Part shown: positions 1 through 64,000 of the stretch, piece by piece | How the letters are laid out: the number at the start of each line of letters is the position of its first letter | How positions within the stretch are numbered: position 1 is the first letter of the stretch | NCBI GenBank assembly: GCA_029263395.1 | Contig: JAJCXO010000040.1 | Location: forward strand, 1 to 64,000 | Direction of reading: 5' to 3' | Length of the DNA: 64,000 nucleotides | Source of the DNA: Acidobacteriota bacterium | Lineage (GTDB): Bacteria; Acidobacteriota; Thermoanaerobaculia; Multivoradales; J023 | Translations under genes and position numbers: made by a program | The notes under the pieces: model-generated | Seen by the model: only the letters and a program-made list of their open reading frames with translations | Databases searched by the model: none | Told to the model about the DNA's origin: nothing

Positions 1-1262
1 TCGGAAACTTGGAACAAATCGACCAGAAAACGGGTGACTTGGCGTGCGGTCTCAGCCTCGCGATTAGCACGGCGGGCTTCAACTGTCCGGAGCACCAGGC
101 CGACCAACAGCGACAGCAGAAGGAGTGCCGCTGCAGCCACGAACCCACGATGCCGGCGGAGTCGCTTGCGTAACCGGTAGAAACCTCCATGCGGCCCCCC
201 CACCACCGGCTCGTCGCGCAAATAGCGCCCCACCTCCGCCGACAGTTCGGCGACGGACGGATAACGCTCGTCGCGTTCTTTGGCCACCGCCTTGCCCACG
301 ATCCAGTCGAGGTCGCCCTCGAGTCGACGCAAGACGACGGCTGGCTCAAGTTGACGGGCGGGTGCCAGTCGACGCTGAGTCTCGGCGTCTAGCATCAACC
401 AGCTCTGACTCGGGAGGCGCGCTTCGTCTTCCGTGATCCGGCGCAACACCTCAACAATAGAAACCTCGTCGAGATCAAAGGGTCGGACGCCAACCAGCAA
501 CTCGTAGAGAAGAATGCCCAGAGCGTAGACGTCGCCTCGGGTATCCATGCTCTCGCCACTGACCAAAGCCTCAGGACTGAGATACCCCAGGGTGCCAACC
601 ACCCCGGCACCGGTGACGAGGGTTTCCCGGGTCAAGGGTTGATCGATCGCCTTGGCGACCCCAAAGTCGATGATCTTCGGCGCCGCTCGACCATCAACCT
701 CGGTGACCAACACATTTGAAGGTTTGAGGTCGCGGTGAAGAATCCCCTTTTGGTGGGCATGTTGCACGCCCTCACACACCGCCTGGAAGAGCTCGAGTCG
801 GTCCGACAGTCGCAGGCATTCCCGATCACAGTATTCGGTGATCGACACACCCGGCACATACTCCATTGCGAAGTAGGGATGACCGTCTGGACCGGCACCC
901 GCCTCGAACAGCTGCGCGACGGTGGGGTGAGACAACAGCGCCATGGCCTGCTGCTCAGCGCCGAAGCGGATGAGCGACCGGTCATTGACGATGGCCGACT
1001 TCAACACCTTGAGGGCAACCTGCCGACGGACCGGCGCCAGCTGTTGCGCCAGGTAAACCGTCCCCATACCTCCTTCGCCCAGGCGATCGATGATCCGGTA
1101 GGTACCGATCTGCTCGGGCTCCTGTTGCTCCTGTGTCACCAGGACCGGAGCCGCCGACAAAACACCACCACCGGTGGCAAGAGAGAAACTCTCCCCGCTA
1201 TGCCATGGCATCTCCCCCGCAATCAATTGCGGCACTCGATGCTGGTCGCGAAGGTCTGTCAC
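1..1262 (-). CDS. Serine/threonine protein kinase, PknB type (C-terminus cut by window edge)
   Basis: Membrane-anchored signalling kinase. In the reverse frame the glycine-rich loop reads LGEGGMGTVYLA, the catalytic loop HRDLKPSNVL is at about residues 176-185, DFG at 199-201, and an activation segment with GTLGYLSPE follows. After the kinase domain there is an Arg-rich stretch and one membrane span at about residues 372-392 (FVAAAALLLLSLLVGLVL), so the missing C-terminus is predicted to be extracytoplasmic; in relatives it is often TPR or WD40. I chose the GTG at 1262 because AGGAAA lies about 10 bases upstream; an in-frame ATG at 1211 is an alternative with a cramped RBS. The frame is open to base 1. 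Targets unknown. Confidence 0.9.
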   Translation of the reverse strand, partial: MTDLRDQHRVPQLIAGEMPWHSGESFSLATGGGVLSAAPVLVTQEQQEPEQIGTYRIIDRLGEGGMGTVYLAQQLAPVRRQVALKVLKSAIVNDRSLIRFGAEQQAMALLSHPTVAQLFEAGAGPDGHPYFAMEYVPGVSITEYCDRECLRLSDRLELFQAVCEGVQHAHQKGILHRDLKPSNVLVTEVDGRAAPKIIDFGVAKAIDQPLTRETLVTGAGVVGTLGYLSPEALVSGESMDTRGDVYALGILLYELLVGVRPFDLDEVSIVEVLRRITEDEARLPSQSWLMLDAETQRRLAPARQLEPAVVLRRLEGDLDWIVGKAVAKERDERYPSVAELSAEVGRYLRDEPVVGGPHGGFYRLRKRLRRHRGFVAAAALLLLSLLVGLVLRTVEARRANREAETARQVTRFLVDLFQVS

Positions 1263-1395
1263 GTCGGGTTGTTTCCTGGTGATTCGTGGCCATCTTAGCA
1301 GTCGGTCACTTTCCTTGAAGGGGTTTCCGCACCGTTGTCGTGAATCTGGTAGACCCAGCAAAGATCGTCGTTTAAACCGTTCGGAGGAAGTGCTC

Positions 1396-2821
1396 ATGGA
1401 CCCGCAATCATCGCCAACTCGTTCATCACTCAGCCGCCATCACCACTGTTCGCTCTCGATAGTCCTGGCTGCCCAACTCTTCGCGATGGCCGCGGCGGAG
1501 GCACAACCTGGACTGATTGATCAGAACTTCGGTGACGGCGGCGCGGCCGTGGAATTCTTTGACCTCGGAGGCCAATTCACAGACATAGCGAACGGCATGA
1601 CACTACAGCCCGATGGCAAGGCAGTCCTCGTGGGCTCTGCCGATATCGGCGGCATAGAGGCGGATTTCGGCGTCATGCGTTTCACCGCCAACGGCTTTTT
1701 GGATTTGTCCTTTGGATTCGGTGGCAAAACGACCGTTGCGTTTGATCTCGCAATGGTCAATTCCGCCACCGCCAACGATGCTGCCATCGACGCCAATGGC
1801 AGGATTGTCGTCGCTGGATGGGCTAGCAACGTGACTTCAGCAGATTTTGCGATCGCCCGATTGGACCCTTTCGGCGTCCTCGATACGACTTTTGATGGTG
1901 ACGGCCGCGCCATCGTCGCGTTCGATCTCGGCCTCGACGACACTGATTTCGCGACCTCCGTAGCCGTCCAACCCGACGGCAAGATTGTCGTCGCAGGCAG
2001 CGCGACGACAGGTCCCAACACCGAGATGGCGGTCACGCGGCTCAATGTCGACGGTTCTCTCGACACCACCTTCAGCGATGATGGCCGAACGACCGTCTCT
2101 TTTGGCGCTATAGATTCTGTCTGCTTAGGCATCTTGATTCAGCCCAACGGTTCGATTGTCCTCGCCGGATGGGCTGAGCCCTTGTCATCTCTGCGGGATT
2201 TTGCAGTCGCCAGACTGCTACCCAACGGCTTGCCCGACGCCACATTCAACGGCAGCGGCCAGAACACTTTCGGCTTCGGTGTCGGATTATCCGACGACTT
2301 TGGGCAAAACGTAGCACTCGACGATGACGGACGGATTGTCGTGGTCGGAGTGGTGGTGAATGCTAGCTCAGTAACCTTCGGGATCGCACGTTTGCTGCCC
2401 ACGGGCGATCTAGACACCTTTTTCGGTAGCAGCGGTCGTAGCGACGGTCGACATCAGCCCGGGCTACGACGCCCCGTCCGATGTTGCACTTCAGCCGGAC
2501 GGCTCGATCCTGGTCGCCGGCTCAACAACCAGCGAAACAGGCGATACCAACTACGCGGTCACGCGCTTGCGCGAGGACGGCACACTCGATGTGGGGTTCG
2601 GCTACTCCGGCTCCACCATCATCGCATTCGACCTCGGTCAGGACAACCATGACTTCGCCACAGCCCTGGCACTCCGCCCCGGCAGCGGGAAAATCCTGGT
2701 CGGCGGGCATGTCCAGCGTAACTCGGCAGGCGACACCGATTTTGCACTCCTGCAACTCAATGGCGATCTGATTTTTACCGACGGTTTCGAGAGCGGTGAT
2801 ACCCAGGCTTGGTCGATGTGA
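1396..2821 (+). CDS. Secreted delta-60 repeat protein with apparent frameshift near 2437
   Basis: Signal peptide (hydrophobic stretch ending near AAAEA), then repeated units of the delta-60 type: 'VQPDGKIVVAGS...FAVARL..G..DTTFDGDGR'. Start ATG 1396 has GGAGGAAG at 1382-1389. The frame that opens at 1396 carries good repeats up to about 2437 (DTFFGSSGR) and then turns into low-quality sequence. The same repeat pattern resumes one base later (VATVDISPG..., LQPDGSILVAGS) and runs to the stop at 2819-2821. So either one extra base or two missing bases lie around 2434-2440. It could be a sequencing error or a real pseudogene. The C-terminus, LIFTDGFESGDTQAWS, is a conserved-looking tail. Function unknown; probably a surface beta-propeller. 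Confidence 0.75.
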
Positions 2822-2987
2822 CATCGATCCGCCAACAAGATCCACCCCGATCAAGCTTTCTTGAGGTGGTTTTCGTCTGGATGGCGTGAACTTCGGTAGA
2901 CGCAGCAGCGATCGCTCATGCAAGGTCATCATGATGGGTGCCACCCTAAAACACCAACGCGAGGTCAACCTCGCCAGGAGCCTCGAT

Positions 2988-4193
2988 ATGCAACGCAACA
3001 TGCTCACAACTTCAGCGCTCTTGTTCTTACTCTGCACTTCCGCTCTGGGACAGCCGTTCATGGGCGAAGGGTGTTATGTCGGACGCGGGTACGCAGCCAC
3101 TCTGCTGTTCCCGTATTTCGAAGTTGATCTCGACGATCCCCTAGGTGTCGGAACGTTGCTTTCGATCACCAACGGACGCGGTGGCAATGTGGTCAGCCGA
3201 GTGGTGGTCTGGACCGATTGGGGCATTCCCAGTCTCGCCTTCGACATTTTCCTGCCGGCGTTCGCGGTCGAAACAATCAATGTCGGCGACCTCTTCGCCG
3301 GCACCCTCCCCTCAACCGGTGCCGGGGTCGACTTGAGCAGTTTCCCAGGGTGTGTTGCCAATCCTCCAGCCCACAACAACCCGATACTAAACGCCAATCA
3401 TCGACTACAACTGAGGGCGGACCATCTTGGAATCCAAGGCCCCTCGATAACAACGTGTGCTGGAGCGAACCATGGCGACCTGATCGCCCGCGGTTACATC
3501 ACCGTCGACGTAGTGAGGCAGTGTAGCGGTGTTGAAGCGGGCCAGCCGGCGGCGTCTCCAGCATCTGCAGCCATCTACTTTACAGAAGGGGGCGGCGCAC
3601 CAGGAGCCGAGACGCTCAACACTCTGGCAGGTGACGTCATCTATGTTGATGCCAACGCCAATTCGGCCCAAGGCAGTGAAGCCATACCGATTTGGTCCAA
3701 TCCAGCACGGTTTGTTGGCACCGATCGATTTACTTTTTATGGAAGGTTCAGCGGCTGGGACGGCCGCGACGAACGGGTGCCGCTGCCAACTGCCTGGGAC
3801 CAGCGGTTCCTGAACGGCGGTCCATTCGCTGGCGGCGCTGATTTGATCGTCTGGCGGGATCCAGGACAGGTGACGAACCGTGTCGCTTGCGGCTCCGCAC
3901 CCTCACCGTTTCCACTCAAGGACAAAACGTGGGTCTGCGACTATGCCGGCGACTGTCCGCTGTTGCCCGGCGATACTCACTTTCCACTGGCGACCCAGAG
4001 AGTCAGCATCAGCTCACTAGGTCTCGCCCTGGATTTCGGCTACCTGTCGACTACTCTTGCTCCTTCCGACATCGGAGCGACCGGCGCCCATCAGGCGTGG
4101 ATTCAACCCTCGCTGAAAGCCGGCAGTCTGTTCAGCGCTAGTTTCAATGGCACCCCGACGGAGTTTCTCTGCGACAGCGATCCGACACCTTAG
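2988..4193 (+). CDS. Secreted hypothetical protein
   Basis: Not a family I can name. ATG 2988 is preceded by AGGAG at correct spacing. A typical signal peptide follows (NMLTTSALLFLLCTSALG/QP). The mature protein of about 380 residues starts with a Cys-containing GEGCYVGRGYAATLLFPYFEVD segment and has several further Cys residues (PGCVANPP, TTCAGAN, VRQCSG, ACGSAP, WVCDYAGDCP, FLCDSD), consistent with disulphides and an extracytoplasmic location. It lies 166 bp after the delta-60 protein on the same strand. No catalytic motif seen. Confidence 0.7.
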   Translation: MQRNMLTTSALLFLLCTSALGQPFMGEGCYVGRGYAATLLFPYFEVDLDDPLGVGTLLSITNGRGGNVVSRVVVWTDWGIPSLAFDIFLPAFAVETINVGDLFAGTLPSTGAGVDLSSFPGCVANPPAHNNPILNANHRLQLRADHLGIQGPSITTCAGANHGDLIARGYITVDVVRQCSGVEAGQPAASPASAAIYFTEGGGAPGAETLNTLAGDVIYVDANANSAQGSEAIPIWSNPARFVGTDRFTFYGRFSGWDGRDERVPLPTAWDQRFLNGGPFAGGADLIVWRDPGQVTNRVACGSAPSPFPLKDKTWVCDYAGDCPLLPGDTHFPLATQRVSISSLGLALDFGYLSTTLAPSDIGATGAHQAWIQPSLKAGSLFSASFNGTPTEFLCDSDPTP

Positions 4194-4242
4194 CGGCGTA
4201 GCGTCCATGAGGCCTTCCAGATGATTGAGGCCCCGGACCCTG

Positions 4243-4264
4243 CCTCAGAAGAGGGGTTCTGAGG
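4243..4264 (+). terminator. Hairpin downstream of the secreted protein, no U-tract
   Basis: Perfect 8-bp inverted repeat CCTCAGAA-gagggg-TTCTGAGG, 49 bases after the stop at 4193. No T-run follows, so it is at best a weak or factor-assisted terminator or an mRNA 3' stabiliser. Confidence 0.35.
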
Positions 4265-4330
4265 CTACGAATGTTCTGCCCTTGCGGTGCGTAGTGTGAT
4301 CGATAGTTCTCTTCTGACGAGGTGCAGACG

Positions 4331-4618
4331 ATGAAAATCGATCTTTTTGATGCCATTGTTGGTCTCTTCATCCTCCTGTTCTTGATCTTCGCCGCGGTCG
4401 AAACGGGAACTTGGGTCGCCCGCAAGGTCCGCTCTCATCTCTTGATGCAACGCCAACGTCGAGACGGCATCGAGCCAGAAGTTTTACCCGAGTTCAACGC
4501 TGGCTTCAGTCTCGATAAACCAGCCTCAGCAGCACGGCGACACGTAGCACGGGAGGACGAAGTTGGCCTGCGGACACAAATCGGCTGGGATCAGCGGCGG
4601 CCACCGCCGAATCCGTAG
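4331..4618 (+). CDS. Small single-span membrane protein, unknown
   Basis: 95-residue frame from ATG 4331, with GAGG eight bases upstream. N-terminus MKIDLFDAIVGLFILLFLIF is a convincing membrane segment, followed by a basic stretch (ARKVRSHLLMQRQRR) and a hydrophilic tail rich in Arg and Pro. Positive-inside would place the tail in the cytoplasm. No recognised domain; the RBS and membrane segment are the only support, so this may not be a real gene. Confidence 0.45.
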   Translation: MKIDLFDAIVGLFILLFLIFAAVETGTWVARKVRSHLLMQRQRRDGIEPEVLPEFNAGFSLDKPASAARRHVAREDEVGLRTQIGWDQRRPPPNP

Positions 4619-4662
4619 CAAGTAATACGTAGTCTGCCACCCTTTAAGAGCGAAAGCGGTAT

Positions 4663-5007
4663 TCAAGCAATGCGGTTTGCTTGCAGCGGATAGGTTCCAA
4701 CCGTGCGATATTGCGGCCCGTTCGGCAACAGCGTGCTGGCGACTAGGCTGCCGGCGACGGCTTCGAAAGCCTCTTCCCAATCTCCGAAAAGAGAAGTCAG
4801 TTGACTCACCGCACTGGATGGCCAAGGCTGCTTGCAACGAGCCAAGGTGACATGCGGGTGAAATCGCAGCGCATCGCGTCCTCCGCCGACACTGCGCTCA
4901 GCCGCTTGGGTGACCTGACGTTGCAAGTTGTAGAGATCACCCGACGATTCGAGGCCGATCCACACCTGCGATCGAAAGAGACTTAAACTCCCCAGGCTAT
5001 GCAACAT
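4663..5007 (-). pseudogene. thpR: Truncated RNA 2',3'-cyclic phosphodiesterase (ThpR/LigT, 2H family)
   Basis: The C-terminal half of a 2H phosphoesterase is clear: VWIGLESSGDLYNLQRQV followed by the second catalytic HxT motif in FHPHVTLARCK. Family members are about 180-190 residues and need two HxT/S motifs. Here only about 114 residues exist and the first motif is absent. Upstream of 5007 the DNA becomes AT-rich with no continuation, so the N-terminal half has been lost. It sits right at the left edge of the biosynthetic block, compatible with disruption when that block arrived. A stand-alone functional product is unlikely. Confidence 0.65.
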
Positions 5008-5523
5008 AAAACCACAGATCTTACAGAGCCTTCAAGGCTCTAAGGCGTTAAAGAGTGAGCTTCTATGAACAGGCTAGAAACCTCTAAATATAGAACTATC
5101 CCTGACAACAGAAGTCCAAGGCAGATAACAAAGAATAATGCACGCCGCATGTTGATCTCGAAACCACCACTGTAAAGATCCGAAGAACCTGCTTATCGAC
5201 AATTAACAATATTTAGGCTTGACCCGGTACGTATAAATAGTACAATTTGACTGCCGACGTCAGAAGCGCCTGACACGTTCCCAGGCGTTCTGATTGCTCT
5301 GAGATTCAGCGCTCGCACTTCTTGGTTTCAGCGCCATTGCCGTGCTCGACGTCGCTGACGACGTCCTCTCTTCCACTTCCAGGCTAGCTGCCAGCGGTTG
5401 ATCCAATCGGTCCGCTGACGGGATTCTTGCGGCCAGTCGTTGCCACCCCGCCAGGTGTCCGCGATCCGCCGATAGGTAGTTGTGTGTCCTCAGAACCTCC
5501 AGACGAGCGAGAGAACCGTGAGT
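5008..5523 (+). other. Intergenic region and long leader before the NRPS block
   Basis: About 515 bases without a supportable gene. The first 240 are conspicuously AT-rich against the surrounding DNA. It holds a perfect 17-base palindrome AGAGCCTTcAAGGCTCT (5025-5041), the promoter at 5219-5246, and about 270 bases of leader before the first NRPS start. I see no riboswitch or T-box hallmarks in the leader. Confidence 0.5.
5219..5246 (+). promoter_or_regulatory. Sigma-70-like promoter for the biosynthetic block
   Basis: TTGACC (5219-5224), 16-base spacer, TACAAT (5241-5246); each hexamer differs from consensus at one position. It lies in an AT-rich stretch and points at the NRPS. Predicted transcription start is near 5253, giving a leader of about 270 bases. 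Confidence 0.55.
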
Positions 5524-8500
5524 ATGAAAACCACAAAGGCTTCGCACCAGCCAACCTTGGCTCAGGATCTCTTTGCCCAACAAGCTACCCACCTACCGGA
5601 CGCGATCGCCGCAACATTCGAAGGCTCGACACTCACCTATCGGGATCTCGATCGACAAAGCAACCAGCTAGCGAATTACCTGCGGTCCCTGGGGTGTGGT
5701 CCAGAGCGCATGGTTGGAGTCTTTCTGGATCGGTCACTAGAGATGGTGGTCACCCTATTGGCGATCTTCAAGGCCGGTGGTGGCTACCTACCGCTAGACA
5801 CCCGGTACCCGCGTGACCGTCTCGGGTTGATGCTCGAAGACTGTGCAGGCGATTCCCAGTTGAAGGTGGGGGGCCCTCCCCTCCTCGTCACTTCGCAGCG
5901 CCTCGCCGACAAACTACCCGACAACCCATGTTGCACCGTGTTGCTCGACAGGGACCAAGCTGAGATCGCGTCCAGCAGTGCCGATCCTTTCGACCGTGAC
6001 GCCCCCTACCTAGACCGCGTGACGCCTGGGCACCGCGCCTACGTCATCTTCACTTCTGGCTCGACCGGAAGACCCAAGGGTGTTGTGGTTGAACATCGCG
6101 GTCTAGCCAATCTGATCGCGGCTCAGCAGCAAGTCTTCGACTTAGGGCCCAACTGCCGTGTGTTGCAATTTTCGCCCTATAGCTTCGATGCTTCGTTGTT
6201 CGAGATGGTGATGGCGTTGATGAACGGCGGTACGTTGGTCTTGGCGCCTCAAAGCCGGTTGTTACCCGGACCAGGACTGATCGAGTTGTTGCGCGACGAA
6301 GAAGTCACACATCTGACCATCCCGCCGTCGGCTCTGGCCAAACTGCCCCATGAACCACTGCCCAGCTTGCGGCAACTGATTGTCGCTGGCGAGGCCTGTG
6401 CACCGAGCGTCGTCCAGCGTTGGGGACGCGGACGGCAGTTTTTCAACGCCTACGGACCAACTGAGAGCACCGTGTGGTCAACCGTGGCCGAGTGTAGTGG
6501 CGCAGCCCAAGCACCACCGATCGGACGTCCGATCCACGGTCTGAGCACACACCTACTGACCCCGAACTTCCAGACGGCCGAGGATGGTGAGCTGTGCTTG
6601 GCTGGGGTTGGCCTCGCCCGTGGCTATCAACAACGACCGGCATTAACCGCAAGATCTTTCGTGCCGAATCCGGCGGCCGAGCTTGCTGGCGACCGTCTGT
6701 ACCGCACTGGCGATCGGGCTCGGAAACGATCGACCGGAGAGCTCGATTACCTCGGGCGCATCGACCGCCAAATCAAGCTGCGGGGACAACGTATCGAGTT
6801 GGGGGAGATCGAAAGCCGCCTGGTCAACCATCCCGAAATTGCCGAAAGCGTCGTATTGCTGCAAGGCCAGGACGATCCCGACAAGGCCATGCTTGTAGCC
6901 TACATTGTCCCTCAGCATTGCAGCGTCCCTCAGCATTTCAGCGTCCCTCAGGACCAGGAGCAGATACCGGCCCCCAACGAACTGCGGCGCTGGCTCCGGG
7001 AGGCGCTGCCCGAGATCATGGTCCCCGCCGCCTTCGTGTCGCTGGAAGCCTTCCCGCTCACTGGCAACGGCAAGATCAATCGGTCCGCGTTGCCCGTGGC
7101 AGAGATCTCGCGGGCAACAATGGGTTCGGCTTTCGAGCCACCCCGCGGCGCCACCGAACAGCAGGTGGCGGACGTCTTCAGCCAGCTGCTCGGCGTTGAG
7201 CCGGTAGGACGCTCGGACAACTTCTTCGAGCTCGGCGGTCATTCGCTCTTGGTGACCCGGCTGGTCACCGAGTTGCGCGAGCGTTTCCGAGTGGATCTGC
7301 CCCTCGCGGAGACGTTTACCCGCCTCACTACCAGGCAGCTCGCCGAGATGATCGACAGCGGCGAAACCCTGTCAGAGACGGAAGACGGGCCTAGCGCTGG
7401 TCCTCGGCCAGCCAGTATCCCGCTGTCGTTTGCCCAGGAGCGAGTGTGGTTCGTGCAAACCCTGCATCCGGACGCTGTCGCTTACCACGCCGCCGCCGTG
7501 CTCACCTTCGAAGGCCACTTGGACGTGACGGCGCTCGAGCGCAGCCTGAGCGAGATGGTGGTTCGACACGAAGTACTACGCACCACATTTCCAGCGGTCG
7601 ATGGCGAGCCAGTGCAGAGAATTCACAGCCCTTGGCCGGTCTCCCTCGACCTGCTCGATCTGACCCATCTCGACACTGCAATGCAGGAAGAGGAAATCCA
7701 CCGCCGATTTACCGCCACGATGCGTCAACCGTTCGATATGGCAGCGTTACCGTTGATCCGCTGGCTGTTGGTGCGCCAATCAGAGCAACGCTTTCAATTG
7801 TTCCAGGTGGAGCATCATCTGATCCACGACGGTTGGTCATTCAACGTCTTGTTGGGCGAATTGGTGGCCCTCTACCGGGCTTTCGCCGAAAACCAGCCGG
7901 CGGCGCTGCCGGCACTGCCCTTGCAGTTTGCGGACTTCGCCTGCTGGCAACGACGATGGACGGAAAGCGAGGCGGCGGCGCGTCAACTCACCTATTGGCG
8001 GCAGACGCTCGGCGGCGCCCCCGTTCTCGAGTTACCTCTCGACAAACCTCGCCCACCAGCGCAGAGCTTCGCTGGCGAGGTCCTGAAACTACAGCTCGAC
8101 GCCGAGCAGGCGGATCGGTCACGGGCGCTGGCACAACACCACGACGCCACGATTTATCAAGTACTGCTTTCGACCTTCCTGGTCCTGCTGCACCGGCTGA
8201 CCGGCCAACACGATCTTTCGGTCGGCTCCGGAATTGCCAACCGTCGGTGGCGACAGACCGAAACCCTCGCCGGCATGATCATCAACAATCTGGTGCTACG
8301 CAACCATCTCGCTGGCGACCCGAGCTTCCGTCAGCTGCTGGCGCAGGTCCGTCAGTCGACGTTGTCGGCGTATGCCCACCAGGACGTCCCGTTCGATCGG
8401 GTCGTCGACGCCGTCGATCCAGTACGCGACGCCAGCCGCAACCCCCTGTTCCAAGCAGCGTTCAGCTTCCACGACTCGCCGATCGCCGACCTCGCGTTGC

Positions 8501-10719
8501 CCGACGTCGAGCTCGACGTGGCGGTGGCGTTCAGCAACCGCACGGCCAAGTTCGACCTCAGTGTGATCGGCATCTTGCACCGGGAGCAACGGACCGGGAC
8601 AGCCAGCGCCGAATCGACGTCGGGCGTCATCGACATCCTGTTCGAGTACAACACCGCGCTCTTTCATCGCAGCTCTGTTGAACGATGGATGCGCCTGTAC
8701 CAACGGCTGCTCGACACCGCTGTAGCCAACCCTGAGCTGCCCCTGTCACAGCTCGGGAGTGGGCCGGTCGTACCCCAGCGCAACCGGTCTCAGTCGACGG
8801 TGTTTGAACGCACCGTCGAAAGCCACCACCTGTTGGTCGAATGGAACGATACCGCAACCGATCTGACCAACGAGCAGATGGTGCACCATGTAGTTGAGCA
8901 CTATGCACAGACGGCTGGAGACAACTTGGCGGTTGCGTTGGCTGGATCGATCTTGACGTATGACCAGCTCAACCGTCGATCCAACCGTTTAGCCCATCAG
9001 CTGCGCACTCTCGGAGCGGGGCCGGAATCTCTCATCGCTGTCTTCGCCCGTGGTGGCCCCAACATGGTGGTCGGGCTGCTGGCAGTCCTCAAAGCTGGCG
9101 CTGCGTATGTTCCGATCGACCCGGCCTATCCCGCCGACCGCATCACCTTCGTGCTCGACGACAGCGCGGCTGTGGCCCTGCTCACCACCGAGGAGCTGAA
9201 ACAACACCTACCGTCGTTCGAGGGGCCGGTGATCAGGCTCGATGAAACCCAGGATCGACCACTCGGGGACGACAACCCAGCGGTTTCCATGTCGCCCGAG
9301 AATCTCGCCTATGTGATCTACACCTCGGGTTCTACCGGGCGCCCGAAAGGGGTCCAGATCACCCATCGGGGGCTCGCCAACCTGGTGCGATGGCATCACC
9401 GGACCTACACCGTGACGCCACAAGATCGCGCCACGCAACTTGCCAGTCCCGCATTCGACGCTTCGGTGTGGGAGATCTGGCCCTACCTCACCGCCGGTGC
9501 CAGTGTGCATTTCCCCGGTGAGGAAATCCGGCTTTCCCCGGCCGACCTGCTGCAGTTTTTTGCCGACCAAGCGATCACTCTGAGCTTTGCGCCGACGCCC
9601 CTCGCCGAGGCCATGTTGGACGAACCCTGGCCCGACACCCTACCTTTGCGTGCACTGCTCACCGGCGGTGACCGCTTGCGTCGACGGCCGCCAGAACAAG
9701 CACCACCGTTGATCAACCACTATGGTCCGAGCGAAAACTCAGTGGTAGCAACCTGGGCTCCTGTCGCAACCGGAGCTGGCTCGCCGCCGCCGATCGGCCG
9801 GCCGCTCGACAACGTCCAAGGTTATTTGGTGGATCAAGCCCTGAGGCCGGCGATGCAGGGAGTGGCGGCGGTGCTGACCCTAGGCGGTGTCAGCTTGGGA
9901 CGTGGCTACCTCGCTCGGCCCGCGCTGACGGCAACAAACTTCGTACCTGATCCTTTTGGTCGACAGCCAGGAGCTCGCCTGTATTGGACCGGTGATCGCG
10001 TTCGCCATCTCGCAGGCGGTCAAATCGACTTCCTGGGTCGGGTCGACCATCAGGTCAAGATCCGCGGTTTCCGGATCGAGCTCGGTGAAATTGAGGTGGC
10101 ACTGCAGCGCCATCCGCGGGTCCACGACGCGGTGGTGATTGTCCATGAAGACGACAACAGCCTGGTGGCGTATGTGGTCCCAGTCACCGGCGACATCGAG
10201 GCCTCCGAGCTCGACGAGCATCTGCGGGCCGAGCTACCACCGTACATTGTGCCGCATACTTTCGTCCAAATGTCCGAGCTGCCGTTGGGCGCCCATGGCA
10301 AAGTTGATCGCAAGGCACTGCCCGCCCCTGTTCAAACGAGTGAGCCCCAGGTCGCGCCGCGAGACGCGACCGAACTTCGGATCGCCAACATTTGCGAGCA
10401 GCTACTCGGGCATTTGGTCTCCGGGGTCCGGGATGACTTTTTCCGTTCGGGCGGCAACTCACTGCTCGCCACCAGAGTGCTCTCCAGGGTCAATCAGGCG
10501 TTCGCCGTCCAGGTGCCGCTCGGCGAATTCCTCGCCCAACCCACCGTTGCCGCCCTCGCGCAAGCGGTTAGAAGGCGCCAAGGCCAGAGCTCGGCGGAGC
10601 CTATCGAACGCTTCGCCTGGCGAGACAACGATCGCCTGCTGTCCCAACTCGATGAGCTCTCCGAAAGCGAAGTTGAATCCCTATTGCTCGAAATGCAACA
10701 AGCCGGAGGTGCTGCTTGA
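5524..10719 (+). CDS. Non-ribosomal peptide synthetase, A-T-C-A-T (first two modules)
   Basis: Loads and joins the first two residues. A1 at about residues 13-520 (FTSGSTGRPKG, NAYGPTES, YRTGD, NGKIN); T1 with GGHSLL, Ser574; C at about 633-1090 with intact HHLIHDG; A2 at about 1130-1600 (YTSGSTGRPKG, NHYGPSEN, GKVDRK); T2 GGNSLL, Ser1646; then a charged tail LDELSESEVESLLLEM. Codes read by eye: A1 D-A-F-T-I-A-A-V-W-K, close to PheA-type aromatic codes; A2 D-A-W-F-L-G-H-V-V-K, one change from the common Leu code. No starter C or E domain. ATG 5524 chosen; GTG 5518 and GTG 5482 are in frame. The stop overlaps the next NRPS start by 4 bp. A1 contains an 18-bp triplication at 6907-6960. Confidence 0.93.
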   Translation: MKTTKASHQPTLAQDLFAQQATHLPDAIAATFEGSTLTYRDLDRQSNQLANYLRSLGCGPERMVGVFLDRSLEMVVTLLAIFKAGGGYLPLDTRYPRDRLGLMLEDCAGDSQLKVGGPPLLVTSQRLADKLPDNPCCTVLLDRDQAEIASSSADPFDRDAPYLDRVTPGHRAYVIFTSGSTGRPKGVVVEHRGLANLIAAQQQVFDLGPNCRVLQFSPYSFDASLFEMVMALMNGGTLVLAPQSRLLPGPGLIELLRDEEVTHLTIPPSALAKLPHEPLPSLRQLIVAGEACAPSVVQRWGRGRQFFNAYGPTESTVWSTVAECSGAAQAPPIGRPIHGLSTHLLTPNFQTAEDGELCLAGVGLARGYQQRPALTARSFVPNPAAELAGDRLYRTGDRARKRSTGELDYLGRIDRQIKLRGQRIELGEIESRLVNHPEIAESVVLLQGQDDPDKAMLVAYIVPQHCSVPQHFSVPQDQEQIPAPNELRRWLREALPEIMVPAAFVSLEAFPLTGNGKINRSALPVAEISRATMGSAFEPPRGATEQQVADVFSQLLGVEPVGRSDNFFELGGHSLLVTRLVTELRERFRVDLPLAETFTRLTTRQLAEMIDSGETLSETEDGPSAGPRPASIPLSFAQERVWFVQTLHPDAVAYHAAAVLTFEGHLDVTALERSLSEMVVRHEVLRTTFPAVDGEPVQRIHSPWPVSLDLLDLTHLDTAMQEEEIHRRFTATMRQPFDMAALPLIRWLLVRQSEQRFQLFQVEHHLIHDGWSFNVLLGELVALYRAFAENQPAALPALPLQFADFACWQRRWTESEAAARQLTYWRQTLGGAPVLELPLDKPRPPAQSFAGEVLKLQLDAEQADRSRALAQHHDATIYQVLLSTFLVLLHRLTGQHDLSVGSGIANRRWRQTETLAGMIINNLVLRNHLAGDPSFRQLLAQVRQSTLSAYAHQDVPFDRVVDAVDPVRDASRNPLFQAAFSFHDSPIADLALPDVELDVAVAFSNRTAKFDLSVIGILHREQRTGTASAESTSGVIDILFEYNTALFHRSSVERWMRLYQRLLDTAVANPELPLSQLGSGPVVPQRNRSQSTVFERTVESHHLLVEWNDTATDLTNEQMVHHVVEHYAQTAGDNLAVALAGSILTYDQLNRRSNRLAHQLRTLGAGPESLIAVFARGGPNMVVGLLAVLKAGAAYVPIDPAYPADRITFVLDDSAAVALLTTEELKQHLPSFEGPVIRLDETQDRPLGDDNPAVSMSPENLAYVIYTSGSTGRPKGVQITHRGLANLVRWHHRTYTVTPQDRATQLASPAFDASVWEIWPYLTAGASVHFPGEEIRLSPADLLQFFADQAITLSFAPTPLAEAMLDEPWPDTLPLRALLTGGDRLRRRPPEQAPPLINHYGPSENSVVATWAPVATGAGSPPPIGRPLDNVQGYLVDQALRPAMQGVAAVLTLGGVSLGRGYLARPALTATNFVPDPFGRQPGARLYWTGDRVRHLAGGQIDFLGRVDHQVKIRGFRIELGEIEVALQRHPRVHDAVVIVHEDDNSLVAYVVPVTGDIEASELDEHLRAELPPYIVPHTFVQMSELPLGAHGKVDRKALPAPVQTSEPQVAPRDATELRIANICEQLLGHLVSGVRDDFFRSGGNSLLATRVLSRVNQAFAVQVPLGEFLAQPTVAALAQAVRRRQGQSSAEPIERFAWRDNDRLLSQLDELSESEVESLLLEMQQAGGAA
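6907..6960 (+). repeat. Three 18-bp direct repeats inside A1
   Basis: GTCCCTCAGCATTGCAGC, GTCCCTCAGCATTTCAGC and a diverged third copy GTCCCTCAGGACCAGGAG lie head to tail. They encode VPQHCS-VPQHFS-VPQDQE in the C-terminal A subdomain, between the GEIE and GKIN core motifs. The phase is kept, so this is an in-frame loop expansion. Confidence 0.8.
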
Positions 10720-13700
10720 TAACCCCTGAGAAGAAATCGCCAGAGCCTCAGCCGCTCGAAGAGCGTCGCGCCCTGTTGGCGCGTCTGCTGCGACAGCGCA
10801 CCGCCGAGACCACGTTTGTGCCGTCTTATCCACAGCAACGATTGTGGTTTCTGGACCAACTACAACCCGAAAACCCGGTCTACAACGTGCCACTGGGCTA
10901 TCGCCTGCAAGGCCCGTTGGATGTCTCTGCCTTGCAACACGGGCTGAACGAGATAGTTCGCCGCCACGAGATCTTGCGGACGGTGTTTCGCGAGACCGAT
11001 GCCGGGCCACGGCAAGTGGTGATACCTCCTAGCCTGGTGGCATTGCCGGTGATCGACCTCTCCGACAGCCCCAGACAAGAGGAAGAACGTTGGATCCAAC
11101 AGCAAGCCGGCAGCAGTTTCGACCTCAGCCGTGGCCCCTTACTCCGCCCGCTGCTGATCCGTCGCGGCCCGGCCCAACACACCTTGTTGTTGACCGTCCA
11201 CCATGTGGTTTTCGACGGCTGGTCCGCACGAGTATTGGTGACCGAACTCACCGCGCTTTATGCCGCGTTCACCTCTGGTAACCCTTCTCCCCTGCCGGCG
11301 CTGCCGATTCAGTACGCCGAGTTTGCGGAGTGGCAACATCGTCATCTGGCCGGTGAGACACTCGATCGACTACTGCACTACTGGCGGACGCAGCTCGATG
11401 GGGTGACTGCCATACCTGGCCTGGTCACCGATACTCCTCGGCCCCAAGTGCAGAGTTACCACGGCGATTTCCACACCTTCGAAGTCTCGGCCACGGTGCT
11501 GACTCCACTCGTCGCATTTGGACAGGCGGGCGGCGCAACCCCGTTCATGACCTTGTTGGCAGCTTTCGCGGCGCTGCTCGACCGTTACACCGAAGGCGAC
11601 CAACTGGTGCTAGGCACCCCGATCGCCAACCGCGGACGAGCCGAGCTCGAACCGCTGATCGGCTTTTTTACCAACACCCTGGTGCTGCGTTTGATTACTG
11701 CTGGCAACCCGACGTTTGCCGAGCTGCTAGAGCGGGTCAAACAGACCACCGTGGCAGCCTACGCCCATCAGGATCTTCCGTTCGAGCGCCTGGTGGATGA
11801 GCTCCACCCAGAACGAGACCTGGCTCAGAATCCCTTGTTCCAGGTGCTGTTCAGCTATCGCGAGGGCGAAAACGAAATCCTTCACTTCGACGGCGTGCAG
11901 GGTGAGATGGTGGTCGGCCGCAACAACACTGCAAAGTTTGACCTCTCACTCAGCTTGACCCGCCTCGACGACTGTCTCCACGGTCGTTTGGAGTTCAGCA
12001 CGGACCTCTTCCGTGCCGATACGGTGCGTCGTCTGGCCGCGCAGTTCCAGACCCTCGTCGAGAATCTGGTCGAGGCTCGACAGCGACGCCTGGACGAACT
12101 CCCGATTTTTCCCGAGGCCGAACGTAGGCAGTTGCTGGAATCCTGGAATAAAACCGCCGCTGACTATCCGCGAGATCAGCTAGTCCACCAGCTGATCGAG
12201 GCCAGAGTCGAACCCAATAGCCGTAAAATCGCCTTGGTTTTTGGTCATCGAGAGTTGACCTACGACGGGCTCAATCGTCGCGCCAATCAGCTCGCCCACC
12301 TGCTACGTGGCCACGGCGTTGGACCCGAGGTGGCGGTTGGCGTGTTCTTGGATCGCGGGCCCGAGATGGTGGTCGCGATGCTCGGCATCCTCAAAGCGGG
12401 TGGTGCCTATCTACCCCTCGATCCCGCCTATCCCGAGGATCGCCTGGCGTTTGTACTGCACGACGCGGCGGCACCGGTGATCGTCACCAACAACCACCTG
12501 GCGCGACGATTGGAGCCGGGCTCACCGGCACCCTACTCCGGCACGCTGGTGTGCCTGGACGGTGATCGGGAGAGTCTTGCAGCACAACCATCGGAGAATC
12601 CGTCCTCGACAGCCACCCCCGCCAGCAGCGCTTACCTGATCTACACCTCGGGCTCCACCGGTTTGCCCAAAGGCGTTTGTGTCACCCACCGCACCGTCGT
12701 CAACTTCTTTACCGGCATGGACGGTATCGCTGGAGCAGAGACTGGGGCGGGGGTAGCCTGGCTCGCCGTCACCAGTATCTCGTTCGATATCTCGGTGCTC
12801 GAACTGCTGTGGACCTTGGCCCGCGGCTTCGAAGTAGTGATTCACGACGAGCGGGCGGCCAGCAACATGGCCAAACTCTCGCCCGCCGCCCAGCGACCGA
12901 TCAGCTTCAGTCTGTTCTACTTCGGCGGCGATCCGCGGGTCTCCACCGAAGGCCGCTACCGCTTGCTGCTCGAAGGTGCCCGTTTTGCCGATCAACACGG
13001 CTTCGAGGCGGTGTGGACACCGGAACGCCACTTCCATGATTTTGGTGGGCTATTTCCCAACCCTGCGGTAACCGGCGCCGCCCTGGCCGCGATTACTCAA
13101 AACGTCCAGATCCGCGCCGGCAGTGTGGTATTGCCGCTCCACGAGCCGTTGCGAGTGGCTGAAGAGTGGTCGGTGGTCGACAATCTGAGTGGTGGCCGGG
13201 CCGGCATCTCCTTCGCATCCGGTTGGCACGCCGACGACTTCTCCTTGGCCCCCACCAACTACACCGAGCGCAAGCAGATCATGCTCGACGGCATCGCCGA
13301 GGTCCGGCGACTGTGGCGTGGGGAGACCACCAAGCGCCTCAGTGGCACCGGCCAAGAGGTTGAGCTCGGAATCTATCCACCGCCGGTCCAAGACGAGCTG
13401 CCGGTCTGGCTGACCAGTGCCGGCAATCCCGAAACCTTCCGCATTGCCGGTGAGATGGGTGCCCATGTCCTAACCCACCTGCTGGGCCACGACATTGATC
13501 AATTAGCCGACAAACTCGAGGTCTACCGCCAAGCCTGGCGCCTGCACCAACCCACTGGTGAAGGCTACGTCACGGTGATGCTCCACACCTTTGTCAGTCA
13601 GGATGCTGAAGAAGCACGGGATCTGGCGCGGGGTCCACTATCAGCCTATTTGAAAACCTCGTTCTCACTGCTTGCCAACCTCGGACGCAGCATGGGGCGC

Positions 13701-15263
13701 GAGGTTGATTTCAAGACCCTACCTGCTGCTGAGCTCGACGAGCTGGTCGAACAAGCGGTCGAGCGTTTCGGCCAAACCGCGGCACTGCTTGGCACACCCG
13801 AAGCCTGTGCCGACATGATCGATCGCCTCAAGACGATCGGGATCGATGAAGTGGGCTGCTTGATCGACTTTGGCATCGACGTCGACGTCACCCTGGCTCA
13901 TCTCAGCGATCTCAATGAGGTGCGACAGATCTGTGAGCAGCGGCGGCAACAGGCATTACGCGGCGCTGAACACACCGTGGCCGCCCAGATCCGGCGACGC
14001 CAAATCTCCCATCTTCAGTGCACCCCCTCAATGGCACGCCTCCTGCTGGCGGAAGACGGCGCCCGCGAGAGTATCGGTGAGCTGAGCAAGCTATTGCTCG
14101 GCGGTGAAGCTCTTCCGAGTGAGCTAGCCCGCGAACTGCTCGCTTGCGGCGTTGGTGAGCTTCACAACATGTATGGCCCGACCGAAACCACCGTCTGGTC
14201 GACAACTCAACGGGTGACACCCCACACACCGGTCACTATCGGGCGACCGATCGCCAACACACACATTTATCTCCTTGATCGCCACTTGCGGCCTACCCCC
14301 ACAGGCGTCCCGGGAGAGCTGTGTATCGGAGGCGATGGCGTCACCCGTGGCTATCACCGTCGACCGCGGCAAACCGGCGAGCGCTTCATTCCGGATGCCT
14401 TCGGCAACCGCCACGGTAGTCGGCTCTATCGCACCGGTGACCTCGCTCGCTATCAACCCAGCGGCGAGCTCGAGTTCCTCGGTCGGCTCGATCACCAGGT
14501 CAAGATTCGCGGCTATCGCATCGAGCTGGGCGAGATCGAAACGCTGCTGGCGAGCTTCCCAGGAGTCAACCAAGCCGTGGTCATCGCACGTGATGGACAG
14601 CACGGTGATCGACAGTTGGTCGCCTACTACCTCACCACAGACGGCGCCAACTCAGCAGTCCTGTCGCCTCGTGAGCTTCGCGCCCACCTTCAACGTCAGC
14701 TACCGGATTACATGCTGCCGGCCGCTTACGTCAGGCTGGAGGCTTGGCCGTTGACGCCCAACGGCAAGGTCGACCGCGGCGCTCTTCCCGATCCCGAACA
14801 CGCCACACGGCCGACTACTCGAGCTGAGCTGAAGCCCCCAAGCAACAAATTGGAGAGCACCATCGCCGGGATCTGGCAAGAGACCCTGCAACTCGACCGG
14901 GTCGGCGTCAACGACAACTTCTTCGACCTCGGAGGCAACTCGTTCTCAGTTGTCCACGTGCGGAGTCGCCTACTCCAGGCCTTGAAGCGCGCCCCTACCT
15001 TGGTCGAACTGTTCCGTTATCCAACGGTCGGATCGTTGGCGGAAGCATTGGCTCGGAGTGAGGCACCGTCCTTCGATCAGACACCGTCTCTCAATGGGGC
15101 ACCGGTCCGCAACGGTGCACCGGCCCGCAACGGAGCACCATCTTCAGACGAAGCCAACGAGACTTCGGTCGAATCGGTCGAGAACACCGCACAGAAACGT
15201 CGTCGCGCCCTCAGTCGACGCGGCCACCACGCCCGCCAGCTCAAAGAGCGCCAGGCGAGCTGA
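10716..15263 (+). CDS. Non-ribosomal peptide synthetase, C-A-T with luciferase-like monooxygenase inserted in A
   Basis: Third module. C at about residues 30-458 (HHVVFDG). A starts near 491 and is split: the front part ends after core A4 (FDISVLELLWTLARG), and it resumes at ISHLQCTPSMARLL (about 1096), A5 NMYGPTETTVW, A7 YRTGDLARY, A10 NGKVDR. T at about 1380-1445 (GGNSFS, Ser1409). The 340-residue insert is an FMN-dependent luciferase-like monooxygenase of the MupA/Atu3671 type (TIGR04020). The A code read across the insert, D-I-L-Q-L-G-M-V-W-K, is close to known Gly codes. No TE or reductase; the C-terminal tail has Asn-Gly-Ala-Pro repeats and basic residues. TTG start 10716 overlaps the upstream stop (TTGA) and has GGAGG at good spacing, so the two NRPSs are translationally coupled. 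Confidence 0.92.
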   Translation: MITPEKKSPEPQPLEERRALLARLLRQRTAETTFVPSYPQQRLWFLDQLQPENPVYNVPLGYRLQGPLDVSALQHGLNEIVRRHEILRTVFRETDAGPRQVVIPPSLVALPVIDLSDSPRQEEERWIQQQAGSSFDLSRGPLLRPLLIRRGPAQHTLLLTVHHVVFDGWSARVLVTELTALYAAFTSGNPSPLPALPIQYAEFAEWQHRHLAGETLDRLLHYWRTQLDGVTAIPGLVTDTPRPQVQSYHGDFHTFEVSATVLTPLVAFGQAGGATPFMTLLAAFAALLDRYTEGDQLVLGTPIANRGRAELEPLIGFFTNTLVLRLITAGNPTFAELLERVKQTTVAAYAHQDLPFERLVDELHPERDLAQNPLFQVLFSYREGENEILHFDGVQGEMVVGRNNTAKFDLSLSLTRLDDCLHGRLEFSTDLFRADTVRRLAAQFQTLVENLVEARQRRLDELPIFPEAERRQLLESWNKTAADYPRDQLVHQLIEARVEPNSRKIALVFGHRELTYDGLNRRANQLAHLLRGHGVGPEVAVGVFLDRGPEMVVAMLGILKAGGAYLPLDPAYPEDRLAFVLHDAAAPVIVTNNHLARRLEPGSPAPYSGTLVCLDGDRESLAAQPSENPSSTATPASSAYLIYTSGSTGLPKGVCVTHRTVVNFFTGMDGIAGAETGAGVAWLAVTSISFDISVLELLWTLARGFEVVIHDERAASNMAKLSPAAQRPISFSLFYFGGDPRVSTEGRYRLLLEGARFADQHGFEAVWTPERHFHDFGGLFPNPAVTGAALAAITQNVQIRAGSVVLPLHEPLRVAEEWSVVDNLSGGRAGISFASGWHADDFSLAPTNYTERKQIMLDGIAEVRRLWRGETTKRLSGTGQEVELGIYPPPVQDELPVWLTSAGNPETFRIAGEMGAHVLTHLLGHDIDQLADKLEVYRQAWRLHQPTGEGYVTVMLHTFVSQDAEEARDLARGPLSAYLKTSFSLLANLGRSMGREVDFKTLPAAELDELVEQAVERFGQTAALLGTPEACADMIDRLKTIGIDEVGCLIDFGIDVDVTLAHLSDLNEVRQICEQRRQQALRGAEHTVAAQIRRRQISHLQCTPSMARLLLAEDGARESIGELSKLLLGGEALPSELARELLACGVGELHNMYGPTETTVWSTTQRVTPHTPVTIGRPIANTHIYLLDRHLRPTPTGVPGELCIGGDGVTRGYHRRPRQTGERFIPDAFGNRHGSRLYRTGDLARYQPSGELEFLGRLDHQVKIRGYRIELGEIETLLASFPGVNQAVVIARDGQHGDRQLVAYYLTTDGANSAVLSPRELRAHLQRQLPDYMLPAAYVRLEAWPLTPNGKVDRGALPDPEHATRPTTRAELKPPSNKLESTIAGIWQETLQLDRVGVNDNFFDLGGNSFSVVHVRSRLLQALKRAPTLVELFRYPTVGSLAEALARSEAPSFDQTPSLNGAPVRNGAPARNGAPSSDEANETSVESVENTAQKRRRALSRRGHHARQLKERQAS
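12898..13930 (+). other. Luciferase-like (MupA/Atu3671-type) monooxygenase domain within the NRPS
   Basis: Domain-level annotation inside the second NRPS, about residues 728-1070. The domain opens with ISFSLFYFGGDPR. Typical bacterial-luciferase-fold segments follow: GARFADQHGFEAVWTPERH, RAGSVVLPLHEPLRVAEEW, LSGGRAGISFASGWH and VWLTSAGNPETFRIAGEMG. The family uses FMNH2 and O2 to oxygenate a substrate. Insertion between cores A4 and A5 suggests it acts on the residue bound to this module's T domain, but that is inference. Confidence 0.9.
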
Positions 15264-15294
15264 TTAACCAAGCACTTCCGCCAGGAGATCAGTG

Positions 15295-16251
15295 ATGGCA
15301 TCCCACAGCGGCTCCCCCAAGGGTTCCCAAAAAGGCTCCTCCAACCTGCCGATGGCCTACCTCGACCATACGGTGGTCATGCTCGACGATCAGGCACACC
15401 AGGAGCTTCTGGCCAGTGAGCTCGTACGCCAGCAACTGGGTCGTTTCAAGATCAAAACCGCAACCAGCTCGCTCGCCAACACTTATGAAAGTGCCGGTCT
15501 CGCTGGGGCCCGCACGCTGATGGAGTTCTTCCATGTGGCCGCGCCACCCTTGCCGTCCTTGGTGGGTGCCGTGGTGCTGTCCTTTCCACAACCGGGTTCA
15601 CTCCAGAAAATTCGTCCGTTGCTCGAAACACGTCTCGAACACGGCATCGATTATCAGATGGTCACCCGGACGTTGGTCGAGGATGAGGAGCCGAGGCCTT
15701 GGTACCAGTTGATCCGCCCCAATCTCGGCGAGAACAGTCCTTTCCTCTTGATGTTGGCCGAGGTCACCGCCGACTACTTCGAGCATCTGGGAGCGTCCTC
15801 GGGACCTGGCGGCGAGCTCCATCGTCACAACTACCTCACCGCTGCCCTAGGCAGTGATCACCGCCCCGACTACTACCTCGGTGACGTTTCTGAAGTGACC
15901 ATCAATCTCGAAGCGCAGCGGGCGGAAATTCTCGGCACGGCGCTCGTCACCCTGGGCTACACCGCCGAGTCCAACGGCGTTGGAATCTGTTATCGAGGTC
16001 CAGACATCACCCTGCGTGTGGTCAGCTCGACAACGCTTCGGGAAGGCATCATCGCCATCGCAACCTCCCTCCAACGCCCTAAAGCTGCCCCGATCGACTA
16101 TCGCTTCGGCACCACAACCAAGCTGTCCTTCGGCTCCCCCAACACTGGTGTGTGGAGCTTCGAACCACCGTTACCTCACGCGCCGCTCCAGCCCTCATCT
16201 GGGCTCGCCACTGCAGCCCAGTCCGAGACCTCTCCGGCGAGCGAAGCCTAA
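15295..16251 (+). CDS. VOC-like (possible DUF5829) protein, unknown function
   Basis: 318 residues from ATG 15295 with AGGAG upstream; a GTG one codon earlier is possible. It lies 31 bases after the Gly-module NRPS and 77 bases before the P450, so it is probably co-transcribed and specific to the pathway. The N-terminal part (LDHTVVMLDDQAHQELLASE...) and the central acidic and aromatic segments resemble glyoxalase/VOC-fold proteins annotated DUF5829; this assignment is tentative. No signal peptide; the C-terminus is Pro/Ala/Ser-rich. It might bind a pathway intermediate or metal. I cannot assign a reaction. Confidence 0.6.
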   Translation: MASHSGSPKGSQKGSSNLPMAYLDHTVVMLDDQAHQELLASELVRQQLGRFKIKTATSSLANTYESAGLAGARTLMEFFHVAAPPLPSLVGAVVLSFPQPGSLQKIRPLLETRLEHGIDYQMVTRTLVEDEEPRPWYQLIRPNLGENSPFLLMLAEVTADYFEHLGASSGPGGELHRHNYLTAALGSDHRPDYYLGDVSEVTINLEAQRAEILGTALVTLGYTAESNGVGICYRGPDITLRVVSSTTLREGIIAIATSLQRPKAAPIDYRFGTTTKLSFGSPNTGVWSFEPPLPHAPLQPSSGLATAAQSETSPASEA

Positions 16252-16328
16252 CGGATCGACGGCGGACCTATTCGATAGCAGACCGTACCGTCCGCAGACC
16301 TATCGATGGCAGAAAGGAAACGTACGAG

Positions 16329-17648
16329 ATGGCCCCCGAAACCAACATCATTGACTACGAAACCACCGCACCAACAGCGGGTCGTTTGGCGCCTTTCGAT
16401 CCCAAAACGCCTGAATTGTTGCTCGATCCTTACCCGATGTTCCATCGGTATCGCGCCTGCGAGCCGGTGCATTGGGGATTGTCCGGGTTAGCCGGGTATG
16501 CGGGTGCCTGGTACATCTTTCGCCATGCCGATGCGGTCGCTATCCTGCGAGACAATCGCTTCGGTAAGGAACGGCGCGGGGTCAAGTTCAGTAGCGGTGG
16601 TCAAAGGACTCCCGGTAGTCCAGCGGCACCGCCGATCCCGGAAGCCGCCAAGCCTTTCTTCATGACCGCCCGCAACTGGGTGGTCCACCGCGATCCTCCG
16701 AGTCACACCCGCCTGCGGTCGTTGATGAACGCCGCCTTCACTCACCGTGCCGTTGAACGTATGCGGCCACGGGTCGAAGAGATGGTTCACATGTTGCTCG
16801 ATCGAGTCGCGGACCGCGGCGAGATGGACTTCATTGCTGATTTCGCCTACCCCTTGCCGGTGTTGGTGATCACCGAGATGCTGGGACTGCCGGACGAGGA
16901 TCGGCCACGCTTTGAACGCTGGTCCCAGGACCTCCAGGCCATCGACCTCAAAACCACCGAAGAGACCTGGCGCCAAGCGAGCCACTCGATCGAAGAGGCT
17001 AAAGCCACCCTCTATGACCTCATCGCCGAGCGGCGGTGTCAGCCCCGCGACGACCTGATCAGTGATCTAGTCCAACTCCAGGGTCAAGGTGCCGAGATCT
17101 CCGATGAAGAGCTGGTCGCCAACATCTTCTTTCTCTTCTTTGCCGGGGCGGGTCTCGAAACTACCGTCGGCTTCATCGGCAACGGTGCCTTGGCCCTGCT
17201 GCAACACCCCGAGCAGATGAGTTTGCTAACCAAAGCTCTAGTGGCCAATGACACCAGCTTGATGGCAACCGCGGTCGACGAGATGCTGCGGTTCGAGAGC
17301 CCGGTACAGATGACCAACCGCACGGCCTTCGAAGACGTCGAGATCGGCGGCCAAACGATCCGCAGCGGAGATTCCGTTCTGGTGGTGCTCGGTGCCACCA
17401 ACCGCGACCCAGAAGCCTTTCCCGATCCCGATCGATTCGACATCAACCGGCACCAAAACCGCCACCACGCCTTCGGGTTGGGGCCCCATTACTGCCTCGG
17501 CGCGCCGCTCGGGCGGCTCGAGGGTGAGGTCGCCTTCCGAATCCTACTTGAACGCCTGCCTAACTTGGCGCTGCGTGCCGACGCACTACCTCAATGGGGA
17601 AACAATGCCGCAATCCGCAGTCTCAAATCGCTCCCGGTCTCGTTCTGA
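16329..17648 (+). CDS. Cytochrome P450 (bacterial class I type)
   Basis: 439-residue soluble P450. I-helix motif FFAGAGLETTVGF, K-helix ExxR in EMLRFESPVQ, and heme loop HAFGLGPHYCLGAPLG with the thiolate Cys at residue 389. ATG 16329 is preceded by GAAAGGAA at correct spacing. Being between the NRPS and PKS genes on the same strand, it is expected to oxidise the peptide or a carrier-bound intermediate. No ferredoxin or ferredoxin reductase gene is present in the block, so electrons must come from elsewhere. It resembles CYP107-like enzymes by eye only. Confidence 0.92.
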   Translation: MAPETNIIDYETTAPTAGRLAPFDPKTPELLLDPYPMFHRYRACEPVHWGLSGLAGYAGAWYIFRHADAVAILRDNRFGKERRGVKFSSGGQRTPGSPAAPPIPEAAKPFFMTARNWVVHRDPPSHTRLRSLMNAAFTHRAVERMRPRVEEMVHMLLDRVADRGEMDFIADFAYPLPVLVITEMLGLPDEDRPRFERWSQDLQAIDLKTTEETWRQASHSIEEAKATLYDLIAERRCQPRDDLISDLVQLQGQGAEISDEELVANIFFLFFAGAGLETTVGFIGNGALALLQHPEQMSLLTKALVANDTSLMATAVDEMLRFESPVQMTNRTAFEDVEIGGQTIRSGDSVLVVLGATNRDPEAFPDPDRFDINRHQNRHHAFGLGPHYCLGAPLGRLEGEVAFRILLERLPNLALRADALPQWGNNAAIRSLKSLPVSF

Positions 17649-17669
17649 GATCGAGCCTTGGAGCCCTGC

Positions 17670-20600
17670 ATGAGCCAATCGATATCCGACGACTCGGTTG
17701 AAAGTATCGCCGTTATCGGCATGGCCGGGCGTTTCCCAGGGGCTGCGACAACCGCGCAACTGTGGCACAACCTCGACGCGGGGGTGGAGTCGGTCTCGCG
17801 GTTCTCGGACGAGGAGTTGCTCGACGCCGGTATCGATCCTGAAACGGTAGCCGACCCGGACTACGTGAAGGCCTCCGCCACAATCGAGCAGGCCGATCAT
17901 TGGGATGCCCCGTTCTTCGGCTACAGCCCTCAAGAGGCAGAGATCCTCGATCCCCAGCACCGCCTGTTCCTAGAGGTGGCGTGGGAGACCTTGGAAGATG
18001 CCGGCTACGACCCGGCGCGCTACGACGGCTCGGTCGGAGTCTTTGCCGGCTGCTTCATGAACAAATATCTGCCGACCAATCTTCATACCAACCAAAGATT
18101 CCTCGACTCCCCTTACGCCTTTTTCGCCCGGGTCTTCAACGACAAGGACTTCTTGGCGACCCGTGCGTCCTACCTGTTCAACTTACGAGGCCCTAGTCTG
18201 ACCATCCAAACCGCGTGTTCGACTTCCTTGGTTGCCACCCACATGGCCTGCCTCAGTCTGATGAGTTATGACTGTGACATGGCACTGGTCGGCGGCGCAG
18301 CACTCAATGTGCCACTGAAATCGGGTTACCCGGTGATCGACGGCGGGTTGTTCACCGGTGAAGGCCATTGCCGACCGTTCGACGCTCGGGCTCAGGGGAC
18401 AATTCCCGGCTACGGGGCGGCGGCGATTGCCCTGTGTCGCTTGCCGGACGCGATCGCTAGTCGCGACAACATCCGGGCGATCATCCGCGGCACTGCGATC
18501 AATAATGATGGGTCCTCGAAAATCGGTTTCACGGCGCCGAGCGTCGATGCTCAGGCAGCGGTGATCAAGGCGGCACAATCCTATGCCGGCGTCGACGCGG
18601 AAACCATCGGCTACGTGGAGGCTCACGGCACCGGCACCTCGGTGGGTGACCCGATCGAAGTTGCGGGTCTGAGCACCGCATTTGCGACCAAAAAGCGAGG
18701 TTTCTGCGCTCTCGGCTCGGTCAAAGCAAACATCGGCCATCTCGATGCCGCCTCTGGCGTCGCTGGTCTGATCAAGGCGGTGTTGGCCCTCGAACATCGA
18801 AAGATTCCGCCCTTGATCAACTTCGAACATCCCAATCCCGACCTCGAGCTCGAGAAAACACCGTTCTACATCAACACCACATCGCTCGACTGGCCACGCA
18901 ACAGCGCCCCACGGCGGGCCGGCGTCAGCTCACTCGGCGTCGGCGGCACCAACGCCCACGCCGTCTTGGAAGAGGCGCCCGAGCGTGCAGCTTCTTCCCC
19001 GAGTCGAACTTGGCAACTGTTGACAATCTCGGCAAAAACCCGATCTGCCGTCGACGCCGCTACCCATCAACTAGCTGATCATCTGGAAGCTCACCCCGGG
19101 CTTCGCCTCGCCGATGTCGCCTATACCCTGCAGGCTGGTCGCAAACAATTCGAGTTGCGGCGCACTTTGGCGTGCAGCGGGCCAACCGAAGCGATCCACG
19201 GCTTACGTCAGTTGCGGCGCCCTGCATCGGCGGTGGCTGCAACCCGGCGCCCGGTGGTCTTCATGTTCGGCGGTGGCGGCACTCAATATCCCGACATGGG
19301 GCTCGAGCTCTATCGCACCGAGACGCGCTTTCGCGACGACATCGATCGTTGCGCTCAACATCTCGAACCTCTTTTGCAGCTCGATTTACGCCACTACCTC
19401 TACCCGAGTCTGCACCCTGCCGGCGCCGACATCAGCCACCGTCCACCGCACGTGCTCGCCGCGCTGGTCGCGACACAATATGCCTTGGCTCAACTGTGGA
19501 TGTCCTGGGGCCTGGTGCCCCAGGCGCTGATCGGGCACAGCATGGGCGAATACCTGGCGGCCTGCCTATCGGGGGTGTTCACTCTCGAACAAACCCTCGC
19601 CTTGGCAGTCCGACGAGGTCAGCTTTTCGAAGCCGTGCCATCGGGTGCCATGTTGATCGTCCAACTTTCCGAGAGCGATGTTCAGTTGCACCTCGGCGAT
19701 CAGCTATCGGTAGCCGCGGTGAACGCGCCGTCGGTTTGTGTGGTCTCGGGCGCCACCGCCGCCATCAACACCTTGGAGGCCACCCTGCGGGCCAGCGACA
19801 TCGAGGTACGTCCGGTGCACATCGCGGTCGCCAGCCATTCCTTGCTGATGGACCCGGTGGCTCCCGAGCTTGCTGACTTCGTCTCTCAGATGTCACTGTC
19901 GGCCCCGACGATCCCATTCCTTTCGGGCGTCACCGGCACTTGGATCCGTCCTGACGAGGCCACTGACCCAGCCTATTGGGCGCGGCATCTGCGGCAAACA
20001 GTTCGTTTTGCCGACGGTGTCCGTGAACTGATGAGCAACTCCGATCGGGTGTTGCTGGAAGTTGGTCCCGGCAACGCTCTGTGTACCCTCGCCGGCCTGC
20101 AAGGCTTACAACCCGTGCCGGTAGCCCTACCGACCCTGCGTCACCCTCAAGATCCGCAGTCCGACCAAGGTTTCCTCACCACAACCCTCGGCAAACTGTG
20201 GCAGGCCGGAGTCGCCATCGATTGGGACAGCTACCACGCTCCGGACAAGCCCGGTCGGGTCTCGCTACCAACCTATCCCTTCGAACGCCGCAAATTCTGG
20301 ATCGAGGCCGGGCGCCCGAGCCGGGGCGAGCCGGTCTCTACCGGTGATCTACTGACTCGACCGGAACCTCCGAACGGCACCGATCCACACCTGGCTATGG
20401 ACGCAGCTGGAGGAAGTCTCAGTAGTGAAGATCTCGAGAACGAGAACTACCGTCGACCGCGGACCGAACGCGAGCAGCAGCTGGCGGTGATCTGGCAACA
20501 GCTATTGGGCGTCGAACGAGTCAGCGTCGACGACGACTTCTTCGAGCTTGGCGGCCATTCCCTGCTGGCGACCCAGATGATGAAGAAGCTACGCCGGTCG

Positions 20601-21950
20601 TTCGGTTTCAAACTGAATCTGCGGACTCTCTTCGAAGCGCCAACCATTGCTCAACTAGCACCGCTCACTCAGGGTGAGGGGCTCGAGGCAGCCACCTCAG
20701 CGATTGATTTTGACGCTGAGGTGATGCTCGATCCGGCGATCGAACCCGCTGGGCTGCCAGCCCCCGTCAGCACGCCACCGCGCACCGTGTTGCTCACCGG
20801 TGCCACCGGTTTTCTCGGCGGCTTCTTGGCCCGTGAGCTGCTGCACCAAACCTCCGCCGAGGTGATCTGTCTGGTGCGAGCTGAAGATCCGGCATCTGGC
20901 TGGGATCGCCTACGCCACAACCTGGAGTCCTATGGCATCGACGAACCACAGGCCGAGGCCCGGCTGGTAGCGCTGCCTGGAGATCTGTCACAGCCTCTGC
21001 TCGGCCTCTCCGAGACCACGTTTGATCAATTGGCCCAAGAGGTCGACGTGATTTATCACTGCGGTGCCTGGGTGAACTTCGCCCGGCCGTACAAAGCCCT
21101 CAAAGCGACCAATGTCTCGGGGACCGAAGAAATCTTGCGGCTCGCGACCCGTCGACGCCTCAAGCCGGTCCACCACATCTCAACTCTTGCTGTCTTGGCA
21201 GGTGCGGTCGCCGCCAGAGTTGATGAAGTTCTGGAGGACGATGGGCTGCCGGCCGCCATCGGCCACGATACCGGCTACAGCCAAAGTAAATGGGTGGCCG
21301 AGAAGATGCTGGCGCTGGCCCGTCAGCGAGGCCTACCGATCGCCGTCTATCGACCTAGCGTGGTGTTAGGAGACAGCGTCTCGGGAGCCTCCAACGAAGA
21401 CGACTACCTGACCAAGATGATCCAGGGCTGTGTCCAGCTCGGGCTGGCGCCACGGCGTGACTATCCCTTGACCGTTGCCACCGTCGACTTCGTCAGTGCG
21501 GCGGTCGTAGCCCTTTCCCTGGATCAGCAATCCTGGGGTCAGAGCTTCCATGTCATCGACCCGGATCCGCTGCCATGGGATCAGATCTTCGCCCACCTAC
21601 GCAGCTTGGGATACGACGTTCCGAGTATCGACTATGAGCAGTGGAAGCGCGCCTTGAGCCAACGCATCGATCAGGCTCAGGACAACGCTCTCGCCCCGTT
21701 GGCGGCGTTGCTGGCCGACGATCCCGACCGGCAGATGCCGAAATTCGATTGCCGCAATCTTTTGGCTGGGCTCGAACCGACGGCGGTGACTCGCCCAGCG
21801 ATCGACCTCGATCTGTTTGCGACCTTAGCCGACTATTTTGTCACCAACGGCTGGCTGCCGAAGCCGAAGAGCCCCACCAGATCGGCAGACGAGACGCTTG
21901 CAAGATTGCAACGTGATCCTGAATCGACCCATTCGGCGAGGCCAATCTAG
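17670..21950 (+). CDS. Type I polyketide synthase with terminal thioester reductase (KS-AT-ACP-TR)
   Basis: Adds one C2 unit and releases the chain. KS at about residues 10-430 with TACSTS (Cys183), EAHGTGTSVGDP and VKANIGH; AT at about 527-855 with GHSMGEY (Ser624) and VASHSLLM at the specificity site; ACP with GGHSLL (Ser964); TR at about 1040-1390 with GATGFLGG (NADPH loop) and TGYSQSK (Tyr-x3-Lys). No KR, DH, ER or methyltransferase, so the beta-carbonyl should remain. The TR is the only release domain in the assembly line and should give an aldehyde, or an alcohol after a second reduction. Start ATG 17670 has GGAG six bases upstream. Confidence 0.93.
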   Translation: MSQSISDDSVESIAVIGMAGRFPGAATTAQLWHNLDAGVESVSRFSDEELLDAGIDPETVADPDYVKASATIEQADHWDAPFFGYSPQEAEILDPQHRLFLEVAWETLEDAGYDPARYDGSVGVFAGCFMNKYLPTNLHTNQRFLDSPYAFFARVFNDKDFLATRASYLFNLRGPSLTIQTACSTSLVATHMACLSLMSYDCDMALVGGAALNVPLKSGYPVIDGGLFTGEGHCRPFDARAQGTIPGYGAAAIALCRLPDAIASRDNIRAIIRGTAINNDGSSKIGFTAPSVDAQAAVIKAAQSYAGVDAETIGYVEAHGTGTSVGDPIEVAGLSTAFATKKRGFCALGSVKANIGHLDAASGVAGLIKAVLALEHRKIPPLINFEHPNPDLELEKTPFYINTTSLDWPRNSAPRRAGVSSLGVGGTNAHAVLEEAPERAASSPSRTWQLLTISAKTRSAVDAATHQLADHLEAHPGLRLADVAYTLQAGRKQFELRRTLACSGPTEAIHGLRQLRRPASAVAATRRPVVFMFGGGGTQYPDMGLELYRTETRFRDDIDRCAQHLEPLLQLDLRHYLYPSLHPAGADISHRPPHVLAALVATQYALAQLWMSWGLVPQALIGHSMGEYLAACLSGVFTLEQTLALAVRRGQLFEAVPSGAMLIVQLSESDVQLHLGDQLSVAAVNAPSVCVVSGATAAINTLEATLRASDIEVRPVHIAVASHSLLMDPVAPELADFVSQMSLSAPTIPFLSGVTGTWIRPDEATDPAYWARHLRQTVRFADGVRELMSNSDRVLLEVGPGNALCTLAGLQGLQPVPVALPTLRHPQDPQSDQGFLTTTLGKLWQAGVAIDWDSYHAPDKPGRVSLPTYPFERRKFWIEAGRPSRGEPVSTGDLLTRPEPPNGTDPHLAMDAAGGSLSSEDLENENYRRPRTEREQQLAVIWQQLLGVERVSVDDDFFELGGHSLLATQMMKKLRRSFGFKLNLRTLFEAPTIAQLAPLTQGEGLEAATSAIDFDAEVMLDPAIEPAGLPAPVSTPPRTVLLTGATGFLGGFLARELLHQTSAEVICLVRAEDPASGWDRLRHNLESYGIDEPQAEARLVALPGDLSQPLLGLSETTFDQLAQEVDVIYHCGAWVNFARPYKALKATNVSGTEEILRLATRRRLKPVHHISTLAVLAGAVAARVDEVLEDDGLPAAIGHDTGYSQSKWVAEKMLALARQRGLPIAVYRPSVVLGDSVSGASNEDDYLTKMIQGCVQLGLAPRRDYPLTVATVDFVSAAVVALSLDQQSWGQSFHVIDPDPLPWDQIFAHLRSLGYDVPSIDYEQWKRALSQRIDQAQDNALAPLAALLADDPDRQMPKFDCRNLLAGLEPTAVTRPAIDLDLFATLADYFVTNGWLPKPKSPTRSADETLARLQRDPESTHSARPI

Positions 21951-21977
21951 ATCCCTTTCACTGCTCGAGGAGCTCGC

Positions 21978-23378
21978 GTGGTAGCAACAATTCCCGCCAA
22001 CGGTTTCCGTACGTTCAGCGTGATCTGGCTCGGTCAGCTGGTGTCTCTGATCGGGTCAGGCCTGACCTCGTTTGCCCTTGGCGTCTGGGTCTATCAGAAG
22101 ACCGGCTCCGCCACCCACTTCGCCTTCATTTCACTGGCGACCACCTTCCCTATCGTAGCCCTGTCGCTGATCTCTGGTCCATTGGTTGATCGCTGGGATC
22201 GACGCAAGGTGTTGATTGCTAGCGACTGCGTTGCGGCCGGCCCAACCGTCGTGGTTGCTCTGTTGTTGATGAGCGGCCGGTTAGAGATCTGGCATATTTA
22301 TCTGGCGGTAGGAATCAGCTCCTCGTCCACTGCTTTTCAATGGCCGGCCTACACTGCCACAACCACCCTCTTGGTTCCCAAACAGCACCTGGCACGGGCG
22401 GCTGGCATGGTCGAGTTCTCACGCGCCGGAGCCATGATCTTGTCGCCGATGCTGGCCGGCGTGCTGATGGTTTACATCGACATCTGGGGCATCATCCTGA
22501 TCGACACGCTGACCTTCCTGGCCGCAATCTCGACGCTCCTGGTGATGCGCGTTCCGACCCCTGAACGGAGTCGCGAGGGTGCGCAGCCCCAAAGCTCGTT
22601 GTGGCAAGAGGCCAGGTTCGGCTGGGTCTACCTGCTGGCCCGTCCGGGGCTGGTCCGGCTTCTGGCCTACTTCTCGTTCATGAACTTCTCTGTTGCCTTG
22701 GTGCTCGGCCTGACGACACCGATGATGCTGTCGTTCACCACCGCGGCGGTGCTTGGCATGACCTTGTCAGTTGGCGCCCTAGGCATGCTGTTGGGCGGTG
22801 TGGTGTTGAGCGTGTGGGGTGGGCCGAACCTCAAAGTCCATGGGATCCTAGGCTTCGGCTTGCTGTTGGGAGCCGGACTGGCGCTGGCCGGCATGCATCC
22901 CGCTCCGCTGCTCATCACCTTCGGATTGTTCTGGTACAACTTCTCCATACCGATCATCAACGGCTGTAGCCAAGCAATCTGGCAAAGCAAGATACCGCCC
23001 GAGCTTCAGGGTCGGGTCTTCGCCATTCGCCGGATGTTCGCCACCTTCACCGCGCCCCTCGGCTATCTGGTGGCCGGACCTTTGGCTGACCGACTCTTCG
23101 AACCCATGCTGGCGACGGGGGGGGCCCTCGCCGGAAGTTTCGGGCAGCTCATAGGTGTCGGGCCAGGTCGTGGGATCGGCCTGATCTTCATTCTGCAAGG
23201 CCTGTTGTCGATTGGTGTGGCCGGCGTCGGTTTCCTGTCGCCACGCCTGATGCGGGTCGAGGCCGAGTTACCCGACGCTGTCGACGCTGTCGACGCCAAC
23301 CCTGCCAACGAACCACCTGACGACGCGACGTCTGATACGGCAAGTCTCGGGCCCGAAGCCGTGTCCGCAAAAGCATGA
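21978..23378 (+). CDS. MFS transporter, EntS-like exporter
   Basis: 466 residues with about 12 membrane spans and an MFS motif A variant (GPLVDRWDRRK) after span 2. GTG 21978 has GAGGAG at 21966-21971. It starts 27 bases after the PKS stop, and MFS proteins of this type are usual self-resistance or export genes in NRPS clusters, so it probably exports the product. The C-terminal 45 residues are hydrophilic with a short Val-Asp-Ala repeat. Contains an 8-G run at 23117-23124. Confidence 0.88.
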   Translation: MVATIPANGFRTFSVIWLGQLVSLIGSGLTSFALGVWVYQKTGSATHFAFISLATTFPIVALSLISGPLVDRWDRRKVLIASDCVAAGPTVVVALLLMSGRLEIWHIYLAVGISSSSTAFQWPAYTATTTLLVPKQHLARAAGMVEFSRAGAMILSPMLAGVLMVYIDIWGIILIDTLTFLAAISTLLVMRVPTPERSREGAQPQSSLWQEARFGWVYLLARPGLVRLLAYFSFMNFSVALVLGLTTPMMLSFTTAAVLGMTLSVGALGMLLGGVVLSVWGGPNLKVHGILGFGLLLGAGLALAGMHPAPLLITFGLFWYNFSIPIINGCSQAIWQSKIPPELQGRVFAIRRMFATFTAPLGYLVAGPLADRLFEPMLATGGALAGSFGQLIGVGPGRGIGLIFILQGLLSIGVAGVGFLSPRLMRVEAELPDAVDAVDANPANEPPDDATSDTASLGPEAVSAKA

Positions 23379-23399
23379 ACTCAGCGAGGAATTGTGAAC

Positions 23400-24617
23400 A
23401 TGAAAGATCCTGTCCTCATTCGCCGCCGCCGCTTATTCTGGCTGGCGTTACCACTATTGGCCGTCACCTTGAGCACAGTCGCCGGTGAGCTCTTCGTCCG
23501 CTTGACCTCACCACAACCCGTGACCACTGTTTCCAAGGGCCTGTTCGAGCCCGATCCACCACGCCGCTTCCGGCTCGCCCCCGGCTATCGCGGCACAATT
23601 TCCAACGTCATCGACTTCCACAACGAGGTCACCATCAATTCTCTGGGGCTGCGAGGGCCGGAGGTGCCGCCCAAACCTACCGGCGGCTTTCGCATTCTTA
23701 GCATCGGTGATTCGTTCGCCTTTGGTTATGGGGTCGAGCCTGACGAGAGCTACGCCGGGGTGCTAGAGGCGCATCTGAGAACAACCCAACTCGAAATTGA
23801 ATGTTTGAATGGCGGAGTCCCTGGTTATGGCGTACCGGACGCGGTGGATTGGCTCGAAACCTATGGTTTGGACCTCAAGCCCGATCTCGTCTTGCTTTCG
23901 GTTTACCTCGGAAACGACATCATGGACGCCACGCAGAAAAGTCGCGAGGACGGTTTCTCATTCCTCTTTCCCGGCGCCGGCCCGATGCGCGGCCCTCTGC
24001 TTTGGCTTTACGGGCATTCCCACGCCTTCCGACTCGGCCTGAGGAACGACTTCAAGGGAGTTCGCGCTGTCTTGGGTCTGCCGGATCCGCCCGTGATCGA
24101 CGCCATGCGAGAGATGGCCCAAAGCTTCAGCTCGGACACAGATCTCGGGCGCGAAGGCCGGTCCGCCAACCTCACCGCCTTCAGCCAACTCCTGGAGCTC
24201 GCCGATCGACAAGGTTTCCACCTCGCGGCGATGATCATCCCCAGCCGGTTCATGCTCGAATCAGACTACCGGGAGGCCGTGCTCACCAGACTTGGTATGG
24301 ATGCCAAGAACCACGACCCCGAGGCACCATGGCGGTTCTTCCAGGAATCCTTTGCGGCGTTCGGCATCCCCACCCTCGATATGACACCGGCCATCCAACA
24401 AGCGCTAGCCAACAGCGACCCGGTTTATTTCAAAGCAGATCCGCATTGGTCGGCGGCTGGCCATCGCTTGGCTGGCGACGCCCTACATCGCTTCCTGATC
24501 TCGGAAGACCTGATCGGACAAGGCTTGATCGCGACCGAGCGGGTCGCGGAAGACCTGACGCCGGCCTCGTCGTCCGAGGTACCGGCCACCGAACCCTCGC
24601 CTGAGACAGCCCTCTGA
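23400..24617 (+). CDS. SGNH/GDSL-family hydrolase, membrane-anchored
   Basis: 405 residues. N-terminal basic residues and a hydrophobic segment (LFWLALPLLAVTLSTVAG) indicate a membrane anchor or signal, with the catalytic domain outside. Block I GDSFAFG has the nucleophile Ser at residue 105, a GND block is at LGNDIMD, and the C-terminal Asp-x-x-His is DPHWSAAGH (Asp347, His350). It is 21 bases after the MFS gene on the same strand. Possible roles are ester hydrolysis or acyl transfer on the exported product or on envelope glycans; not distinguishable here. ATG 23400 is preceded by GAGGA. Confidence 0.82.
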   Translation: MKDPVLIRRRRLFWLALPLLAVTLSTVAGELFVRLTSPQPVTTVSKGLFEPDPPRRFRLAPGYRGTISNVIDFHNEVTINSLGLRGPEVPPKPTGGFRILSIGDSFAFGYGVEPDESYAGVLEAHLRTTQLEIECLNGGVPGYGVPDAVDWLETYGLDLKPDLVLLSVYLGNDIMDATQKSREDGFSFLFPGAGPMRGPLLWLYGHSHAFRLGLRNDFKGVRAVLGLPDPPVIDAMREMAQSFSSDTDLGREGRSANLTAFSQLLELADRQGFHLAAMIIPSRFMLESDYREAVLTRLGMDAKNHDPEAPWRFFQESFAAFGIPTLDMTPAIQQALANSDPVYFKADPHWSAAGHRLAGDALHRFLISEDLIGQGLIATERVAEDLTPASSSEVPATEPSPETAL

Positions 24618-24637
24618 ATCACCACGCGGAGATCCTG

Positions 24638-27112
24638 ATGGACAACCTTTACAAAGATCTGCGGTATGCGGTGCGAGCCCTGGTCAAGAGTCCCGTGGCG
24701 TCACTGGTCGCAGTGCTGTCGTTGGCTCTAGGCATCGGCGCCAACACGACAATTTTCACTCTGGTCAACGCCGTCATACTCAATCCTCTGCCGGTCCAAG
24801 AGCCCAGTCGACTCGTGGCGGCTTACACCCTCGACGAGCGACAGAGCGGCGGTCCATTCGGTTCCCATCTAGCAACCTCCTATCCAAATTTCGAGGACTA
24901 CCGCGACAACAATCGGGCTTTCTCGCATCTCGTCGCTTACCAAATCGCCCGCCTAGCGGTAATCATCGACAACGAGCCCGAAGAGGTCATGGCGGAGGCG
25001 GTCAGCAGCGGCTACTTCGACATGCTCGGTATCCGGCCCACGATCGGTCGCTTCTTTGCGCCCGAGGAGAATCGAGACCCAGGCAGTAGCCCGGTGACGG
25101 TATTGAGCCACAACTTCTGGCAGCGACGGTTCGGCGCCGATCCCAACGTGCTCGGTCGCACCTTGACCATCAATGCTCAGCCGTTCGAGATTATCGGTGT
25201 CGCGCCGGAGGGTTTTACCGGAACCTATCTGGTCAACACGCCGGAGTTGTGGGCGCCGATGACCATGCATGACCAAGTACTCTCGGGACCACTCCGCACC
25301 TTTTTCCGTGAGCGGCGCGCTCTGATGTTCTGGGTCATGGGTCGGCTGCGCCCCGGCATCAGCTTGGAGCAAGCAGAAGACTCGATGACGGCACTCGCCA
25401 ATACGCTGGCGAAAGATTATCCGAACGAAAATCAAGGCCGCAGCATCGCTCTGCTACCTCTGACTCAATCGAACGTTCCGGAGGCGCAACGCGGCACCTA
25501 CGAAACCGCTGGCGGCGTCTTGATGGCGGTGGTCGGGCTGGTGCTGCTCATCGCCTGTGCCAACGTCGCCCACTTGTTAATGGTGCGTGCGGAGAGCCGG
25601 CGCCAGGAGATCTCGCTACGCCTCGCCTTGGGCTCTCAGCGCGGCCGATTGATCCGTCAATTGTTGACCGAGGGGCTGGTGTTGGCCCTGATTGCTGGTG
25701 CCTTGGGATTGCTGATGGCGTTTCTGTGTCGGGATGTGTTGTGGAACCTCCGGCCGCCGTTCTTGAGTCAGGCACACCCCGATCTCACCTTCGATGGTCA
25801 TGTCCTGGGCATGACACTGGCACTCTCCTTGTTCACCGCCCTGCTGTTCGGGCTCTTGCCTGCCTTGCGTGCGTCCAAGGCTGATTTGGTCACCGTCCTT
25901 CGCGGCCGGAGTGAGATGCCTGGAACGCACCGACTCTTCTCCCTCCGGAGTTTGCTGGTGATCTTCCAAGTCGCCTTGTCGTTAGTCGCATTGATCGTGT
26001 CTGGACTTTTTCTTGGCAGCCTGCGTAAGGCTCAAGCAACTGATCCCGGATTCGCCGCCAGTGAGCTCTCGGTGCTGGCCTACAACCTGGGGACCCAAGG
26101 CTACGACGCCGAGCTTGGTCGGCAGTTTCACCGTCGAGTTCTCGACCACGCACGAGCAATTCCCGGTGTCCGTCATGCCGCGCTGGCGAGCAATCGGCCA
26201 CTCAGCAGCCAGTTCCTCGGCTTCCTGCGGACGGTGATCCCCGAAGGTCTAGACGTCACTGACCGCAATAATGGCACCCTGATCACAACTAACTCCGTCA
26301 GCACCGACTACTTCCAGACCTTCGGTCTGGAAATTTTGCGCGGCCGGCCGATCAGTCCGGAAGACCTCGAAGACGCACGGCGGGTAGCAATCATCAACGC
26401 AACCATGGGAGAAAAGCTGTGGCCTGACCAAGACCCCGTCGGCCGCAGTTTCACCTTGTTCGGCACCGACGTGTTCTTCGAAGTGGTGGGAGTTGTTAGT
26501 GACAGCAAATACAACACCATGGGGGAAAACCCCATGCCTTATGTTTACCTACCCTTCGAACAGAATTATGACGAGCGTATGCATCTCTATCTCCGAACAG
26601 ACGGCGACCCAGCCCAGTTGATCGAAGCCGCACGCCGTGAGTTGCGTCCTCTCGACCAAGGACTCCCCTTGACGCATCTCGCGACCATGTCTCAGGTGAT
26701 CGCGCAATCCCTCTGGGCCCCCAGACTGGGTGCCTTACTCATGGGGATTTTTGGACTCTTGGCCTTGATCATGGCAGCGATCGGCAACTATGGCGTGTTG
26801 TCCTACTCGGTGAGTCAACGGCGTCGGGAGCTTGGTATTCGCATCGCTCTGGGTGCCCGCCCGCTGGGAGTTATAGGCTGGGTCCTGCAACAGGGCATGA
26901 AGCTGGTTGTGATCGGCATCTTCACCGGCTGGCTGGCTGCGGTTGGTTTCTCGCGCCTGCTCGACAGTCTGCTGTTCGGAGTCAGCGGCACCGATCCGGT
27001 CGTTTTCGTCTCAACCGGACTGATCCTCGCTTTCATCGCCTTCTTGGCGACTCTGATACCAGCGATCCGGGCAGCAGCGGTGGATCCGATTCGTGCCCTC
27101 CGAAGCGACTGA
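24638..27112 (+). CDS. ABC-type permease of the ADOP (acidobacterial duplicated orphan permease) type
   Basis: 824 residues: N-terminal span and a MacB-like periplasmic domain (ILNPLPVQEPSRLV..., FFAPEENRDPGSSPVTVLSHNFW), FtsX-like membrane block, a second MacB-like domain (TTNSVSTDYFQTFGLEILRGRP) and a second FtsX block ending AIRAAAVDPIRALRSD. This duplicated architecture without a linked ATPase gene is the ADOP family, typical of Acidobacteriota. It directly follows the SGNH hydrolase (20 bases), with GGAG before ATG 24638. A role in resistance to or export of the pathway product is inferred from position only; many such genes occur per genome. Confidence 0.88.
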   Translation: MDNLYKDLRYAVRALVKSPVASLVAVLSLALGIGANTTIFTLVNAVILNPLPVQEPSRLVAAYTLDERQSGGPFGSHLATSYPNFEDYRDNNRAFSHLVAYQIARLAVIIDNEPEEVMAEAVSSGYFDMLGIRPTIGRFFAPEENRDPGSSPVTVLSHNFWQRRFGADPNVLGRTLTINAQPFEIIGVAPEGFTGTYLVNTPELWAPMTMHDQVLSGPLRTFFRERRALMFWVMGRLRPGISLEQAEDSMTALANTLAKDYPNENQGRSIALLPLTQSNVPEAQRGTYETAGGVLMAVVGLVLLIACANVAHLLMVRAESRRQEISLRLALGSQRGRLIRQLLTEGLVLALIAGALGLLMAFLCRDVLWNLRPPFLSQAHPDLTFDGHVLGMTLALSLFTALLFGLLPALRASKADLVTVLRGRSEMPGTHRLFSLRSLLVIFQVALSLVALIVSGLFLGSLRKAQATDPGFAASELSVLAYNLGTQGYDAELGRQFHRRVLDHARAIPGVRHAALASNRPLSSQFLGFLRTVIPEGLDVTDRNNGTLITTNSVSTDYFQTFGLEILRGRPISPEDLEDARRVAIINATMGEKLWPDQDPVGRSFTLFGTDVFFEVVGVVSDSKYNTMGENPMPYVYLPFEQNYDERMHLYLRTDGDPAQLIEAARRELRPLDQGLPLTHLATMSQVIAQSLWAPRLGALLMGIFGLLALIMAAIGNYGVLSYSVSQRRRELGIRIALGARPLGVIGWVLQQGMKLVVIGIFTGWLAAVGFSRLLDSLLFGVSGTDPVVFVSTGLILAFIAFLATLIPAIRAAAVDPIRALRSD

Positions 27113-27228
27113 AACGCCTAGTTTCTGGCCTTCGTGCACTACACCAGCCCTAGCGCAAATAGGATATGATGCTAGCCTGCCATGGTTGAGCATCCTCCGA
27201 CCTTCGCTATCTACCCGCTGGTACCATC

Positions 27229-28245
27229 ATGAAGACTTCTCGCTTGTGTTTCGCGACAATCCTGCTGTTGAGCGCATCAACAGCTGTTGCCGGCCCCGCC
27301 CTCAAAACCGCTCGCGGTGACCTTCTCGTTTCGAACACCGAGGGCATGAGCTTCGTCCAACGTGCAGACGGTCAGCGCGTCGCCTTGCCGCTGCCCAAAG
27401 GCAGTCGTGTCAGCGACCTCCGCACCGCCGCTACCGATTGGTACGCCGCCGCCGTTTCCCACGATAGCGGCAGACCCCAGATACGGCTATTCAAAAGCCT
27501 GGACAGCGATTTGATAACCCTACCCGCTCCCGCGGTAGCTCCGGTGAAGGAGATCAACCAGCCCATTTTTGTCGCCGACAAGACCGGGATCCGAGGGTTG
27601 GTTTGGCTGGCCGGTGACGCCCATCATCAGCATGCAGTGCAGGCCGCCCGCTGGATCAACGGTTCATGGGGCCAAACCGAGACCATCTCGCCGCCGGGTA
27701 AGGGGACACAAATCGCCCTCTCGACCGCGGTGCTCGGCGATGACTCGTGGCTGGTGGTGTGGGCGGCGTTTGACGGCCAAGATGACGAGATCCTATGGAG
27801 TCGCACCACAGCCGAGGGCTGGTCGAAGCCCCAGTCGATCGCCGTCGACAACAGCGTACCCGACATCACGCCCAGCCTTTACCCCACCGCCGACGGCGCC
27901 CTGGTTGCTTGGAGTCGCTACGATGGCCACGCCTACCGCGTCAACGTGGCGCGGTTCGACGGCACAACCTGGTCGCAACCGAGGCTAGCCGGGCCATCCG
28001 GCTCTACCGCTGCCGTATTCAGCGATGCAAACGAACCGTATTTGATCTATCGGCGCCCCGCCGAGGGCGCCTGGGCGGTCATGGCTCTCGATCCCACGGG
28101 CAGCGTTCACCATGAGGCGTCCATCGCTGTGCCGGACACCCGGCGACCGGTCCTCGCCAACGTCACGCGAGAAGCAGTCACCCTCGAATGGCCTTCGATC
28201 GAGAAGCAGGGTGTCTCGGCACCACTGCCCTGGATCGCCCGCTAA
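27229..28245 (+). CDS. Secreted beta-propeller-like protein, unknown
   Basis: 338 residues with a clear signal peptide ([22 protein letters not shown]). The mature part shows repeated blade-like units with Trp and Asp patterns, e.g. [19 protein letters not shown] and [20 protein letters not shown], each followed by W(S/G).P or TWSQP. This suggests a sialidase/BNR-like propeller, but no Asp-box catalytic set is evident. It follows the ADOP gene by 116 bases and precedes the acyl-CoA ligase by 29 bases. Function unknown; may be unrelated to the NRPS pathway. Confidence 0.7.
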
Positions 28246-28274
28246 AGCTTAGCCTTCTGGCTCAAGGAGTTTCG

Positions 28275-29912
28275 ATGCAAGGCTTGATGATGGACACTCC
28301 GTTGCTGATCTCGTCGTTGATCGAGTTCGCAGCGGTTTATCACTCCGACACCGAACTAGTTTCACGGACGGTTGAAGGTCCGATCCATCGCTATACCTAC
28401 CACGAGGCTCACGACCGATCGCAGCAGTTGGCCAACGTGCTGACCCGTCTTGGAGTCCAAGAGGGTGAGCGCATCGGTACCCTGGCGTGGAATACCTACC
28501 GGCATTTCGAGGTCTACTATGCGACCTCGGGTATGGGTGCGGTCTGCCACACGATCAACCCACGGCTCTTTACCGAGCAGTTGATCTACGTCATCAATCA
28601 TGCCGAAGACGCGTTCATTTTTGTCGATCTGACCTTTGTACCGTTACTCGAGGCGGTCCAGGAGCAGATCAAGGACGTCCGTGGATTTGTGATCATGACC
28701 GACTCCGAGCACATGCCGGACACCAAACTCCCCAATGCCTTGTGTTACGAGGAGTTGATGGCCGCCGAGTCGAATGACTACGCCTGGCCGGCACTGGACG
28801 AAAATGCCGCTTCCAGCCTGTGCTACACCTCGGGCACCACCGGTAATCCCAAGGGAGTCCTGTTCTCACATCGCTCGACGGTGCTCCACTCCTATGGAGC
28901 GTGTATGGCCGACACGCTGAATATCTCGAGCCAAAGCGTGGTCCTGCCGGTGGTTCCGATGTTCCACGCCAACGCCTGGGGCTTACCTTACGCCGCGGCC
29001 CTCTGTGGCGCCAAGATGGTGATGCCCGGAGCCCAGCTCGACGGCGAGAGTATCCATCAGCTGATCGAGGCCGAGCAAGCCAATGTCATCGCTGGCGTTC
29101 CTACCGTGTGGCTGATGCTGCTCGCCTACCTCGAGCAGACCGGTGGTCGTCTCGACTCGGTCGACAGTGTTGTCATCGGCGGCTCAGCGGCGGCCCGATC
29201 GATGATCGAAACCTTCCAAAATCGATACGACGCGACGGTGATCCATGCCTGGGGTATGACCGAGACCAGCCCTCTCGGTACCGTCGGCACCCTGAAGCGC
29301 AAACACGCCACCCTAACCGAGGATGAGCGGATCGGATTGCAGCTCAAGCAGGGACGCGGCATTTACGGCGTCGACTTGCGGATTGTCGGCCCTGACGGCA
29401 ACGTGCTGCCGCGAGACGGGGTGGCCTTCGGTGAGCTCCAGGTACGCGGTCCTTGGGTCGTACGTTCCTATTTCAAACACGAGGGCGAAGTCCTCGATGA
29501 CGGTTGGTTCCCCACCGGCGATGTCGCCACTCTCGACGCCGAGGGTTTCATGCAGATCACCGACCGTGCCAAGGATGTGATTAAGTCCGGCGGCGAATGG
29601 ATCTCGTCCATCGACTTGGAGAACGAAGTCCTCAGCCATCCCGAGGTCGCCGAGGCTGCGGTCATCGGCGTACCGCATCCGAAGTGGGACGAACGTCCGA
29701 TCCTGGTGGTGGTTCCCGCTCCTGGTGCCGAACCTGAGGGTGCCGACATCCTGCAGCACCTAGAAGGTCGAATTGCCAAATGGTGGATGCCTGACGATGT
29801 GCTGTTTGTAGAAGAGCTCCCCCATACTGCCACCGGCAAGATCTCCAAAATGACGCTGCGTGAGCAACTCGCGGACTACCGACTCCCGACTGCCGGCGCA
29901 GGTGAGCGTTGA
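28275..29912 (+). CDS. Fatty-acid--CoA ligase (AMP-binding)
   Basis: 545 residues. ATP-binding motif [13 protein letters not shown], adenylate motif AWGMTETSP, hinge region [20 protein letters not shown]...[14 protein letters not shown], and the catalytic Lys in ATGKISKM. It matches medium/long-chain acyl-CoA synthetases rather than an NRPS A domain (no carrier domain). ATG 28275 has AAGGAG nine bases before. Last gene of the same-strand run. It could activate a fatty acid for the pathway, but no starter C domain exists to accept one, so a general lipid role is equally likely. Confidence 0.88.
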
Positions 29913-29938
29913 GCAGGCTCTCCTCTAGAAAATTCTTC

Positions 29939-29968
29939 TTGACACCCTGCGCTCGATCGCAACACAAT
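29939..29968 (+). promoter_or_regulatory. Possible sigma-70 promoter after the acyl-CoA ligase gene
   Basis: Perfect TTGACA (29939-29944), 18-base spacer, CACAAT (29963-29968, four of six consensus positions). It starts 27 bases after the ligase stop and would drive a ~200-base transcript ending at the terminator at 30139-30174. Confidence 0.4.
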
Positions 29969-30011
29969 GCATGTGACATGAGTCGCTCCGCTGCATCGCC
30001 CGTCCACCTCA

Positions 30012-30059
30012 CGACCGTTAGGGTCGTCAGCAACTCGACCGTTATGGTCGTCAACACCA
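30012..30059 (+). repeat. Two 24-bp direct repeats, each containing an inverted repeat
   Basis: Copy 1 at 30012-30035 begins CGACCGTTAGGGTCGTCAGC; copy 2 at 30036-30059 begins CGACCGTTATGGTCGTCAAC. The head-to-tail copies each fold as a short hairpin (CGACC/GGTCG). Confidence 0.75.
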
Positions 30060-30138
30060 TGTGTTGTTGTCCGCATTCCATTCGCGGGCCCGGAGAACCT
30101 GCAGCTTGACCATGAACGTCAGCTGACTAAGCCATTCC

Positions 30139-30174
30139 AAGACCCGCACCGGCATCGCCGAGCGGGTCTTTTTT
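30139..30174 (+). terminator. Rho-independent terminator
   Basis: AAGACCCGC (30139-30147), 14-base loop, GCGGGTCTT (30162-30170), then TTTT (six T in a row in all). A 9-bp perfect stem plus T-tract on the + strand, 227 bases after the ligase stop, marks the end of the biosynthetic transcription block. Confidence 0.85.
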
Positions 30175-30216
30175 AGTTTCCGTCGGTGGTGCCCCAAGGG
30201 CCCTAAGGAGCCACCG

Positions 30217-31182
30217 ATGACCTTCAACCGATCCATCGCCATTTATTACGAGCACCGCGAGTGGTTCCGCCCGCTATTCAGGGCCTTGGAATCCCGCGGC
30301 GTCGATATTCAACCGATCCGGGCCGACGAGCAAATCCTGGATCCGACCGCTGCACTCCCGCACTACGACTTACTCTTGAACCGCATGAGCCCATCGGCCT
30401 GGGAGCGGGGCCGTGGCGGCGCGGTATTCCACACCTTGAACTACCTGGCCGCCTTCGAGTCGGCTGGAGTGCCGGTGTGGAATGGCAGCCAAGCCTATCG
30501 ACTCGACATCAGCAAGGCACTCCAGCTCTCGCTGCTCGAACGTCTCGGCCTGCCAGTGCCGAGAACCCGTGTCGTCTACAGCCCTGACCAACTGAGGGTG
30601 GCGGCAGCGGAGCTGGCGTTTCCACTCATCGTCAAACCCAACGTCGGCGGCAACGGCGCTGGGATCGTCCGCGTTGCCGACGCCAGCGCGCTTGAGGCAG
30701 AACTGGCCGCAGGCTCGATCACCGCCGGCCCTGATGGCGTCCTGCTGCTGCAGGAGTACCATGCGCCGCACGGTAACTCGATCGTCCGAGTCGAAACGTT
30801 GGAGGGCCGATTCCTCTACGCTATCCGCATGCACCTTGGCCAAGACACGTTCAGCATCTGCCCTGCCGATGTTTGCAGCCTGGTTTCTGGCGAGCAGCTA
30901 CAGGGTGAGGCCCGCGGCGATCACGCCGGCAACGATGCGAAAGTGGAACCGTTTCAACCGTCCGCCAAGATCATCGCAGAAGTCGAACGGATTGCCCGCG
31001 GCGGCCACCTCGACGTTGGTGGCGTCGAGTACCTAGAGAGCGAACGCGACGGCAAGCGGTACTACTATGACGTCAACGCGTTGTCCAATTTCATCGCCGA
31101 CGCCGAAAAAGTCATTGGCTTCGACCCGACCGCAAGGTTAGCCGACTCCTTGGTCGGCCAACTGATGGCCCAGGCGGCTTGA
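30217..31182 (+). CDS. ATP-grasp family ligase, RimK-like
   Basis: 321 residues. ATP-grasp features: KALQLSLLERLGLPVPRT, the Lys-containing strand FPLIVKPNVGGNGAGIVRV, and the C-terminal metal-binding YYYDVNALSNF. This fold forms amide or thioester bonds via acyl phosphates; the RimK-like subgroup typically joins amino acids to a carboxylate. ATG 30217 has AAGGAG at 30205-30210. It is followed 62 bases later by an OSBS/NSAR-type enolase, suggesting joint action on an N-acyl amino acid or dipeptide. Substrate unknown. Confidence 0.8.
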   Translation: MTFNRSIAIYYEHREWFRPLFRALESRGVDIQPIRADEQILDPTAALPHYDLLLNRMSPSAWERGRGGAVFHTLNYLAAFESAGVPVWNGSQAYRLDISKALQLSLLERLGLPVPRTRVVYSPDQLRVAAAELAFPLIVKPNVGGNGAGIVRVADASALEAELAAGSITAGPDGVLLLQEYHAPHGNSIVRVETLEGRFLYAIRMHLGQDTFSICPADVCSLVSGEQLQGEARGDHAGNDAKVEPFQPSAKIIAEVERIARGGHLDVGGVEYLESERDGKRYYYDVNALSNFIADAEKVIGFDPTARLADSLVGQLMAQAA

Positions 31183-31244
31183 ATCGCTACGAGATATCCC
31201 ATCATCCAACGGGCTGATAGCCTTCCAAGCAGAAGCCCGCCATC

Positions 31245-32375
31245 ATGAGCCCACTGCAATCGATCCAGCTGCGCGAGATTCGGCTGCCCCTGCGAGAGCC
31301 GTTCGTCGCGTCTCACGGTACCGTCACCGACCGACGGGTCGTACTGCTGGAATTACGCGATGGTGATGGCCACCAGACTTGGTCGGAATGTGTCGCCCTC
31401 GCTGACCCGAGTTACACCCCAGAAACCGCCGACACCTGCTGGCTTGCTATCCGCGAATGGCTCGCACCGCGGCTACTCGGCAGGCGTTTCGAATCGCCGC
31501 GCGAGGTGCATGCCGCGCTGACCAAGGGGGTTCGTGGACATGCGATGGCACGAGCGGCGCTCGAGATGGGTTGCTGGGGACTCGAGGCCATCCGCCGTGG
31601 CCTCAGTTTGGCTGCCCTACTCGGAGGCTCGAGAGCAGAGGTGGCCACCGGTGTTGCGCTCGGGATGTACCCTGACCTCGGCGCCCTGGCCGCGAAGGTT
31701 GCTGATGCCGTGGCAGAGGGCTACTCCCGAATCAAGCTCAAGATTCAACCCGGTGCGGATGTCGAACCCTTGCGGGTCGCCTGTCGAATAGCCGGTAGCC
31801 GGGTGGCTGTGATCGCGGACGCCAATAGCGCCTACACCCTCTCCGACATCGCAGCCCTACAACAACTCGATGACCTCGGTCTGCAGATGATCGAGCAACC
31901 TCTGGCCTGGGATGATCTGGTACGTCATAGCGAACTCCAGCGACAGTTGAAGACACCCGTCTGCCTCGACGAGTCGATCGACAGCCTGGCCCGGGCCGAG
32001 GACATGCTGAACCTGAAGAGCGGTCGTATCATCAATCTCAAGCCGGGTCGGGTGGGCGGCTTCACTGAGGCCTTGGCAATTCACACGCTGTGCCGCAGCC
32101 GGGGCGTTCCGCTGTGGTGCGGCGGTATGCTCGAGACCGGTATCGGCCGCGCCTACAACATCGCGTTGGCCTCACTCCCCGGCTTCACATTACCGGGTGA
32201 CCTCAGCCCATCGGCGCGCTACTGGCAGCAAGACATCGTTGAACCAGAGTGGACGATGAACCCAGAGGGCCTGGTTGCAGTCCCCACGACACCAGGCCTC
32301 GGCGTCGACGTCAACCATGACCGCATCGAAGACCTGACGGTGCGACAGAAGCTACTGACTGCTGATTGCGGCTAG
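31245..32375 (+). CDS. menC: Enolase-superfamily OSBS / N-succinylamino acid racemase
   Basis: 376 residues. Catalytic and metal-binding motifs of the muconate-lactonising subgroup: KLKI (Lys pair), IADANSAY (Asp), IEQPL (Glu), CLDES (Asp), NLKPGRVGG (Lys), and WCGGMLETGIGRA, which is typical of OSBS/NSAR enzymes. The reaction would be dehydration to o-succinylbenzoate (menaquinone) or racemisation of N-succinylamino acids. No other men gene is in the window, and the ATP-grasp neighbour favours an amino-acid racemase role. The symbol denotes the family. Its stop shares a CTAG with the convergent TPR gene. Confidence 0.82.
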   Translation: MSPLQSIQLREIRLPLREPFVASHGTVTDRRVVLLELRDGDGHQTWSECVALADPSYTPETADTCWLAIREWLAPRLLGRRFESPREVHAALTKGVRGHAMARAALEMGCWGLEAIRRGLSLAALLGGSRAEVATGVALGMYPDLGALAAKVADAVAEGYSRIKLKIQPGADVEPLRVACRIAGSRVAVIADANSAYTLSDIAALQQLDDLGLQMIEQPLAWDDLVRHSELQRQLKTPVCLDESIDSLARAEDMLNLKSGRIINLKPGRVGGFTEALAIHTLCRSRGVPLWCGGMLETGIGRAYNIALASLPGFTLPGDLSPSARYWQQDIVEPEWTMNPEGLVAVPTTPGLGVDVNHDRIEDLTVRQKLLTADCG

Positions 32376-34075
32376 CCGCCGGTCGCGATCACCCAGCAGC
32401 CATCATGGCCCAGCTGGGTCAGCTTGCGGCACAAGGCTTGTGCCTGAGACGCCGAGGTGTACTCCCCCAACTGCACCCGATGCCAGACACCCCGTTCGCC
32501 GAGGTCGGCCCTAACCACCCGCGCCGCGAGGCTGGCGAGTTGCTCCGGATGCGCTGCGCGTAGCGCATCCAACACATCTACCGCAGCCTGGCGCTCACGT
32601 CGTGAGGCCACTTGCGCGCGGTGGATCTGGTCGCCTGCTGGTGGCTTCCTGGCGGCCACGGTAGGCTGCGGACTCGCTGGCGAAGGTGAGGGCGGGATTA
32701 CCTTGGATGGCTTGCTCCCACCCTCTGCGGGCGGCTCCGCTGGGGTTGTCACTGGCTCGACGATCGCCGAAGCGGGAGGCTGCTCGGTGCTGGCAACGGT
32801 CTGAGCCTGGGTTGGTCCACGTTGTTGGCTGGTCTCGATGCGGTCGACTAGATCACGGTAAATTGCAAGGGTGCTCTGGCAAAAATCGGAGCCTTCACGG
32901 CCTTTACATTGCGCATCGATCGTCGACTTCGCCATCTCAGCCTCGCGACGCGCTGTCTCGAGACGCCCTTGCTTCTGATGCAAACTAGCAAGGTTGACGA
33001 GGCCAACAGCAACCGAGACATGGTTGGCGCCAAAGGCCTTCTCTTCGATCTCCATCGCTCGCTCGTAGAGCACCTCCGCCTCGGTATACCGGCCTTGGTC
33101 GCTATACAACACGGCCAAGTTGTTGCCTCGCAGGGCCAAAGTCGGATGCTCGGGGCCAAGGTTCTCCTCGACCAGCTCCATCGCACGCTTGAAGTGGGTT
33201 TCAGCGTCTGCCAAGCGGTCCATCTGACGATAGGTCGCGGCGAGCTGGCTGTGGAGCTCGGAAAGTGCAACCGGATCTGCCTGTCGCTGTTCACGGATTT
33301 TGAGATTCCGCTGAACCAAGGGGATGGACTCAGCGAAGCGCCCCTGTCGAGAATAGAGGTTGGCTAGCTCAAGCAGCACCAAGCCGACCTCTGGATGCTC
33401 AGGTCCCAGTACCCGTTCACGGATCTCAAGAGCCCGTTGATAATAAGGTTCCGCTTCTTCCAGCCGTCCTTGGCCGGAGCTGAGCGCTCCAAGGTTGTTG
33501 GCGATGGTTGCAAGCTCAACTTCGGCCAGTCCCGTAGCTTCCGCAACAGACAGCGCACGACGATAGAGATCTTCGGCTTCTTGCAAGCGGTTACGTAGCT
33601 GGCTGACGAGACCAAGCTCCGCCAACATACGGGCAAGCCCGGGATCATCTGCCTCTTGGTGCTGCTGAATTTTCAGGGCTCGGCGATAGAGCGTGTCGGC
33701 ATCACTGAGATCTCCCCGCCCAGCAGCCAGCGCCGCCAGCCCACGCAGACTAGGTATCAAGGACGCATCCAGCCCAGCGTCATGTGTCTCAGCGATCTCC
33801 AACGACCGCCTGTAGAGGGGCTCGGCATCGGCGGTTGCACCCAAAGCATGGTGTTGAACTGCCAACTCACCAAGTAGGTAGACAAGTGTCCAGGAATCTT
33901 CGCCGAGCTGTTTACCGACCTCTGCTGTCAGGCGCTCGTAGAGTGGAATCGCGTCGGCATGTTGACCTGCCTGCCCCAGCTGACGCGCTTCTCGCAGCAG
34001 GTCTTTGGCGTCCGTCTGCCCCCAGACCGTCCCGCTGAAACAGAGAGCGCACCACAGACCGATCAAGCCACGCAT
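32372..34075 (-). CDS. TPR-repeat protein with C-terminal SPOR domain, exported
   Basis: 567 residues: signal peptide (MRGLIGLWCALCFSGTVWG), kinesin-light-chain-type TPRs of about 42 residues from 30 to 400 (e.g. ALGATADAEPLYRRSLEIAE, QGRYTEAEVLYERAMEIEEK), a Pro/Ala-rich linker (about 405-490) and a C-terminal SPOR-like domain (VWHRVQLGEYTSASQAQALCRKLTQLG...). SPOR domains bind denuded septal peptidoglycan, so an envelope or division-site scaffold is likely. It lies 9 bases downstream of the ECF sigma factor and is probably co-transcribed. Confidence 0.82.
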   Translation of the reverse strand: MRGLIGLWCALCFSGTVWGQTDAKDLLREARQLGQAGQHADAIPLYERLTAEVGKQLGEDSWTLVYLLGELAVQHHALGATADAEPLYRRSLEIAETHDAGLDASLIPSLRGLAALAAGRGDLSDADTLYRRALKIQQHQEADDPGLARMLAELGLVSQLRNRLQEAEDLYRRALSVAEATGLAEVELATIANNLGALSSGQGRLEEAEPYYQRALEIRERVLGPEHPEVGLVLLELANLYSRQGRFAESIPLVQRNLKIREQRQADPVALSELHSQLAATYRQMDRLADAETHFKRAMELVEENLGPEHPTLALRGNNLAVLYSDQGRYTEAEVLYERAMEIEEKAFGANHVSVAVGLVNLASLHQKQGRLETARREAEMAKSTIDAQCKGREGSDFCQSTLAIYRDLVDRIETSQQRGPTQAQTVASTEQPPASAIVEPVTTPAEPPAEGGSKPSKVIPPSPSPASPQPTVAARKPPAGDQIHRAQVASRRERQAAVDVLDALRAAHPEQLASLAARVVRADLGERGVWHRVQLGEYTSASQAQALCRKLTQLGHDGCWVIATGG

Positions 34076-34084
34076 CTGGAAAGC

Positions 34085-34687
34085 CTAGCCTCGCATCTCT
34101 TCCTTCAGCCAACCCCGCGCCCGCTTCCAATCACGCTGCACTGTGCGTACTGAAATCGCCAAAGCTTCGGCGGATTCCTCTTCTGTCAGTCCGGCGAAGA
34201 AGCGGCATTCGACGATCCGCGCCATGCGCTCGTCGAGCTCGGCGAGGCGTTGCAAGGCTTGATCGAGGGCCAACAACCAGTCGGCTTGCGCTTCGATCGC
34301 AATCCTAGCCTCGTCGAGCGGAGTGTGAGCCTGACCGCCGCCGCGCTTGGCCGCCAACCGTTGACGAGCGTAGTCGACAATGATCTGACGCATGGCTCGA
34401 GCCGAGATTGCGAAAAAATGGGATCGATCTTCCCACGAGGCCTGCGATTGGTCGACCATCTTGAGGTAGACCTCGTGGACCAACCCAGTGGTATCGAGGG
34501 TTGCTCCGCGCTTTCCTCGACGCAACTGCCGCCTTGCGATGCGATGCAGGTCGTCGTAGACCATCGGCATCAGCTCGTCGAAGGCACCCTCTTCACCACG
34601 GCCGTGGGCGCGCAGCAGGTGTGTGATGTCGTTCTTGGGTTGCAACACGGGGCGCTCGGTACTCAGAGTGTCTTTTGATCTTACCAC
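34085..34687 (-). CDS. ECF-type RNA polymerase sigma factor (TIGR02999-like)
   Basis: About 200 residues. Region 2: ELMPMVYDDLHRIARRQLRRGKRG... DTTGLVHEVYLKM; region 4: RIVECRFFAGLTEEESAEALAISVRTVQRDWKRARGWL. The DLHRIARRQL and SVRTVQRDWKRARGWL signatures match the TIGR02999 group common in Acidobacteriota and Planctomycetes. An open frame extends upstream to 34879 but would overlap the DUF72 gene and encode non-conserved sequence, so I place the start at GTG 34687; GTG 34647 is an alternative. No anti-sigma gene is adjacent; these factors are often tied to Ser/Thr kinase signalling. Confidence 0.85.
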   Translation of the reverse strand: MVRSKDTLSTERPVLQPKNDITHLLRAHGRGEEGAFDELMPMVYDDLHRIARRQLRRGKRGATLDTTGLVHEVYLKMVDQSQASWEDRSHFFAISARAMRQIIVDYARQRLAAKRGGGQAHTPLDEARIAIEAQADWLLALDQALQRLAELDERMARIVECRFFAGLTEEESAEALAISVRTVQRDWKRARGWLKEEMRG

Positions 34688-34700
34688 TGCAAGATCTTCA

Positions 34701-35561
34701 TCAGAGCAAGCTGAGCTGCCCACTTTCTCCCGGCCATTTGGGCATCTCGCCGACCTCGGCGACGGTCTCCAGCTGCGCGTGAAAGTCACGCGCAAAAGAC
34801 GGAGCGTAGGTGTTGTCTGGGCAATGGATGAACAGGTAAGGAGCGCGCCCATCACCCAACCACCGACTAAGAATTTCACACCATGCTTCGATCCAAGGCC
34901 GATTGACCGACATTTCGGGGTGGCCGATCAAGCGCACTATCGGGTGGGGCCCCAGAGCCACTGGTTCCACCGGTAGATTCGGCTTACGGTGTCTAGCCGC
35001 CAGCACCCCGGGATGCTGGTCATCGCCACTGCGCAACGGTCGCGTATCCATGATGACACGCTCGCACCCTCGCCGCTCGAGCAAACTTTCGACGCACCGT
35101 GCGTCGTCGGGCGTGGCATAAAACGCCGGATGTCGGAGTTCGACCGCATAACGGAATCGGTCCGGCAAACGACTGAGAAAGTGATCGAGAATGCGAAGGT
35201 GCTCTGGGCCAAATATCGGTGGCAGCTGGATCATAAAAGGTCCGAGCAGGTCGCGGAGAGGCTCCATCCGGTCTAAGAACTCTTCGGTCTCCGGCTCGGC
35301 ATACCGCAGAAGCTTGCGATGGGTTATCGTCTGCGGAAACTTGAAACAGAATCTGAACTCGTCGGACGTGGCGTCCTTCCATCGCGCCACCGTCTCAGCT
35401 GTCGGCAGGCTGTAGAAGGTTGTGTTGCCTTCAACCGTGTTGAACACGCTCGCGTACTCCCGCAGGTACTTCGCCGGACGGGTTCCACAGGGATAGAGGT
35501 TGCCAACCCACTCCTTGAAGCCCCAGGCCGGGCAGCCAAGGTAATAGCCTTGCATCGTCAT
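34701..35561 (-). CDS. DUF72 (YecE-like) protein
   Basis: 286 residues with the characteristic start YYLGCPAWGFKEWVGNLYP, VEGNTTFYSLP, FCFKFPQTITH, and the C-terminal PYLFIHCPDNTYAPSFA. The family has a TIM-barrel-like fold and no firmly established reaction. Full length. It sits upstream of the ECF sigma factor in the same direction with a gap of about 13 bases. Confidence 0.88.
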   Translation of the reverse strand: MTMQGYYLGCPAWGFKEWVGNLYPCGTRPAKYLREYASVFNTVEGNTTFYSLPTAETVARWKDATSDEFRFCFKFPQTITHRKLLRYAEPETEEFLDRMEPLRDLLGPFMIQLPPIFGPEHLRILDHFLSRLPDRFRYAVELRHPAFYATPDDARCVESLLERRGCERVIMDTRPLRSGDDQHPGVLAARHRKPNLPVEPVALGPHPIVRLIGHPEMSVNRPWIEAWCEILSRWLGDGRAPYLFIHCPDNTYAPSFARDFHAQLETVAEVGEMPKWPGESGQLSLL

Positions 35562-35709
35562 GACTGTAGCCTAGCAAGGTTCCAGCTAGATTCGGCTTCA
35601 AGCTCGTTCGGTGCGTTTCGTGCGGAACTGAAAGCCGGTGCAACTGCCCCGCAGCCAAGTTGTACGGTCGCGATTGCCTCAGCGTTGGTACGGCTTTGGT
35701 AGAACCGGA

Positions 35710-36114
35710 TCAGCTCGCCTCACGCATCGTCGCGCTGATCTCAGACTCACTGAGATCGCCCAGGTCGAGGTGTTCATGCAGCACAATCCCTTGCCCCTTC
35801 GCAGAGGAGTTTCCCAACTCGCGTAACTGGTCCAATACCGGCAAGAAGCGATAGCCGGTCGAGGTCAACGCATATTCGATTGGCGGAGGGAAGACATCGA
35901 GCTCTTGCCGTTCCACCAACCCGTCCTTCTCGAGCTCCCGCAGTTGCTTGGTGAGCATCCTACGGGTCGCCAAAGGGATGCGCCGTCCGATCTCCTCGAG
36001 GCCCAGGCAGCCGTTCCTCAAGTGATTCAGAATCAATGGCTTCCACTTGCCACTGATCTGATCGACAGCAACCTCGATCGGACAATAGTAAATCTTGTTC
36101 GTTGGTTCAGCCAT
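35710..36114 (-). CDS. HxlR-family winged-helix transcriptional regulator
   Basis: 134 residues; CPIEVAVDQISGKWKPLILNHLRNG followed by GRRIPLATRRMLTKQLRELEKDGLVER is the HxlR winged helix. The Cys in YYCPIE lies at the position that is redox-active in some members. ATG 36114 has an AAGAGAAGAG RBS. It is divergent from the amidase gene. Targets unknown. Confidence 0.9.
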   Translation of the reverse strand: MAEPTNKIYYCPIEVAVDQISGKWKPLILNHLRNGCLGLEEIGRRIPLATRRMLTKQLRELEKDGLVERQELDVFPPPIEYALTSTGYRFLPVLDQLRELGNSSAKGQGIVLHEHLDLGDLSESEISATMREAS

Positions 36115-36363
36115 CTCTTCTCTTTGGGTCGGTCATACCGTAACCTAGCGACGTGTCACGCTCCTGCCCTGGCGACACGTTCCGGCTAGGCTGACCTGCA
36201 TCAGATCAAAGCTGGGTTGCCTTTCCCATTACGGAAAAACCAGGTGAACCCTATCAAACTGGACTCGAACTCACCCGCGATCCCGAGGGCTGCGCCAGAC
36301 TACTGAATTAGGAGACCCGATGACTGATCCCTGCGATATCGCCGCCTCTCGGACGTCGACGCC

Positions 36364-37194
36364 ATGTCGTTCTTGATCAGCGATCGATTCCTGATCCCGG
36401 TGTCCGAGGGTTACGCCGTCGATCGAGGCTGGACCGCGGCAACTGACTTCAAGCCCGTTGCGGTCACTTGGCATTGGAGCGCTACGCGGACGCTGGATGA
36501 GTGCAGTCGGCTGCTCGGCGGCCCCGAGCCGCTAAGAAAAGGCATCGCGTCCGCTCACTTTGGCATCGGACGGTCGTACCGCGAAGGCATCGATCGCTAC
36601 GTATCCGTCGACGATCGCAGCTGGCACGCTGGCAAGAACCAAACCGTGCGATGGGATGGAGGCCCATGTCTCGAGGTTTCGGACAAGGGCCACCGCACCT
36701 CGATCGGTATCGAGACAATCCATCTCGGATATGCACGCCCCGGAATACAGGCTGAGTCCGACTGGGCAAGAGCCGACAGCCCCAACGGGCGGTGGCAACT
36801 GAGAATCCAACCCTGGACCGAAGAACAGATTCAGATGATGATCGAACTCGGCCGTGAGATAGTGGCTCACTGGCCCCATATTGGACCCAACGCCCACCAC
36901 GGACACCACGATCTGTGCCCCGACTACAAGGTGGATCCGGTCGGTTTTCCCTTCGCCCGCGTACTGCGAGGCATCTACAACGACCCTGAGATCCCGGACG
37001 TCTGGACGCCTTATTGGACGGCGCGGCAACGGCGGACAGCTCTCAACGGGCTCGGCTTCGGACTTGGCCCTGGTGGCCTCTGGGACAAATCCTGTGACCT
37101 CGCTCTCCGCAGCTTCCAGGCTGCCGAAGGGCTAGTCGTCAACGGTCGCTGGTCCACCTTCGTGAGTCGGAGAGTGCACCAGCTCTTGAACTAG
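36364..37194 (+). CDS. N-acetylmuramoyl-L-alanine amidase (Amidase_2) with peptidoglycan-binding domain
   Basis: 276 residues. Zinc-site motifs: TWHWSAT (first His), AHFGIGRSYREG, IGIETIHLGY and the HHGHHDLCPDYKVDPVGFP segment (second His and the conserved D-K-x-D-P). The C-terminal about 60 residues (WTARQRRTALNGLGF... DKSCDLALRSFQAAEGLVVNGRW) form a PGBD1 domain. No signal peptide, as in cytoplasmic AmpD enzymes or phage-type endolysins. ATG 36364 has no RBS, whereas an ATG at 36320 with GGAG is out of frame and stops after 18 codons, so the true N-terminus is uncertain. Confidence 0.82.
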   Translation: MSFLISDRFLIPVSEGYAVDRGWTAATDFKPVAVTWHWSATRTLDECSRLLGGPEPLRKGIASAHFGIGRSYREGIDRYVSVDDRSWHAGKNQTVRWDGGPCLEVSDKGHRTSIGIETIHLGYARPGIQAESDWARADSPNGRWQLRIQPWTEEQIQMMIELGREIVAHWPHIGPNAHHGHHDLCPDYKVDPVGFPFARVLRGIYNDPEIPDVWTPYWTARQRRTALNGLGFGLGPGGLWDKSCDLALRSFQAAEGLVVNGRWSTFVSRRVHQLLN

Positions 37195-38201
37195 GCGAGG
37201 TTGATCGGAAAGCTGATCACCTTTCGCAGCTCGGTAGCTCCTGTCAGCAGCATCAAGAGCCGATCGACACCTAGCGCGACACCGGCACAGTCTGGAAGAC
37301 CAGCATCAAGTGCTGCCAACAACCGCTCATCGATCGGGACATCCTCGAGCCCAAGTGCTTGGCGCTGCTCGAGGTCAGCTACGAAACGCTGCCGCTGTTC
37401 CCTGGCATCGGCCAACTCGTGAAAACCATTCGCTAGCTCGACACCCTCGACATAAACTTCAAAGCGCTCAGCGACTTCGTAGACACAGCCCTCGCACGGA
37501 CCCTCCACGGACCGTAGCCGCGCCAATGCTGCTTGCGAAGCCGGGAAATCATGAAGGAAGGTCGGGCGGCCACGGCCGAGATCCGGTTCGAGGACGTGGC
37601 TCATCAACAGATGCAGCCAACCGTCGCGATCTTCGGGTCCTTGCCCGGCAAGACTCACGCCTGCCTGCGAGGCCGCGGTCTGAAGCTGCGCGATCGAGGC
37701 CCTATGAGGATCGAGCCCCAAGCGGCGCTCGAAAGTTTGGCGGTACGTCACTCGTTCGGCAGCCGGCGTGCCGAGGACAGCTGCCAAGAGCTCATCCATT
37801 TCGTCCATCAATCGATGATGATCGAAGCCCGGCCGATACCACTCCAACATCGTGAATTCTGGATTGTGCGCCGGGCCGTCTTCACCGTCGCGAAAAGCCT
37901 TACAGATCTGATAAATCGGCCCGCTGCCAGCAGCCAGCAGACGCTTCATGGCAAATTCTGGCGAGGTCTGCAGGTAAAAACGCTGCCATCCATCCGGCGC
38001 CTGGAGGCAACTACTCAGGCTCCTTATGTGGACATCGGTGACCGACGCAGACGCTAACAACGGCGTCTCGACCTCGAGCACCTCTCGGGCAGCAAAAAAA
38101 CTGCGGATCTCAGCCAGTAGTGACGCCCGCTGGCGCAGCAGCCAACGGCTTGCCGAAGGCTGCCAAAGACGATCGAGATTACTCTTTGGCCCGCGATGCA
38201 T
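37191..38201 (-). CDS. epmA: EF-P-(R)-beta-lysine ligase
   Basis: 336 residues; class II LysRS-like core lacking the anticodon-binding domain: [10 protein letters not shown] equivalent ([16 protein letters not shown]), [48 protein letters not shown] and [13 protein letters not shown]. It attaches beta-lysine to EF-P Lys34. ATG 38201 lies inside the 3' end of efp (23-base overlap), pointing to translational coupling; an in-frame upstream extension inside efp is not needed. With efp and epmB it forms a complete modification set. Its stop overlaps the convergent amidase stop in CTAG. Confidence 0.93.
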
Positions 38202-38748
38202 ACTCGCCGGTGCGGGTGTCGATCTTGAGCACCTCTCCCTCTTGGATAAAAAGAGGAACACGGATCACAGTACCGGTCTCGAGAGTTGCCGGCTTGTTGC
38301 CCCCCGAAGAGGTGTCACCCTTGAGACCCGGGTCCGTCTGCGCGACTTTCAACGTCACAAACATTGGGACGACGACCGAAATTGGGCGTCCGTTCCACAA
38401 TGTAACATCGCACATGTCCTCTTCTTTGATCCACTTGACAGCATCCCCCATCGCAGCCTCATTGGCTTCGTGCTGCTCATAGGTGTCCGTCACCATGAAG
38501 TGCCACTTCTCACCATCGGTGTAGAGGTATTGCATCGGCGCCTCGTGGACATCGGCAGCCTCGATCGACTCCCCTGACTTGAAGGTCTTCTCCATCACCC
38601 GACCGTTGAGCAAGTTTCGCAGCTTGACACGACTGAAGGCTTGCCCCTTGCCAGGTTTGACGAATTGGTTCTCGATGATGGAGCACGGGTCATTATCGAG
38701 AATCACCTTGAGTCCGGACTTGAACTGGCTGGTGGTATAAGTTGCCAT
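38179..38748 (-). CDS. efp: Translation elongation factor P
   Basis: 189 residues, full length, three beta-barrel domains. The modification site is Lys34 in [14 protein letters not shown], matching beta-lysylated EF-Ps. Domain III ends [17 protein letters not shown]. It relieves ribosome stalling at polyproline stretches. Divergent from epmB (79-base intergenic region), overlapping with epmA downstream. Confidence 0.97.
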
Positions 38749-38827
38749 AGGTTCCTCACAGAGCAGACTTCGAGATTCCTCGGGCGCGTCGCTTGATCAC
38801 GCTTCACCGAAGGGGTAACTTCGCCGG

Positions 38828-39901
38828 ATGATAACCCGAACCCCATCTTCGCGGCCAACCTTGCCAGCGAGTCTTCGAGACTCCGAAGTCTCAACAACGC
38901 ACAACAGCGCGCCCTTGTGGCAACAGAGCCTGGCACAAGCCGTAAAAACCTTGGGCGAACTCCATGATGAGCTGGGGCTCGAGACTCAGCACATCCACTT
39001 GGCAGAATCAGCCCATCGGGACTTTCCCCTGCGCGTGCCGCGAAGCTTTGTCCGACGGATGCGCCACAACGACCCACAAGATCCACTGCTGCTCCAGGTT
39101 TTACCCACAGCCGAGGAACTCCACGCGACGCCAGGATACTCGGTCGACCCACTACGGGAGAGCGACTCGGTTGTTACCCCCGGATTGCTACACAAATACC
39201 GTGGACGAGCGTTGTTGATGGTGACCGGAGCCTGCGCAATTCACTGTCGTTATTGTTTCCGGCGCCACTTCCCGTATGCCGACCACCATCCGTCCGGTGA
39301 CGGGTGGGATCAAGCCCTGCAATACATCGCGGGAGACGCAACGTTGTCCGAGGTCATCCTGAGTGGTGGTGATCCGCTGTCAGCGTCTGACCACAAACTA
39401 GCCCGATTGGCGTCTTCTCTCGCCTCGATTCCCCATCTGCGCCGCCTTCGAGTCCATACCCGGTTGCCCGTTGTACTGCCTGAGCGGGTCGACAGCAGCC
39501 TTCTGGGATGGTTGACTGGCTCGCGACTCAAGCCTGTCATGGTGATTCACTCCAATCACCCTCGAGAAATCGACGATGCTGTCCGGGATGCAATCAGCCG
39601 GCTACGAGGCGCGGGCATTCCGGTACTCAACCAAACAGTCCTTCTCGCTGGGATCAACGATGACGTGTCAACCCTCAGGGCGCTGAGCGAGGTCTTGTTC
39701 GAGGCTGGAGTCCAACCGTACTACCTTCACCTGATGGATCGAGTTGATGGCGCGGCACACTTCGAAGTTGACGAAACGTCGGCACGCCGCTTGATCTGGC
39801 AGCTGATGCAGGAACTGCCGGGATATCTCGTTCCAAAATTGGTCCGCGAGGTCGCTGGTGCTCCGGCGAAGCTATCGATTGCTCCACTAACGACGCCCTG
39901 A
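38828..39901 (+). CDS. epmB: EF-P beta-lysylation protein, lysine 2,3-aminomutase-like radical SAM enzyme
   Basis: 357 residues. Radical-SAM cluster motif CAIHCRYC (Cys136, 140, 143) in GACAIHCRYCFRRHFPY, and the aminomutase segments EVILSGGDPL, RVHTRLPVVLPERV, NQTVLLAGIND and PYYLHLMDRVDGAAHFEV. EpmB converts (S)-alpha-lysine to (R)-beta-lysine for EpmA. It lacks the long C-terminal extension of KamA, as expected. Divergently transcribed from efp-epmA. Confidence 0.94.
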   Translation: MITRTPSSRPTLPASLRDSEVSTTHNSAPLWQQSLAQAVKTLGELHDELGLETQHIHLAESAHRDFPLRVPRSFVRRMRHNDPQDPLLLQVLPTAEELHATPGYSVDPLRESDSVVTPGLLHKYRGRALLMVTGACAIHCRYCFRRHFPYADHHPSGDGWDQALQYIAGDATLSEVILSGGDPLSASDHKLARLASSLASIPHLRRLRVHTRLPVVLPERVDSSLLGWLTGSRLKPVMVIHSNHPREIDDAVRDAISRLRGAGIPVLNQTVLLAGINDDVSTLRALSEVLFEAGVQPYYLHLMDRVDGAAHFEVDETSARRLIWQLMQELPGYLVPKLVREVAGAPAKLSIAPLTTP

Positions 39902-40432
39902 CTGTCGACGGGTGCTGCTGCTGGTGTGCTGCAAGGTGCTGCTGGTGCTTCGGATGCTGCTGCTGGTGCTGCTGGGTGCCGCTAAGAACCAGCAGCTGCC
40001 TCTACTCCGCTCTCTATTCGGCCAAATCGGTCAAAATGCGACCCCAGTTGGGTGAATCGATCGACAGTGCCTGAAAAAAGTGCCCGGGAGAAGACCTTTC
40101 GACGATCTAAACTGCCACCCAAACGCCGGGAGAAGACCTCTCGAACGTTGCGACTCGCGTCCAACCGTGGGAGAACAGGTGTCGCTCGTCACGGCAAGGG
40201 GTCCGCGAACGGGAGAAGACCTGTCGGACATTGGAACACGTCTTCTTCCGGGCTCGGAGCGGGAGTCAGAAGACGGTAGAGACTTCCTCCCACCGGTGGA
40301 GCGCCAGTTTGATCCCCGCCATGCCATCCCTTTGACAACAAGACGCTAGGGTCAAGATGGACAAGACGCTCCGCGCCGGCTTGGGCACGAGTCCAAGAGC
40401 TTAATCAAAGCCGGGAAGCTGGACGCTGAAAA
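39902..40432. repeat. Repeat-rich non-coding tract
   Basis: 531 bases with no credible gene. 39911-39983 is a GCTG/GGTGCTGCTG-rich low-complexity stretch. 40086-40222 holds four copies of GGGAGAAGACCT (one copy altered to GGGAGAACAGGT) at 40086, 40128, 40169 and 40211, spaced 42, 41 and 42 bases, each followed by a (T/C/G)TCG and about 26 variable bases. Degenerate related units appear to extend to about 40051 upstream and 40272 downstream. The 41-base step breaks reading phase, so it is not a coding repeat. Confidence 0.75.
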
Positions 40433-41167
40433 CTACGAAGCCGACGTTGTCATCTGTCGCGCTTTAGCGGTGTACGGTGACTTCGGATGGTCGTCGAGGA
40501 TCCGTTGATAGGCCTCGAGGGCAGCATCTTTTTGGTCAAGGACGTCCAGCGTCCGCGCTAGCTCGAAGAGGATGACATCCTCCGGCAATTTTTTCACCGC
40601 ACTGTTCAGCTGTTGCTGCAATTCATCAGCAAGTTCTTGAGCGCGGCCGCTGTCGCGCTCGAGCTGAATCAGGTTCAGCCGAACAGACAGCGCCAGAATA
40701 TGATCCGAGTTCTGATCGAGGAATGCTGTCCAGATTGCACGAGCACCTTCCTTGTCCCCTTCTTCGATCGCGATATCAGCCAAGTAGAGGCTCGCAACGT
40801 CACCAGCAATATTCGCTCCGACCTTGCCACGCAAGTCTTCGAACGCACCTTTGGCCTTGGCTCGGCGCGCGTCCTCGTCCCCGAACGTCAGCTCGGCGTC
40901 TTCAGGCGCCTCGGCATCCGCATCAACAACCGGCGCCGCGATGATTTTCATCGCCTCGGCCAAGTCGTTGTTAGCCTGCTCCTTCCGGCTATCGAGGAAA
41001 GCAAAAAGCCCGGTGAGGGCTAGAACTAGCACCAAGATTCCGACAACCGTGCCAGCGATGATTTTGGGACGCTCCGCTATGGTGTCAAACACCTGCAGCA
41101 AATAGCCCCGGAATTCGTCCTCTCGGATATCCTGTTTGATCTCTTTACGCGTGAGTCGCTCGCTCAT
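40433..41167 (-). CDS. YfgM-like tetratricopeptide membrane protein
   Basis: 244 residues: cytoplasmic N-terminus (MSERLTRKEIKQDIREDEF), one membrane span (IIAGTVVGILVLVLALTGLFAF), then a periplasmic domain with TPR-like helices (ASLYLADIAIEEGDKEGARAIW; ALEAYQRILDDHPKSPYTAKA). The layout matches TPR_21/YfgM proteins, which in E. coli assist the SecYEG translocon and periplasmic chaperones. It stands alone here. Confidence 0.75.
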   Translation of the reverse strand: MSERLTRKEIKQDIREDEFRGYLLQVFDTIAERPKIIAGTVVGILVLVLALTGLFAFLDSRKEQANNDLAEAMKIIAAPVVDADAEAPEDAELTFGDEDARRAKAKGAFEDLRGKVGANIAGDVASLYLADIAIEEGDKEGARAIWTAFLDQNSDHILALSVRLNLIQLERDSGRAQELADELQQQLNSAVKKLPEDVILFELARTLDVLDQKDAALEAYQRILDDHPKSPYTAKARQMTTSAS

Positions 41168-41247
41168 TACCTCTGATCTCCAAAAAGACGTCGAGCAGAC
41201 AGGGTCGAAATACGCCCTTGCAGCAAGACCTTCGATGTCTCGATGAT

Positions 41248-41324
41248 TGGTGCGACTGGGAGGATTCGAACCCCCGACCTAGAGTTTAGGAAACTCCCGC
41301 TCTATCCTACTGAGCTACAGCCGC
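41248..41324 (-). tRNA. tRNA-Arg(CCU)
   Basis: On the minus strand a complete 77-nt cloverleaf: acceptor GCGGCTG pairing with CAGTCGC (one G-U), D-arm GCTCAGTAGGATAGAGC, anticodon loop TTCCTAA with anticodon CCT, T-loop GGTTCGAATCC, discriminator A and encoded CCA. Confidence 0.95.
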
Positions 41325-41370
41325 GGGACGGCCGATTATACGTGGAGAGGCTGCAAGATGCTAATGACCC

Positions 41371-41407
41371 ACACGGTCTAGTCGCAAACCAACACGGTCT
41401 AGTCGCA
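41371..41407 (+). repeat. Two 16-bp direct repeats beside tRNA-Arg
   Basis: ACACGGTCTAGTCGCA occurs at 41371-41386 and 41392-41407, 21 bases apart, between the tRNA and the apt stop. The second copy continues into CCA, so GTCGCACCA on the plus strand equals the tRNA 3' end in opposite orientation. Confidence 0.7.
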
Positions 41408-41418
41408 CCAACTCAGTC

Positions 41419-41934
41419 TTAGTAACGAACCAAGGTCTCTACGTCGTAACCGGATAGCTTGCCGCGACCATCGAGAAAGGTCAATTCGACGACGAAACCG
41501 AACGCTGCAACCTCGGCACCACACGACTCCACCAATTTTGCCGTTGCGGCCGCGGTCCCACCAGTAGCGATGACGTCATCAACAATCAACACTCGCTCGC
41601 CCACGGAAACAGCATCGCGGTGCATTTCGAGCTCATCGGTTCCGTACTCCAGCTGATAAGACTGGGAGACGGTTTCCGCTGGCAACTTGCCAGGTTTGCG
41701 GACCGGTACAAAACCCGCTGAAAATTGGTACGCGAGCTGGGGGCCAAAAAGAAAACCACGAGACTCGATGCCAACAACCTTGTCGATAACCCGATCGCGC
41801 AGCAAACGACCGAAGCTATCCACCGTCGCCCGCAGCCCTTGAGGCTCCTTCAGCAGCGTTGTGATGTCGTAGAAGTTGATGCCCGGTTTGGGATAGTCCG
41901 GGACCTCGCGGATGTATCGCTTCAGGTCTTCCAT
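41419..41934 (-). CDS. apt: Adenine phosphoribosyltransferase
   Basis: 171 residues from ATG 41934 (GGAG upstream; an in-frame start at 41964 looks less likely). VVGIESRGFLFGPQLAY, the PRPP-binding loop VLIVDDVIATGGTAAA, and the Apt-type RKPGKLP are all present. It salvages adenine to AMP. Same direction as acyP, pcm, surE and mtnP; MTA phosphorylase nearby also yields adenine, so the two fit together in purine salvage. Confidence 0.95.
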   Translation of the reverse strand: MEDLKRYIREVPDYPKPGINFYDITTLLKEPQGLRATVDSFGRLLRDRVIDKVVGIESRGFLFGPQLAYQFSAGFVPVRKPGKLPAETVSQSYQLEYGTDELEMHRDAVSVGERVLIVDDVIATGGTAAATAKLVESCGAEVAAFGFVVELTFLDGRGKLSGYDVETLVRY

Positions 41935-41971
41935 GAGTCCATCTCCGTGAAAATGTGGGAGCAAAGTTTGA

Positions 41972-42271
41972 CTACCATCGCACTTCGAACGCTCGATGTC
42001 CTAGGTCCCTGACCAGCCAGTCGGGGTCTAGCGGTTCTTCTGTAATGCTGTCGACACTGGCAAATCGCGGCCCTTCCTGCAGCTGCTTTCGAAACTCTTC
42101 CAAGACCAACGCATCACCGGCTACTTGGATTTCGACGGTGCCGTCAGGCAGGTTCTTTACCCAGCCTGTCAACTCGAGCTGTCGAGCAATCTCCTGGGTG
42201 AAGTGGCGATAGGAGACACCTTGCACTCGACCGGTGACGATACAGCGCCTACCTAGGACACGTGATTCCAT
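41972..42271 (-). CDS. acyP: Acylphosphatase
   Basis: 99 residues from ATG 42271 with AGGAG. Signature GRVQGVSYRHFTQEIARQL contains the catalytic Arg, and GWVKNLPDGTVEIQVAG the catalytic Asn. It hydrolyses acyl phosphates. 31 bases downstream of pcm and 37 bases upstream of apt. Confidence 0.93.
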   Translation of the reverse strand: MESRVLGRRCIVTGRVQGVSYRHFTQEIARQLELTGWVKNLPDGTVEIQVAGDALVLEEFRKQLQEGPRFASVDSITEEPLDPDWLVRDLGHRAFEVRW

Positions 42272-42302
42272 TCGAAATTCTCCTCGACTCCTGCCCGTCA
42301 CC

Positions 42303-42956
42303 CTACTCTTCGCTGGCATTCCAGCCATGGCGACCGATCAACGGAACGAAGCATACCGCCTCCCCTGAGAGCTTGTGGAGGCCCTCTGAAGTCTTTTCGT
42401 AGAGCACCAATTGCTGGTTGGCGCGACTGCCTTCGGGCACCAGAAGCTTGCCACCGATTTTGAGTTGATCGAGCAACGGTTTGGGAACGCTTGGTGCTGC
42501 AGCAGTGACCAGAATTCGGTCAAATGGGCCGACGTCGCTCCAGCCAACCGTACCATCGAAGATCTGAATCTTGACGTTGTCGAGGTGAAACTGACGCAGC
42601 CGCTCGATCGCTCGCCGAGCTAGCTCTCCAACGCGTTCCAAAGAATAGACCCGAGCCGCCAACCGAGCCAAGATCAACGTCTGATAACCAGACCCCGTAC
42701 CGATCTCCAGCACCGAATGATGGCTCTGCACGTCGAGCATCTCGCTCATTCGGGCCACGATGTAAGGTTGGGAGATGGTTTGCCCACCCTCGATAGGCAG
42801 CGCAAAATCTTCATACGCCTGCGCTGCTAAATGCGGGCGCACGAACAAATGCCGAGGAGCTTCCTCCATGGCTTCGAGAACACGGGGGTCGCTGACTCCA
42901 CGACGCTGAATTTGCTCGCGCACCATCTGGCGGCGCCGGTATTTGAACTGATCCAT
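42303..42956 (-). CDS. pcm: Protein-L-isoaspartate O-methyltransferase
   Basis: 217 residues. SAM-binding motif VLEIGTGSGYQTLILARLA, preceded by GGQTISQPYIVARMSEML, the isoaspartate-binding region; ILVTAAAPSVPKPLLDQL motif. It methylates isoaspartyl residues for protein repair. Classic linkage with surE, which lies directly upstream (29 bases). Confidence 0.95.
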   Translation of the reverse strand: MDQFKYRRRQMVREQIQRRGVSDPRVLEAMEEAPRHLFVRPHLAAQAYEDFALPIEGGQTISQPYIVARMSEMLDVQSHHSVLEIGTGSGYQTLILARLAARVYSLERVGELARRAIERLRQFHLDNVKIQIFDGTVGWSDVGPFDRILVTAAAPSVPKPLLDQLKIGGKLLVPEGSRANQQLVLYEKTSEGLHKLSGEAVCFVPLIGRHGWNASEE

Positions 42957-42985
42957 TTCGGTATGCAGCGCCGTCGATAGTCACG

Positions 42986-43774
42986 TCAGGCCGAGGGCTC
43001 AGCCGATTGGGACGCGTCATGCGACACGTTGAGTCGATCAAACTGCAGACGAAGTTTGTCAGACCTTTCGAGACCTGCGTAGTCGGTGAGGTCGAGGTGC
43101 AACGGCGTCACCGTCACAAAGCCGGAAGTCAGAGCCTGATAGTCAGTCCCAGATTCCTCTTCCCATTCCGGCGTTCCAGCAATCCAATAGTACTTGCGGC
43201 CCTTGGGATCAAGCTTCTCCACGACGGTTTGGCGGTAGGTTCGCTTGCCAAGACGAGTCCACTCGATACCGTTCGGGCGCGCTGCCGGGAAGTTGACGTT
43301 GAGCAACAAGTCTTTAGGCAATCCGCCCTGGATCAACACCCGGACCATGTCGTGGGCGAGCTCGGCAGATGCCGAAAACGAGGCTCCCTCGCCAATCTCC
43401 TGACTGAATGCGATACCCGGGAAATGGTGCATACTCGCTTCGAAGGCGGCACTCACGGTCCCAGAATAAGTTACATCCCCGCCTAGATTGAGCCCATAGT
43501 TGATACCCGAGACCACTAGATCCGGCGGACACTCCTTCAACAATCCTTGGACGGCAAGATTGACACAATCAGTCGGCGTGCCATCAACAGCGTACCAATG
43601 TTCTCTGACACGCTTCATCCGTAGTGGGTGGTTGAGCGTCAACGAGTGACTACTGGCACTTTGCTCGCGGTCCGGTGCCACCACGACAACGTCAGCGATG
43701 GGCTCGAGAGCGGCCGCAAGCAGTTTCAAACCTTCAGCGAAGATGCCGTCATCATTGGTGACCAGAATTCTCAT
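42986..43774 (-). CDS. surE: 5'/3'-nucleotidase SurE
   Basis: 262 residues. Metal site MRILVTNDDG (Asp8, Asp9), APDREQSASSHSLT, VVSGINYGLNLG and GTVSAAFEA. Hydrolyses nucleoside monophosphates. Linked to pcm in a stress-survival arrangement found in many bacteria. Confidence 0.95.
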   Translation of the reverse strand: MRILVTNDDGIFAEGLKLLAAALEPIADVVVVAPDREQSASSHSLTLNHPLRMKRVREHWYAVDGTPTDCVNLAVQGLLKECPPDLVVSGINYGLNLGGDVTYSGTVSAAFEASMHHFPGIAFSQEIGEGASFSASAELAHDMVRVLIQGGLPKDLLLNVNFPAARPNGIEWTRLGKRTYRQTVVEKLDPKGRKYYWIAGTPEWEEESGTDYQALTSGFVTVTPLHLDLTDYAGLERSDKLRLQFDRLNVSHDASQSAEPSA

Positions 43775-43832
43775 CGAGTCTTCGCGGCTCCGACACCAGC
43801 TCGGCGCTGAGTGTGTTTCCGGGCCTGCCGAG

Positions 43833-44708
43833 TCATACGCTCTCAGCCTCTAAGTACTTGCCGACAATAGCTTTGAGCCGCTGCCTGGTCGCTTTTGGAA
43901 CCGCCGCTGGATCGGTGATGAGGGCGGTGGCGAGTGCTTGCTGACAACCGCACGCGCTATTGTCGATATCGGCCAGCTTGGCGACAGCGCGTCGAATCAC
44001 ATCTTGTCCCATCGCCGCATTGTTGCGCAGCACTTCGAGAACGGCATCGACGCTGACGTCTTCTTCGTGCCAACAATCGTAGTCTGTCACCATCGCTAGG
44101 GTGGCGTAACAGATCTCGGCCTCACGAGCTAACTTGGCCTCTTGCAGATTGGTCATCCCGATAACATCGATCCCCCAACTGCGGTAGATGTTCGACTCGC
44201 CACGGGTCGAAAACTGCGGACCTTCCATGCACAGATAGGTACCACCACGGTGCACGGTTGCCCCCGATGCGTCGGCAGAATCACCAAGTACCACCCTGAG
44301 CTCTCCGCACACTGGATCAGCCATCGAGACGTGGGCTACCAGGCCGTCACCAAAGAACGTGTCGCGCCGATGGCGAGTGCGGTCGTAGAACTGATCAGGC
44401 ACCACGATATGTAACGGCTCGTATTCGATCTTCATGGAACCGACCGCGCTGACTGACAAGATTCTCTCGACACCCAAGAGCTTAAAGCCATAAATGTTGG
44501 CTCGAAAGTTGAGATCCGAAGGCGAGATCCGGTGACCGCGGCCATGGCGCGCCAAGAACGCCACCTTCTGTCCGCTGAGCTCGCCGAGAACATAAGGGTC
44601 TGAAGGGGTACCAAAGGGGGTCTCGATAGTTCGCTCCTCGTGAACCTCGAGCCCATCCATTCCATACAGACCACTGCCACCGATCACCCCAATGCGATAG
44701 TCACCCAT
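43833..44708 (-). CDS. mtnP: S-methyl-5'-thioadenosine phosphorylase
   Basis: 291 residues from ATG 44708, with GGAG spaced correctly (an extension to 44834 is unlikely). IGVIGGSGLYGMDGLE, FLARHGRGHRISPSDLNFRANIYG, YLCMEGPQFSTRGES, IGMTNLQEAKLAREAEICYA and VTDYDCW are the PNP/MTAP family 2 signatures. Releases adenine from MTA. Same strand as surE. Confidence 0.93.
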   Translation of the reverse strand: MGDYRIGVIGGSGLYGMDGLEVHEERTIETPFGTPSDPYVLGELSGQKVAFLARHGRGHRISPSDLNFRANIYGFKLLGVERILSVSAVGSMKIEYEPLHIVVPDQFYDRTRHRRDTFFGDGLVAHVSMADPVCGELRVVLGDSADASGATVHRGGTYLCMEGPQFSTRGESNIYRSWGIDVIGMTNLQEAKLAREAEICYATLAMVTDYDCWHEEDVSVDAVLEVLRNNAAMGQDVIRRAVAKLADIDNSACGCQQALATALITDPAAVPKATRQRLKAIVGKYLEAESV

Positions 44709-44748
44709 GGTGCCTCCGTTCCAACGCTGAAGAGTCGTAGTTACGTAA

Positions 44749-45819
44749 CTAAACTTTGCCGATCGAACCGCGGATCCGCAGAGCGGTGTCCAGGGCCCGG
44801 CGCCCGTCGGCTCCGGTGACCAACTTGGCGTCACGCCCTTGGCATGCGGCGATGAACGCCTCGAGCTCAGCGCGCAGTGGTTCGCAACGATGCACAGTAA
44901 TCTCTTCCGGCATGATCAACCGGTGTTCACCTTGAGTGCGCAGGCCGAAACCCTTGATCTCCTGCTTCCGATAGTCCACCGAGAAGTAACGCGTCCCGAG
45001 GTAGACCCTCAACTTACGGACACCTTCAGCGGAGACTCGAGAGGCGTTGACATTGGCCACTACGCCGGACTCGAGCTCCAGGCGTACACTGGCGATGTCG
45101 ATCCGTTGCGTCAACACATCGATGCCGGTCGCTCGAATCTCTTTGATTGGACTCGGATCCAATGCATGCAACAGTTGCAGGTCATGGATCATCAGGTCCA
45201 GAATCACGTCGACATCGAGACTCCGTGGCGTAAACGGCGACAGCCGTTGAACTTCCAGGTATCTTGGAGTCTCTTGAACCGCGAGCAATGCTTGCACCGC
45301 CGGATTGAAGAATTCCACATGCCCAACAGCCAACACCCGCTCACTCGGGCTGCTTTCGCCAGCAGGTTTTGCACGTGCAGCAGCTAGTAGCTTGTCGGCT
45401 TCCTCGAGCGTCGAGGCTATCGGCTTCTCGATCAGCAGATGAACTCCGGCAGCCAATAACTCGCAACCGATTTGGGCATGGGCGTAGGTCGGCACAGCCA
45501 GAACTGCGGCATCCACCTGATCCGCCAGCTCTTCGAGACTCTGAAAGCTCTTGGTGCGGTGCTCTGCGGCCAGCCGTGCCGCGAGCTCAGGACGCTGATC
45601 GTAAATGCCGACCAGATCAGCTTCCGGCAAGGCAGCCAAAATCCGCACGTGGTTCTTGCCCATCGCACCGGTACCGACAACTCCAACTCGCAGACGAGGC
45701 GTTCTGGATTGGCTTTGACCCGACGGAGTCGAGGAGCTGCTCTCGGATGACTGCTGACGCTCTGAAATGGGCCTACCCTCCCCGCTGACCTGTTCGTCGT
45801 GGCATCTCTTTGATGACAC
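44749..45819 (-). CDS. Gfo/Idh/MocA-family oxidoreductase, possibly GnnA-like
   Basis: 356 residues. Rossmann motif RVGVVGTGAMGKNHVRIL, the conserved EKPIA in LLIEKPIASTLEEADKL, and a C-terminal sugar-binding half with GHVEFFNPAV. It starts (GTG 45819) inside the 3' end of lpxA (47-base overlap), with a Ser-rich N-terminal extension of about 40 residues. Tight coupling to lpxD-lpxA suggests a lipid A sugar reaction; GnnA, which oxidises UDP-GlcNAc at C3, belongs to this family. No gnnB aminotransferase is next to it, so this is only a candidate. Confidence 0.75.
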   Translation of the reverse strand: MSSKRCHDEQVSGEGRPISERQQSSESSSSTPSGQSQSRTPRLRVGVVGTGAMGKNHVRILAALPEADLVGIYDQRPELAARLAAEHRTKSFQSLEELADQVDAAVLAVPTYAHAQIGCELLAAGVHLLIEKPIASTLEEADKLLAAARAKPAGESSPSERVLAVGHVEFFNPAVQALLAVQETPRYLEVQRLSPFTPRSLDVDVILDLMIHDLQLLHALDPSPIKEIRATGIDVLTQRIDIASVRLELESGVVANVNASRVSAEGVRKLRVYLGTRYFSVDYRKQEIKGFGLRTQGEHRLIMPEEITVHRCEPLRAELEAFIAACQGRDAKLVTGADGRRALDTALRIRGSIGKV

Positions 45820-46585
45820 CGCGTTGCGACGACTCGACGAAATCGATCATGTAGGCCACGTCTTCACTATCCGCAAACTCCGCCCGTAGCCGCTCCAGAG
45901 CTTGAGCCGTATTCAACTTCGACCGGACCAAAATGCGGTAGGCAGCCGCCAAGGGCTCGATCTGCTCGGTCGTCAGACCCTTGCGCTCAAGTCCGATGCG
46001 GTTCAAGCCATAACAGGCCGGCTTCACTCCAACCGTCTTGACGTAGGGCAACGCATCACGGGTAATGACCGAGTAACCGCCAATGTAAGCGTGGCGTCCG
46101 AGCCGGCAAAATTGATGCACTGAGCTGAAGGCTCCCACCACTGCGTCATCAGCAACTTCCACATGCCCGGCCAAGGTGCCATTGTTGGAGAAGATCGTCC
46201 GATCTCCCACCACGCAGTCGTGAGCGATATGAGTGAACACCATGAAGAGATTGTCGCTGCCGATATGCGTTGCGCCGCCCCCTTTGCCAGTGCCTCGATG
46301 CACAGTGCAGTGCTCGCGAAAGTGGTTACGATCCCCAACATAGAGCCAGGTCTCTTCGCCACCAAATTTGAGATCCTGCGGATCGAAGCCAACTGAGGCG
46401 TACGGAAAGATCCGGTTCTGTTCTCCGATACGGGACGGCCCTTGGACCTGGGCACCGGCATCGATCTGAGTGCCAGCGCCGATCTCGACCCGCGGACCGA
46501 TCACTGCGTAGGGGCCCACCACGACATCCTCTGCCAGGTGAGCGGTCGGATCAACTATCGCGGTTGGATGTATGTTCGTCGTCAT
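45773..46585 (-). CDS. lpxA: Acyl-ACP--UDP-N-acetylglucosamine O-acyltransferase
   Basis: 270 residues. Left-handed beta-helix hexapeptide repeats (IHPTAIVDPTAHLAEDVVVG..., VFTHIAHDCVVGD containing the catalytic-type His), conserved GLNRIGLERKG and a C-terminal helical region. First step of lipid A synthesis. Follows lpxD by 78 bases; fabZ, often between them, is absent. Confidence 0.95.
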   Translation of the reverse strand: MTTNIHPTAIVDPTAHLAEDVVVGPYAVIGPRVEIGAGTQIDAGAQVQGPSRIGEQNRIFPYASVGFDPQDLKFGGEETWLYVGDRNHFREHCTVHRGTGKGGGATHIGSDNLFMVFTHIAHDCVVGDRTIFSNNGTLAGHVEVADDAVVGAFSSVHQFCRLGRHAYIGGYSVITRDALPYVKTVGVKPACYGLNRIGLERKGLTTEQIEPLAAAYRILVRSKLNTAQALERLRAEFADSEDVAYMIDFVESSQRGVIKEMPRRTGQRGG

Positions 46586-46663
46586 GAAGAAGCGATCAAT
46601 CTCGAGGTCGCGCCGTCGTTCCCAGGGTCATGAATTTTGTTCGAGTTTGCTACCAGGCAGCGT

Positions 46664-47719
46664 TCAGTCTTCGTCGGCCACGGCTTCAGCCTCGGCAAGC
46701 CGTCTCTCCAGCGTTCGCACTCGACTAGCTAAGCTCCCGAGACGTTCGAGCCTCGCAACTTGTCGACGCCAGCGCCTCAAATCACCCGCTGGAATACCTG
46801 CTATCTGCAGCCCTTCTTCTGACACCGACTGCAGAACCGCAGACTTACCAGCCGCCTGCACACCGCGCCCAACTTTGACGTGATCGGCAACTCCTGACTG
46901 TCCGCCGAGAACGACATAGTCTCCCAATTGAGCACTACCTGCAACGCCGACTTGTCCACAGAGCAGACAGCTGCGTCCGATTTGTACATTGTGTCCCACC
47001 TGAACCAAATTGTCGATCTTGGAGCCAGCGCCGACGCGCGTCTCTTCGAGCAAAGCCCGATCGACAGCACTCAACGCGCCAATCTCGACATCCTCCTCGA
47101 CCACGGTCTGTCCAACTTGAGGAATCTTGACATGAACACCCTGGCGCAGGGCATAACCGAAGCCGTCGGCCCCTAGAACAACTCCCGCATGCAAGATGGC
47201 TCGTTCACCCACCTCGGTCCGGTCGTAGAGCACAACATGGGGATGAACCACAGCACCGGCACCAAAACGACAATCGTTACCCGCGACAACGTGGGCGTTG
47301 ATCACTACTTCGGCACCAACTACACAACGATCCCCAAGGACTACGTACGGGCCGATGTGTGCACTCGCATCGATTTCACATCCCTGGCCTACGACCGCGG
47401 TCGCATGCACACCAGACGGCGGCTTTTCGACCGGATGAAACAGCCCGATGATCTGCGCCAGAGCCCAGCTCGGCTGTTCTGTCAAGAGCAACGGGCGGCT
47501 TGGTGCCTCTCCGGCTTCCGCCATCTTCACTGGCACCAATAACGCACCGGCACCGCTGGCTTCGGCTTGATCCCGAAAGCCGCTGCGTGTGACAAACGAC
47601 AAATCCTCGGCGCCGGCTCGTTCGAGGGTCCGAACTCCGGTCACCGTGAAGTCGCCATCACCGACAACTTCGCCACCAATGGCGCTTGCCAGCTGCCGGA
47701 GCTGAAAGCCGTTCCTCAC
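46664..47719 (-). CDS. lpxD: UDP-3-O-acylglucosamine N-acyltransferase
   Basis: 351 residues. N-terminal uridine-binding domain (LRQLASAIGGEVVGDGDFTVTGVRTLERAG), then hexapeptide repeats and the segment LGADGFGYAL; catalytic His probably in NLVQVGHNVQIGR; C-terminal coiled helix (RRWRRQVARLERLGSLASRVRTLERRL). GTG start with AGAG just upstream. Third acylation step of lipid A synthesis. Confidence 0.94.
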   Translation of the reverse strand: MRNGFQLRQLASAIGGEVVGDGDFTVTGVRTLERAGAEDLSFVTRSGFRDQAEASGAGALLVPVKMAEAGEAPSRPLLLTEQPSWALAQIIGLFHPVEKPPSGVHATAVVGQGCEIDASAHIGPYVVLGDRCVVGAEVVINAHVVAGNDCRFGAGAVVHPHVVLYDRTEVGERAILHAGVVLGADGFGYALRQGVHVKIPQVGQTVVEEDVEIGALSAVDRALLEETRVGAGSKIDNLVQVGHNVQIGRSCLLCGQVGVAGSAQLGDYVVLGGQSGVADHVKVGRGVQAAGKSAVLQSVSEEGLQIAGIPAGDLRRWRRQVARLERLGSLASRVRTLERRLAEAEAVADED

Positions 47720-47819
47720 GATCTCTTTTAAACCAGGGGTTGTGTTGGCACGAACTAGCTATCGCTAGGAACTCAACGGGTACGTCTCGCTACAGCCAGA
47801 AACTCAAAGGTAACGCCAC

Positions 47820-48380
47820 TCAGCTCCCGGCGGTGGCTGCTGAATCGAGTCGGTTGATCACTTCCTGAGTGATATCGACCCTCTCGTTCGCCATGACCAC
47901 CACACCAGGAACGTTGTTGATGATTAGATCGTAGCCGCCCTCAGTGCGAATCGCCTCGAAGATGGGTTGCAACTGCTTTTCGATTTCGCGCAGTCCCTCG
48001 GCCTGCAGTTTCTGCCCCTCACGTTGCTTATCATCCTGGAACCGGCGGATCGCAATAGTTGCGTCCTCGTAGTCTTTTTGCAGCTGAGTCAGCTTCTCCT
48101 CCGAGAGCGAATTAGCACCATCACTGATTCTCTGGCGGATATCCCGGGCCGCGGCGGCTTTGCCTTCGCCTTCCGCCTTGACGTCCTCTTGAAATTTCGC
48201 AAGCTGACCCTGCAGCTCCTTGCCAGCCGCCGACAAGGCGACAACACGCTCGAGGTCGACAACAACAATCTTGATCGGCTTCTCCTGGGCACTAGCGGTG
48301 GGGGCCACCTGGAAAGCGCTGACTAGAACCAAAGCACCGGCTATCAAGAGACCAGCGCGAACGCCTACAGAGTTCGGCAT
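47820..48380 (-). CDS. skp: OmpH/Skp-family periplasmic chaperone
   Basis: 186 residues; signal peptide (GLLIAGALVLVSAFQVAPTASA), then IVVVDLERVVALSAAGKELQGQL and a long charged coiled coil, ending with a small domain (GYDLIINNVPGVVVMANERVDITQEVINRL). It chaperones outer-membrane proteins towards BamA, encoded directly upstream. ATG 48380 has AGGAG. Confidence 0.9.
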   Translation of the reverse strand: MPNSVGVRAGLLIAGALVLVSAFQVAPTASAQEKPIKIVVVDLERVVALSAAGKELQGQLAKFQEDVKAEGEGKAAAARDIRQRISDGANSLSEEKLTQLQKDYEDATIAIRRFQDDKQREGQKLQAEGLREIEKQLQPIFEAIRTEGGYDLIINNVPGVVVMANERVDITQEVINRLDSAATAGS

Positions 48381-48430
48381 GATTGACTTTCTCCTACGTA
48401 TTGGTTTGTGCGAGGCAAGGCCTCACGAAG

Positions 48431-50863
48431 CTAGAACGAAGTACTCAAGCTGAAATCGAACGAGTCGAATTGATCATCCTCCAGCTCGTCGAGGTTCCTG
48501 GCGTAAATGAAACGCAGCGGAGCTGGAAAAAGCGGAACCTGAATCCGAAGCTCGGCGCCAGCGCTAAAACGCATCAGATCGATGCTCGGTGATTGGTCTT
48601 CATCGAACACCCCGCCGCCATCGCCGTAGAACACCAGCCGGAACGGGCCGCCCAAGATCACATGATACTCCAGCGCGAGACGGGCCATCTGGGTTCCGCC
48701 AAGCGGGAACCCGAATTGATCACGGCGAATCGTGCCATCCTCTTCACGCACGACGATCGATCGGCGCCGAAATCCGCGCACCGAATTGTCGCCTCCCAGG
48801 AAGAAGCGCTGCTGTGGAAACAGACCGCTAGCGTCTAGACCATTTGCATCGGAATCCCCGATCGATGTGATGTAGCCAAGATCGACCCTGGCGCCGAGGG
48901 ACGACTTCCAGTTACGGCGAGTTACAGGCTTGAAGTAAGTCAGATCGAACAATGGCCGCACAAAACCAGTGTCACCTCCGAGGAACTCCCCTGCAACTTC
49001 CACGTTGGCCGACATGCGCAAGCCTCTGGTCGGCTCGAACCGGCTATCCAGGGTGTTCCGAATCCAGAACGGACGGATCGACGAGCTCTTGAATGACAGC
49101 TCCTGAGTCAGGTCGGTGCCGTCAGGGCCAGCACCGATCAACCGCCGGAAGTCTTCAATGTCCGAAAAACTGTAGGTGATGCTGGTGCTATTGAAGCCGC
49201 GAAAGGAACGGCCGTAGGTCAAGGACAGACCGGAATTCGATTGGCGGAAATCCGTCCCGACCAGGACCTGACTATCCAGGGTCGAGTTGAAGAGCCGAAA
49301 TCCTACCGACTGCGGCTTGTCGAGGAACCAGGGGATACGGTACTCGAGATCATAAAGGTCCCTTTGGCGACCACTTTGGACTGAGACACCAACTGTCTCA
49401 CCGCGACCAAGGAAATTGGTTGTTCGCATAGCGAACTGGGCAAAAAAACCATCAAACTCGCTCCAGCCGCCGCCGAACTGCAGTTCGGTGCGTTCAGCCT
49501 CTTCACCTTGCACAACCAGGTCAACGGTCTTATCTTCGCCATCAAAGTCGAACTTGACCGGCTCTTCTTCGTTGAGGGCAAAGTAGTTGAGTTGCCGAAT
49601 CTTGAGCAGGCTATTCTGGACCGCCGTCATGTTCATGACAGTGCCCTCTTGCAGCAGCAGCTCGCGGCGCAGGACCTTGTCTCGAGTCTTGCGATTCCCC
49701 TCGAACTCGATCCGCCCGACGCGGAATTGGTCAGCCTCGTCGACGCGCACAATGATGTCGGCGACGTTGCCTTCTTTCTCCACGACCTCGGTCTCGACCT
49801 TGGAAAAGATGTAGCCGACGGACGAATAGAGGTTACCGATCGACTCGACGGCGTCGTCCACAACCTTGGAGCGCAGCCAACCGCCGCGTGGATCCTCGAA
49901 CTGTCGCAGGAGGAGTTGATCCGAGAAGACTTCGTTGCCTTCGATCGAAATCTCACCGAAACGCCAGCGCTCCCCTTCCTCGATCGGGATCGTGACCGCC
50001 AGTCGCCGTTTCTGCTGCTCGATGGTCGCCGCGTTGGGATTCTTGGCTTTAACGGCGATCTCGGGACGAGCAATCAGGACATCTTTGTAGCCTGCCTTGC
50101 GATAGACATCTCGAACCTTGTCCAAATCCTCTTCGATCTTGGCCGGGTTGTAGATGTCCTTCTTGGTGAATCGCGATAGCAGGCCTGATTTTTTGGTCCC
50201 TTTCATCACCAAGCGAAGCCGCCAGTCGCCATAGATCGTGTTTCCGTCGAAATCGATGTCGCCGATCTTGACCTTGTCGCCTTCGTCGATAGTGAAAATT
50301 GCCCGGCGCTGCCCAGGCCCGGTCTCTTCGAGGAGGTAGCGGACTTCCGCAAAACGGTAGCCCTTCTCTTTGTAGAGTTCTTCGATCGCTCGCTTGAGAC
50401 GCTTGAGCTCGCCGAGCTCAACTGGTTGGCTCTCGTAGGCCGAGATCCGCTCGCGATCTGCCTGCTCGAGAATATCGCTGCGGTTGACCCGCTTGATACC
50501 AACGTAGTCGATCGACACCAGTATGGGTCTCTCGACAATGCGTACGATCAACTTGACGCCACCTTCGACAGTCTCGACCGAAATCTCGATGTCGTCGATC
50601 AGCTTGCGTTCCCAGAGCTGAACCACACGTTCGTTGAGCGTTTCGAGGTCGAGTCGGCGCTCGTCCGCCTCCTTACGGCCCAGAAGATAATGCTCCATGG
50701 TGTCGGAGCTCAGGGTCTCGAGGCCTTCGAATTGAATCTCGCGGATAACTTGGCCGTCATAACGGCCAGCTTGAGCGTGAGCCTGGCCGGCGGCCCCGAC
50801 AATCAGGGCCGCAGCAAGCAACAAGTTTCGGATCGCTCGAGCGATGAGCTGGTTCTGCACCAC
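48431..50863 (-). CDS. bamA: Outer membrane protein assembly factor BamA
   Basis: 810 residues: signal peptide (NLLLAAALIVGAAGQAHA), five POTRA domains at about 30-430 (e.g. IREIQFEGLETLSSDTMEHYLLG; FRVGRIEFEGNRKTRDKVLRREL), and the 16-strand barrel with ATNFLGRGE-like loop (RTTNFLGRGETVGVSVQSG), the VRGFRRRS loop and a terminal Phe. Central component of the BAM complex. Heads the bamA-skp-lpxD-lpxA run. Confidence 0.96.
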   Translation of the reverse strand: MVQNQLIARAIRNLLLAAALIVGAAGQAHAQAGRYDGQVIREIQFEGLETLSSDTMEHYLLGRKEADERRLDLETLNERVVQLWERKLIDDIEISVETVEGGVKLIVRIVERPILVSIDYVGIKRVNRSDILEQADRERISAYESQPVELGELKRLKRAIEELYKEKGYRFAEVRYLLEETGPGQRRAIFTIDEGDKVKIGDIDFDGNTIYGDWRLRLVMKGTKKSGLLSRFTKKDIYNPAKIEEDLDKVRDVYRKAGYKDVLIARPEIAVKAKNPNAATIEQQKRRLAVTIPIEEGERWRFGEISIEGNEVFSDQLLLRQFEDPRGGWLRSKVVDDAVESIGNLYSSVGYIFSKVETEVVEKEGNVADIIVRVDEADQFRVGRIEFEGNRKTRDKVLRRELLLQEGTVMNMTAVQNSLLKIRQLNYFALNEEEPVKFDFDGEDKTVDLVVQGEEAERTELQFGGGWSEFDGFFAQFAMRTTNFLGRGETVGVSVQSGRQRDLYDLEYRIPWFLDKPQSVGFRLFNSTLDSQVLVGTDFRQSNSGLSLTYGRSFRGFNSTSITYSFSDIEDFRRLIGAGPDGTDLTQELSFKSSSIRPFWIRNTLDSRFEPTRGLRMSANVEVAGEFLGGDTGFVRPLFDLTYFKPVTRRNWKSSLGARVDLGYITSIGDSDANGLDASGLFPQQRFFLGGDNSVRGFRRRSIVVREEDGTIRRDQFGFPLGGTQMARLALEYHVILGGPFRLVFYGDGGGVFDEDQSPSIDLMRFSAGAELRIQVPLFPAPLRFIYARNLDELEDDQFDSFDFSLSTSF

Positions 50864-51087
50864 CTTAGGACTCCTTCTCGGGAAGTGGGCACACGTTTGC
50901 CGGCTGCCTTAGCCAACCGGCGATGGCAATGCTGGTATCCGAGCTGAAGCAAGGCGAATGCCAACTCTTCACCTGCGAGTCGCAGGACGTAGTAACCCGA
51001 AACTCTGTCAATCTAGGATTCCTCTGTCTGTCAGGGGGAAGGATCTAGGCGACGCCGACAACCTCCTCCGGGTCGGCGACGCAGAGA

Positions 51088-53514
<2,427 letters not shown>

Positions 53515-53610
53515 CTGTTCGTCCGGTAGCGCCGAGGTTCAGCGAGTCCTAATTATCCCCCTGACCTTTCGCGGTTGCCCCTCCACCCACACCGCCCTCA
53601 TGGGATTCCG

Positions 53611-54306
53611 TCACGGATTGGGTCCGTACGACTCCGCGTACAAAACGCCTTTCTCCAATCTCAGAATTCTACCACACCGCGACGCGAGTGCCGGGTTGTG
53701 GGTCACCAGGACAGCGGTCGTACCATGGCGCTGCTGGAGATTGATTAGCAGCTCGAAAACTTGATCCGCAGCGACTGGATCCAGGTTACCGGTCGGCTCA
53801 TCAGCGAGCAGCAACGGAGGCTCCATCAACAGGGCACGGCAGATCGCTACTCGCTGGCGTTCGCCGCCCGAGAGCTGGCTCGGGAAGTGATCAAGCCTCT
53901 CTTCCAAACCAACTTCGAGCAACAGCTGGCGCGCCCGCTGAGCTACACGAACCGGATCGTGCCCCGCGATGCGACCCGGCATCATGACATTCTCCAATGC
54001 GTCAAAGTCGGGCAATAGGCGGTGGAACTGAAATACGAACCCGATCGTCCGGTTACGGAATTTGGCGAGCTGGCGCCGCCCGAGATCGGCCAGAGCTTGG
54101 CCACCGATCATGATTTCGCCTCGATCGACGGTGTCCAAGGCTCCCAAAAGGTGCAGCAGGGTCGATTTCCCTGAACCTGAAGGGCCTACGATTGCCACTA
54201 ACTCACCAGCTTCCGTCGCCAGATTGATCCCTTGCAGTACTTTGACCTTGCGATCGGCGTCCTGATAGCTCTTGTGGACGTTGCGAGCTTCGATGGTTAT
54301 GCTCAT
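53611..54306 (-). CDS. lolD: Lipoprotein-releasing ABC transporter ATP-binding protein LolD
   Basis: 231 residues from ATG 54306. Walker [10 protein letters not shown], signature [15 protein letters not shown], Walker [13 protein letters not shown], and [21 protein letters not shown] as in LolD/MacB-type ATPases. Located 25 bases after the LolC/E permease, giving a minimal lolC-lolD pair that extracts lipoproteins from the inner membrane. Confidence 0.92.
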
Positions 54307-54331
54307 TTCGAACTTGTGGGTTCCCGGTTGA

Positions 54332-55567
54332 CTAGTTGCGCAGCGCCTCGACCGGCCCAAGCGCGGCCGCTCGACGAGCGGCAAAGAGGGTCGATGAGGC
54401 GATCAAGATGATCGTTGCCAAAAAAATGGCTGCCAGATCCCCACCTTCAATCAAGAATGGGATGTGGCTCAAGAAGTAGACATCGCCGGGCGGCGAGATC
54501 AGCTGATACCGATCTAACATCCAAGCCGTTCCGACACCGAGAGTACCGCCGAGGACCAGGCCTACCGTGCCCAAAAGTCCTCCGAGAACAAGAAATGCTC
54601 GCCGGATCTCACCGGCTGACGCCCCCATCGCTTGCAGCATGCCGATCTCGCCACGTTTCGACGAAATCAGCAACGCCAATACCGTCACAAGGGACATCGC
54701 GGCTACCGGCACGATCAAGAAAACGGCGATGAACATCAGGACCTTTTCTAATTTCAACGCGAAGAACAAGGCGCGATTGAGCTCTTGCCAAGTACGAACC
54801 CGGCCTCCCGCTGGCAACACTGCAGCCACCGACTCTGCAACCTGCAGTGCTGTGTCGAGGCTGTTTGTCTTGATTTCAATTCGACTGCCATGATGACCGA
54901 AGAGACGTCGAGCCGTCGCCAGCGGTACCGCTACCCGTTGCTCGTTGTCTTCGGTCCGGCCGGTACGAAAAACACCAGCCAATGGCAATGCCTGCGCTCT
55001 CGGCTGAGGCCCAAACGGGGTCAGGGTCGGTCGCGGCGAAACCAAGTCCACTTTATCTCCGATCGACACCGCCCACCGTCTAGCCAAGGCATCACCCAGG
55101 TAGAGGCCGGCTCCCGCATCGACATCACTTTCGGCGCCGCTGGAGTCGGCGAAGGAATCCTCGCGGACTGGAAAGGAGCGCGGTAGCTGACCTTCGAAGC
55201 CAACAACCTGGACACTGATCGCTCCTCCCGAAAACAGCAGCCAGCCGCGACCTCGCAGAATGCGTTGCGCGTCGACAACCCCTATGATGCCCTTGAAGGC
55301 ATCACAAAGAGTGCTGGAATCTACCCCTTCCGGAACCTCTATCTCGAGGTGTGGCGTTCGCGACAAGACGTCGGAGCGTAGGAAGTCTTGAAGACCTGAG
55401 AGGCCGCTGAGTACCAAAATCAAGGCCGAGACGCCGAGCGTGATGCCGCCCGTGGCCAACAGCGACAACAGACTGACGTAGGCGTCACGGCGGCCACTCC
55501 GTAGATAGCGCAAGGCTAACAAGGAAGGCAGCGGCAACTTCATCTGCCACGACGGAAGTTGCCTCAT
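54332..55567 (-). CDS. lolC: Lipoprotein-releasing ABC transporter permease, LolC/LolE type
   Basis: 411 residues with one N-terminal span (VSLLSLLATGGITLGVSALILVLSG), a large periplasmic domain and three C-terminal spans with the FtsX-like region (EIGMLQAMGASAGEIRRAFLVLGGLLG). GGAGGAG lies 11 bases before ATG 55567; ATG 55543 is an alternative. A single LolC/E-type gene suggests a homodimeric permease (LolF-like). Follows lysS directly on the same strand. Confidence 0.9.
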   Translation of the reverse strand: MRQLPSWQMKLPLPSLLALRYLRSGRRDAYVSLLSLLATGGITLGVSALILVLSGLSGLQDFLRSDVLSRTPHLEIEVPEGVDSSTLCDAFKGIIGVVDAQRILRGRGWLLFSGGAISVQVVGFEGQLPRSFPVREDSFADSSGAESDVDAGAGLYLGDALARRWAVSIGDKVDLVSPRPTLTPFGPQPRAQALPLAGVFRTGRTEDNEQRVAVPLATARRLFGHHGSRIEIKTNSLDTALQVAESVAAVLPAGGRVRTWQELNRALFFALKLEKVLMFIAVFLIVPVAAMSLVTVLALLISSKRGEIGMLQAMGASAGEIRRAFLVLGGLLGTVGLVLGGTLGVGTAWMLDRYQLISPPGDVYFLSHIPFLIEGGDLAAIFLATIILIASSTLFAARRAAALGPVEALRN

Positions 55568-55575
55568 GCCATGGA

Positions 55576-57090
55576 TTACTCCTCCGTTCCGCCGTCCTCG
55601 TCCACATCCTCAGCCAATGGACGTAAGAGAGGAAAGAGAATGACATCTCGGATCGAAGGACTGTTGGTAAACAACATCGTCAACCGATCGATTCCCATAC
55701 CCAGCCCACCTGCTGGTGGCATTCCATGCTCTAGGGCTCGCACATAGTCTTCGTCGAATACGTGCGCCTCCTGATCTCCAGCATCCCGGTCCGCGAGCTG
55801 CTGCCGAAAACGCTCGGCTTGAACGTCCGGGTCGTTGAGCTCACTGAAAGCATTAACTAGTTCCATCCCCCCAAGATAAAGCTCGAAGCGTTCAGTGAAT
55901 CTTGGATCGGACGGATTCTGCTTGGCAAAGGGCGAAACTTCCACCGGATGGTCGGTGACAAAAATCGGCGAAGGCAGATGCTCTTCGGCGGCTTTCTCGA
56001 ACAACTCTTGCAGCAGGTTGCCGTAACGGCGAGCCGGCGGCAATGGAATCCCACGCTTCCGAAGCTCACCTTCGAGTCCATCCACACTCTCGAGCGCCGC
56101 TGGCGCGATGCCGCCGAATTTCGCGGTGGCTTCCTTCATCGTGCATCGCAACCACGGCCTAGCCAATTCCACGGTTTGACCTTGCCAATCAAGCCGCGGC
56201 TCACCGAGCACATCCTCAGCCAAGCTGACGATCAGCTCCTCTGTCAGATCCATGACGGCGACATAGTCGGCGTAGGCCCAGTAGAACTCGAGCATCGTGA
56301 ATTCGGGATTGTGCCGAGTCGAAAGTCCCTCGTTGCGGAAGTTGCGGTTGATTTCGTAAACCCTGGGGATTCCTCCCACCAACAGCCGCTTCAAGTAGAG
56401 CTCAGGGGCGATCCGCAAGAACAGCTCGAGATCGAGCGCATTGTGGTGGGTCGTAAAGGGCTTCGCAGCCGCCCCCCCCGCCAAGGCGTGCATCATCGGA
56501 GTTTCGACTTCGAGGAAGCTTCGGGCGTCGAGGAAGTTGCGAATACCTCGCACCAAGCGTGCTCGGGTTTCGAATACGTTGCGCGATTCCTGATTCGACA
56601 TCAAGTCCAAGTAGCGGTATCGGTAACGCGCCTCGACATCCTTGAGACCACTCCACTTCTCAGGCATCGGCCGCAGAGCTTTTGCGAGCAGAGTGACCTC
56701 AATGCCCTTCAGGCTCAACTCTCCCATGCGAGTTCGCATCAAGGTGCCTCGGACACCTACGAGATCCCCCAGATCGAAGCTGCTGACCAGCAGCCAAGAC
56801 GACTCGGGTAGATCGTTCTTGCGCAAGAAGAGTTGCACCTTGCTCTTGCCGTCGTGAAGATCGGCAAACACCAACTTGCCCTGCCGCCGGACGGCGGTAA
56901 TACGACCCGGAACCCGCAACTCGATCGCCATCTCGGCGAGCTCCTCCGCGGTTTGCTCACCGTAGCGCCGGTGGACGTCGCTCGATTCGAGATCGAATTC
57001 GAAGCGATGCGGGTATAAAGGCACCTGAGCTGCCTCAAGCTCGTCGCGTTTCTGGCGTCGGTTGGCAATCTGTGTATTGAGTTCGGACAT
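55576..57090 (-). CDS. lysS: Lysyl-tRNA synthetase, class II
   Basis: 504 residues from ATG 57090. N-terminal OB fold ([22 protein letters not shown]), motif 1 in [21 protein letters not shown], motif 2 [23 protein letters not shown], motif 3 [14 protein letters not shown]. Full-length, with the anticodon-binding domain that distinguishes it from epmA in this window. Contains an 8-C run near 56472 without frame loss. Confidence 0.95.
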
Positions 57091-57260
57091 CTGAAAATCT
57101 CGCTTTCGCCTCCGGTGAAGACGTGGAAGATATCGGAAATTCGACCAACCCACCAGCACCGCAAACTGATCCTCCAGCAGAGGGCCATGCCGAGCTGTTA
57201 AACACCTACTTCCTTTTCAACATTCTCCGCCATGACGATAGCTTCCGTTATGCTTCGCCA

Positions 57261-57947
57261 ATGCCTGGGCCAGCCTATCTCCTCTTCATCGACACCGCCT
57301 CGCCAGTGGTCAGTGTTGCCCTTGGTGCTGACAGCCAAGTGGTTGCTGCAGAGACCATCGAATTGCGAAGCACCTCCGAACGCCTGCTACCCACTATCGA
57401 AACCATGTTGGAGCAGACTGGAGTCGCTTTGCAGGAGCTTTCGGGGCTGGTGGCGTTCCGCGGGCCGGGAAGTTTTACTGGGCTGCGGATCGGCCTGGCC
57501 ACCGTCCTGGGGCTTCACCAAGCCCTCGCCCTCCGTGCGACGGCCATCGACACGTTGCACATCCTCGCCTTGGCTAGCGATCCGAGCACCGCTGTCACCG
57601 CCGCTGTCGACGCGCTTCGCGGCGACTGGTTCGCGCAAACCTTTGCGAGCGAAGGAGACGCGGGCACCACTCGAGTCTCGGCCACGAGTCAAGCCGGTTT
57701 GGCGTCCGGAGCCGAGCTGTTGACGCGTCCCTCGCCTCGACTGATCGGGTTTGGAATCGAACGTCTAGCTGAAACACCTGGCTATCAACGTGGTCAAGTC
57801 GAGCTCATCGAGCCACCACCGTTGGCGGCGGTGGCCGCCCGTCACCTGGCGCCGGTCGACATCGATTGGCAACCATCACGTCTGACGACGCCGATTTACT
57901 TTCGCCAGCCAGCAGTGACTCTACCCAAAGGTTCACCTCGTCTCTAA
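57261..57947 (+). CDS. tsaB: tRNA threonylcarbamoyladenosine biosynthesis protein TsaB
   Basis: 228 residues. N-terminal LLFIDTASPVVSVALG and the conserved LVAFRGPGSFTGLRIGLATVLGLHQAL; an ASKHA-fold partner of TsaD for t6A37. Divergent from lysS. ATG 57261 lacks a good RBS, but the conserved region starts right after it. The C-terminus fits family length. Confidence 0.92.
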   Translation: MPGPAYLLFIDTASPVVSVALGADSQVVAAETIELRSTSERLLPTIETMLEQTGVALQELSGLVAFRGPGSFTGLRIGLATVLGLHQALALRATAIDTLHILALASDPSTAVTAAVDALRGDWFAQTFASEGDAGTTRVSATSQAGLASGAELLTRPSPRLIGFGIERLAETPGYQRGQVELIEPPPLAAVAARHLAPVDIDWQPSRLTTPIYFRQPAVTLPKGSPRL

Positions 57948-57986
57948 CCAGCTTGCTCGCGAGAAATCTTTGCTGACCGGGACGTC

Positions 57987-58015
57987 TTGCCCACCCACGA
58001 GGCCGGTGCTATCAT
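57987..58015 (+). promoter_or_regulatory. Possible promoter upstream of the DUF465 gene
   Basis: TTGCCC (57987-57992), 17-base spacer, TATCAT (58010-58015), in the 293-base gap between tsaB and the DUF465 gene. May serve the DUF465-psd-pssA group. The rest of the gap shows no gene. Confidence 0.35.
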
Positions 58016-58240
58016 TCCTACATATCAATGATCAAGATTTTGGATACGTACACTCCTCCGAAGCTGCATCGAATCCACTGTGTAGCTGAACCGGATGGAT
58101 GTTTGTCGCGTTGACGCTGGCCGAGAACATCGCCATGCACCCGCGATGCATCAGAGGGTCTTCCAGAACGAGCGCTGCGGACTCTCTGTCGGCCTTCCCC
58201 ACACCACCTCGAGTTGGGCATCGCCCCAAGGAGGAACTGC

Positions 58241-58468
58241 ATGTCGCAAATCGATCACGCCAGGGAGGAGCTTATCCAGACTGACGCATCCTTTCGAAGC
58301 CTGTACGAAGAGCACAAGAAGTACAAGCAGCGGCTGGTGACCATTCGAACGAAGTCCCTCCCTTCGGAGGAAGACGAGATCGAAATCAAGCGCATCAAAA
58401 TCCACAAGCTCAGTCTCAAGGATCGAATGGAGGTCATGTTACGCGAGCGCTCTCACGCTCACGCCTGA
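58241..58468 (+). CDS. DUF465 (YdcH-like) small protein
   Basis: 75 residues from ATG 58241, with AGGAGG upstream. Charged all-helical sequence: FRSLYEEHKKYKQRLVTIRTKS... EIEIKRIKIHKLSLKDRMEVMLRE, the KxxKLxLKDxM pattern typical of DUF465. Cytoplasmic; function not established. Precedes psd by about 100 bases. Confidence 0.85.
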   Translation: MSQIDHAREELIQTDASFRSLYEEHKKYKQRLVTIRTKSLPSEEDEIEIKRIKIHKLSLKDRMEVMLRERSHAHA

Positions 58469-58572
58469 TCCAGGTCGAGAACGAGGCGGCTTGGCCAGCC
58501 AAAATTCGAAGGTCAGAAGACGTATCCCAAGCCTTCTGATCTCTTTACTCACCCAACCGAATCCAAAACTCT

Positions 58573-59208
58573 ATGATGACTTTCGCTCGCGAAGCGTGGC
58601 CTTTTGTGCTGCCTTTTGTACTTGTCGCCGCTGGTCTCTTCTTCTTCCGCCAACCTGGCTGGGGCACTGCTATGGCTGTGCTCGGCTTCGGTGTCCTACT
58701 TTTCTTCCGCGACCCCCAGCGTGCCTTTGAAGGACCACCAGAGGTAGTGATTGCAGCTGCCGACGGAGTTGTGACCAAAGTGGATGTTGTCGAGGACCCT
58801 GCGGTTGGTCCTGGTAGGCACCAACGGGTGGTGACATTTCTGTCTGCTTTCGACGTTCATGTGCAACGTGTCCCGGTCGACGGCCAAGTAGTAACCGCAG
58901 GTCTCAAACCAGGTCGCAAGGTCGCAGCTTTCCGCGAAGATGCAGGAGAGGTCAACGAGAACTTTCTCACTGTCGTGCGGCGGCCCGATGGAGCACTGGT
59001 CGGCATTCGCCAGATAGCTGGCCTGATGGCGCGGCGAGTAGTTTGCTACCTCGAGGCTGGCCAGGAAGTTCGCCGGGGCGAGCACCTTGGTCTGATCAAA
59101 TTCGGTTCGCGGGTCGACCTCATGTTCCCGGAGAGCTACGATGTGCTGGTCAAGAAGGGTGATCGAATGCGGAACGGAGAAACTCAGGTCGCAAGGCCAC
59201 AACCCTAG
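58573..59208 (+). CDS. psd: Phosphatidylserine decarboxylase (short, archaetidylserine-decarboxylase type)
   Basis: 211 residues. Two N-terminal membrane spans, then FFRDPQR, FLSAFDVHVQRVPVDGQV, and the pyruvoyl cleavage site Gly-Ser in LIKFGSRVDLMFP. This short form self-cleaves to make the pyruvoyl cofactor and converts phosphatidylserine to phosphatidylethanolamine. pssA follows, completing PE synthesis. Confidence 0.93.
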   Translation: MMTFAREAWPFVLPFVLVAAGLFFFRQPGWGTAMAVLGFGVLLFFRDPQRAFEGPPEVVIAAADGVVTKVDVVEDPAVGPGRHQRVVTFLSAFDVHVQRVPVDGQVVTAGLKPGRKVAAFREDAGEVNENFLTVVRRPDGALVGIRQIAGLMARRVVCYLEAGQEVRRGEHLGLIKFGSRVDLMFPESYDVLVKKGDRMRNGETQVARPQP

Positions 59209-59239
59209 GATCACGTCGTTCTTAACGATCCCTACAGGC

Positions 59240-59318
59240 TTGAGCCCAAGACCTATTGAGCCCAAGACCTATTGAACCCAAGACCTATCGAGCCACGACC
59301 TAATGAGCCCAAGATCCA
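59240..59318 (+). repeat. Five 16-bp tandem repeats between psd and pssA
   Basis: TTGAGCCCAAGACCTA at 59240-59255 and 59256-59271, TTGAACCCAAGACCTA at 59272-59287, a 15-base variant at 59288-59302 and ATGAGCCCAAGATCCA at 59303-59318. The array ends three bases before the pssA ATG and takes the place of a recognisable RBS. Confidence 0.9.
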
Positions 59319-59321
59319 ACG

Positions 59322-60173
59322 ATGATCATCGCTGACTCTAGCGACGAGACAGCTGACGCTAGCGACGAGACGGCCCTGGAGTCGGTATCGCCGAAACATC
59401 GCAGACGAAAGCAGCGGCCTGCGGTCGGTCAGCGACTGCGCCGCGGGGTTTATTTGTTGCCCAGCCTGTTCACCATGGGCAACATTCTAATGGGCTTCTA
59501 TGCAGTAGTTCTCGGGACCCGAGGAGAATTCGCCAACGCTGCACTGGTTATTTTCATCGCCGGCATTCTCGACGGACTCGACGGCAGTATTGCTCGCTTG
59601 ACCAACACTGAAAGTGACTTCGGTCGAGAATTCGATTCGTTAGCCGACGTGCTCACGTTCGGAATGACCCCGGCTTTACTCTCTTACTTCTGGGGACTCG
59701 AGCGCCTCGGGAGAATAGGCTGGCTGATCCCTCTATTTTTCCTGATCTGCACTGCCGTTCGCCTTGCGAGGTACAACGTCCAAACCAAAGCCGTTGATAG
59801 CCGCTTCTTTGTTGGACTACCATCCCCAGCCGCAGCAGGATTTATTGCATCCTTCCTCTTTGTCGCTCCACAAAGCGAGTGGAAAGCTTGGTATGAAGCC
59901 GCGATGTTACTTTCTCTTGTCGGTGTAGGCTCGCTGATGATCTCGACTTTTCGTTATCCCAGCTTCAAGAAAATTGATCTGCGGCAACGCTGGAGCTACC
60001 GCATTGCACTGCCGTGGGCAGCCGGTATCTTAGCCTTGGCGTTTCATCCCCCTGCTTTTTTCCTCTCCGCCGCTGTGGTGTACACCATCATGGGTCCCTC
60101 GGGCTGGGCCATCGGCCGAGTGCGTCGGCAGCATTTGGGATCGAGGCAAGACAAAGGCTTGAACGTACCGTGA
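59322..60173 (+). CDS. pssA: CDP-diacylglycerol--serine O-phosphatidyltransferase
   Basis: 283 residues, multi-span. CDP-alcohol phosphotransferase motif DGLDGSIARLTNTESDFGRE followed by FDSLADVLTFGMTPA gives the D-G-x2-A-R-x8-G-x3-D-x3-D pattern. The N-terminus has a repeated acidic segment (DSSDETADASDETA) and then a basic one. Makes phosphatidylserine for psd. The 16-bp repeat array sits immediately before its start, so the start and its translation are unusual. 4-bp overlap (GTGA) with the next gene. Confidence 0.93.
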   Translation: MIIADSSDETADASDETALESVSPKHRRRKQRPAVGQRLRRGVYLLPSLFTMGNILMGFYAVVLGTRGEFANAALVIFIAGILDGLDGSIARLTNTESDFGREFDSLADVLTFGMTPALLSYFWGLERLGRIGWLIPLFFLICTAVRLARYNVQTKAVDSRFFVGLPSPAAAGFIASFLFVAPQSEWKAWYEAAMLLSLVGVGSLMISTFRYPSFKKIDLRQRWSYRIALPWAAGILALAFHPPAFFLSAAVVYTIMGPSGWAIGRVRRQHLGSRQDKGLNVP

Positions 60174-61132
60174 GCAGCTTAGCCCTCGTCCACCCAACCA
60201 ATTTGGCTGCCGTCGAGCTACGCGAGAGCCTCGAGCGCCGACGCGACCTCTGGCAGGAACTACTTCTGTTCTCAACTTCGGACGATGAGGTTGGCACCTT
60301 GACCGATGTTCGAGGCGCCGCAACAATGGTTCGGGGAATCGATAAAACGAGCCTGGAAGGTGTTGACGTTGCCTTTCTGAGTTCCTCGATGGAATACAAC
60401 CGTCCGGTTTTGGCGAGGCTGCCAGCAGCCACCGCCGCGGTCATCATGTCTTTGGACACACAACCCGGTGACGGTCACCCGATCGTCGCTGGTGTCAATC
60501 TCCACGAAGCCAACCGCAACCAACCTATGATCAGCGCACACCCCGCAACGGTGATGCTGGCGAACTTGCTCTATCCTTTGCTCGACTTCGAACCGCAAGG
60601 CCTCGCTGCGACCGTGATCCAGCCAGTCTCGTCATTCGAAAAGGCTGGTCTCGATGAGGCACTCGACCAAGCCCGTGGCATCCTCACGTTCAACCCTGAC
60701 TTGCCGCGCCAAGTCTTCGATCACCAGATAGTCTTCAACATGGTGCCGGCAGCGACCACTGCGACTCCGCTCGAAGCACAATTACGGGTGGTTCTAGGCA
60801 GTGACTTGGCCGCATCGATCCACTTGGTTCAAGCCGGGATTTTTCACAGCTACAGTGCAAGCATTCATCTTACGCTGGGCAAAGACCCAGGCCTGGAAGA
60901 GCTGAGAACGGCAATTGCCGCACACACCGTGAACGAGCTGGCCGAACAACCCACGATCCTCGGACCGATTGATGCTGCAGCACGCGACACCGTCTTGGTA
61001 GGAACTATCGAACCGGTTGACGACAGCGAAGGGTCTTACCGGATTTGGGCAGTCATGGACAACTTGACCTGCGGCGGAGCCCTCAACGCTATCCAAATCC
61101 TGGAAGCAATCAGTCAACAAGCGGCCCAGTAG
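60170..61132 (+). CDS. Aspartate-semialdehyde-dehydrogenase-like protein lacking the catalytic Cys
   Basis: 320 residues, GTG start overlapping the pssA stop. ASADH-fold segments: FSTSDDEVGTLTDVRG, DVAFLSSSMEYNRP, VAGVNLHEANRNQ, and the C-terminal CGGALNAIQILEAI. Where ASADHs have the NCSTIQL-type nucleophile Cys, this protein reads HPATVMLANLL, so dehydrogenase activity is not expected; E. coli Usg is a comparable inactive-type homologue. The N-terminal NADP loop is also eroded (VHPTNLAAVELRESL). Coupling to pssA hints at a link with phospholipid synthesis, but function is unknown. Confidence 0.8.
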   Translation: MSSLALVHPTNLAAVELRESLERRRDLWQELLLFSTSDDEVGTLTDVRGAATMVRGIDKTSLEGVDVAFLSSSMEYNRPVLARLPAATAAVIMSLDTQPGDGHPIVAGVNLHEANRNQPMISAHPATVMLANLLYPLLDFEPQGLAATVIQPVSSFEKAGLDEALDQARGILTFNPDLPRQVFDHQIVFNMVPAATTATPLEAQLRVVLGSDLAASIHLVQAGIFHSYSASIHLTLGKDPGLEELRTAIAAHTVNELAEQPTILGPIDAAARDTVLVGTIEPVDDSEGSYRIWAVMDNLTCGGALNAIQILEAISQQAAQ

Positions 61133-61144
61133 CCGCTTGTTGAC
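61113..61144. terminator. Strong hairpin between convergent genes
   Basis: Perfect 13-bp inverted repeat GTCAACAAGCGGC-ccagta-GCCGCTTGTTGAC that includes the ASADH-like stop codon and lies 14 bases from the ferritin stop. No T-run on either side; probably a bidirectional terminator or mRNA end stabiliser. Confidence 0.55.
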
Positions 61145-61157
61145 CGGCCGACCAGCT

Positions 61158-61676
61158 CTAAGCTTCAGCGCCCGCTGATTCAGGCCCTTCGATGCCGTGA
61201 CGGCTCAGGTAATCCTCGACATAGAGGAGGTTACCTTCGCCTGCTCGCTCGACGATCCCCAGCAAGTTGCCGATCGTCGTCACCTCTTCGAGCTGCTCGG
61301 TAACGAACCAATCGAGAAAGCGCAGCGCGATATGGTTGCGTTCTTCCTGGCAGAGCTCGACTAGCTCATAGATCTGGCCCGTGACCTCGTGCTCCCAATC
61401 CAAAGACATCGAAACCGCCTCGCGGGCTTGATTAAAGCTGCTGCGGGGCGCTTTCACTTCCGGAATCTCGACATGGCCATCGACGTCGAGCACAAACTTG
61501 ACGAATTTCATCGCATGATCACGCTCTTCGTCGGCTTGACGGAAAAAGAACTTGGATAGCTCGTCGAGGTTCTCAGAGCTGAAGTAAGAAGCGATTGCGA
61601 TGTATTGATGTGAAGCGCCGAGTTCATTACCGATCTGGGTATTGAATGCGCTAATGATCTTTTGGCTTGCAAGCAT
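61158..61676 (-). CDS. Non-haem ferritin
   Basis: 172 residues. Ferroxidase ligands in IGNELGASHQYIAIASYF, FFRQADEERDHAMKF and QEERNHIALRFLDWFVTEQLEE. Forms 24-mer iron-storage shells. ATG 61676 with GGAGA upstream. Stand-alone, convergent with the ASADH-like gene. Confidence 0.94.
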   Translation of the reverse strand: MLASQKIISAFNTQIGNELGASHQYIAIASYFSSENLDELSKFFFRQADEERDHAMKFVKFVLDVDGHVEIPEVKAPRSSFNQAREAVSMSLDWEHEVTGQIYELVELCQEERNHIALRFLDWFVTEQLEEVTTIGNLLGIVERAGEGNLLYVEDYLSRHGIEGPESAGAEA

Positions 61677-61808
61677 GATGTCTCCGAAGGTTTGAAATCA
61701 ACCAACCTTGAATTTGGCGACTTGTTTCGTAAGCGAGGAACACAGGTGCCCCCAAGGGCAGGACACTCATCCGACTAACTTCCGTAGATTCAATGGCTGA
61801 ATCCGATC

Positions 61809-63923
61809 TTATGGCTTTGGACCTGATGACTGTGAGTCTCCTTCGCCAAGCCAACGATCGAGCCAGCCGAGCACGGTGGCATGCCACTGTAGGCTGTTCT
61901 TAGGCTTGAGTACAAAGTGATTCTCGTCGGGAAAATAGAGTAGCTGACTCGGGACCCCACGACGTTGCAGGGCAGTAAACGTCTGAAAACCCTGTGACTC
62001 CAAGACTCGGAAATCGAGCGCCCCATGAACCACCAACATCGGAGTCTTCCATTGGTCGACGAACAGCACAGGATTGTGGCGTTCGTAGCTCTCAGGATTG
62101 GTCCATGGAGTTCCTCGCATCTCCCATTCTGGAAACCAGAGTTCCTCAGTCGAAAAGTACATGCTGCGGGAATCGAAGATGCCGTCATGATTGACCAGAC
62201 AACGGAATCGGTCCGGCCAATTGCCAGCGATCCAGTTCATCATGTAGCCACCATACGAGGCACCCAGAGCGCAGGCTCGATCACCATCCAACCATGGGTA
62301 CCTGCCGAGGGCTGCCTCGAGCCCCTTCTGTAAATCCTCCAGCGGTTTGCCGCCCCAATCGTCGCGGATCGAGTCGGTAAAAGCCTGTCCATAACCCGTG
62401 GAACCGTGAAAATCGATCATGACTGCGGCATAACCAGCACCAGCGTAAGCTTGAGGATTCCACCGATAGTGGAAGTCGTTGCCAAACGAACCTTGCGGCC
62501 CCCCATGCACCAGAAATGCGATCGGATATCGTTTCGCGGGATCAAACTCAGCGGGCTTGACCACGTAACCGTAGACGGTCTCGTCGTTCCAGCCAGCAAA
62601 AGAGAACTGCTCGTACTCTCCGGTGAGGGCTGCTGCGAGTCGTTCACGGTTGGCTTCCGTCAACCGACGTTCTACTCCACCCTCCAAGGGCCTGGCGAAG
62701 AGATCCACCGGAGTCCGCAAGTCGTCTCGTCCGTAGATCAGCAAATCGCTGGCGACTCGGGGCGAACGAACGTGCCCTCCGTCTACCAGTTCCCGCACTT
62801 CGCCAGTGTCGACGTCAACCTCAAACAATGGTACTTCACCGGTGTCGCCGGCCGTGACGTACAGTGTCTTGCCGTCCGGTCCAAAGACCAGATCACCCAC
62901 CGAGCGATCCCAACTCTCGGTCAAGACTCTTTCTTCACCGTCGGGCCAACCGCGCAAAACCACCCGGAAGCGGTCGGCCTCGAAGCTGGCCCGTTGCATC
63001 GCCAGATAAGCGAGAGTTTTTCCGTCAGGGGAAAATACTGGATGAGTATCCCAGGCAGGGTTAGGAGTCAGGCGTCTCGGCGGCACTGAACCGTCGACCG
63101 GCGCATGGTAGAGGTTGAAATCGGTGGACCAACTCTCACCGACTCCGGCATCTCGTGCCGCGAACACCAGCCCCTTGCCATCGCGAGTGAAGGTGATCTC
63201 CTCGGCCCCTCCGAAGGGCTTCGAAGGCACATCAGCGTCCATCCCGGCCGTGACATCGAGCGCTGAGCCTGCAACACGTCCAGCCGCTAGCGGTAGGACA
63301 AATAGATGTGATCTCCGCCCATCTTTCCAAGTATCCCAGTGGCGGAAGAAAAGTCGTTCATAGATTCGCCCACTAGCCGGCTCTGCAGCCACGTCAGCAA
63401 GCCGTTTGACAGTACACTCGAGATCCTCGCAATCGACAAAAACCTCCAACGTGACCGCGAGATAGCGACCATCAGGGGCGAGGATCAAGCTCCCGACATC
63501 CAGTGGCAAATCGGTGATCTGCTGAGCCTCACCACCATCGAGCGGCATTTGCCAGACCTGAGACGAGCCAGAGCGGTTAGAGAGAAAAAACAGTGTGCCG
63601 TCAGGACCAAATCGTGGACTGCTGTCACTCGCCGGATGGGTGGTCAAACGTCGCTCGCCGGAGCCATCTGTGCCAACTAACCATAGATCGGTACGCCCAC
63701 GGTTGGCTTCGAGGTCAGTGGTTCTCAGAACGTAAGCGATCCGATGACCATCGGGAGCCACTTGTGGATCGGAGATTCGTGCCATCGTCACCAAGTCTTC
63801 CGCAGTGAATGCATGAGACTCTGCAAGCCCCGAAGGCGCCAACAGCAAGGCAACCACGAACAAGCCGCACCATATGAATCGGTGCGGCGACCGGATTTGC
63901 GACCAATTCTGACGGTGTGCCAT
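61809..63923 (-). CDS. S9-family prolyl oligopeptidase / acylaminoacyl peptidase, exported
   Basis: 704 residues. Signal peptide (LFVVALLLAPSGLAES), WD40-like beta-propeller (about 50-430; TTHPASDSSPRFGPDGTLFFLSN), then an alpha/beta-hydrolase domain with the nucleophile in ALGASYGGYMMNW, Asp in VVHGALDFRV and His in PDENHFVL. Removes dipeptides or acyl-amino acids from peptides in the periplasm. Large families of such peptidases are typical of Acidobacteriota. The remaining 77 bases to the window end show no gene. Confidence 0.93.
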   Translation of the reverse strand: MAHRQNWSQIRSPHRFIWCGLFVVALLLAPSGLAESHAFTAEDLVTMARISDPQVAPDGHRIAYVLRTTDLEANRGRTDLWLVGTDGSGERRLTTHPASDSSPRFGPDGTLFFLSNRSGSSQVWQMPLDGGEAQQITDLPLDVGSLILAPDGRYLAVTLEVFVDCEDLECTVKRLADVAAEPASGRIYERLFFRHWDTWKDGRRSHLFVLPLAAGRVAGSALDVTAGMDADVPSKPFGGAEEITFTRDGKGLVFAARDAGVGESWSTDFNLYHAPVDGSVPPRRLTPNPAWDTHPVFSPDGKTLAYLAMQRASFEADRFRVVLRGWPDGEERVLTESWDRSVGDLVFGPDGKTLYVTAGDTGEVPLFEVDVDTGEVRELVDGGHVRSPRVASDLLIYGRDDLRTPVDLFARPLEGGVERRLTEANRERLAAALTGEYEQFSFAGWNDETVYGYVVKPAEFDPAKRYPIAFLVHGGPQGSFGNDFHYRWNPQAYAGAGYAAVMIDFHGSTGYGQAFTDSIRDDWGGKPLEDLQKGLEAALGRYPWLDGDRACALGASYGGYMMNWIAGNWPDRFRCLVNHDGIFDSRSMYFSTEELWFPEWEMRGTPWTNPESYERHNPVLFVDQWKTPMLVVHGALDFRVLESQGFQTFTALQRRGVPSQLLYFPDENHFVLKPKNSLQWHATVLGWLDRWLGEGDSQSSGPKP

Positions 63924-64000
63924 CAGTTGACGCCCTGTGTCGGTAAGTAACAGCCGCTCTCGAGACCGGCGAAAAGCTGATGGATCAAGGGATGGTCCAC

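Follow-up and report, generated by a model that had tools for sequence, protein, structure and literature searches.

Several described assembly lines combine a glycine unit with a flavin oxygenase. In MtaG (myxothiazol) and MelG (melithiazol), a monooxygenase inserted between motifs a4 and a5 of a glycine adenylation (A) domain hydroxylates the alpha carbon of glycyl; the N-C bond then breaks, and of the two fragments, a peptide amide and a glyoxylyl thioester, the thioester is hydrolysed by a TE (PMC10204066, PMC11342130). In the solanimycin protein SolF, the insertion point of the flavin oxygenase (FMO) is between a8 and a9; the alpha-hydroxyglycine survives in the product (solanimycin B), and elongation continues (PMC10204066). 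A survey of A-domain codes located every MOX module in a Gly-activating domain, and all four MOX-bearing Gly domains read DILQLGMIWK (PMC12283262). In necroxime-type lines, an oxygenase domain turns the glycine that primes the line into an oxime (PMC7318616). PuwE-like TIGR04020 domains in PKS/NRPS hybrids have been assigned acyl-chain hydroxylation alpha to the thioester, the PuwE OX domain being flanked by one PKS module and one NRPS module (PMC4219810).

The window (the whole stretch of 64,000 nucleotides analysed here) encodes a protein, NRPS2, in which a luciferase-like monooxygenase (LLM) is spliced into a glycine-type A domain. The features of the cluster are as follows:

5482..10719, + strand: NRPS1, A-T-C-A-T (Pfam, codes, motifs)
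10716..15263, + strand: NRPS2, C-A(N)-LLM-A(C)-T
12168..12899, + strand: Gly A domain, N-terminal part through A4 (FDISVLELLWTL), plus linker (motifs, Pfam, AF2)
12906..13925, + strand: embedded FMN-type luciferase-like monooxygenase, TIGR04020 (494.7 bits; 6ket PuwE OX structure match)
13941..14786, + strand: Gly A domain, C-terminal part A5-A10, NMYGPTETTVW ... PNGKVDR (motifs, NCBIfam, AF2)
14859..15050, + strand: T (PCP) domain predicted to bear the Gly unit (PF00550, residues 1382-1445)
15292..16251, + strand: DUF5829 protein, predicted VOC fold (Pfam; AF2; VIA)
16329..17648, + strand: cytochrome P450, heme Cys motif FGLGPHYCLG (Pfam, motifs)
17658..21950, + strand: PKS KS-AT-T with terminal thioester reductase, TIGR01746 (NCBIfam, Pfam; motifs intact)
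21978..23378, + strand: MFS exporter, cluster end (Pfam; 55% identity in G002, 51% in L031)
24638..27112, + strand: MacB/FtsX-type permease, adjoining the cluster (Pfam; 51% identity in G002)

The NRPS2 ORF, whose TTG start overlaps the stop of NRPS1 (TTGA), encodes 1515 residues. By Pfam and NCBIfam, a condensation domain (residues 37-474, motif HHVVFDG intact) is followed by a first AMP-binding part (495-715), the remainder of the A domain from residue 1083, AMP-binding_C (1273-1351) and PP-binding (1382-1445, motif GGNS intact). The AMP-binding match ends at 715, and that of TIGR01733 restarts at 1083, which corresponds to profile position 199 of 409. The LLM therefore enters after A4 (FDISVLELL) and before A5 (NMYGPTETTVW); motifs, the comparison of split domains and the structural model all place it at the a4/a5 site of MtaG and MelG, a likeness drawn from the published descriptions of those proteins. 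A chance or frame artefact was ruled out, as the ORF is single and open, HMM and structure agree, the HMM E-value is 1e-148, and 72 other split domains have the same arrangement.

TIGR04020 matches NRPS2 residues 731-1070 over its full profile (1-341 of 341) at 494.7 bits against a curated cut-off of 244.45, and Bac_luciferase (PF00296) matches the insert as well (E=1.4e-47). We modelled the A-LLM-A unit (bases 12168-14786, 873 residues) with AF2 from an alignment of 59 split domains, obtaining a mean pLDDT of 89.5 and a pTM of 0.76. Solved A domains superpose across the insert (VIA-align; for 7ywk_B, 391 residues within model 1..774 align at Z 52.9 and rmsd 1.6 A) and, since this superposition spans both sides, the A fold is predicted to close around the LLM. 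The closest solved LLM structure is the PuwE OX domain, 6ket, which has the same fold as the LLM part of the model (Foldseek: 51% identity and 2.1 A, with a TM of 0.93 normalised to the target), although in PuwE it does not lie inside an A domain; PuwE OX shares 50 of the 52 LLM residues that do not vary among the 59 split domains. The insert thus combines a score above the cut-off with an LLM barrel bearing the conserved family residues; in the model both folds, A domain and LLM barrel, appear intact, and family membership predicts an FMN-dependent oxygenase. We rejected a bacterial luciferase proper: the position that reads EHHF in an alkanal monooxygenase alpha chain is aligned with ERHF in both the NRPS2 LLM and PuwE, so that the first His, which we take to be the luciferase catalytic His (LuxA His44), is replaced by Arg and luciferase chemistry is not expected.

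The ten-letter code of the split A domain, DILQLGMVWK, differs from the published MOX code DILQLGMIWK by one conservative change. It is a glycine-type code, from which loading of glycine is predicted. Code positions were set by motif and by alignment to the window's A domain, not structurally to GrsA. Read in this way, the pattern DI[LV]QxG[MLV][IV]W occurs in all 73 split domains compared (that of the window and 72 from relatives and GTDB genomes), among loci that were picked by LLM similarity as the best 80 of at least 593. Common descent of a single A-LLM cassette could equally give this universal pairing.

A first-pass annotation of this DNA had placed an LLM of the TIGR04020 (MupA/Atu3671) class at 12898-13930, within about 10 bases of the match found here, and had described an A domain split after A4 and resuming before A5, a Gly-like code, and a PKS placed to extend the product. 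Class, site, code and the KS-AT-T-reductase next in assembly order were all borne out. Two of the checks it had proposed, a structure prediction of both folds and a survey of Gly codes against the LLM insert, also came out in its favor: both folds are present in the model, with matches to 6ket and 7ywk_B, and the pairing extends to every domain surveyed, having been in print for four (PMC12283262).

Upstream of NRPS2, NRPS1 has the codes DAFTIAAVWK (first A) and DAWFLGHVVK (second A), which, from general knowledge of published codes, we take to be aromatic-type and Leu-like, respectively; Pfam detected no C or formyl domain ahead of its first A. Downstream, the P450 likely starts at 16329, within a longer ORF that begins at 16152. 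The C, A, T, KS, AT, reductase and P450 motifs of the cluster are all intact, and the scanned cluster genes include none for a flavin reductase. The same gene set is found, at 50-59% identity and with the order of P450 and DUF5829 swapped, in a genome of the same family (G002), where a MacB-type permease also lies next to the cluster. Elsewhere in the window, genes for EF-P, EpmA and EpmB, the EF-P beta-lysylation set, lie together at 37191-39901.

The DUF5829 protein is predicted to have a vicinal-oxygen-chelate (VOC) fold. Its AF2 model (pLDDT 89.6, pTM 0.89) contains repeated beta-alpha-beta-beta-beta modules matching VOC structures, with VIA Z scores of 15.5 for 3p8a, about 12-13 for extradiol dioxygenases, and about 11-12 for HPPD and hydroxymandelate synthase; extradiol dioxygenases and HPPD superpose at 3.4-4.6 A. 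Numbered by the first row of the alignment, His6, Glu58 and Glu137 do not vary across eight DUF5829 sequences, a pattern compatible with a putative glyoxalase-like metal site. Among 40 relatives, the family occurs only in G000, G002 and G003. As we found no mention of DUF5829 or PF19147 in the open-licence literature searched, where its function is undescribed, the protein here gains a predicted fold and a pathway context.

Ten actinobacterial loci (L013-L019, L021, L031 and L042) share with the window the arrangement A-T-C-A-T / C-A(LLM)-T / KS-AT(-T-Red), with 60-64% identity to its LLM. All ten have the split LLM module and a KS following it, eight have the reductase, and seven have DUF5829. 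The P450 and MFS genes, both present in the window, adjoin the core in L031 only, and L015 and L021, unlike the window, have neither reductase nor DUF5829. Sequence comparison thus points to a conserved cluster family, NRPS1 - NRPS2(LLM) - P450/DUF5829 - KS-AT-T-reductase - MFS, found whole in one relative genome and as a core in the ten actinobacterial loci. A quick tree of the LLM domains groups the window with G002 and the ten loci in one clade (SH-aLRT 99), for which gene exchange between phyla is one possible reading. L015 (Actinokineospora) and L021 (Amycolatopsis) have the first code DVQFHGLVKK, where the window has DAFTIAAVWK. In L021, the PKS is followed by a protein resembling a 3-hydroxyacyl-CoA dehydrogenase, which might serve to make a special extender unit.

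The order of domains, the site of the split, both folds, the motifs, the Gly-type code and the conservation of the cluster can be read from sequence and model, and against the described systems they give a mixed picture. NRPS2 resembles MtaG and MelG in the a4/a5 insertion into a Gly A domain. However, those modules are terminal, being followed by a TE, and their chain is cleaved to an amide, whereas the NRPS2 ORF stops after T without a TE and the next carrier-line enzyme is a KS-AT-T-reductase PKS. This argues that NRPS2 shares their module type but not their terminating role; a terminal MtaG-like module with a TE and amide release was ruled out, since no TE follows T. With SolF it has in common a Gly module bearing a flavin oxygenase and a P450 in the same cluster, but the SolF insertion is at a8/a9 and is followed by NRPS elongation. 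As in necroxime-type oxime-forming loading modules, an oxygenase would act on a glycine unit that feeds a PKS; unlike those primer modules, NRPS2 is internal and has a C domain.

In the route that we propose, NRPS1 would join an aromatic-type residue to a Leu-like one, as read from its codes, and hold the dipeptide as a thioester whose N-terminus is free. In NRPS2, the split A domain would load glycine onto the T domain of the same protein and the C domain would form dipeptidyl-Gly-S-T, whose glycyl C-alpha the LLM, using O2 and FMNH2 from a reductase elsewhere in the cell, would hydroxylate on the T domain. The resulting N-acyl carbinolamide (an alpha-hydroxyglycyl thioester) would pass uncleaved to the KS of the PKS, which would extend the chain once, with malonyl by default. 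From the domain order, the terminal reductase would release a beta-keto aldehyde or its cyclised form, to be tailored by the P450 and the VOC-fold DUF5829 protein. Hydroxylation at C-alpha is carried over from the literature on the same architecture; the timing, the retention of the carbinolamide, the product and the roles of P450 and DUF5829 are what we infer.

We consider C-alpha hydroxylation of dipeptidyl-glycyl-S-T, with the carbinolamide retained and extended by the PKS, the most likely outcome (probability about 0.55), because NRPS2, with its C domain, sits inside the line and a conserved PKS-reductase comes after it instead of a TE. Retention rather than cleavage is favored by the KS that follows the LLM module in all ten actinobacterial loci and in G002, together with the lack of a TE. 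The overall reading must be weighed against four points: (i) MtaG and MelG, in the literature consulted the only lines with exactly this insertion site and described chemistry, cleave the carbinolamide; (ii) in the retained example, SolF, the FMO is inserted at a8/a9 instead of a4/a5 (PMC10204066); (iii) the sequence is also compatible with N-hydroxylation; and (iv) the cluster genes scanned include no flavin reductase. The first-pass annotation had held the outcome to be unpredictable from sequence, which appears too cautious given that the same a4/a5 insertion in the MtaG and MelG Gly modules hydroxylates C-alpha (PMC10204066, PMC11342130). The conserved cluster would hand an oxygenated glycine to a PKS with reductive release, and would provide a test of whether carbinolamides survive and are elongated by a KS. 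More tentatively, an N-acyl hemiaminal beta-keto aldehyde, formed via the carbinolamide or an N-acyl imine and the reducing PKS module, might be cyclised with the help of DUF5829 and P450 into a new peptide-alkaloid scaffold, the family being shared by actinobacteria and the phylum of this genome.

Scission of the C-N bond after C-alpha hydroxylation, as in myxothiazol biosynthesis, would release the dipeptide amide and leave glyoxylyl-S-T, with the PKS either idle or extending the glyoxylyl unit. Insertion site and code class are those of MtaG and MelG, for which cleavage is accepted (PMC10204066, PMC11342130), but a TE follows in those pathways and none does here. What comes next in the window, as in G002 and most actinobacterial loci, is a conserved KS-AT-T-reductase whose motifs are intact, so that we regard this outcome as unlikely. 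Similarly improbable is hydroxylation of the glycyl-S-T nitrogen (or oxidation to an oxime or imine) before condensation, which would give an N-hydroxy-glycyl (hydroxamate) unit. Although we found no sequence feature in NRPS2 that distinguishes N- from C-oxidation, and necroxime-type lines do convert a glycine primer into an oxime by means of an oxygenase domain (PMC7318616), such modules act on a free-amine primer, whereas the C domain (HHVVFDG) and two upstream modules of this line imply that the glycine amine is acylated in the finished NRPS2 chain. For the same reason, an HHxxxDG motif and two modules upstream in place of a starter position with a free amine, NRPS2 was rejected as an oxime-forming Gly loading module. 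Action of the LLM off its own module, for example Baeyer-Villiger oxidation or alpha-hydroxylation of the beta-keto chain after PKS extension, reactions of the sort that LLM domains carry out in PKS lines, has a precedent in the activity assigned to PuwE-like domains (PMC4219810) but is very unlikely, as in all 73 domains compared the insert is paired with an A domain of Gly type, which suggests that glycyl is what the LLM acts on, even if inherited linkage within a cassette could give the same pattern.

With regard to distribution, scanning GTDB genomes with the LLM alignment yielded at least 593 stretches, and the analysis covers the best 80 loci among them. In most of these 80 the LLM sits between A4 and A5, and split modules were found in Actinomycetota, Myxococcota, Pseudomonadota, Acidobacteriota, Chloroflexota, Cyanobacteriota, Verrucomicrobiota, Planctomycetota and others. 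Within the same best 80 of at least 593 loci, the next ORF after the split module encodes a KS in 35 of 67 cases and a C domain in 10, the rest being unassigned by this mechanical count. Judging from these phyla and counts, the split Gly module appears to be widespread, with a PKS acceptor as its commonest neighbor. The architecture, already known from MtaG, MelG and related pathways, is consequently not a novelty. Only the gene cluster around it is apparently undescribed; we found no description of it in the open-licence literature, and it may be new.

The genome of the window contains two further TIGR04020 domains. One (G000:C138:96584-97597; L005) lies in another split Gly module, with the code DILQMGMIW and adjoining PKS genes; the other (G000:C10:58138-59160; L004) is not part of an A domain but precedes a C domain within a frame of 6972 residues. 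In Comamonas sp. KCTC 72670 (L067/L079), two split modules are nearly identical on the tree to those of myxobacterial L023, L032 and L035/L091, which could be explained by either a recent transfer or an assembly that is mixed or mislabelled. Finally, the split Gly-LLM module at L027:7349-12286 opens with a formyltransferase (PF00551/PF02911), giving FT-A(LLM)-T followed by KS-AT-KR-DH-T-TE. By blastp to L027, FT-A(LLM)-T occurs in 22 more loci (L034, L037, L039, L040, L041, L045, L051, L054, L060, L066, L069-L072, L075, L077, L079, L080, L082, L085, L088 and L091), a set that, by its domain content, is predicted to represent a two-gene formyl-glycine starter line present in many phyla.

Follow-up and report, generated by a model that had tools for sequence, protein, structure and literature searches.

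A member of DUF5829, a spread-out protein family of unknown function, is encoded within an NRPS-PKS operon of the window (the whole stretch of 64,000 nucleotides analysed here), and its gene is tied to that pathway as far as two examples, the known clusters on which the assignment rests, can show. We tentatively favour the view that this family member has been recruited into the one pathway as a dedicated tailoring enzyme, a cytoplasmic VOC-type protein that would act through a metal held by one histidine and two glutamates. DUF5829 thereby gains a probable fold and a candidate metal site, and one branch of the family is placed in a pathway that would allow its role to be probed. The idea that these proteins are general partners of modules bearing a luciferase-like monooxygenase (LLM) domain is corrected. 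A related idea, of a slot between such a module and the following PKS, would help to predict the products of little-studied Acidobacteriota clusters; coral-associated members of the phylum are described as rich in biosynthetic clusters in an excerpt of PMC13083261, and the window may, at a guess, derive from one of them.

The DUF5829 gene

The gene occupies an open frame of 318 codons on the plus strand (15295..16251), with AGGAG, resembling a ribosome-binding site, at 15283..15287 (+), 7 bases 5' of its ATG. It lies 31 bp after the stop codon of the LLM-bearing NRPS, and 77 bp separate it from the ATG of a cytochrome P450 gene at 16329; the earlier note, which described a 318-residue protein with a good ribosome-binding site and tight spacing, was correct in each of these respects. 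In Pfam the protein, for which a two-domain VOC fold is predicted, matches DUF5829 (PF19147) over residues 23-289 with E=4.7e-17 and 62.9 bits, against a gathering cut-off of 33.8, and the match spans profile positions 1-265 of 265, placing the protein within the family. 'Tentative', as the resemblance to DUF5829 had been called, therefore undersells a full-length match, and 'orphan' does not suit a member of a dispersed family. The genome that contains the window carries a single DUF5829 copy, and the protein has no hydrophobic N-terminal stretch.

Aligned with its 53%-identical relative in the genome OFTM328, the gene differs at 125, 82 and 174 first, second and third codon positions respectively over 292 codons, with dN of 0.47 and dS of 1.93, from which we conclude that it is constrained by purifying selection. 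The interval from 15000 to 18000 yielded no promoter-like site; it has four terminator-like sites against 2.3 expected, which we do not count as evidence. Among PDB sequences no match was obtained with the window protein (best E 1.8) or with a profile of DUF5829 relatives (best E 0.28, to a cytochrome c). The window protein matched nothing in NCBIfam and had no relative in the plasmids or viral contigs searched; there was no DUF5829-protein match in PHROGs (best E 0.51) or PADLOC, and the term DUF5829 was absent from the literature searched.

The operon and its counterpart in a second genome

The operon is continuous, spans 5482-27112 and is encoded on the plus strand. It opens with NRPS1 (5482..10719), arranged A-PCP-C-A-PCP according to Pfam, and NRPS2 (10716..15263), arranged C-A-PCP according to domain search, with the LLM domain (TIGR04020, 494.7 bits, 12906..13925) inserted in its A domain between motif A4 at aa 690 and motif A5 at aa 1153. 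At the positions extracted, which follow the literature, the code of this A domain is D-I-L..M-V-W, which we take to be glycine-like. After the DUF5829 gene come the cytochrome P450 (16329..17648) and then, as assigned by domain search, a KS-AT-ACP-thioester reductase PKS (17658..21950), an MFS transporter (21978..23378), an SGNH/AlgX-like hydrolase (23394..24617) and a MacB/FtsX-type permease (24638..27112), all on the plus strand. Beyond the 3' end of the operon, at 28188-32375, an AMP-binding ligase, a RimK-like ATP-grasp protein and a mandelate-racemase/epimerase-type protein are encoded in a row; no counterpart of this trio was seen beside the second cluster.

That second cluster, in the Acidobacteriota metagenome-assembled genome OFTM328 (G397), is syntenic and comprises NRPS1 (50% identical over 1751 aa), NRPS2 (54%), the P450 (about 58-59%), DUF5829, the PKS (58%), the MFS transporter (55%) and the MacB-type permease (51%); a counterpart of the hydrolase was not found in it. 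The two DUF5829 proteins are about 52-53% identical, each cluster's gene adjoins the P450, and the OFTM328 protein is the closest relative of that in the window. Because the syntenic cluster has been kept in OFTM328, we assign the DUF5829 protein to the NRPS-PKS pathway. The gene order there is NRPS2-P450-DUF5829-PKS, with P450 and DUF5829 swapped relative to the window. The proposal that the gene holds a fixed place between LLM-NRPS and P450 therefore fails, since the sole other cluster departs from that order. Close relatives of the P450 are confined to the two cluster-bearing genomes, the next best in the class being 44% identical (147 genomes). A contig scan of the genome collection with the single window protein returned no relative; a second, with a two-row alignment, returned OFTM328 only, a scan that relied on two short peptide patterns and would have missed distant relatives in other phyla.

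Predicted fold

A two-domain VOC fold is likely, judging by two AlphaFold models, both made from two sequences only, with pLDDT values of 52 and 61 (the second after trimming). The paired beta-alpha-beta-beta-beta modules that characterize VOC proteins are found in both, the first module being poorly modelled at these pLDDT values. For each of the two models, the 50 VIA matches shown are all VOC-type, either by title or, for 3p8a, by a match to Glyoxalase_3; Z reaches 10.8 with the first model, and the trimmed model agrees at 10.5. The matches include 3p8a, HPPD, hydroxymandelate synthase and extradiol dioxygenases, with Z of about 9-11 over about 190-230 residues, and the overall arrangement of the window protein thus resembles that of these enzymes across about 200 residues. 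Foldseek, suggested in the earlier note as a check, gave a divided answer: for the first model 3p8a was the best match (E=3.8e-4), followed by HPPD, extradiol dioxygenases and FosB near E=1e-2, but for the trimmed model E-values were weaker and two phage capsid chains outranked 3p8a. VOC matches in a viral structure library had E-values of 0.33 or worse.

The sequence of 3p8a, the best VIA fold match for both models, is itself a Glyoxalase_3 match (PF13468, E=3.6e-13). Compared with Glyoxalase_3, a profile of six DUF5829 relatives scored 24.4, the best of 100 column shuffles reaching 21.2; adding the window and OFTM328 proteins lowered this score to 20.65, which one of 100 shuffles exceeded (20.96). 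Unlike members of Glyoxalase_3, the window protein has no significant sequence match to that family, and the profile comparison stands just above the shuffles. Ordinary Glyoxalase profiles, including the Glyoxalase proteins of the window's own genome, gave no profile match to DUF5829. Glyoxalases and ring-cleaving dioxygenases are the probable relatives of DUF5829, and the VOC resemblance noticed earlier is borne out as likely through two low-confidence models and a weak Glyoxalase_3 profile match. There is precedent in HglS, presented in an excerpt of PMC7286885 as belonging to a DUF family that proved to be a VOC enzyme.

A candidate metal site

Three residues of the window protein form a candidate H/E/E metal site: H25 (codon 15367..15369), E77 (15523..15525) and E156 (15760..15762), all on the plus strand. 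Across 11 aligned DUF5829 rows the first is histidine and the second glutamate in every row, and the third is glutamate in 10 and aspartate in one; W136, R177 and D197 are also invariant. E77 aligns with the invariant glutamate of Glyoxalase_3 that follows a TY-x pattern. This conservation suggests that H25, E77 and E156 may bind a metal, and by the module order of VOC proteins they presumably occupy three of the four positions that usually supply ligands in the N-terminal barrel. H25 and E156 lie on modelled strands, and E77 falls in a stretch with pLDDT <50 that is drawn as helix.

A site of the HPPD or extradiol type was considered and rejected. In HPPD and the extradiol dioxygenases a 2-His-1-Glu iron site is housed in the C-terminal barrel, whereas the conserved H/E/E residues of DUF5829 are in the N-terminal one. 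An eight-row DUF5829 alignment has no invariant histidine or glutamate after R177, the invariant residues there being D197, V198, G228, G251, G272, W287 and F289, and since the C-terminal half lacks a conserved histidine or glutamate, the site is not of that kind.

Proposed role in the pathway

In the reading that we tentatively prefer, the protein, built from two pairs of beta-alpha-beta-beta-beta modules, would hold a divalent metal through H25, E77 and E156 in its N-terminal barrel. An oxidised intermediate or product would be chelated by this metal through a pair of adjacent oxygens, belonging to hydroxyls or ketones that could originate from the LLM domain, the ketosynthase or the P450, and the protein would thus promote an isomerisation, dehydration or cyclisation after assembly or late in it. 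The substrate and the catalysis are what we infer here, and the conserved H/E/E residues speak for an enzyme.

VOC proteins are already known in biosynthetic clusters. Excerpts of the respective papers describe SrbJ, a VOC/glyoxalase-like protein of unknown role whose deletion abolishes sorangibactin A (PMC10127202), and LrgB of largimycin, which also has a VOC domain and no assigned role (PMC9396626). Like SrbJ, the window protein is probably of VOC type and sits in an NRPS cluster, the SrbJ cluster being siderophore-type; the two are likened by description only.

The main rival to a tailoring enzyme, and one that we consider unlikely though better placed than the others, is by analogy a binding protein similar to DnrV or the mitomycin-resistance protein, whose VOC-type cleft would sequester the product, relieve product inhibition of the P450 and protect the cell, performing no chemistry. 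According to PMC12979805, DnrV binds doxorubicin and prevents product inhibition, and its gene immediately precedes doxA, which encodes a P450; the window protein, probably also of VOC type, resembles it in that a P450 is encoded alongside in a biosynthetic operon. What favours this rival is the P450 neighbourhood: the P450 is the constant neighbour of DUF5829 in both clusters, in either order, and its close relative (59% identical, against 44% for the next best) occurs only in the two cluster genomes. However, two related clusters may simply have inherited the same neighbour, and MFS and MacB-type transporters are also encoded in the operon. Furthermore, PMC12979805 draws a parallel between DnrV and the mitomycin-resistance protein, which is among the VOC proteins that have no metal, whereas DUF5829 keeps potential metal ligands, the H/E/E residues, in nearly all relatives; this comparison, too, is by description only.

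Distribution of the family

DUF5829 was found in 4 of 148, 6 of 193 and 2 of 162 genomes in three whole-class surveys, and in 7 of 396 genomes in a sample of the phylum. A match in G408 (E=6.3e-4, 87 residues) is not counted as DUF5829 and does not recur at E<=1e-5, and a fragment in G734 (105 aa, at a contig edge) is included among the 12 positive genomes of the three classes but excluded from the tree and the residue counts. Only two of these 12, the window's genome and G397, have DUF5829 in an NRPS cluster. When the 11 other than the window's were searched for condensation domains, one lay on the DUF5829 contig in G397 alone; three of the ten remaining contigs are short (5.8, 9.4 and 4.0 kb), so that seven of the ten NRPS-free cases are informative. 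The earlier note had named homologues lying mostly away from NRPS clusters as a finding that would count against its proposal, and this is the situation in 10 of 12 genomes (three with contigs <10 kb). Relatives other than that of OFTM328 are thus outside NRPS clusters where the contig permits a judgement, in contrast to the window member.

The window protein is 20-25% identical to six aligned DUF5829 relatives. A tree puts the window and OFTM328 proteins together, beside G246 and G522; support for this placement is weak (65/90) and the branch is flagged as long, and we draw no inference about origin. Relatives at L006, L007, L010, L023 and L070 have hydrophobic, signal-peptide-like N-termini, and therefore part of the family may be exported and the NRPS-linked form not. 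Another relative, at L019 (8694-10151, minus strand), continues into a C-terminal part containing THNHRDHF, which by eye resembles a metallo-beta-lactamase-type hydrolase.

This distribution also bears on the prospect that a resident DUF5829 gene of the bacterial family simply landed in the operon, as a bystander or for general detoxification, with no part in the chemistry. DUF5829 does occur alone in the same taxonomic family (G246), and the window and OFTM328 proteins share a long branch (2.41 changes per column), yet the gene has been kept inside the operon core in two genera despite the changed order of its neighbours, and it is under purifying selection; we regard this explanation as improbable.

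Linkage with LLM-glycine modules

The earlier note saw in the protein a candidate partner for the LLM-glycine module. In myxothiazol and melithiazol modules, according to an excerpt of PMC10204066, the monooxygenase lies between A4 and A5 and the hydroxyglycyl unit is cleaved to an amide. NRPS2 of the window is similar to these MtaG/MelG-type modules in where its monooxygenase sits, inside a glycine-type A domain and flanked by A4 and A5, but in the excerpt a thioesterase comes next, whereas NRPS2 ends with PCP and the operon continues with KS-AT-ACP-reductase.

Across the class, 20 TIGR04020 loci exceed the cut-off, in 13 of 147 genomes; G414:C80, with half an LLM domain and a score under the cut-off, is left out. 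DUF5829 adjoins two of the 20. A class-wide search with the A1 profile rather than PF19147 (E<=1e-5) found DUF5829-like genes in 4 of 148 genomes (G000, which is the window's genome, G397, G246 and G478), the 148 and 147 genomes being draws not matched genome by genome, and among the 13 LLM-bearing genomes only G000 and G397 also have DUF5829. Inspection of 17 LLM neighbourhoods, the window included and several ending at contig edges, gave a DUF5829 or P450 match only in the window and G397; for G448, G286 and G486 the absence of DUF5829 is taken from the class-wide search alone. The repeated co-occurrence that the earlier note looked for in a neighbourhood search was thus not found, the swapped order in OFTM328 undoes its argument from position, and a general partnership of DUF5829 with LLM-NRPS modules is not supported. 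Even as a trans-acting protein of this one cluster, processing an alpha-hydroxyglycyl thioester on the carrier protein by, for example, carbinolamide cleavage or dehydration, such a partner is improbable: the gene does follow the LLM module by 31 bp in the window, and the module does share the insertion site of the myxothiazol and melithiazol type, but 18 of the 20 loci have no adjoining DUF5829, the order is swapped in OFTM328 and the family lives mostly outside NRPS clusters.

Two sister clusters have a different protein in the corresponding place. Pfam identifies FkbM twice at C138 (L055), once as a methyltransferase domain of the NRPS and once as a stand-alone protein encoded ahead of a KS-AT-KR-DH-ACP PKS; at L058 it finds such a stand-alone protein, also ahead of the PKS. 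The assessment of L062 was made by eye. The FkbM domain and protein at C138 suggest an O-methylated hydroxyglycine there. With FkbM between module and PKS in two sister clusters, and DUF5829 and the P450 in the window, the comparison suggests a modular slot between oxidised-glycine module and PKS, which may be where the oxidised glycyl unit is processed, and this lends the trans-acting partner some support. Returning to the tailoring enzyme, a more specific and rather doubtful version would have it act on an alpha-hydroxyglycyl-beta-ketone produced by the LLM domain and the ketosynthase, whose hydroxyl and ketone would serve the metal as its vicinal oxygen pair. The outcome would be a new ring closure or the cleavage of a carbon-nitrogen bond, and the DUF5829 step would replace the methylation suggested for the sister clusters. 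The window's own genome has three TIGR04020 LLM loci, G000:C10 (L054), C138 (L055) and C40 (12906-13925 of the window), and DUF5829 is found with neither of the first two.
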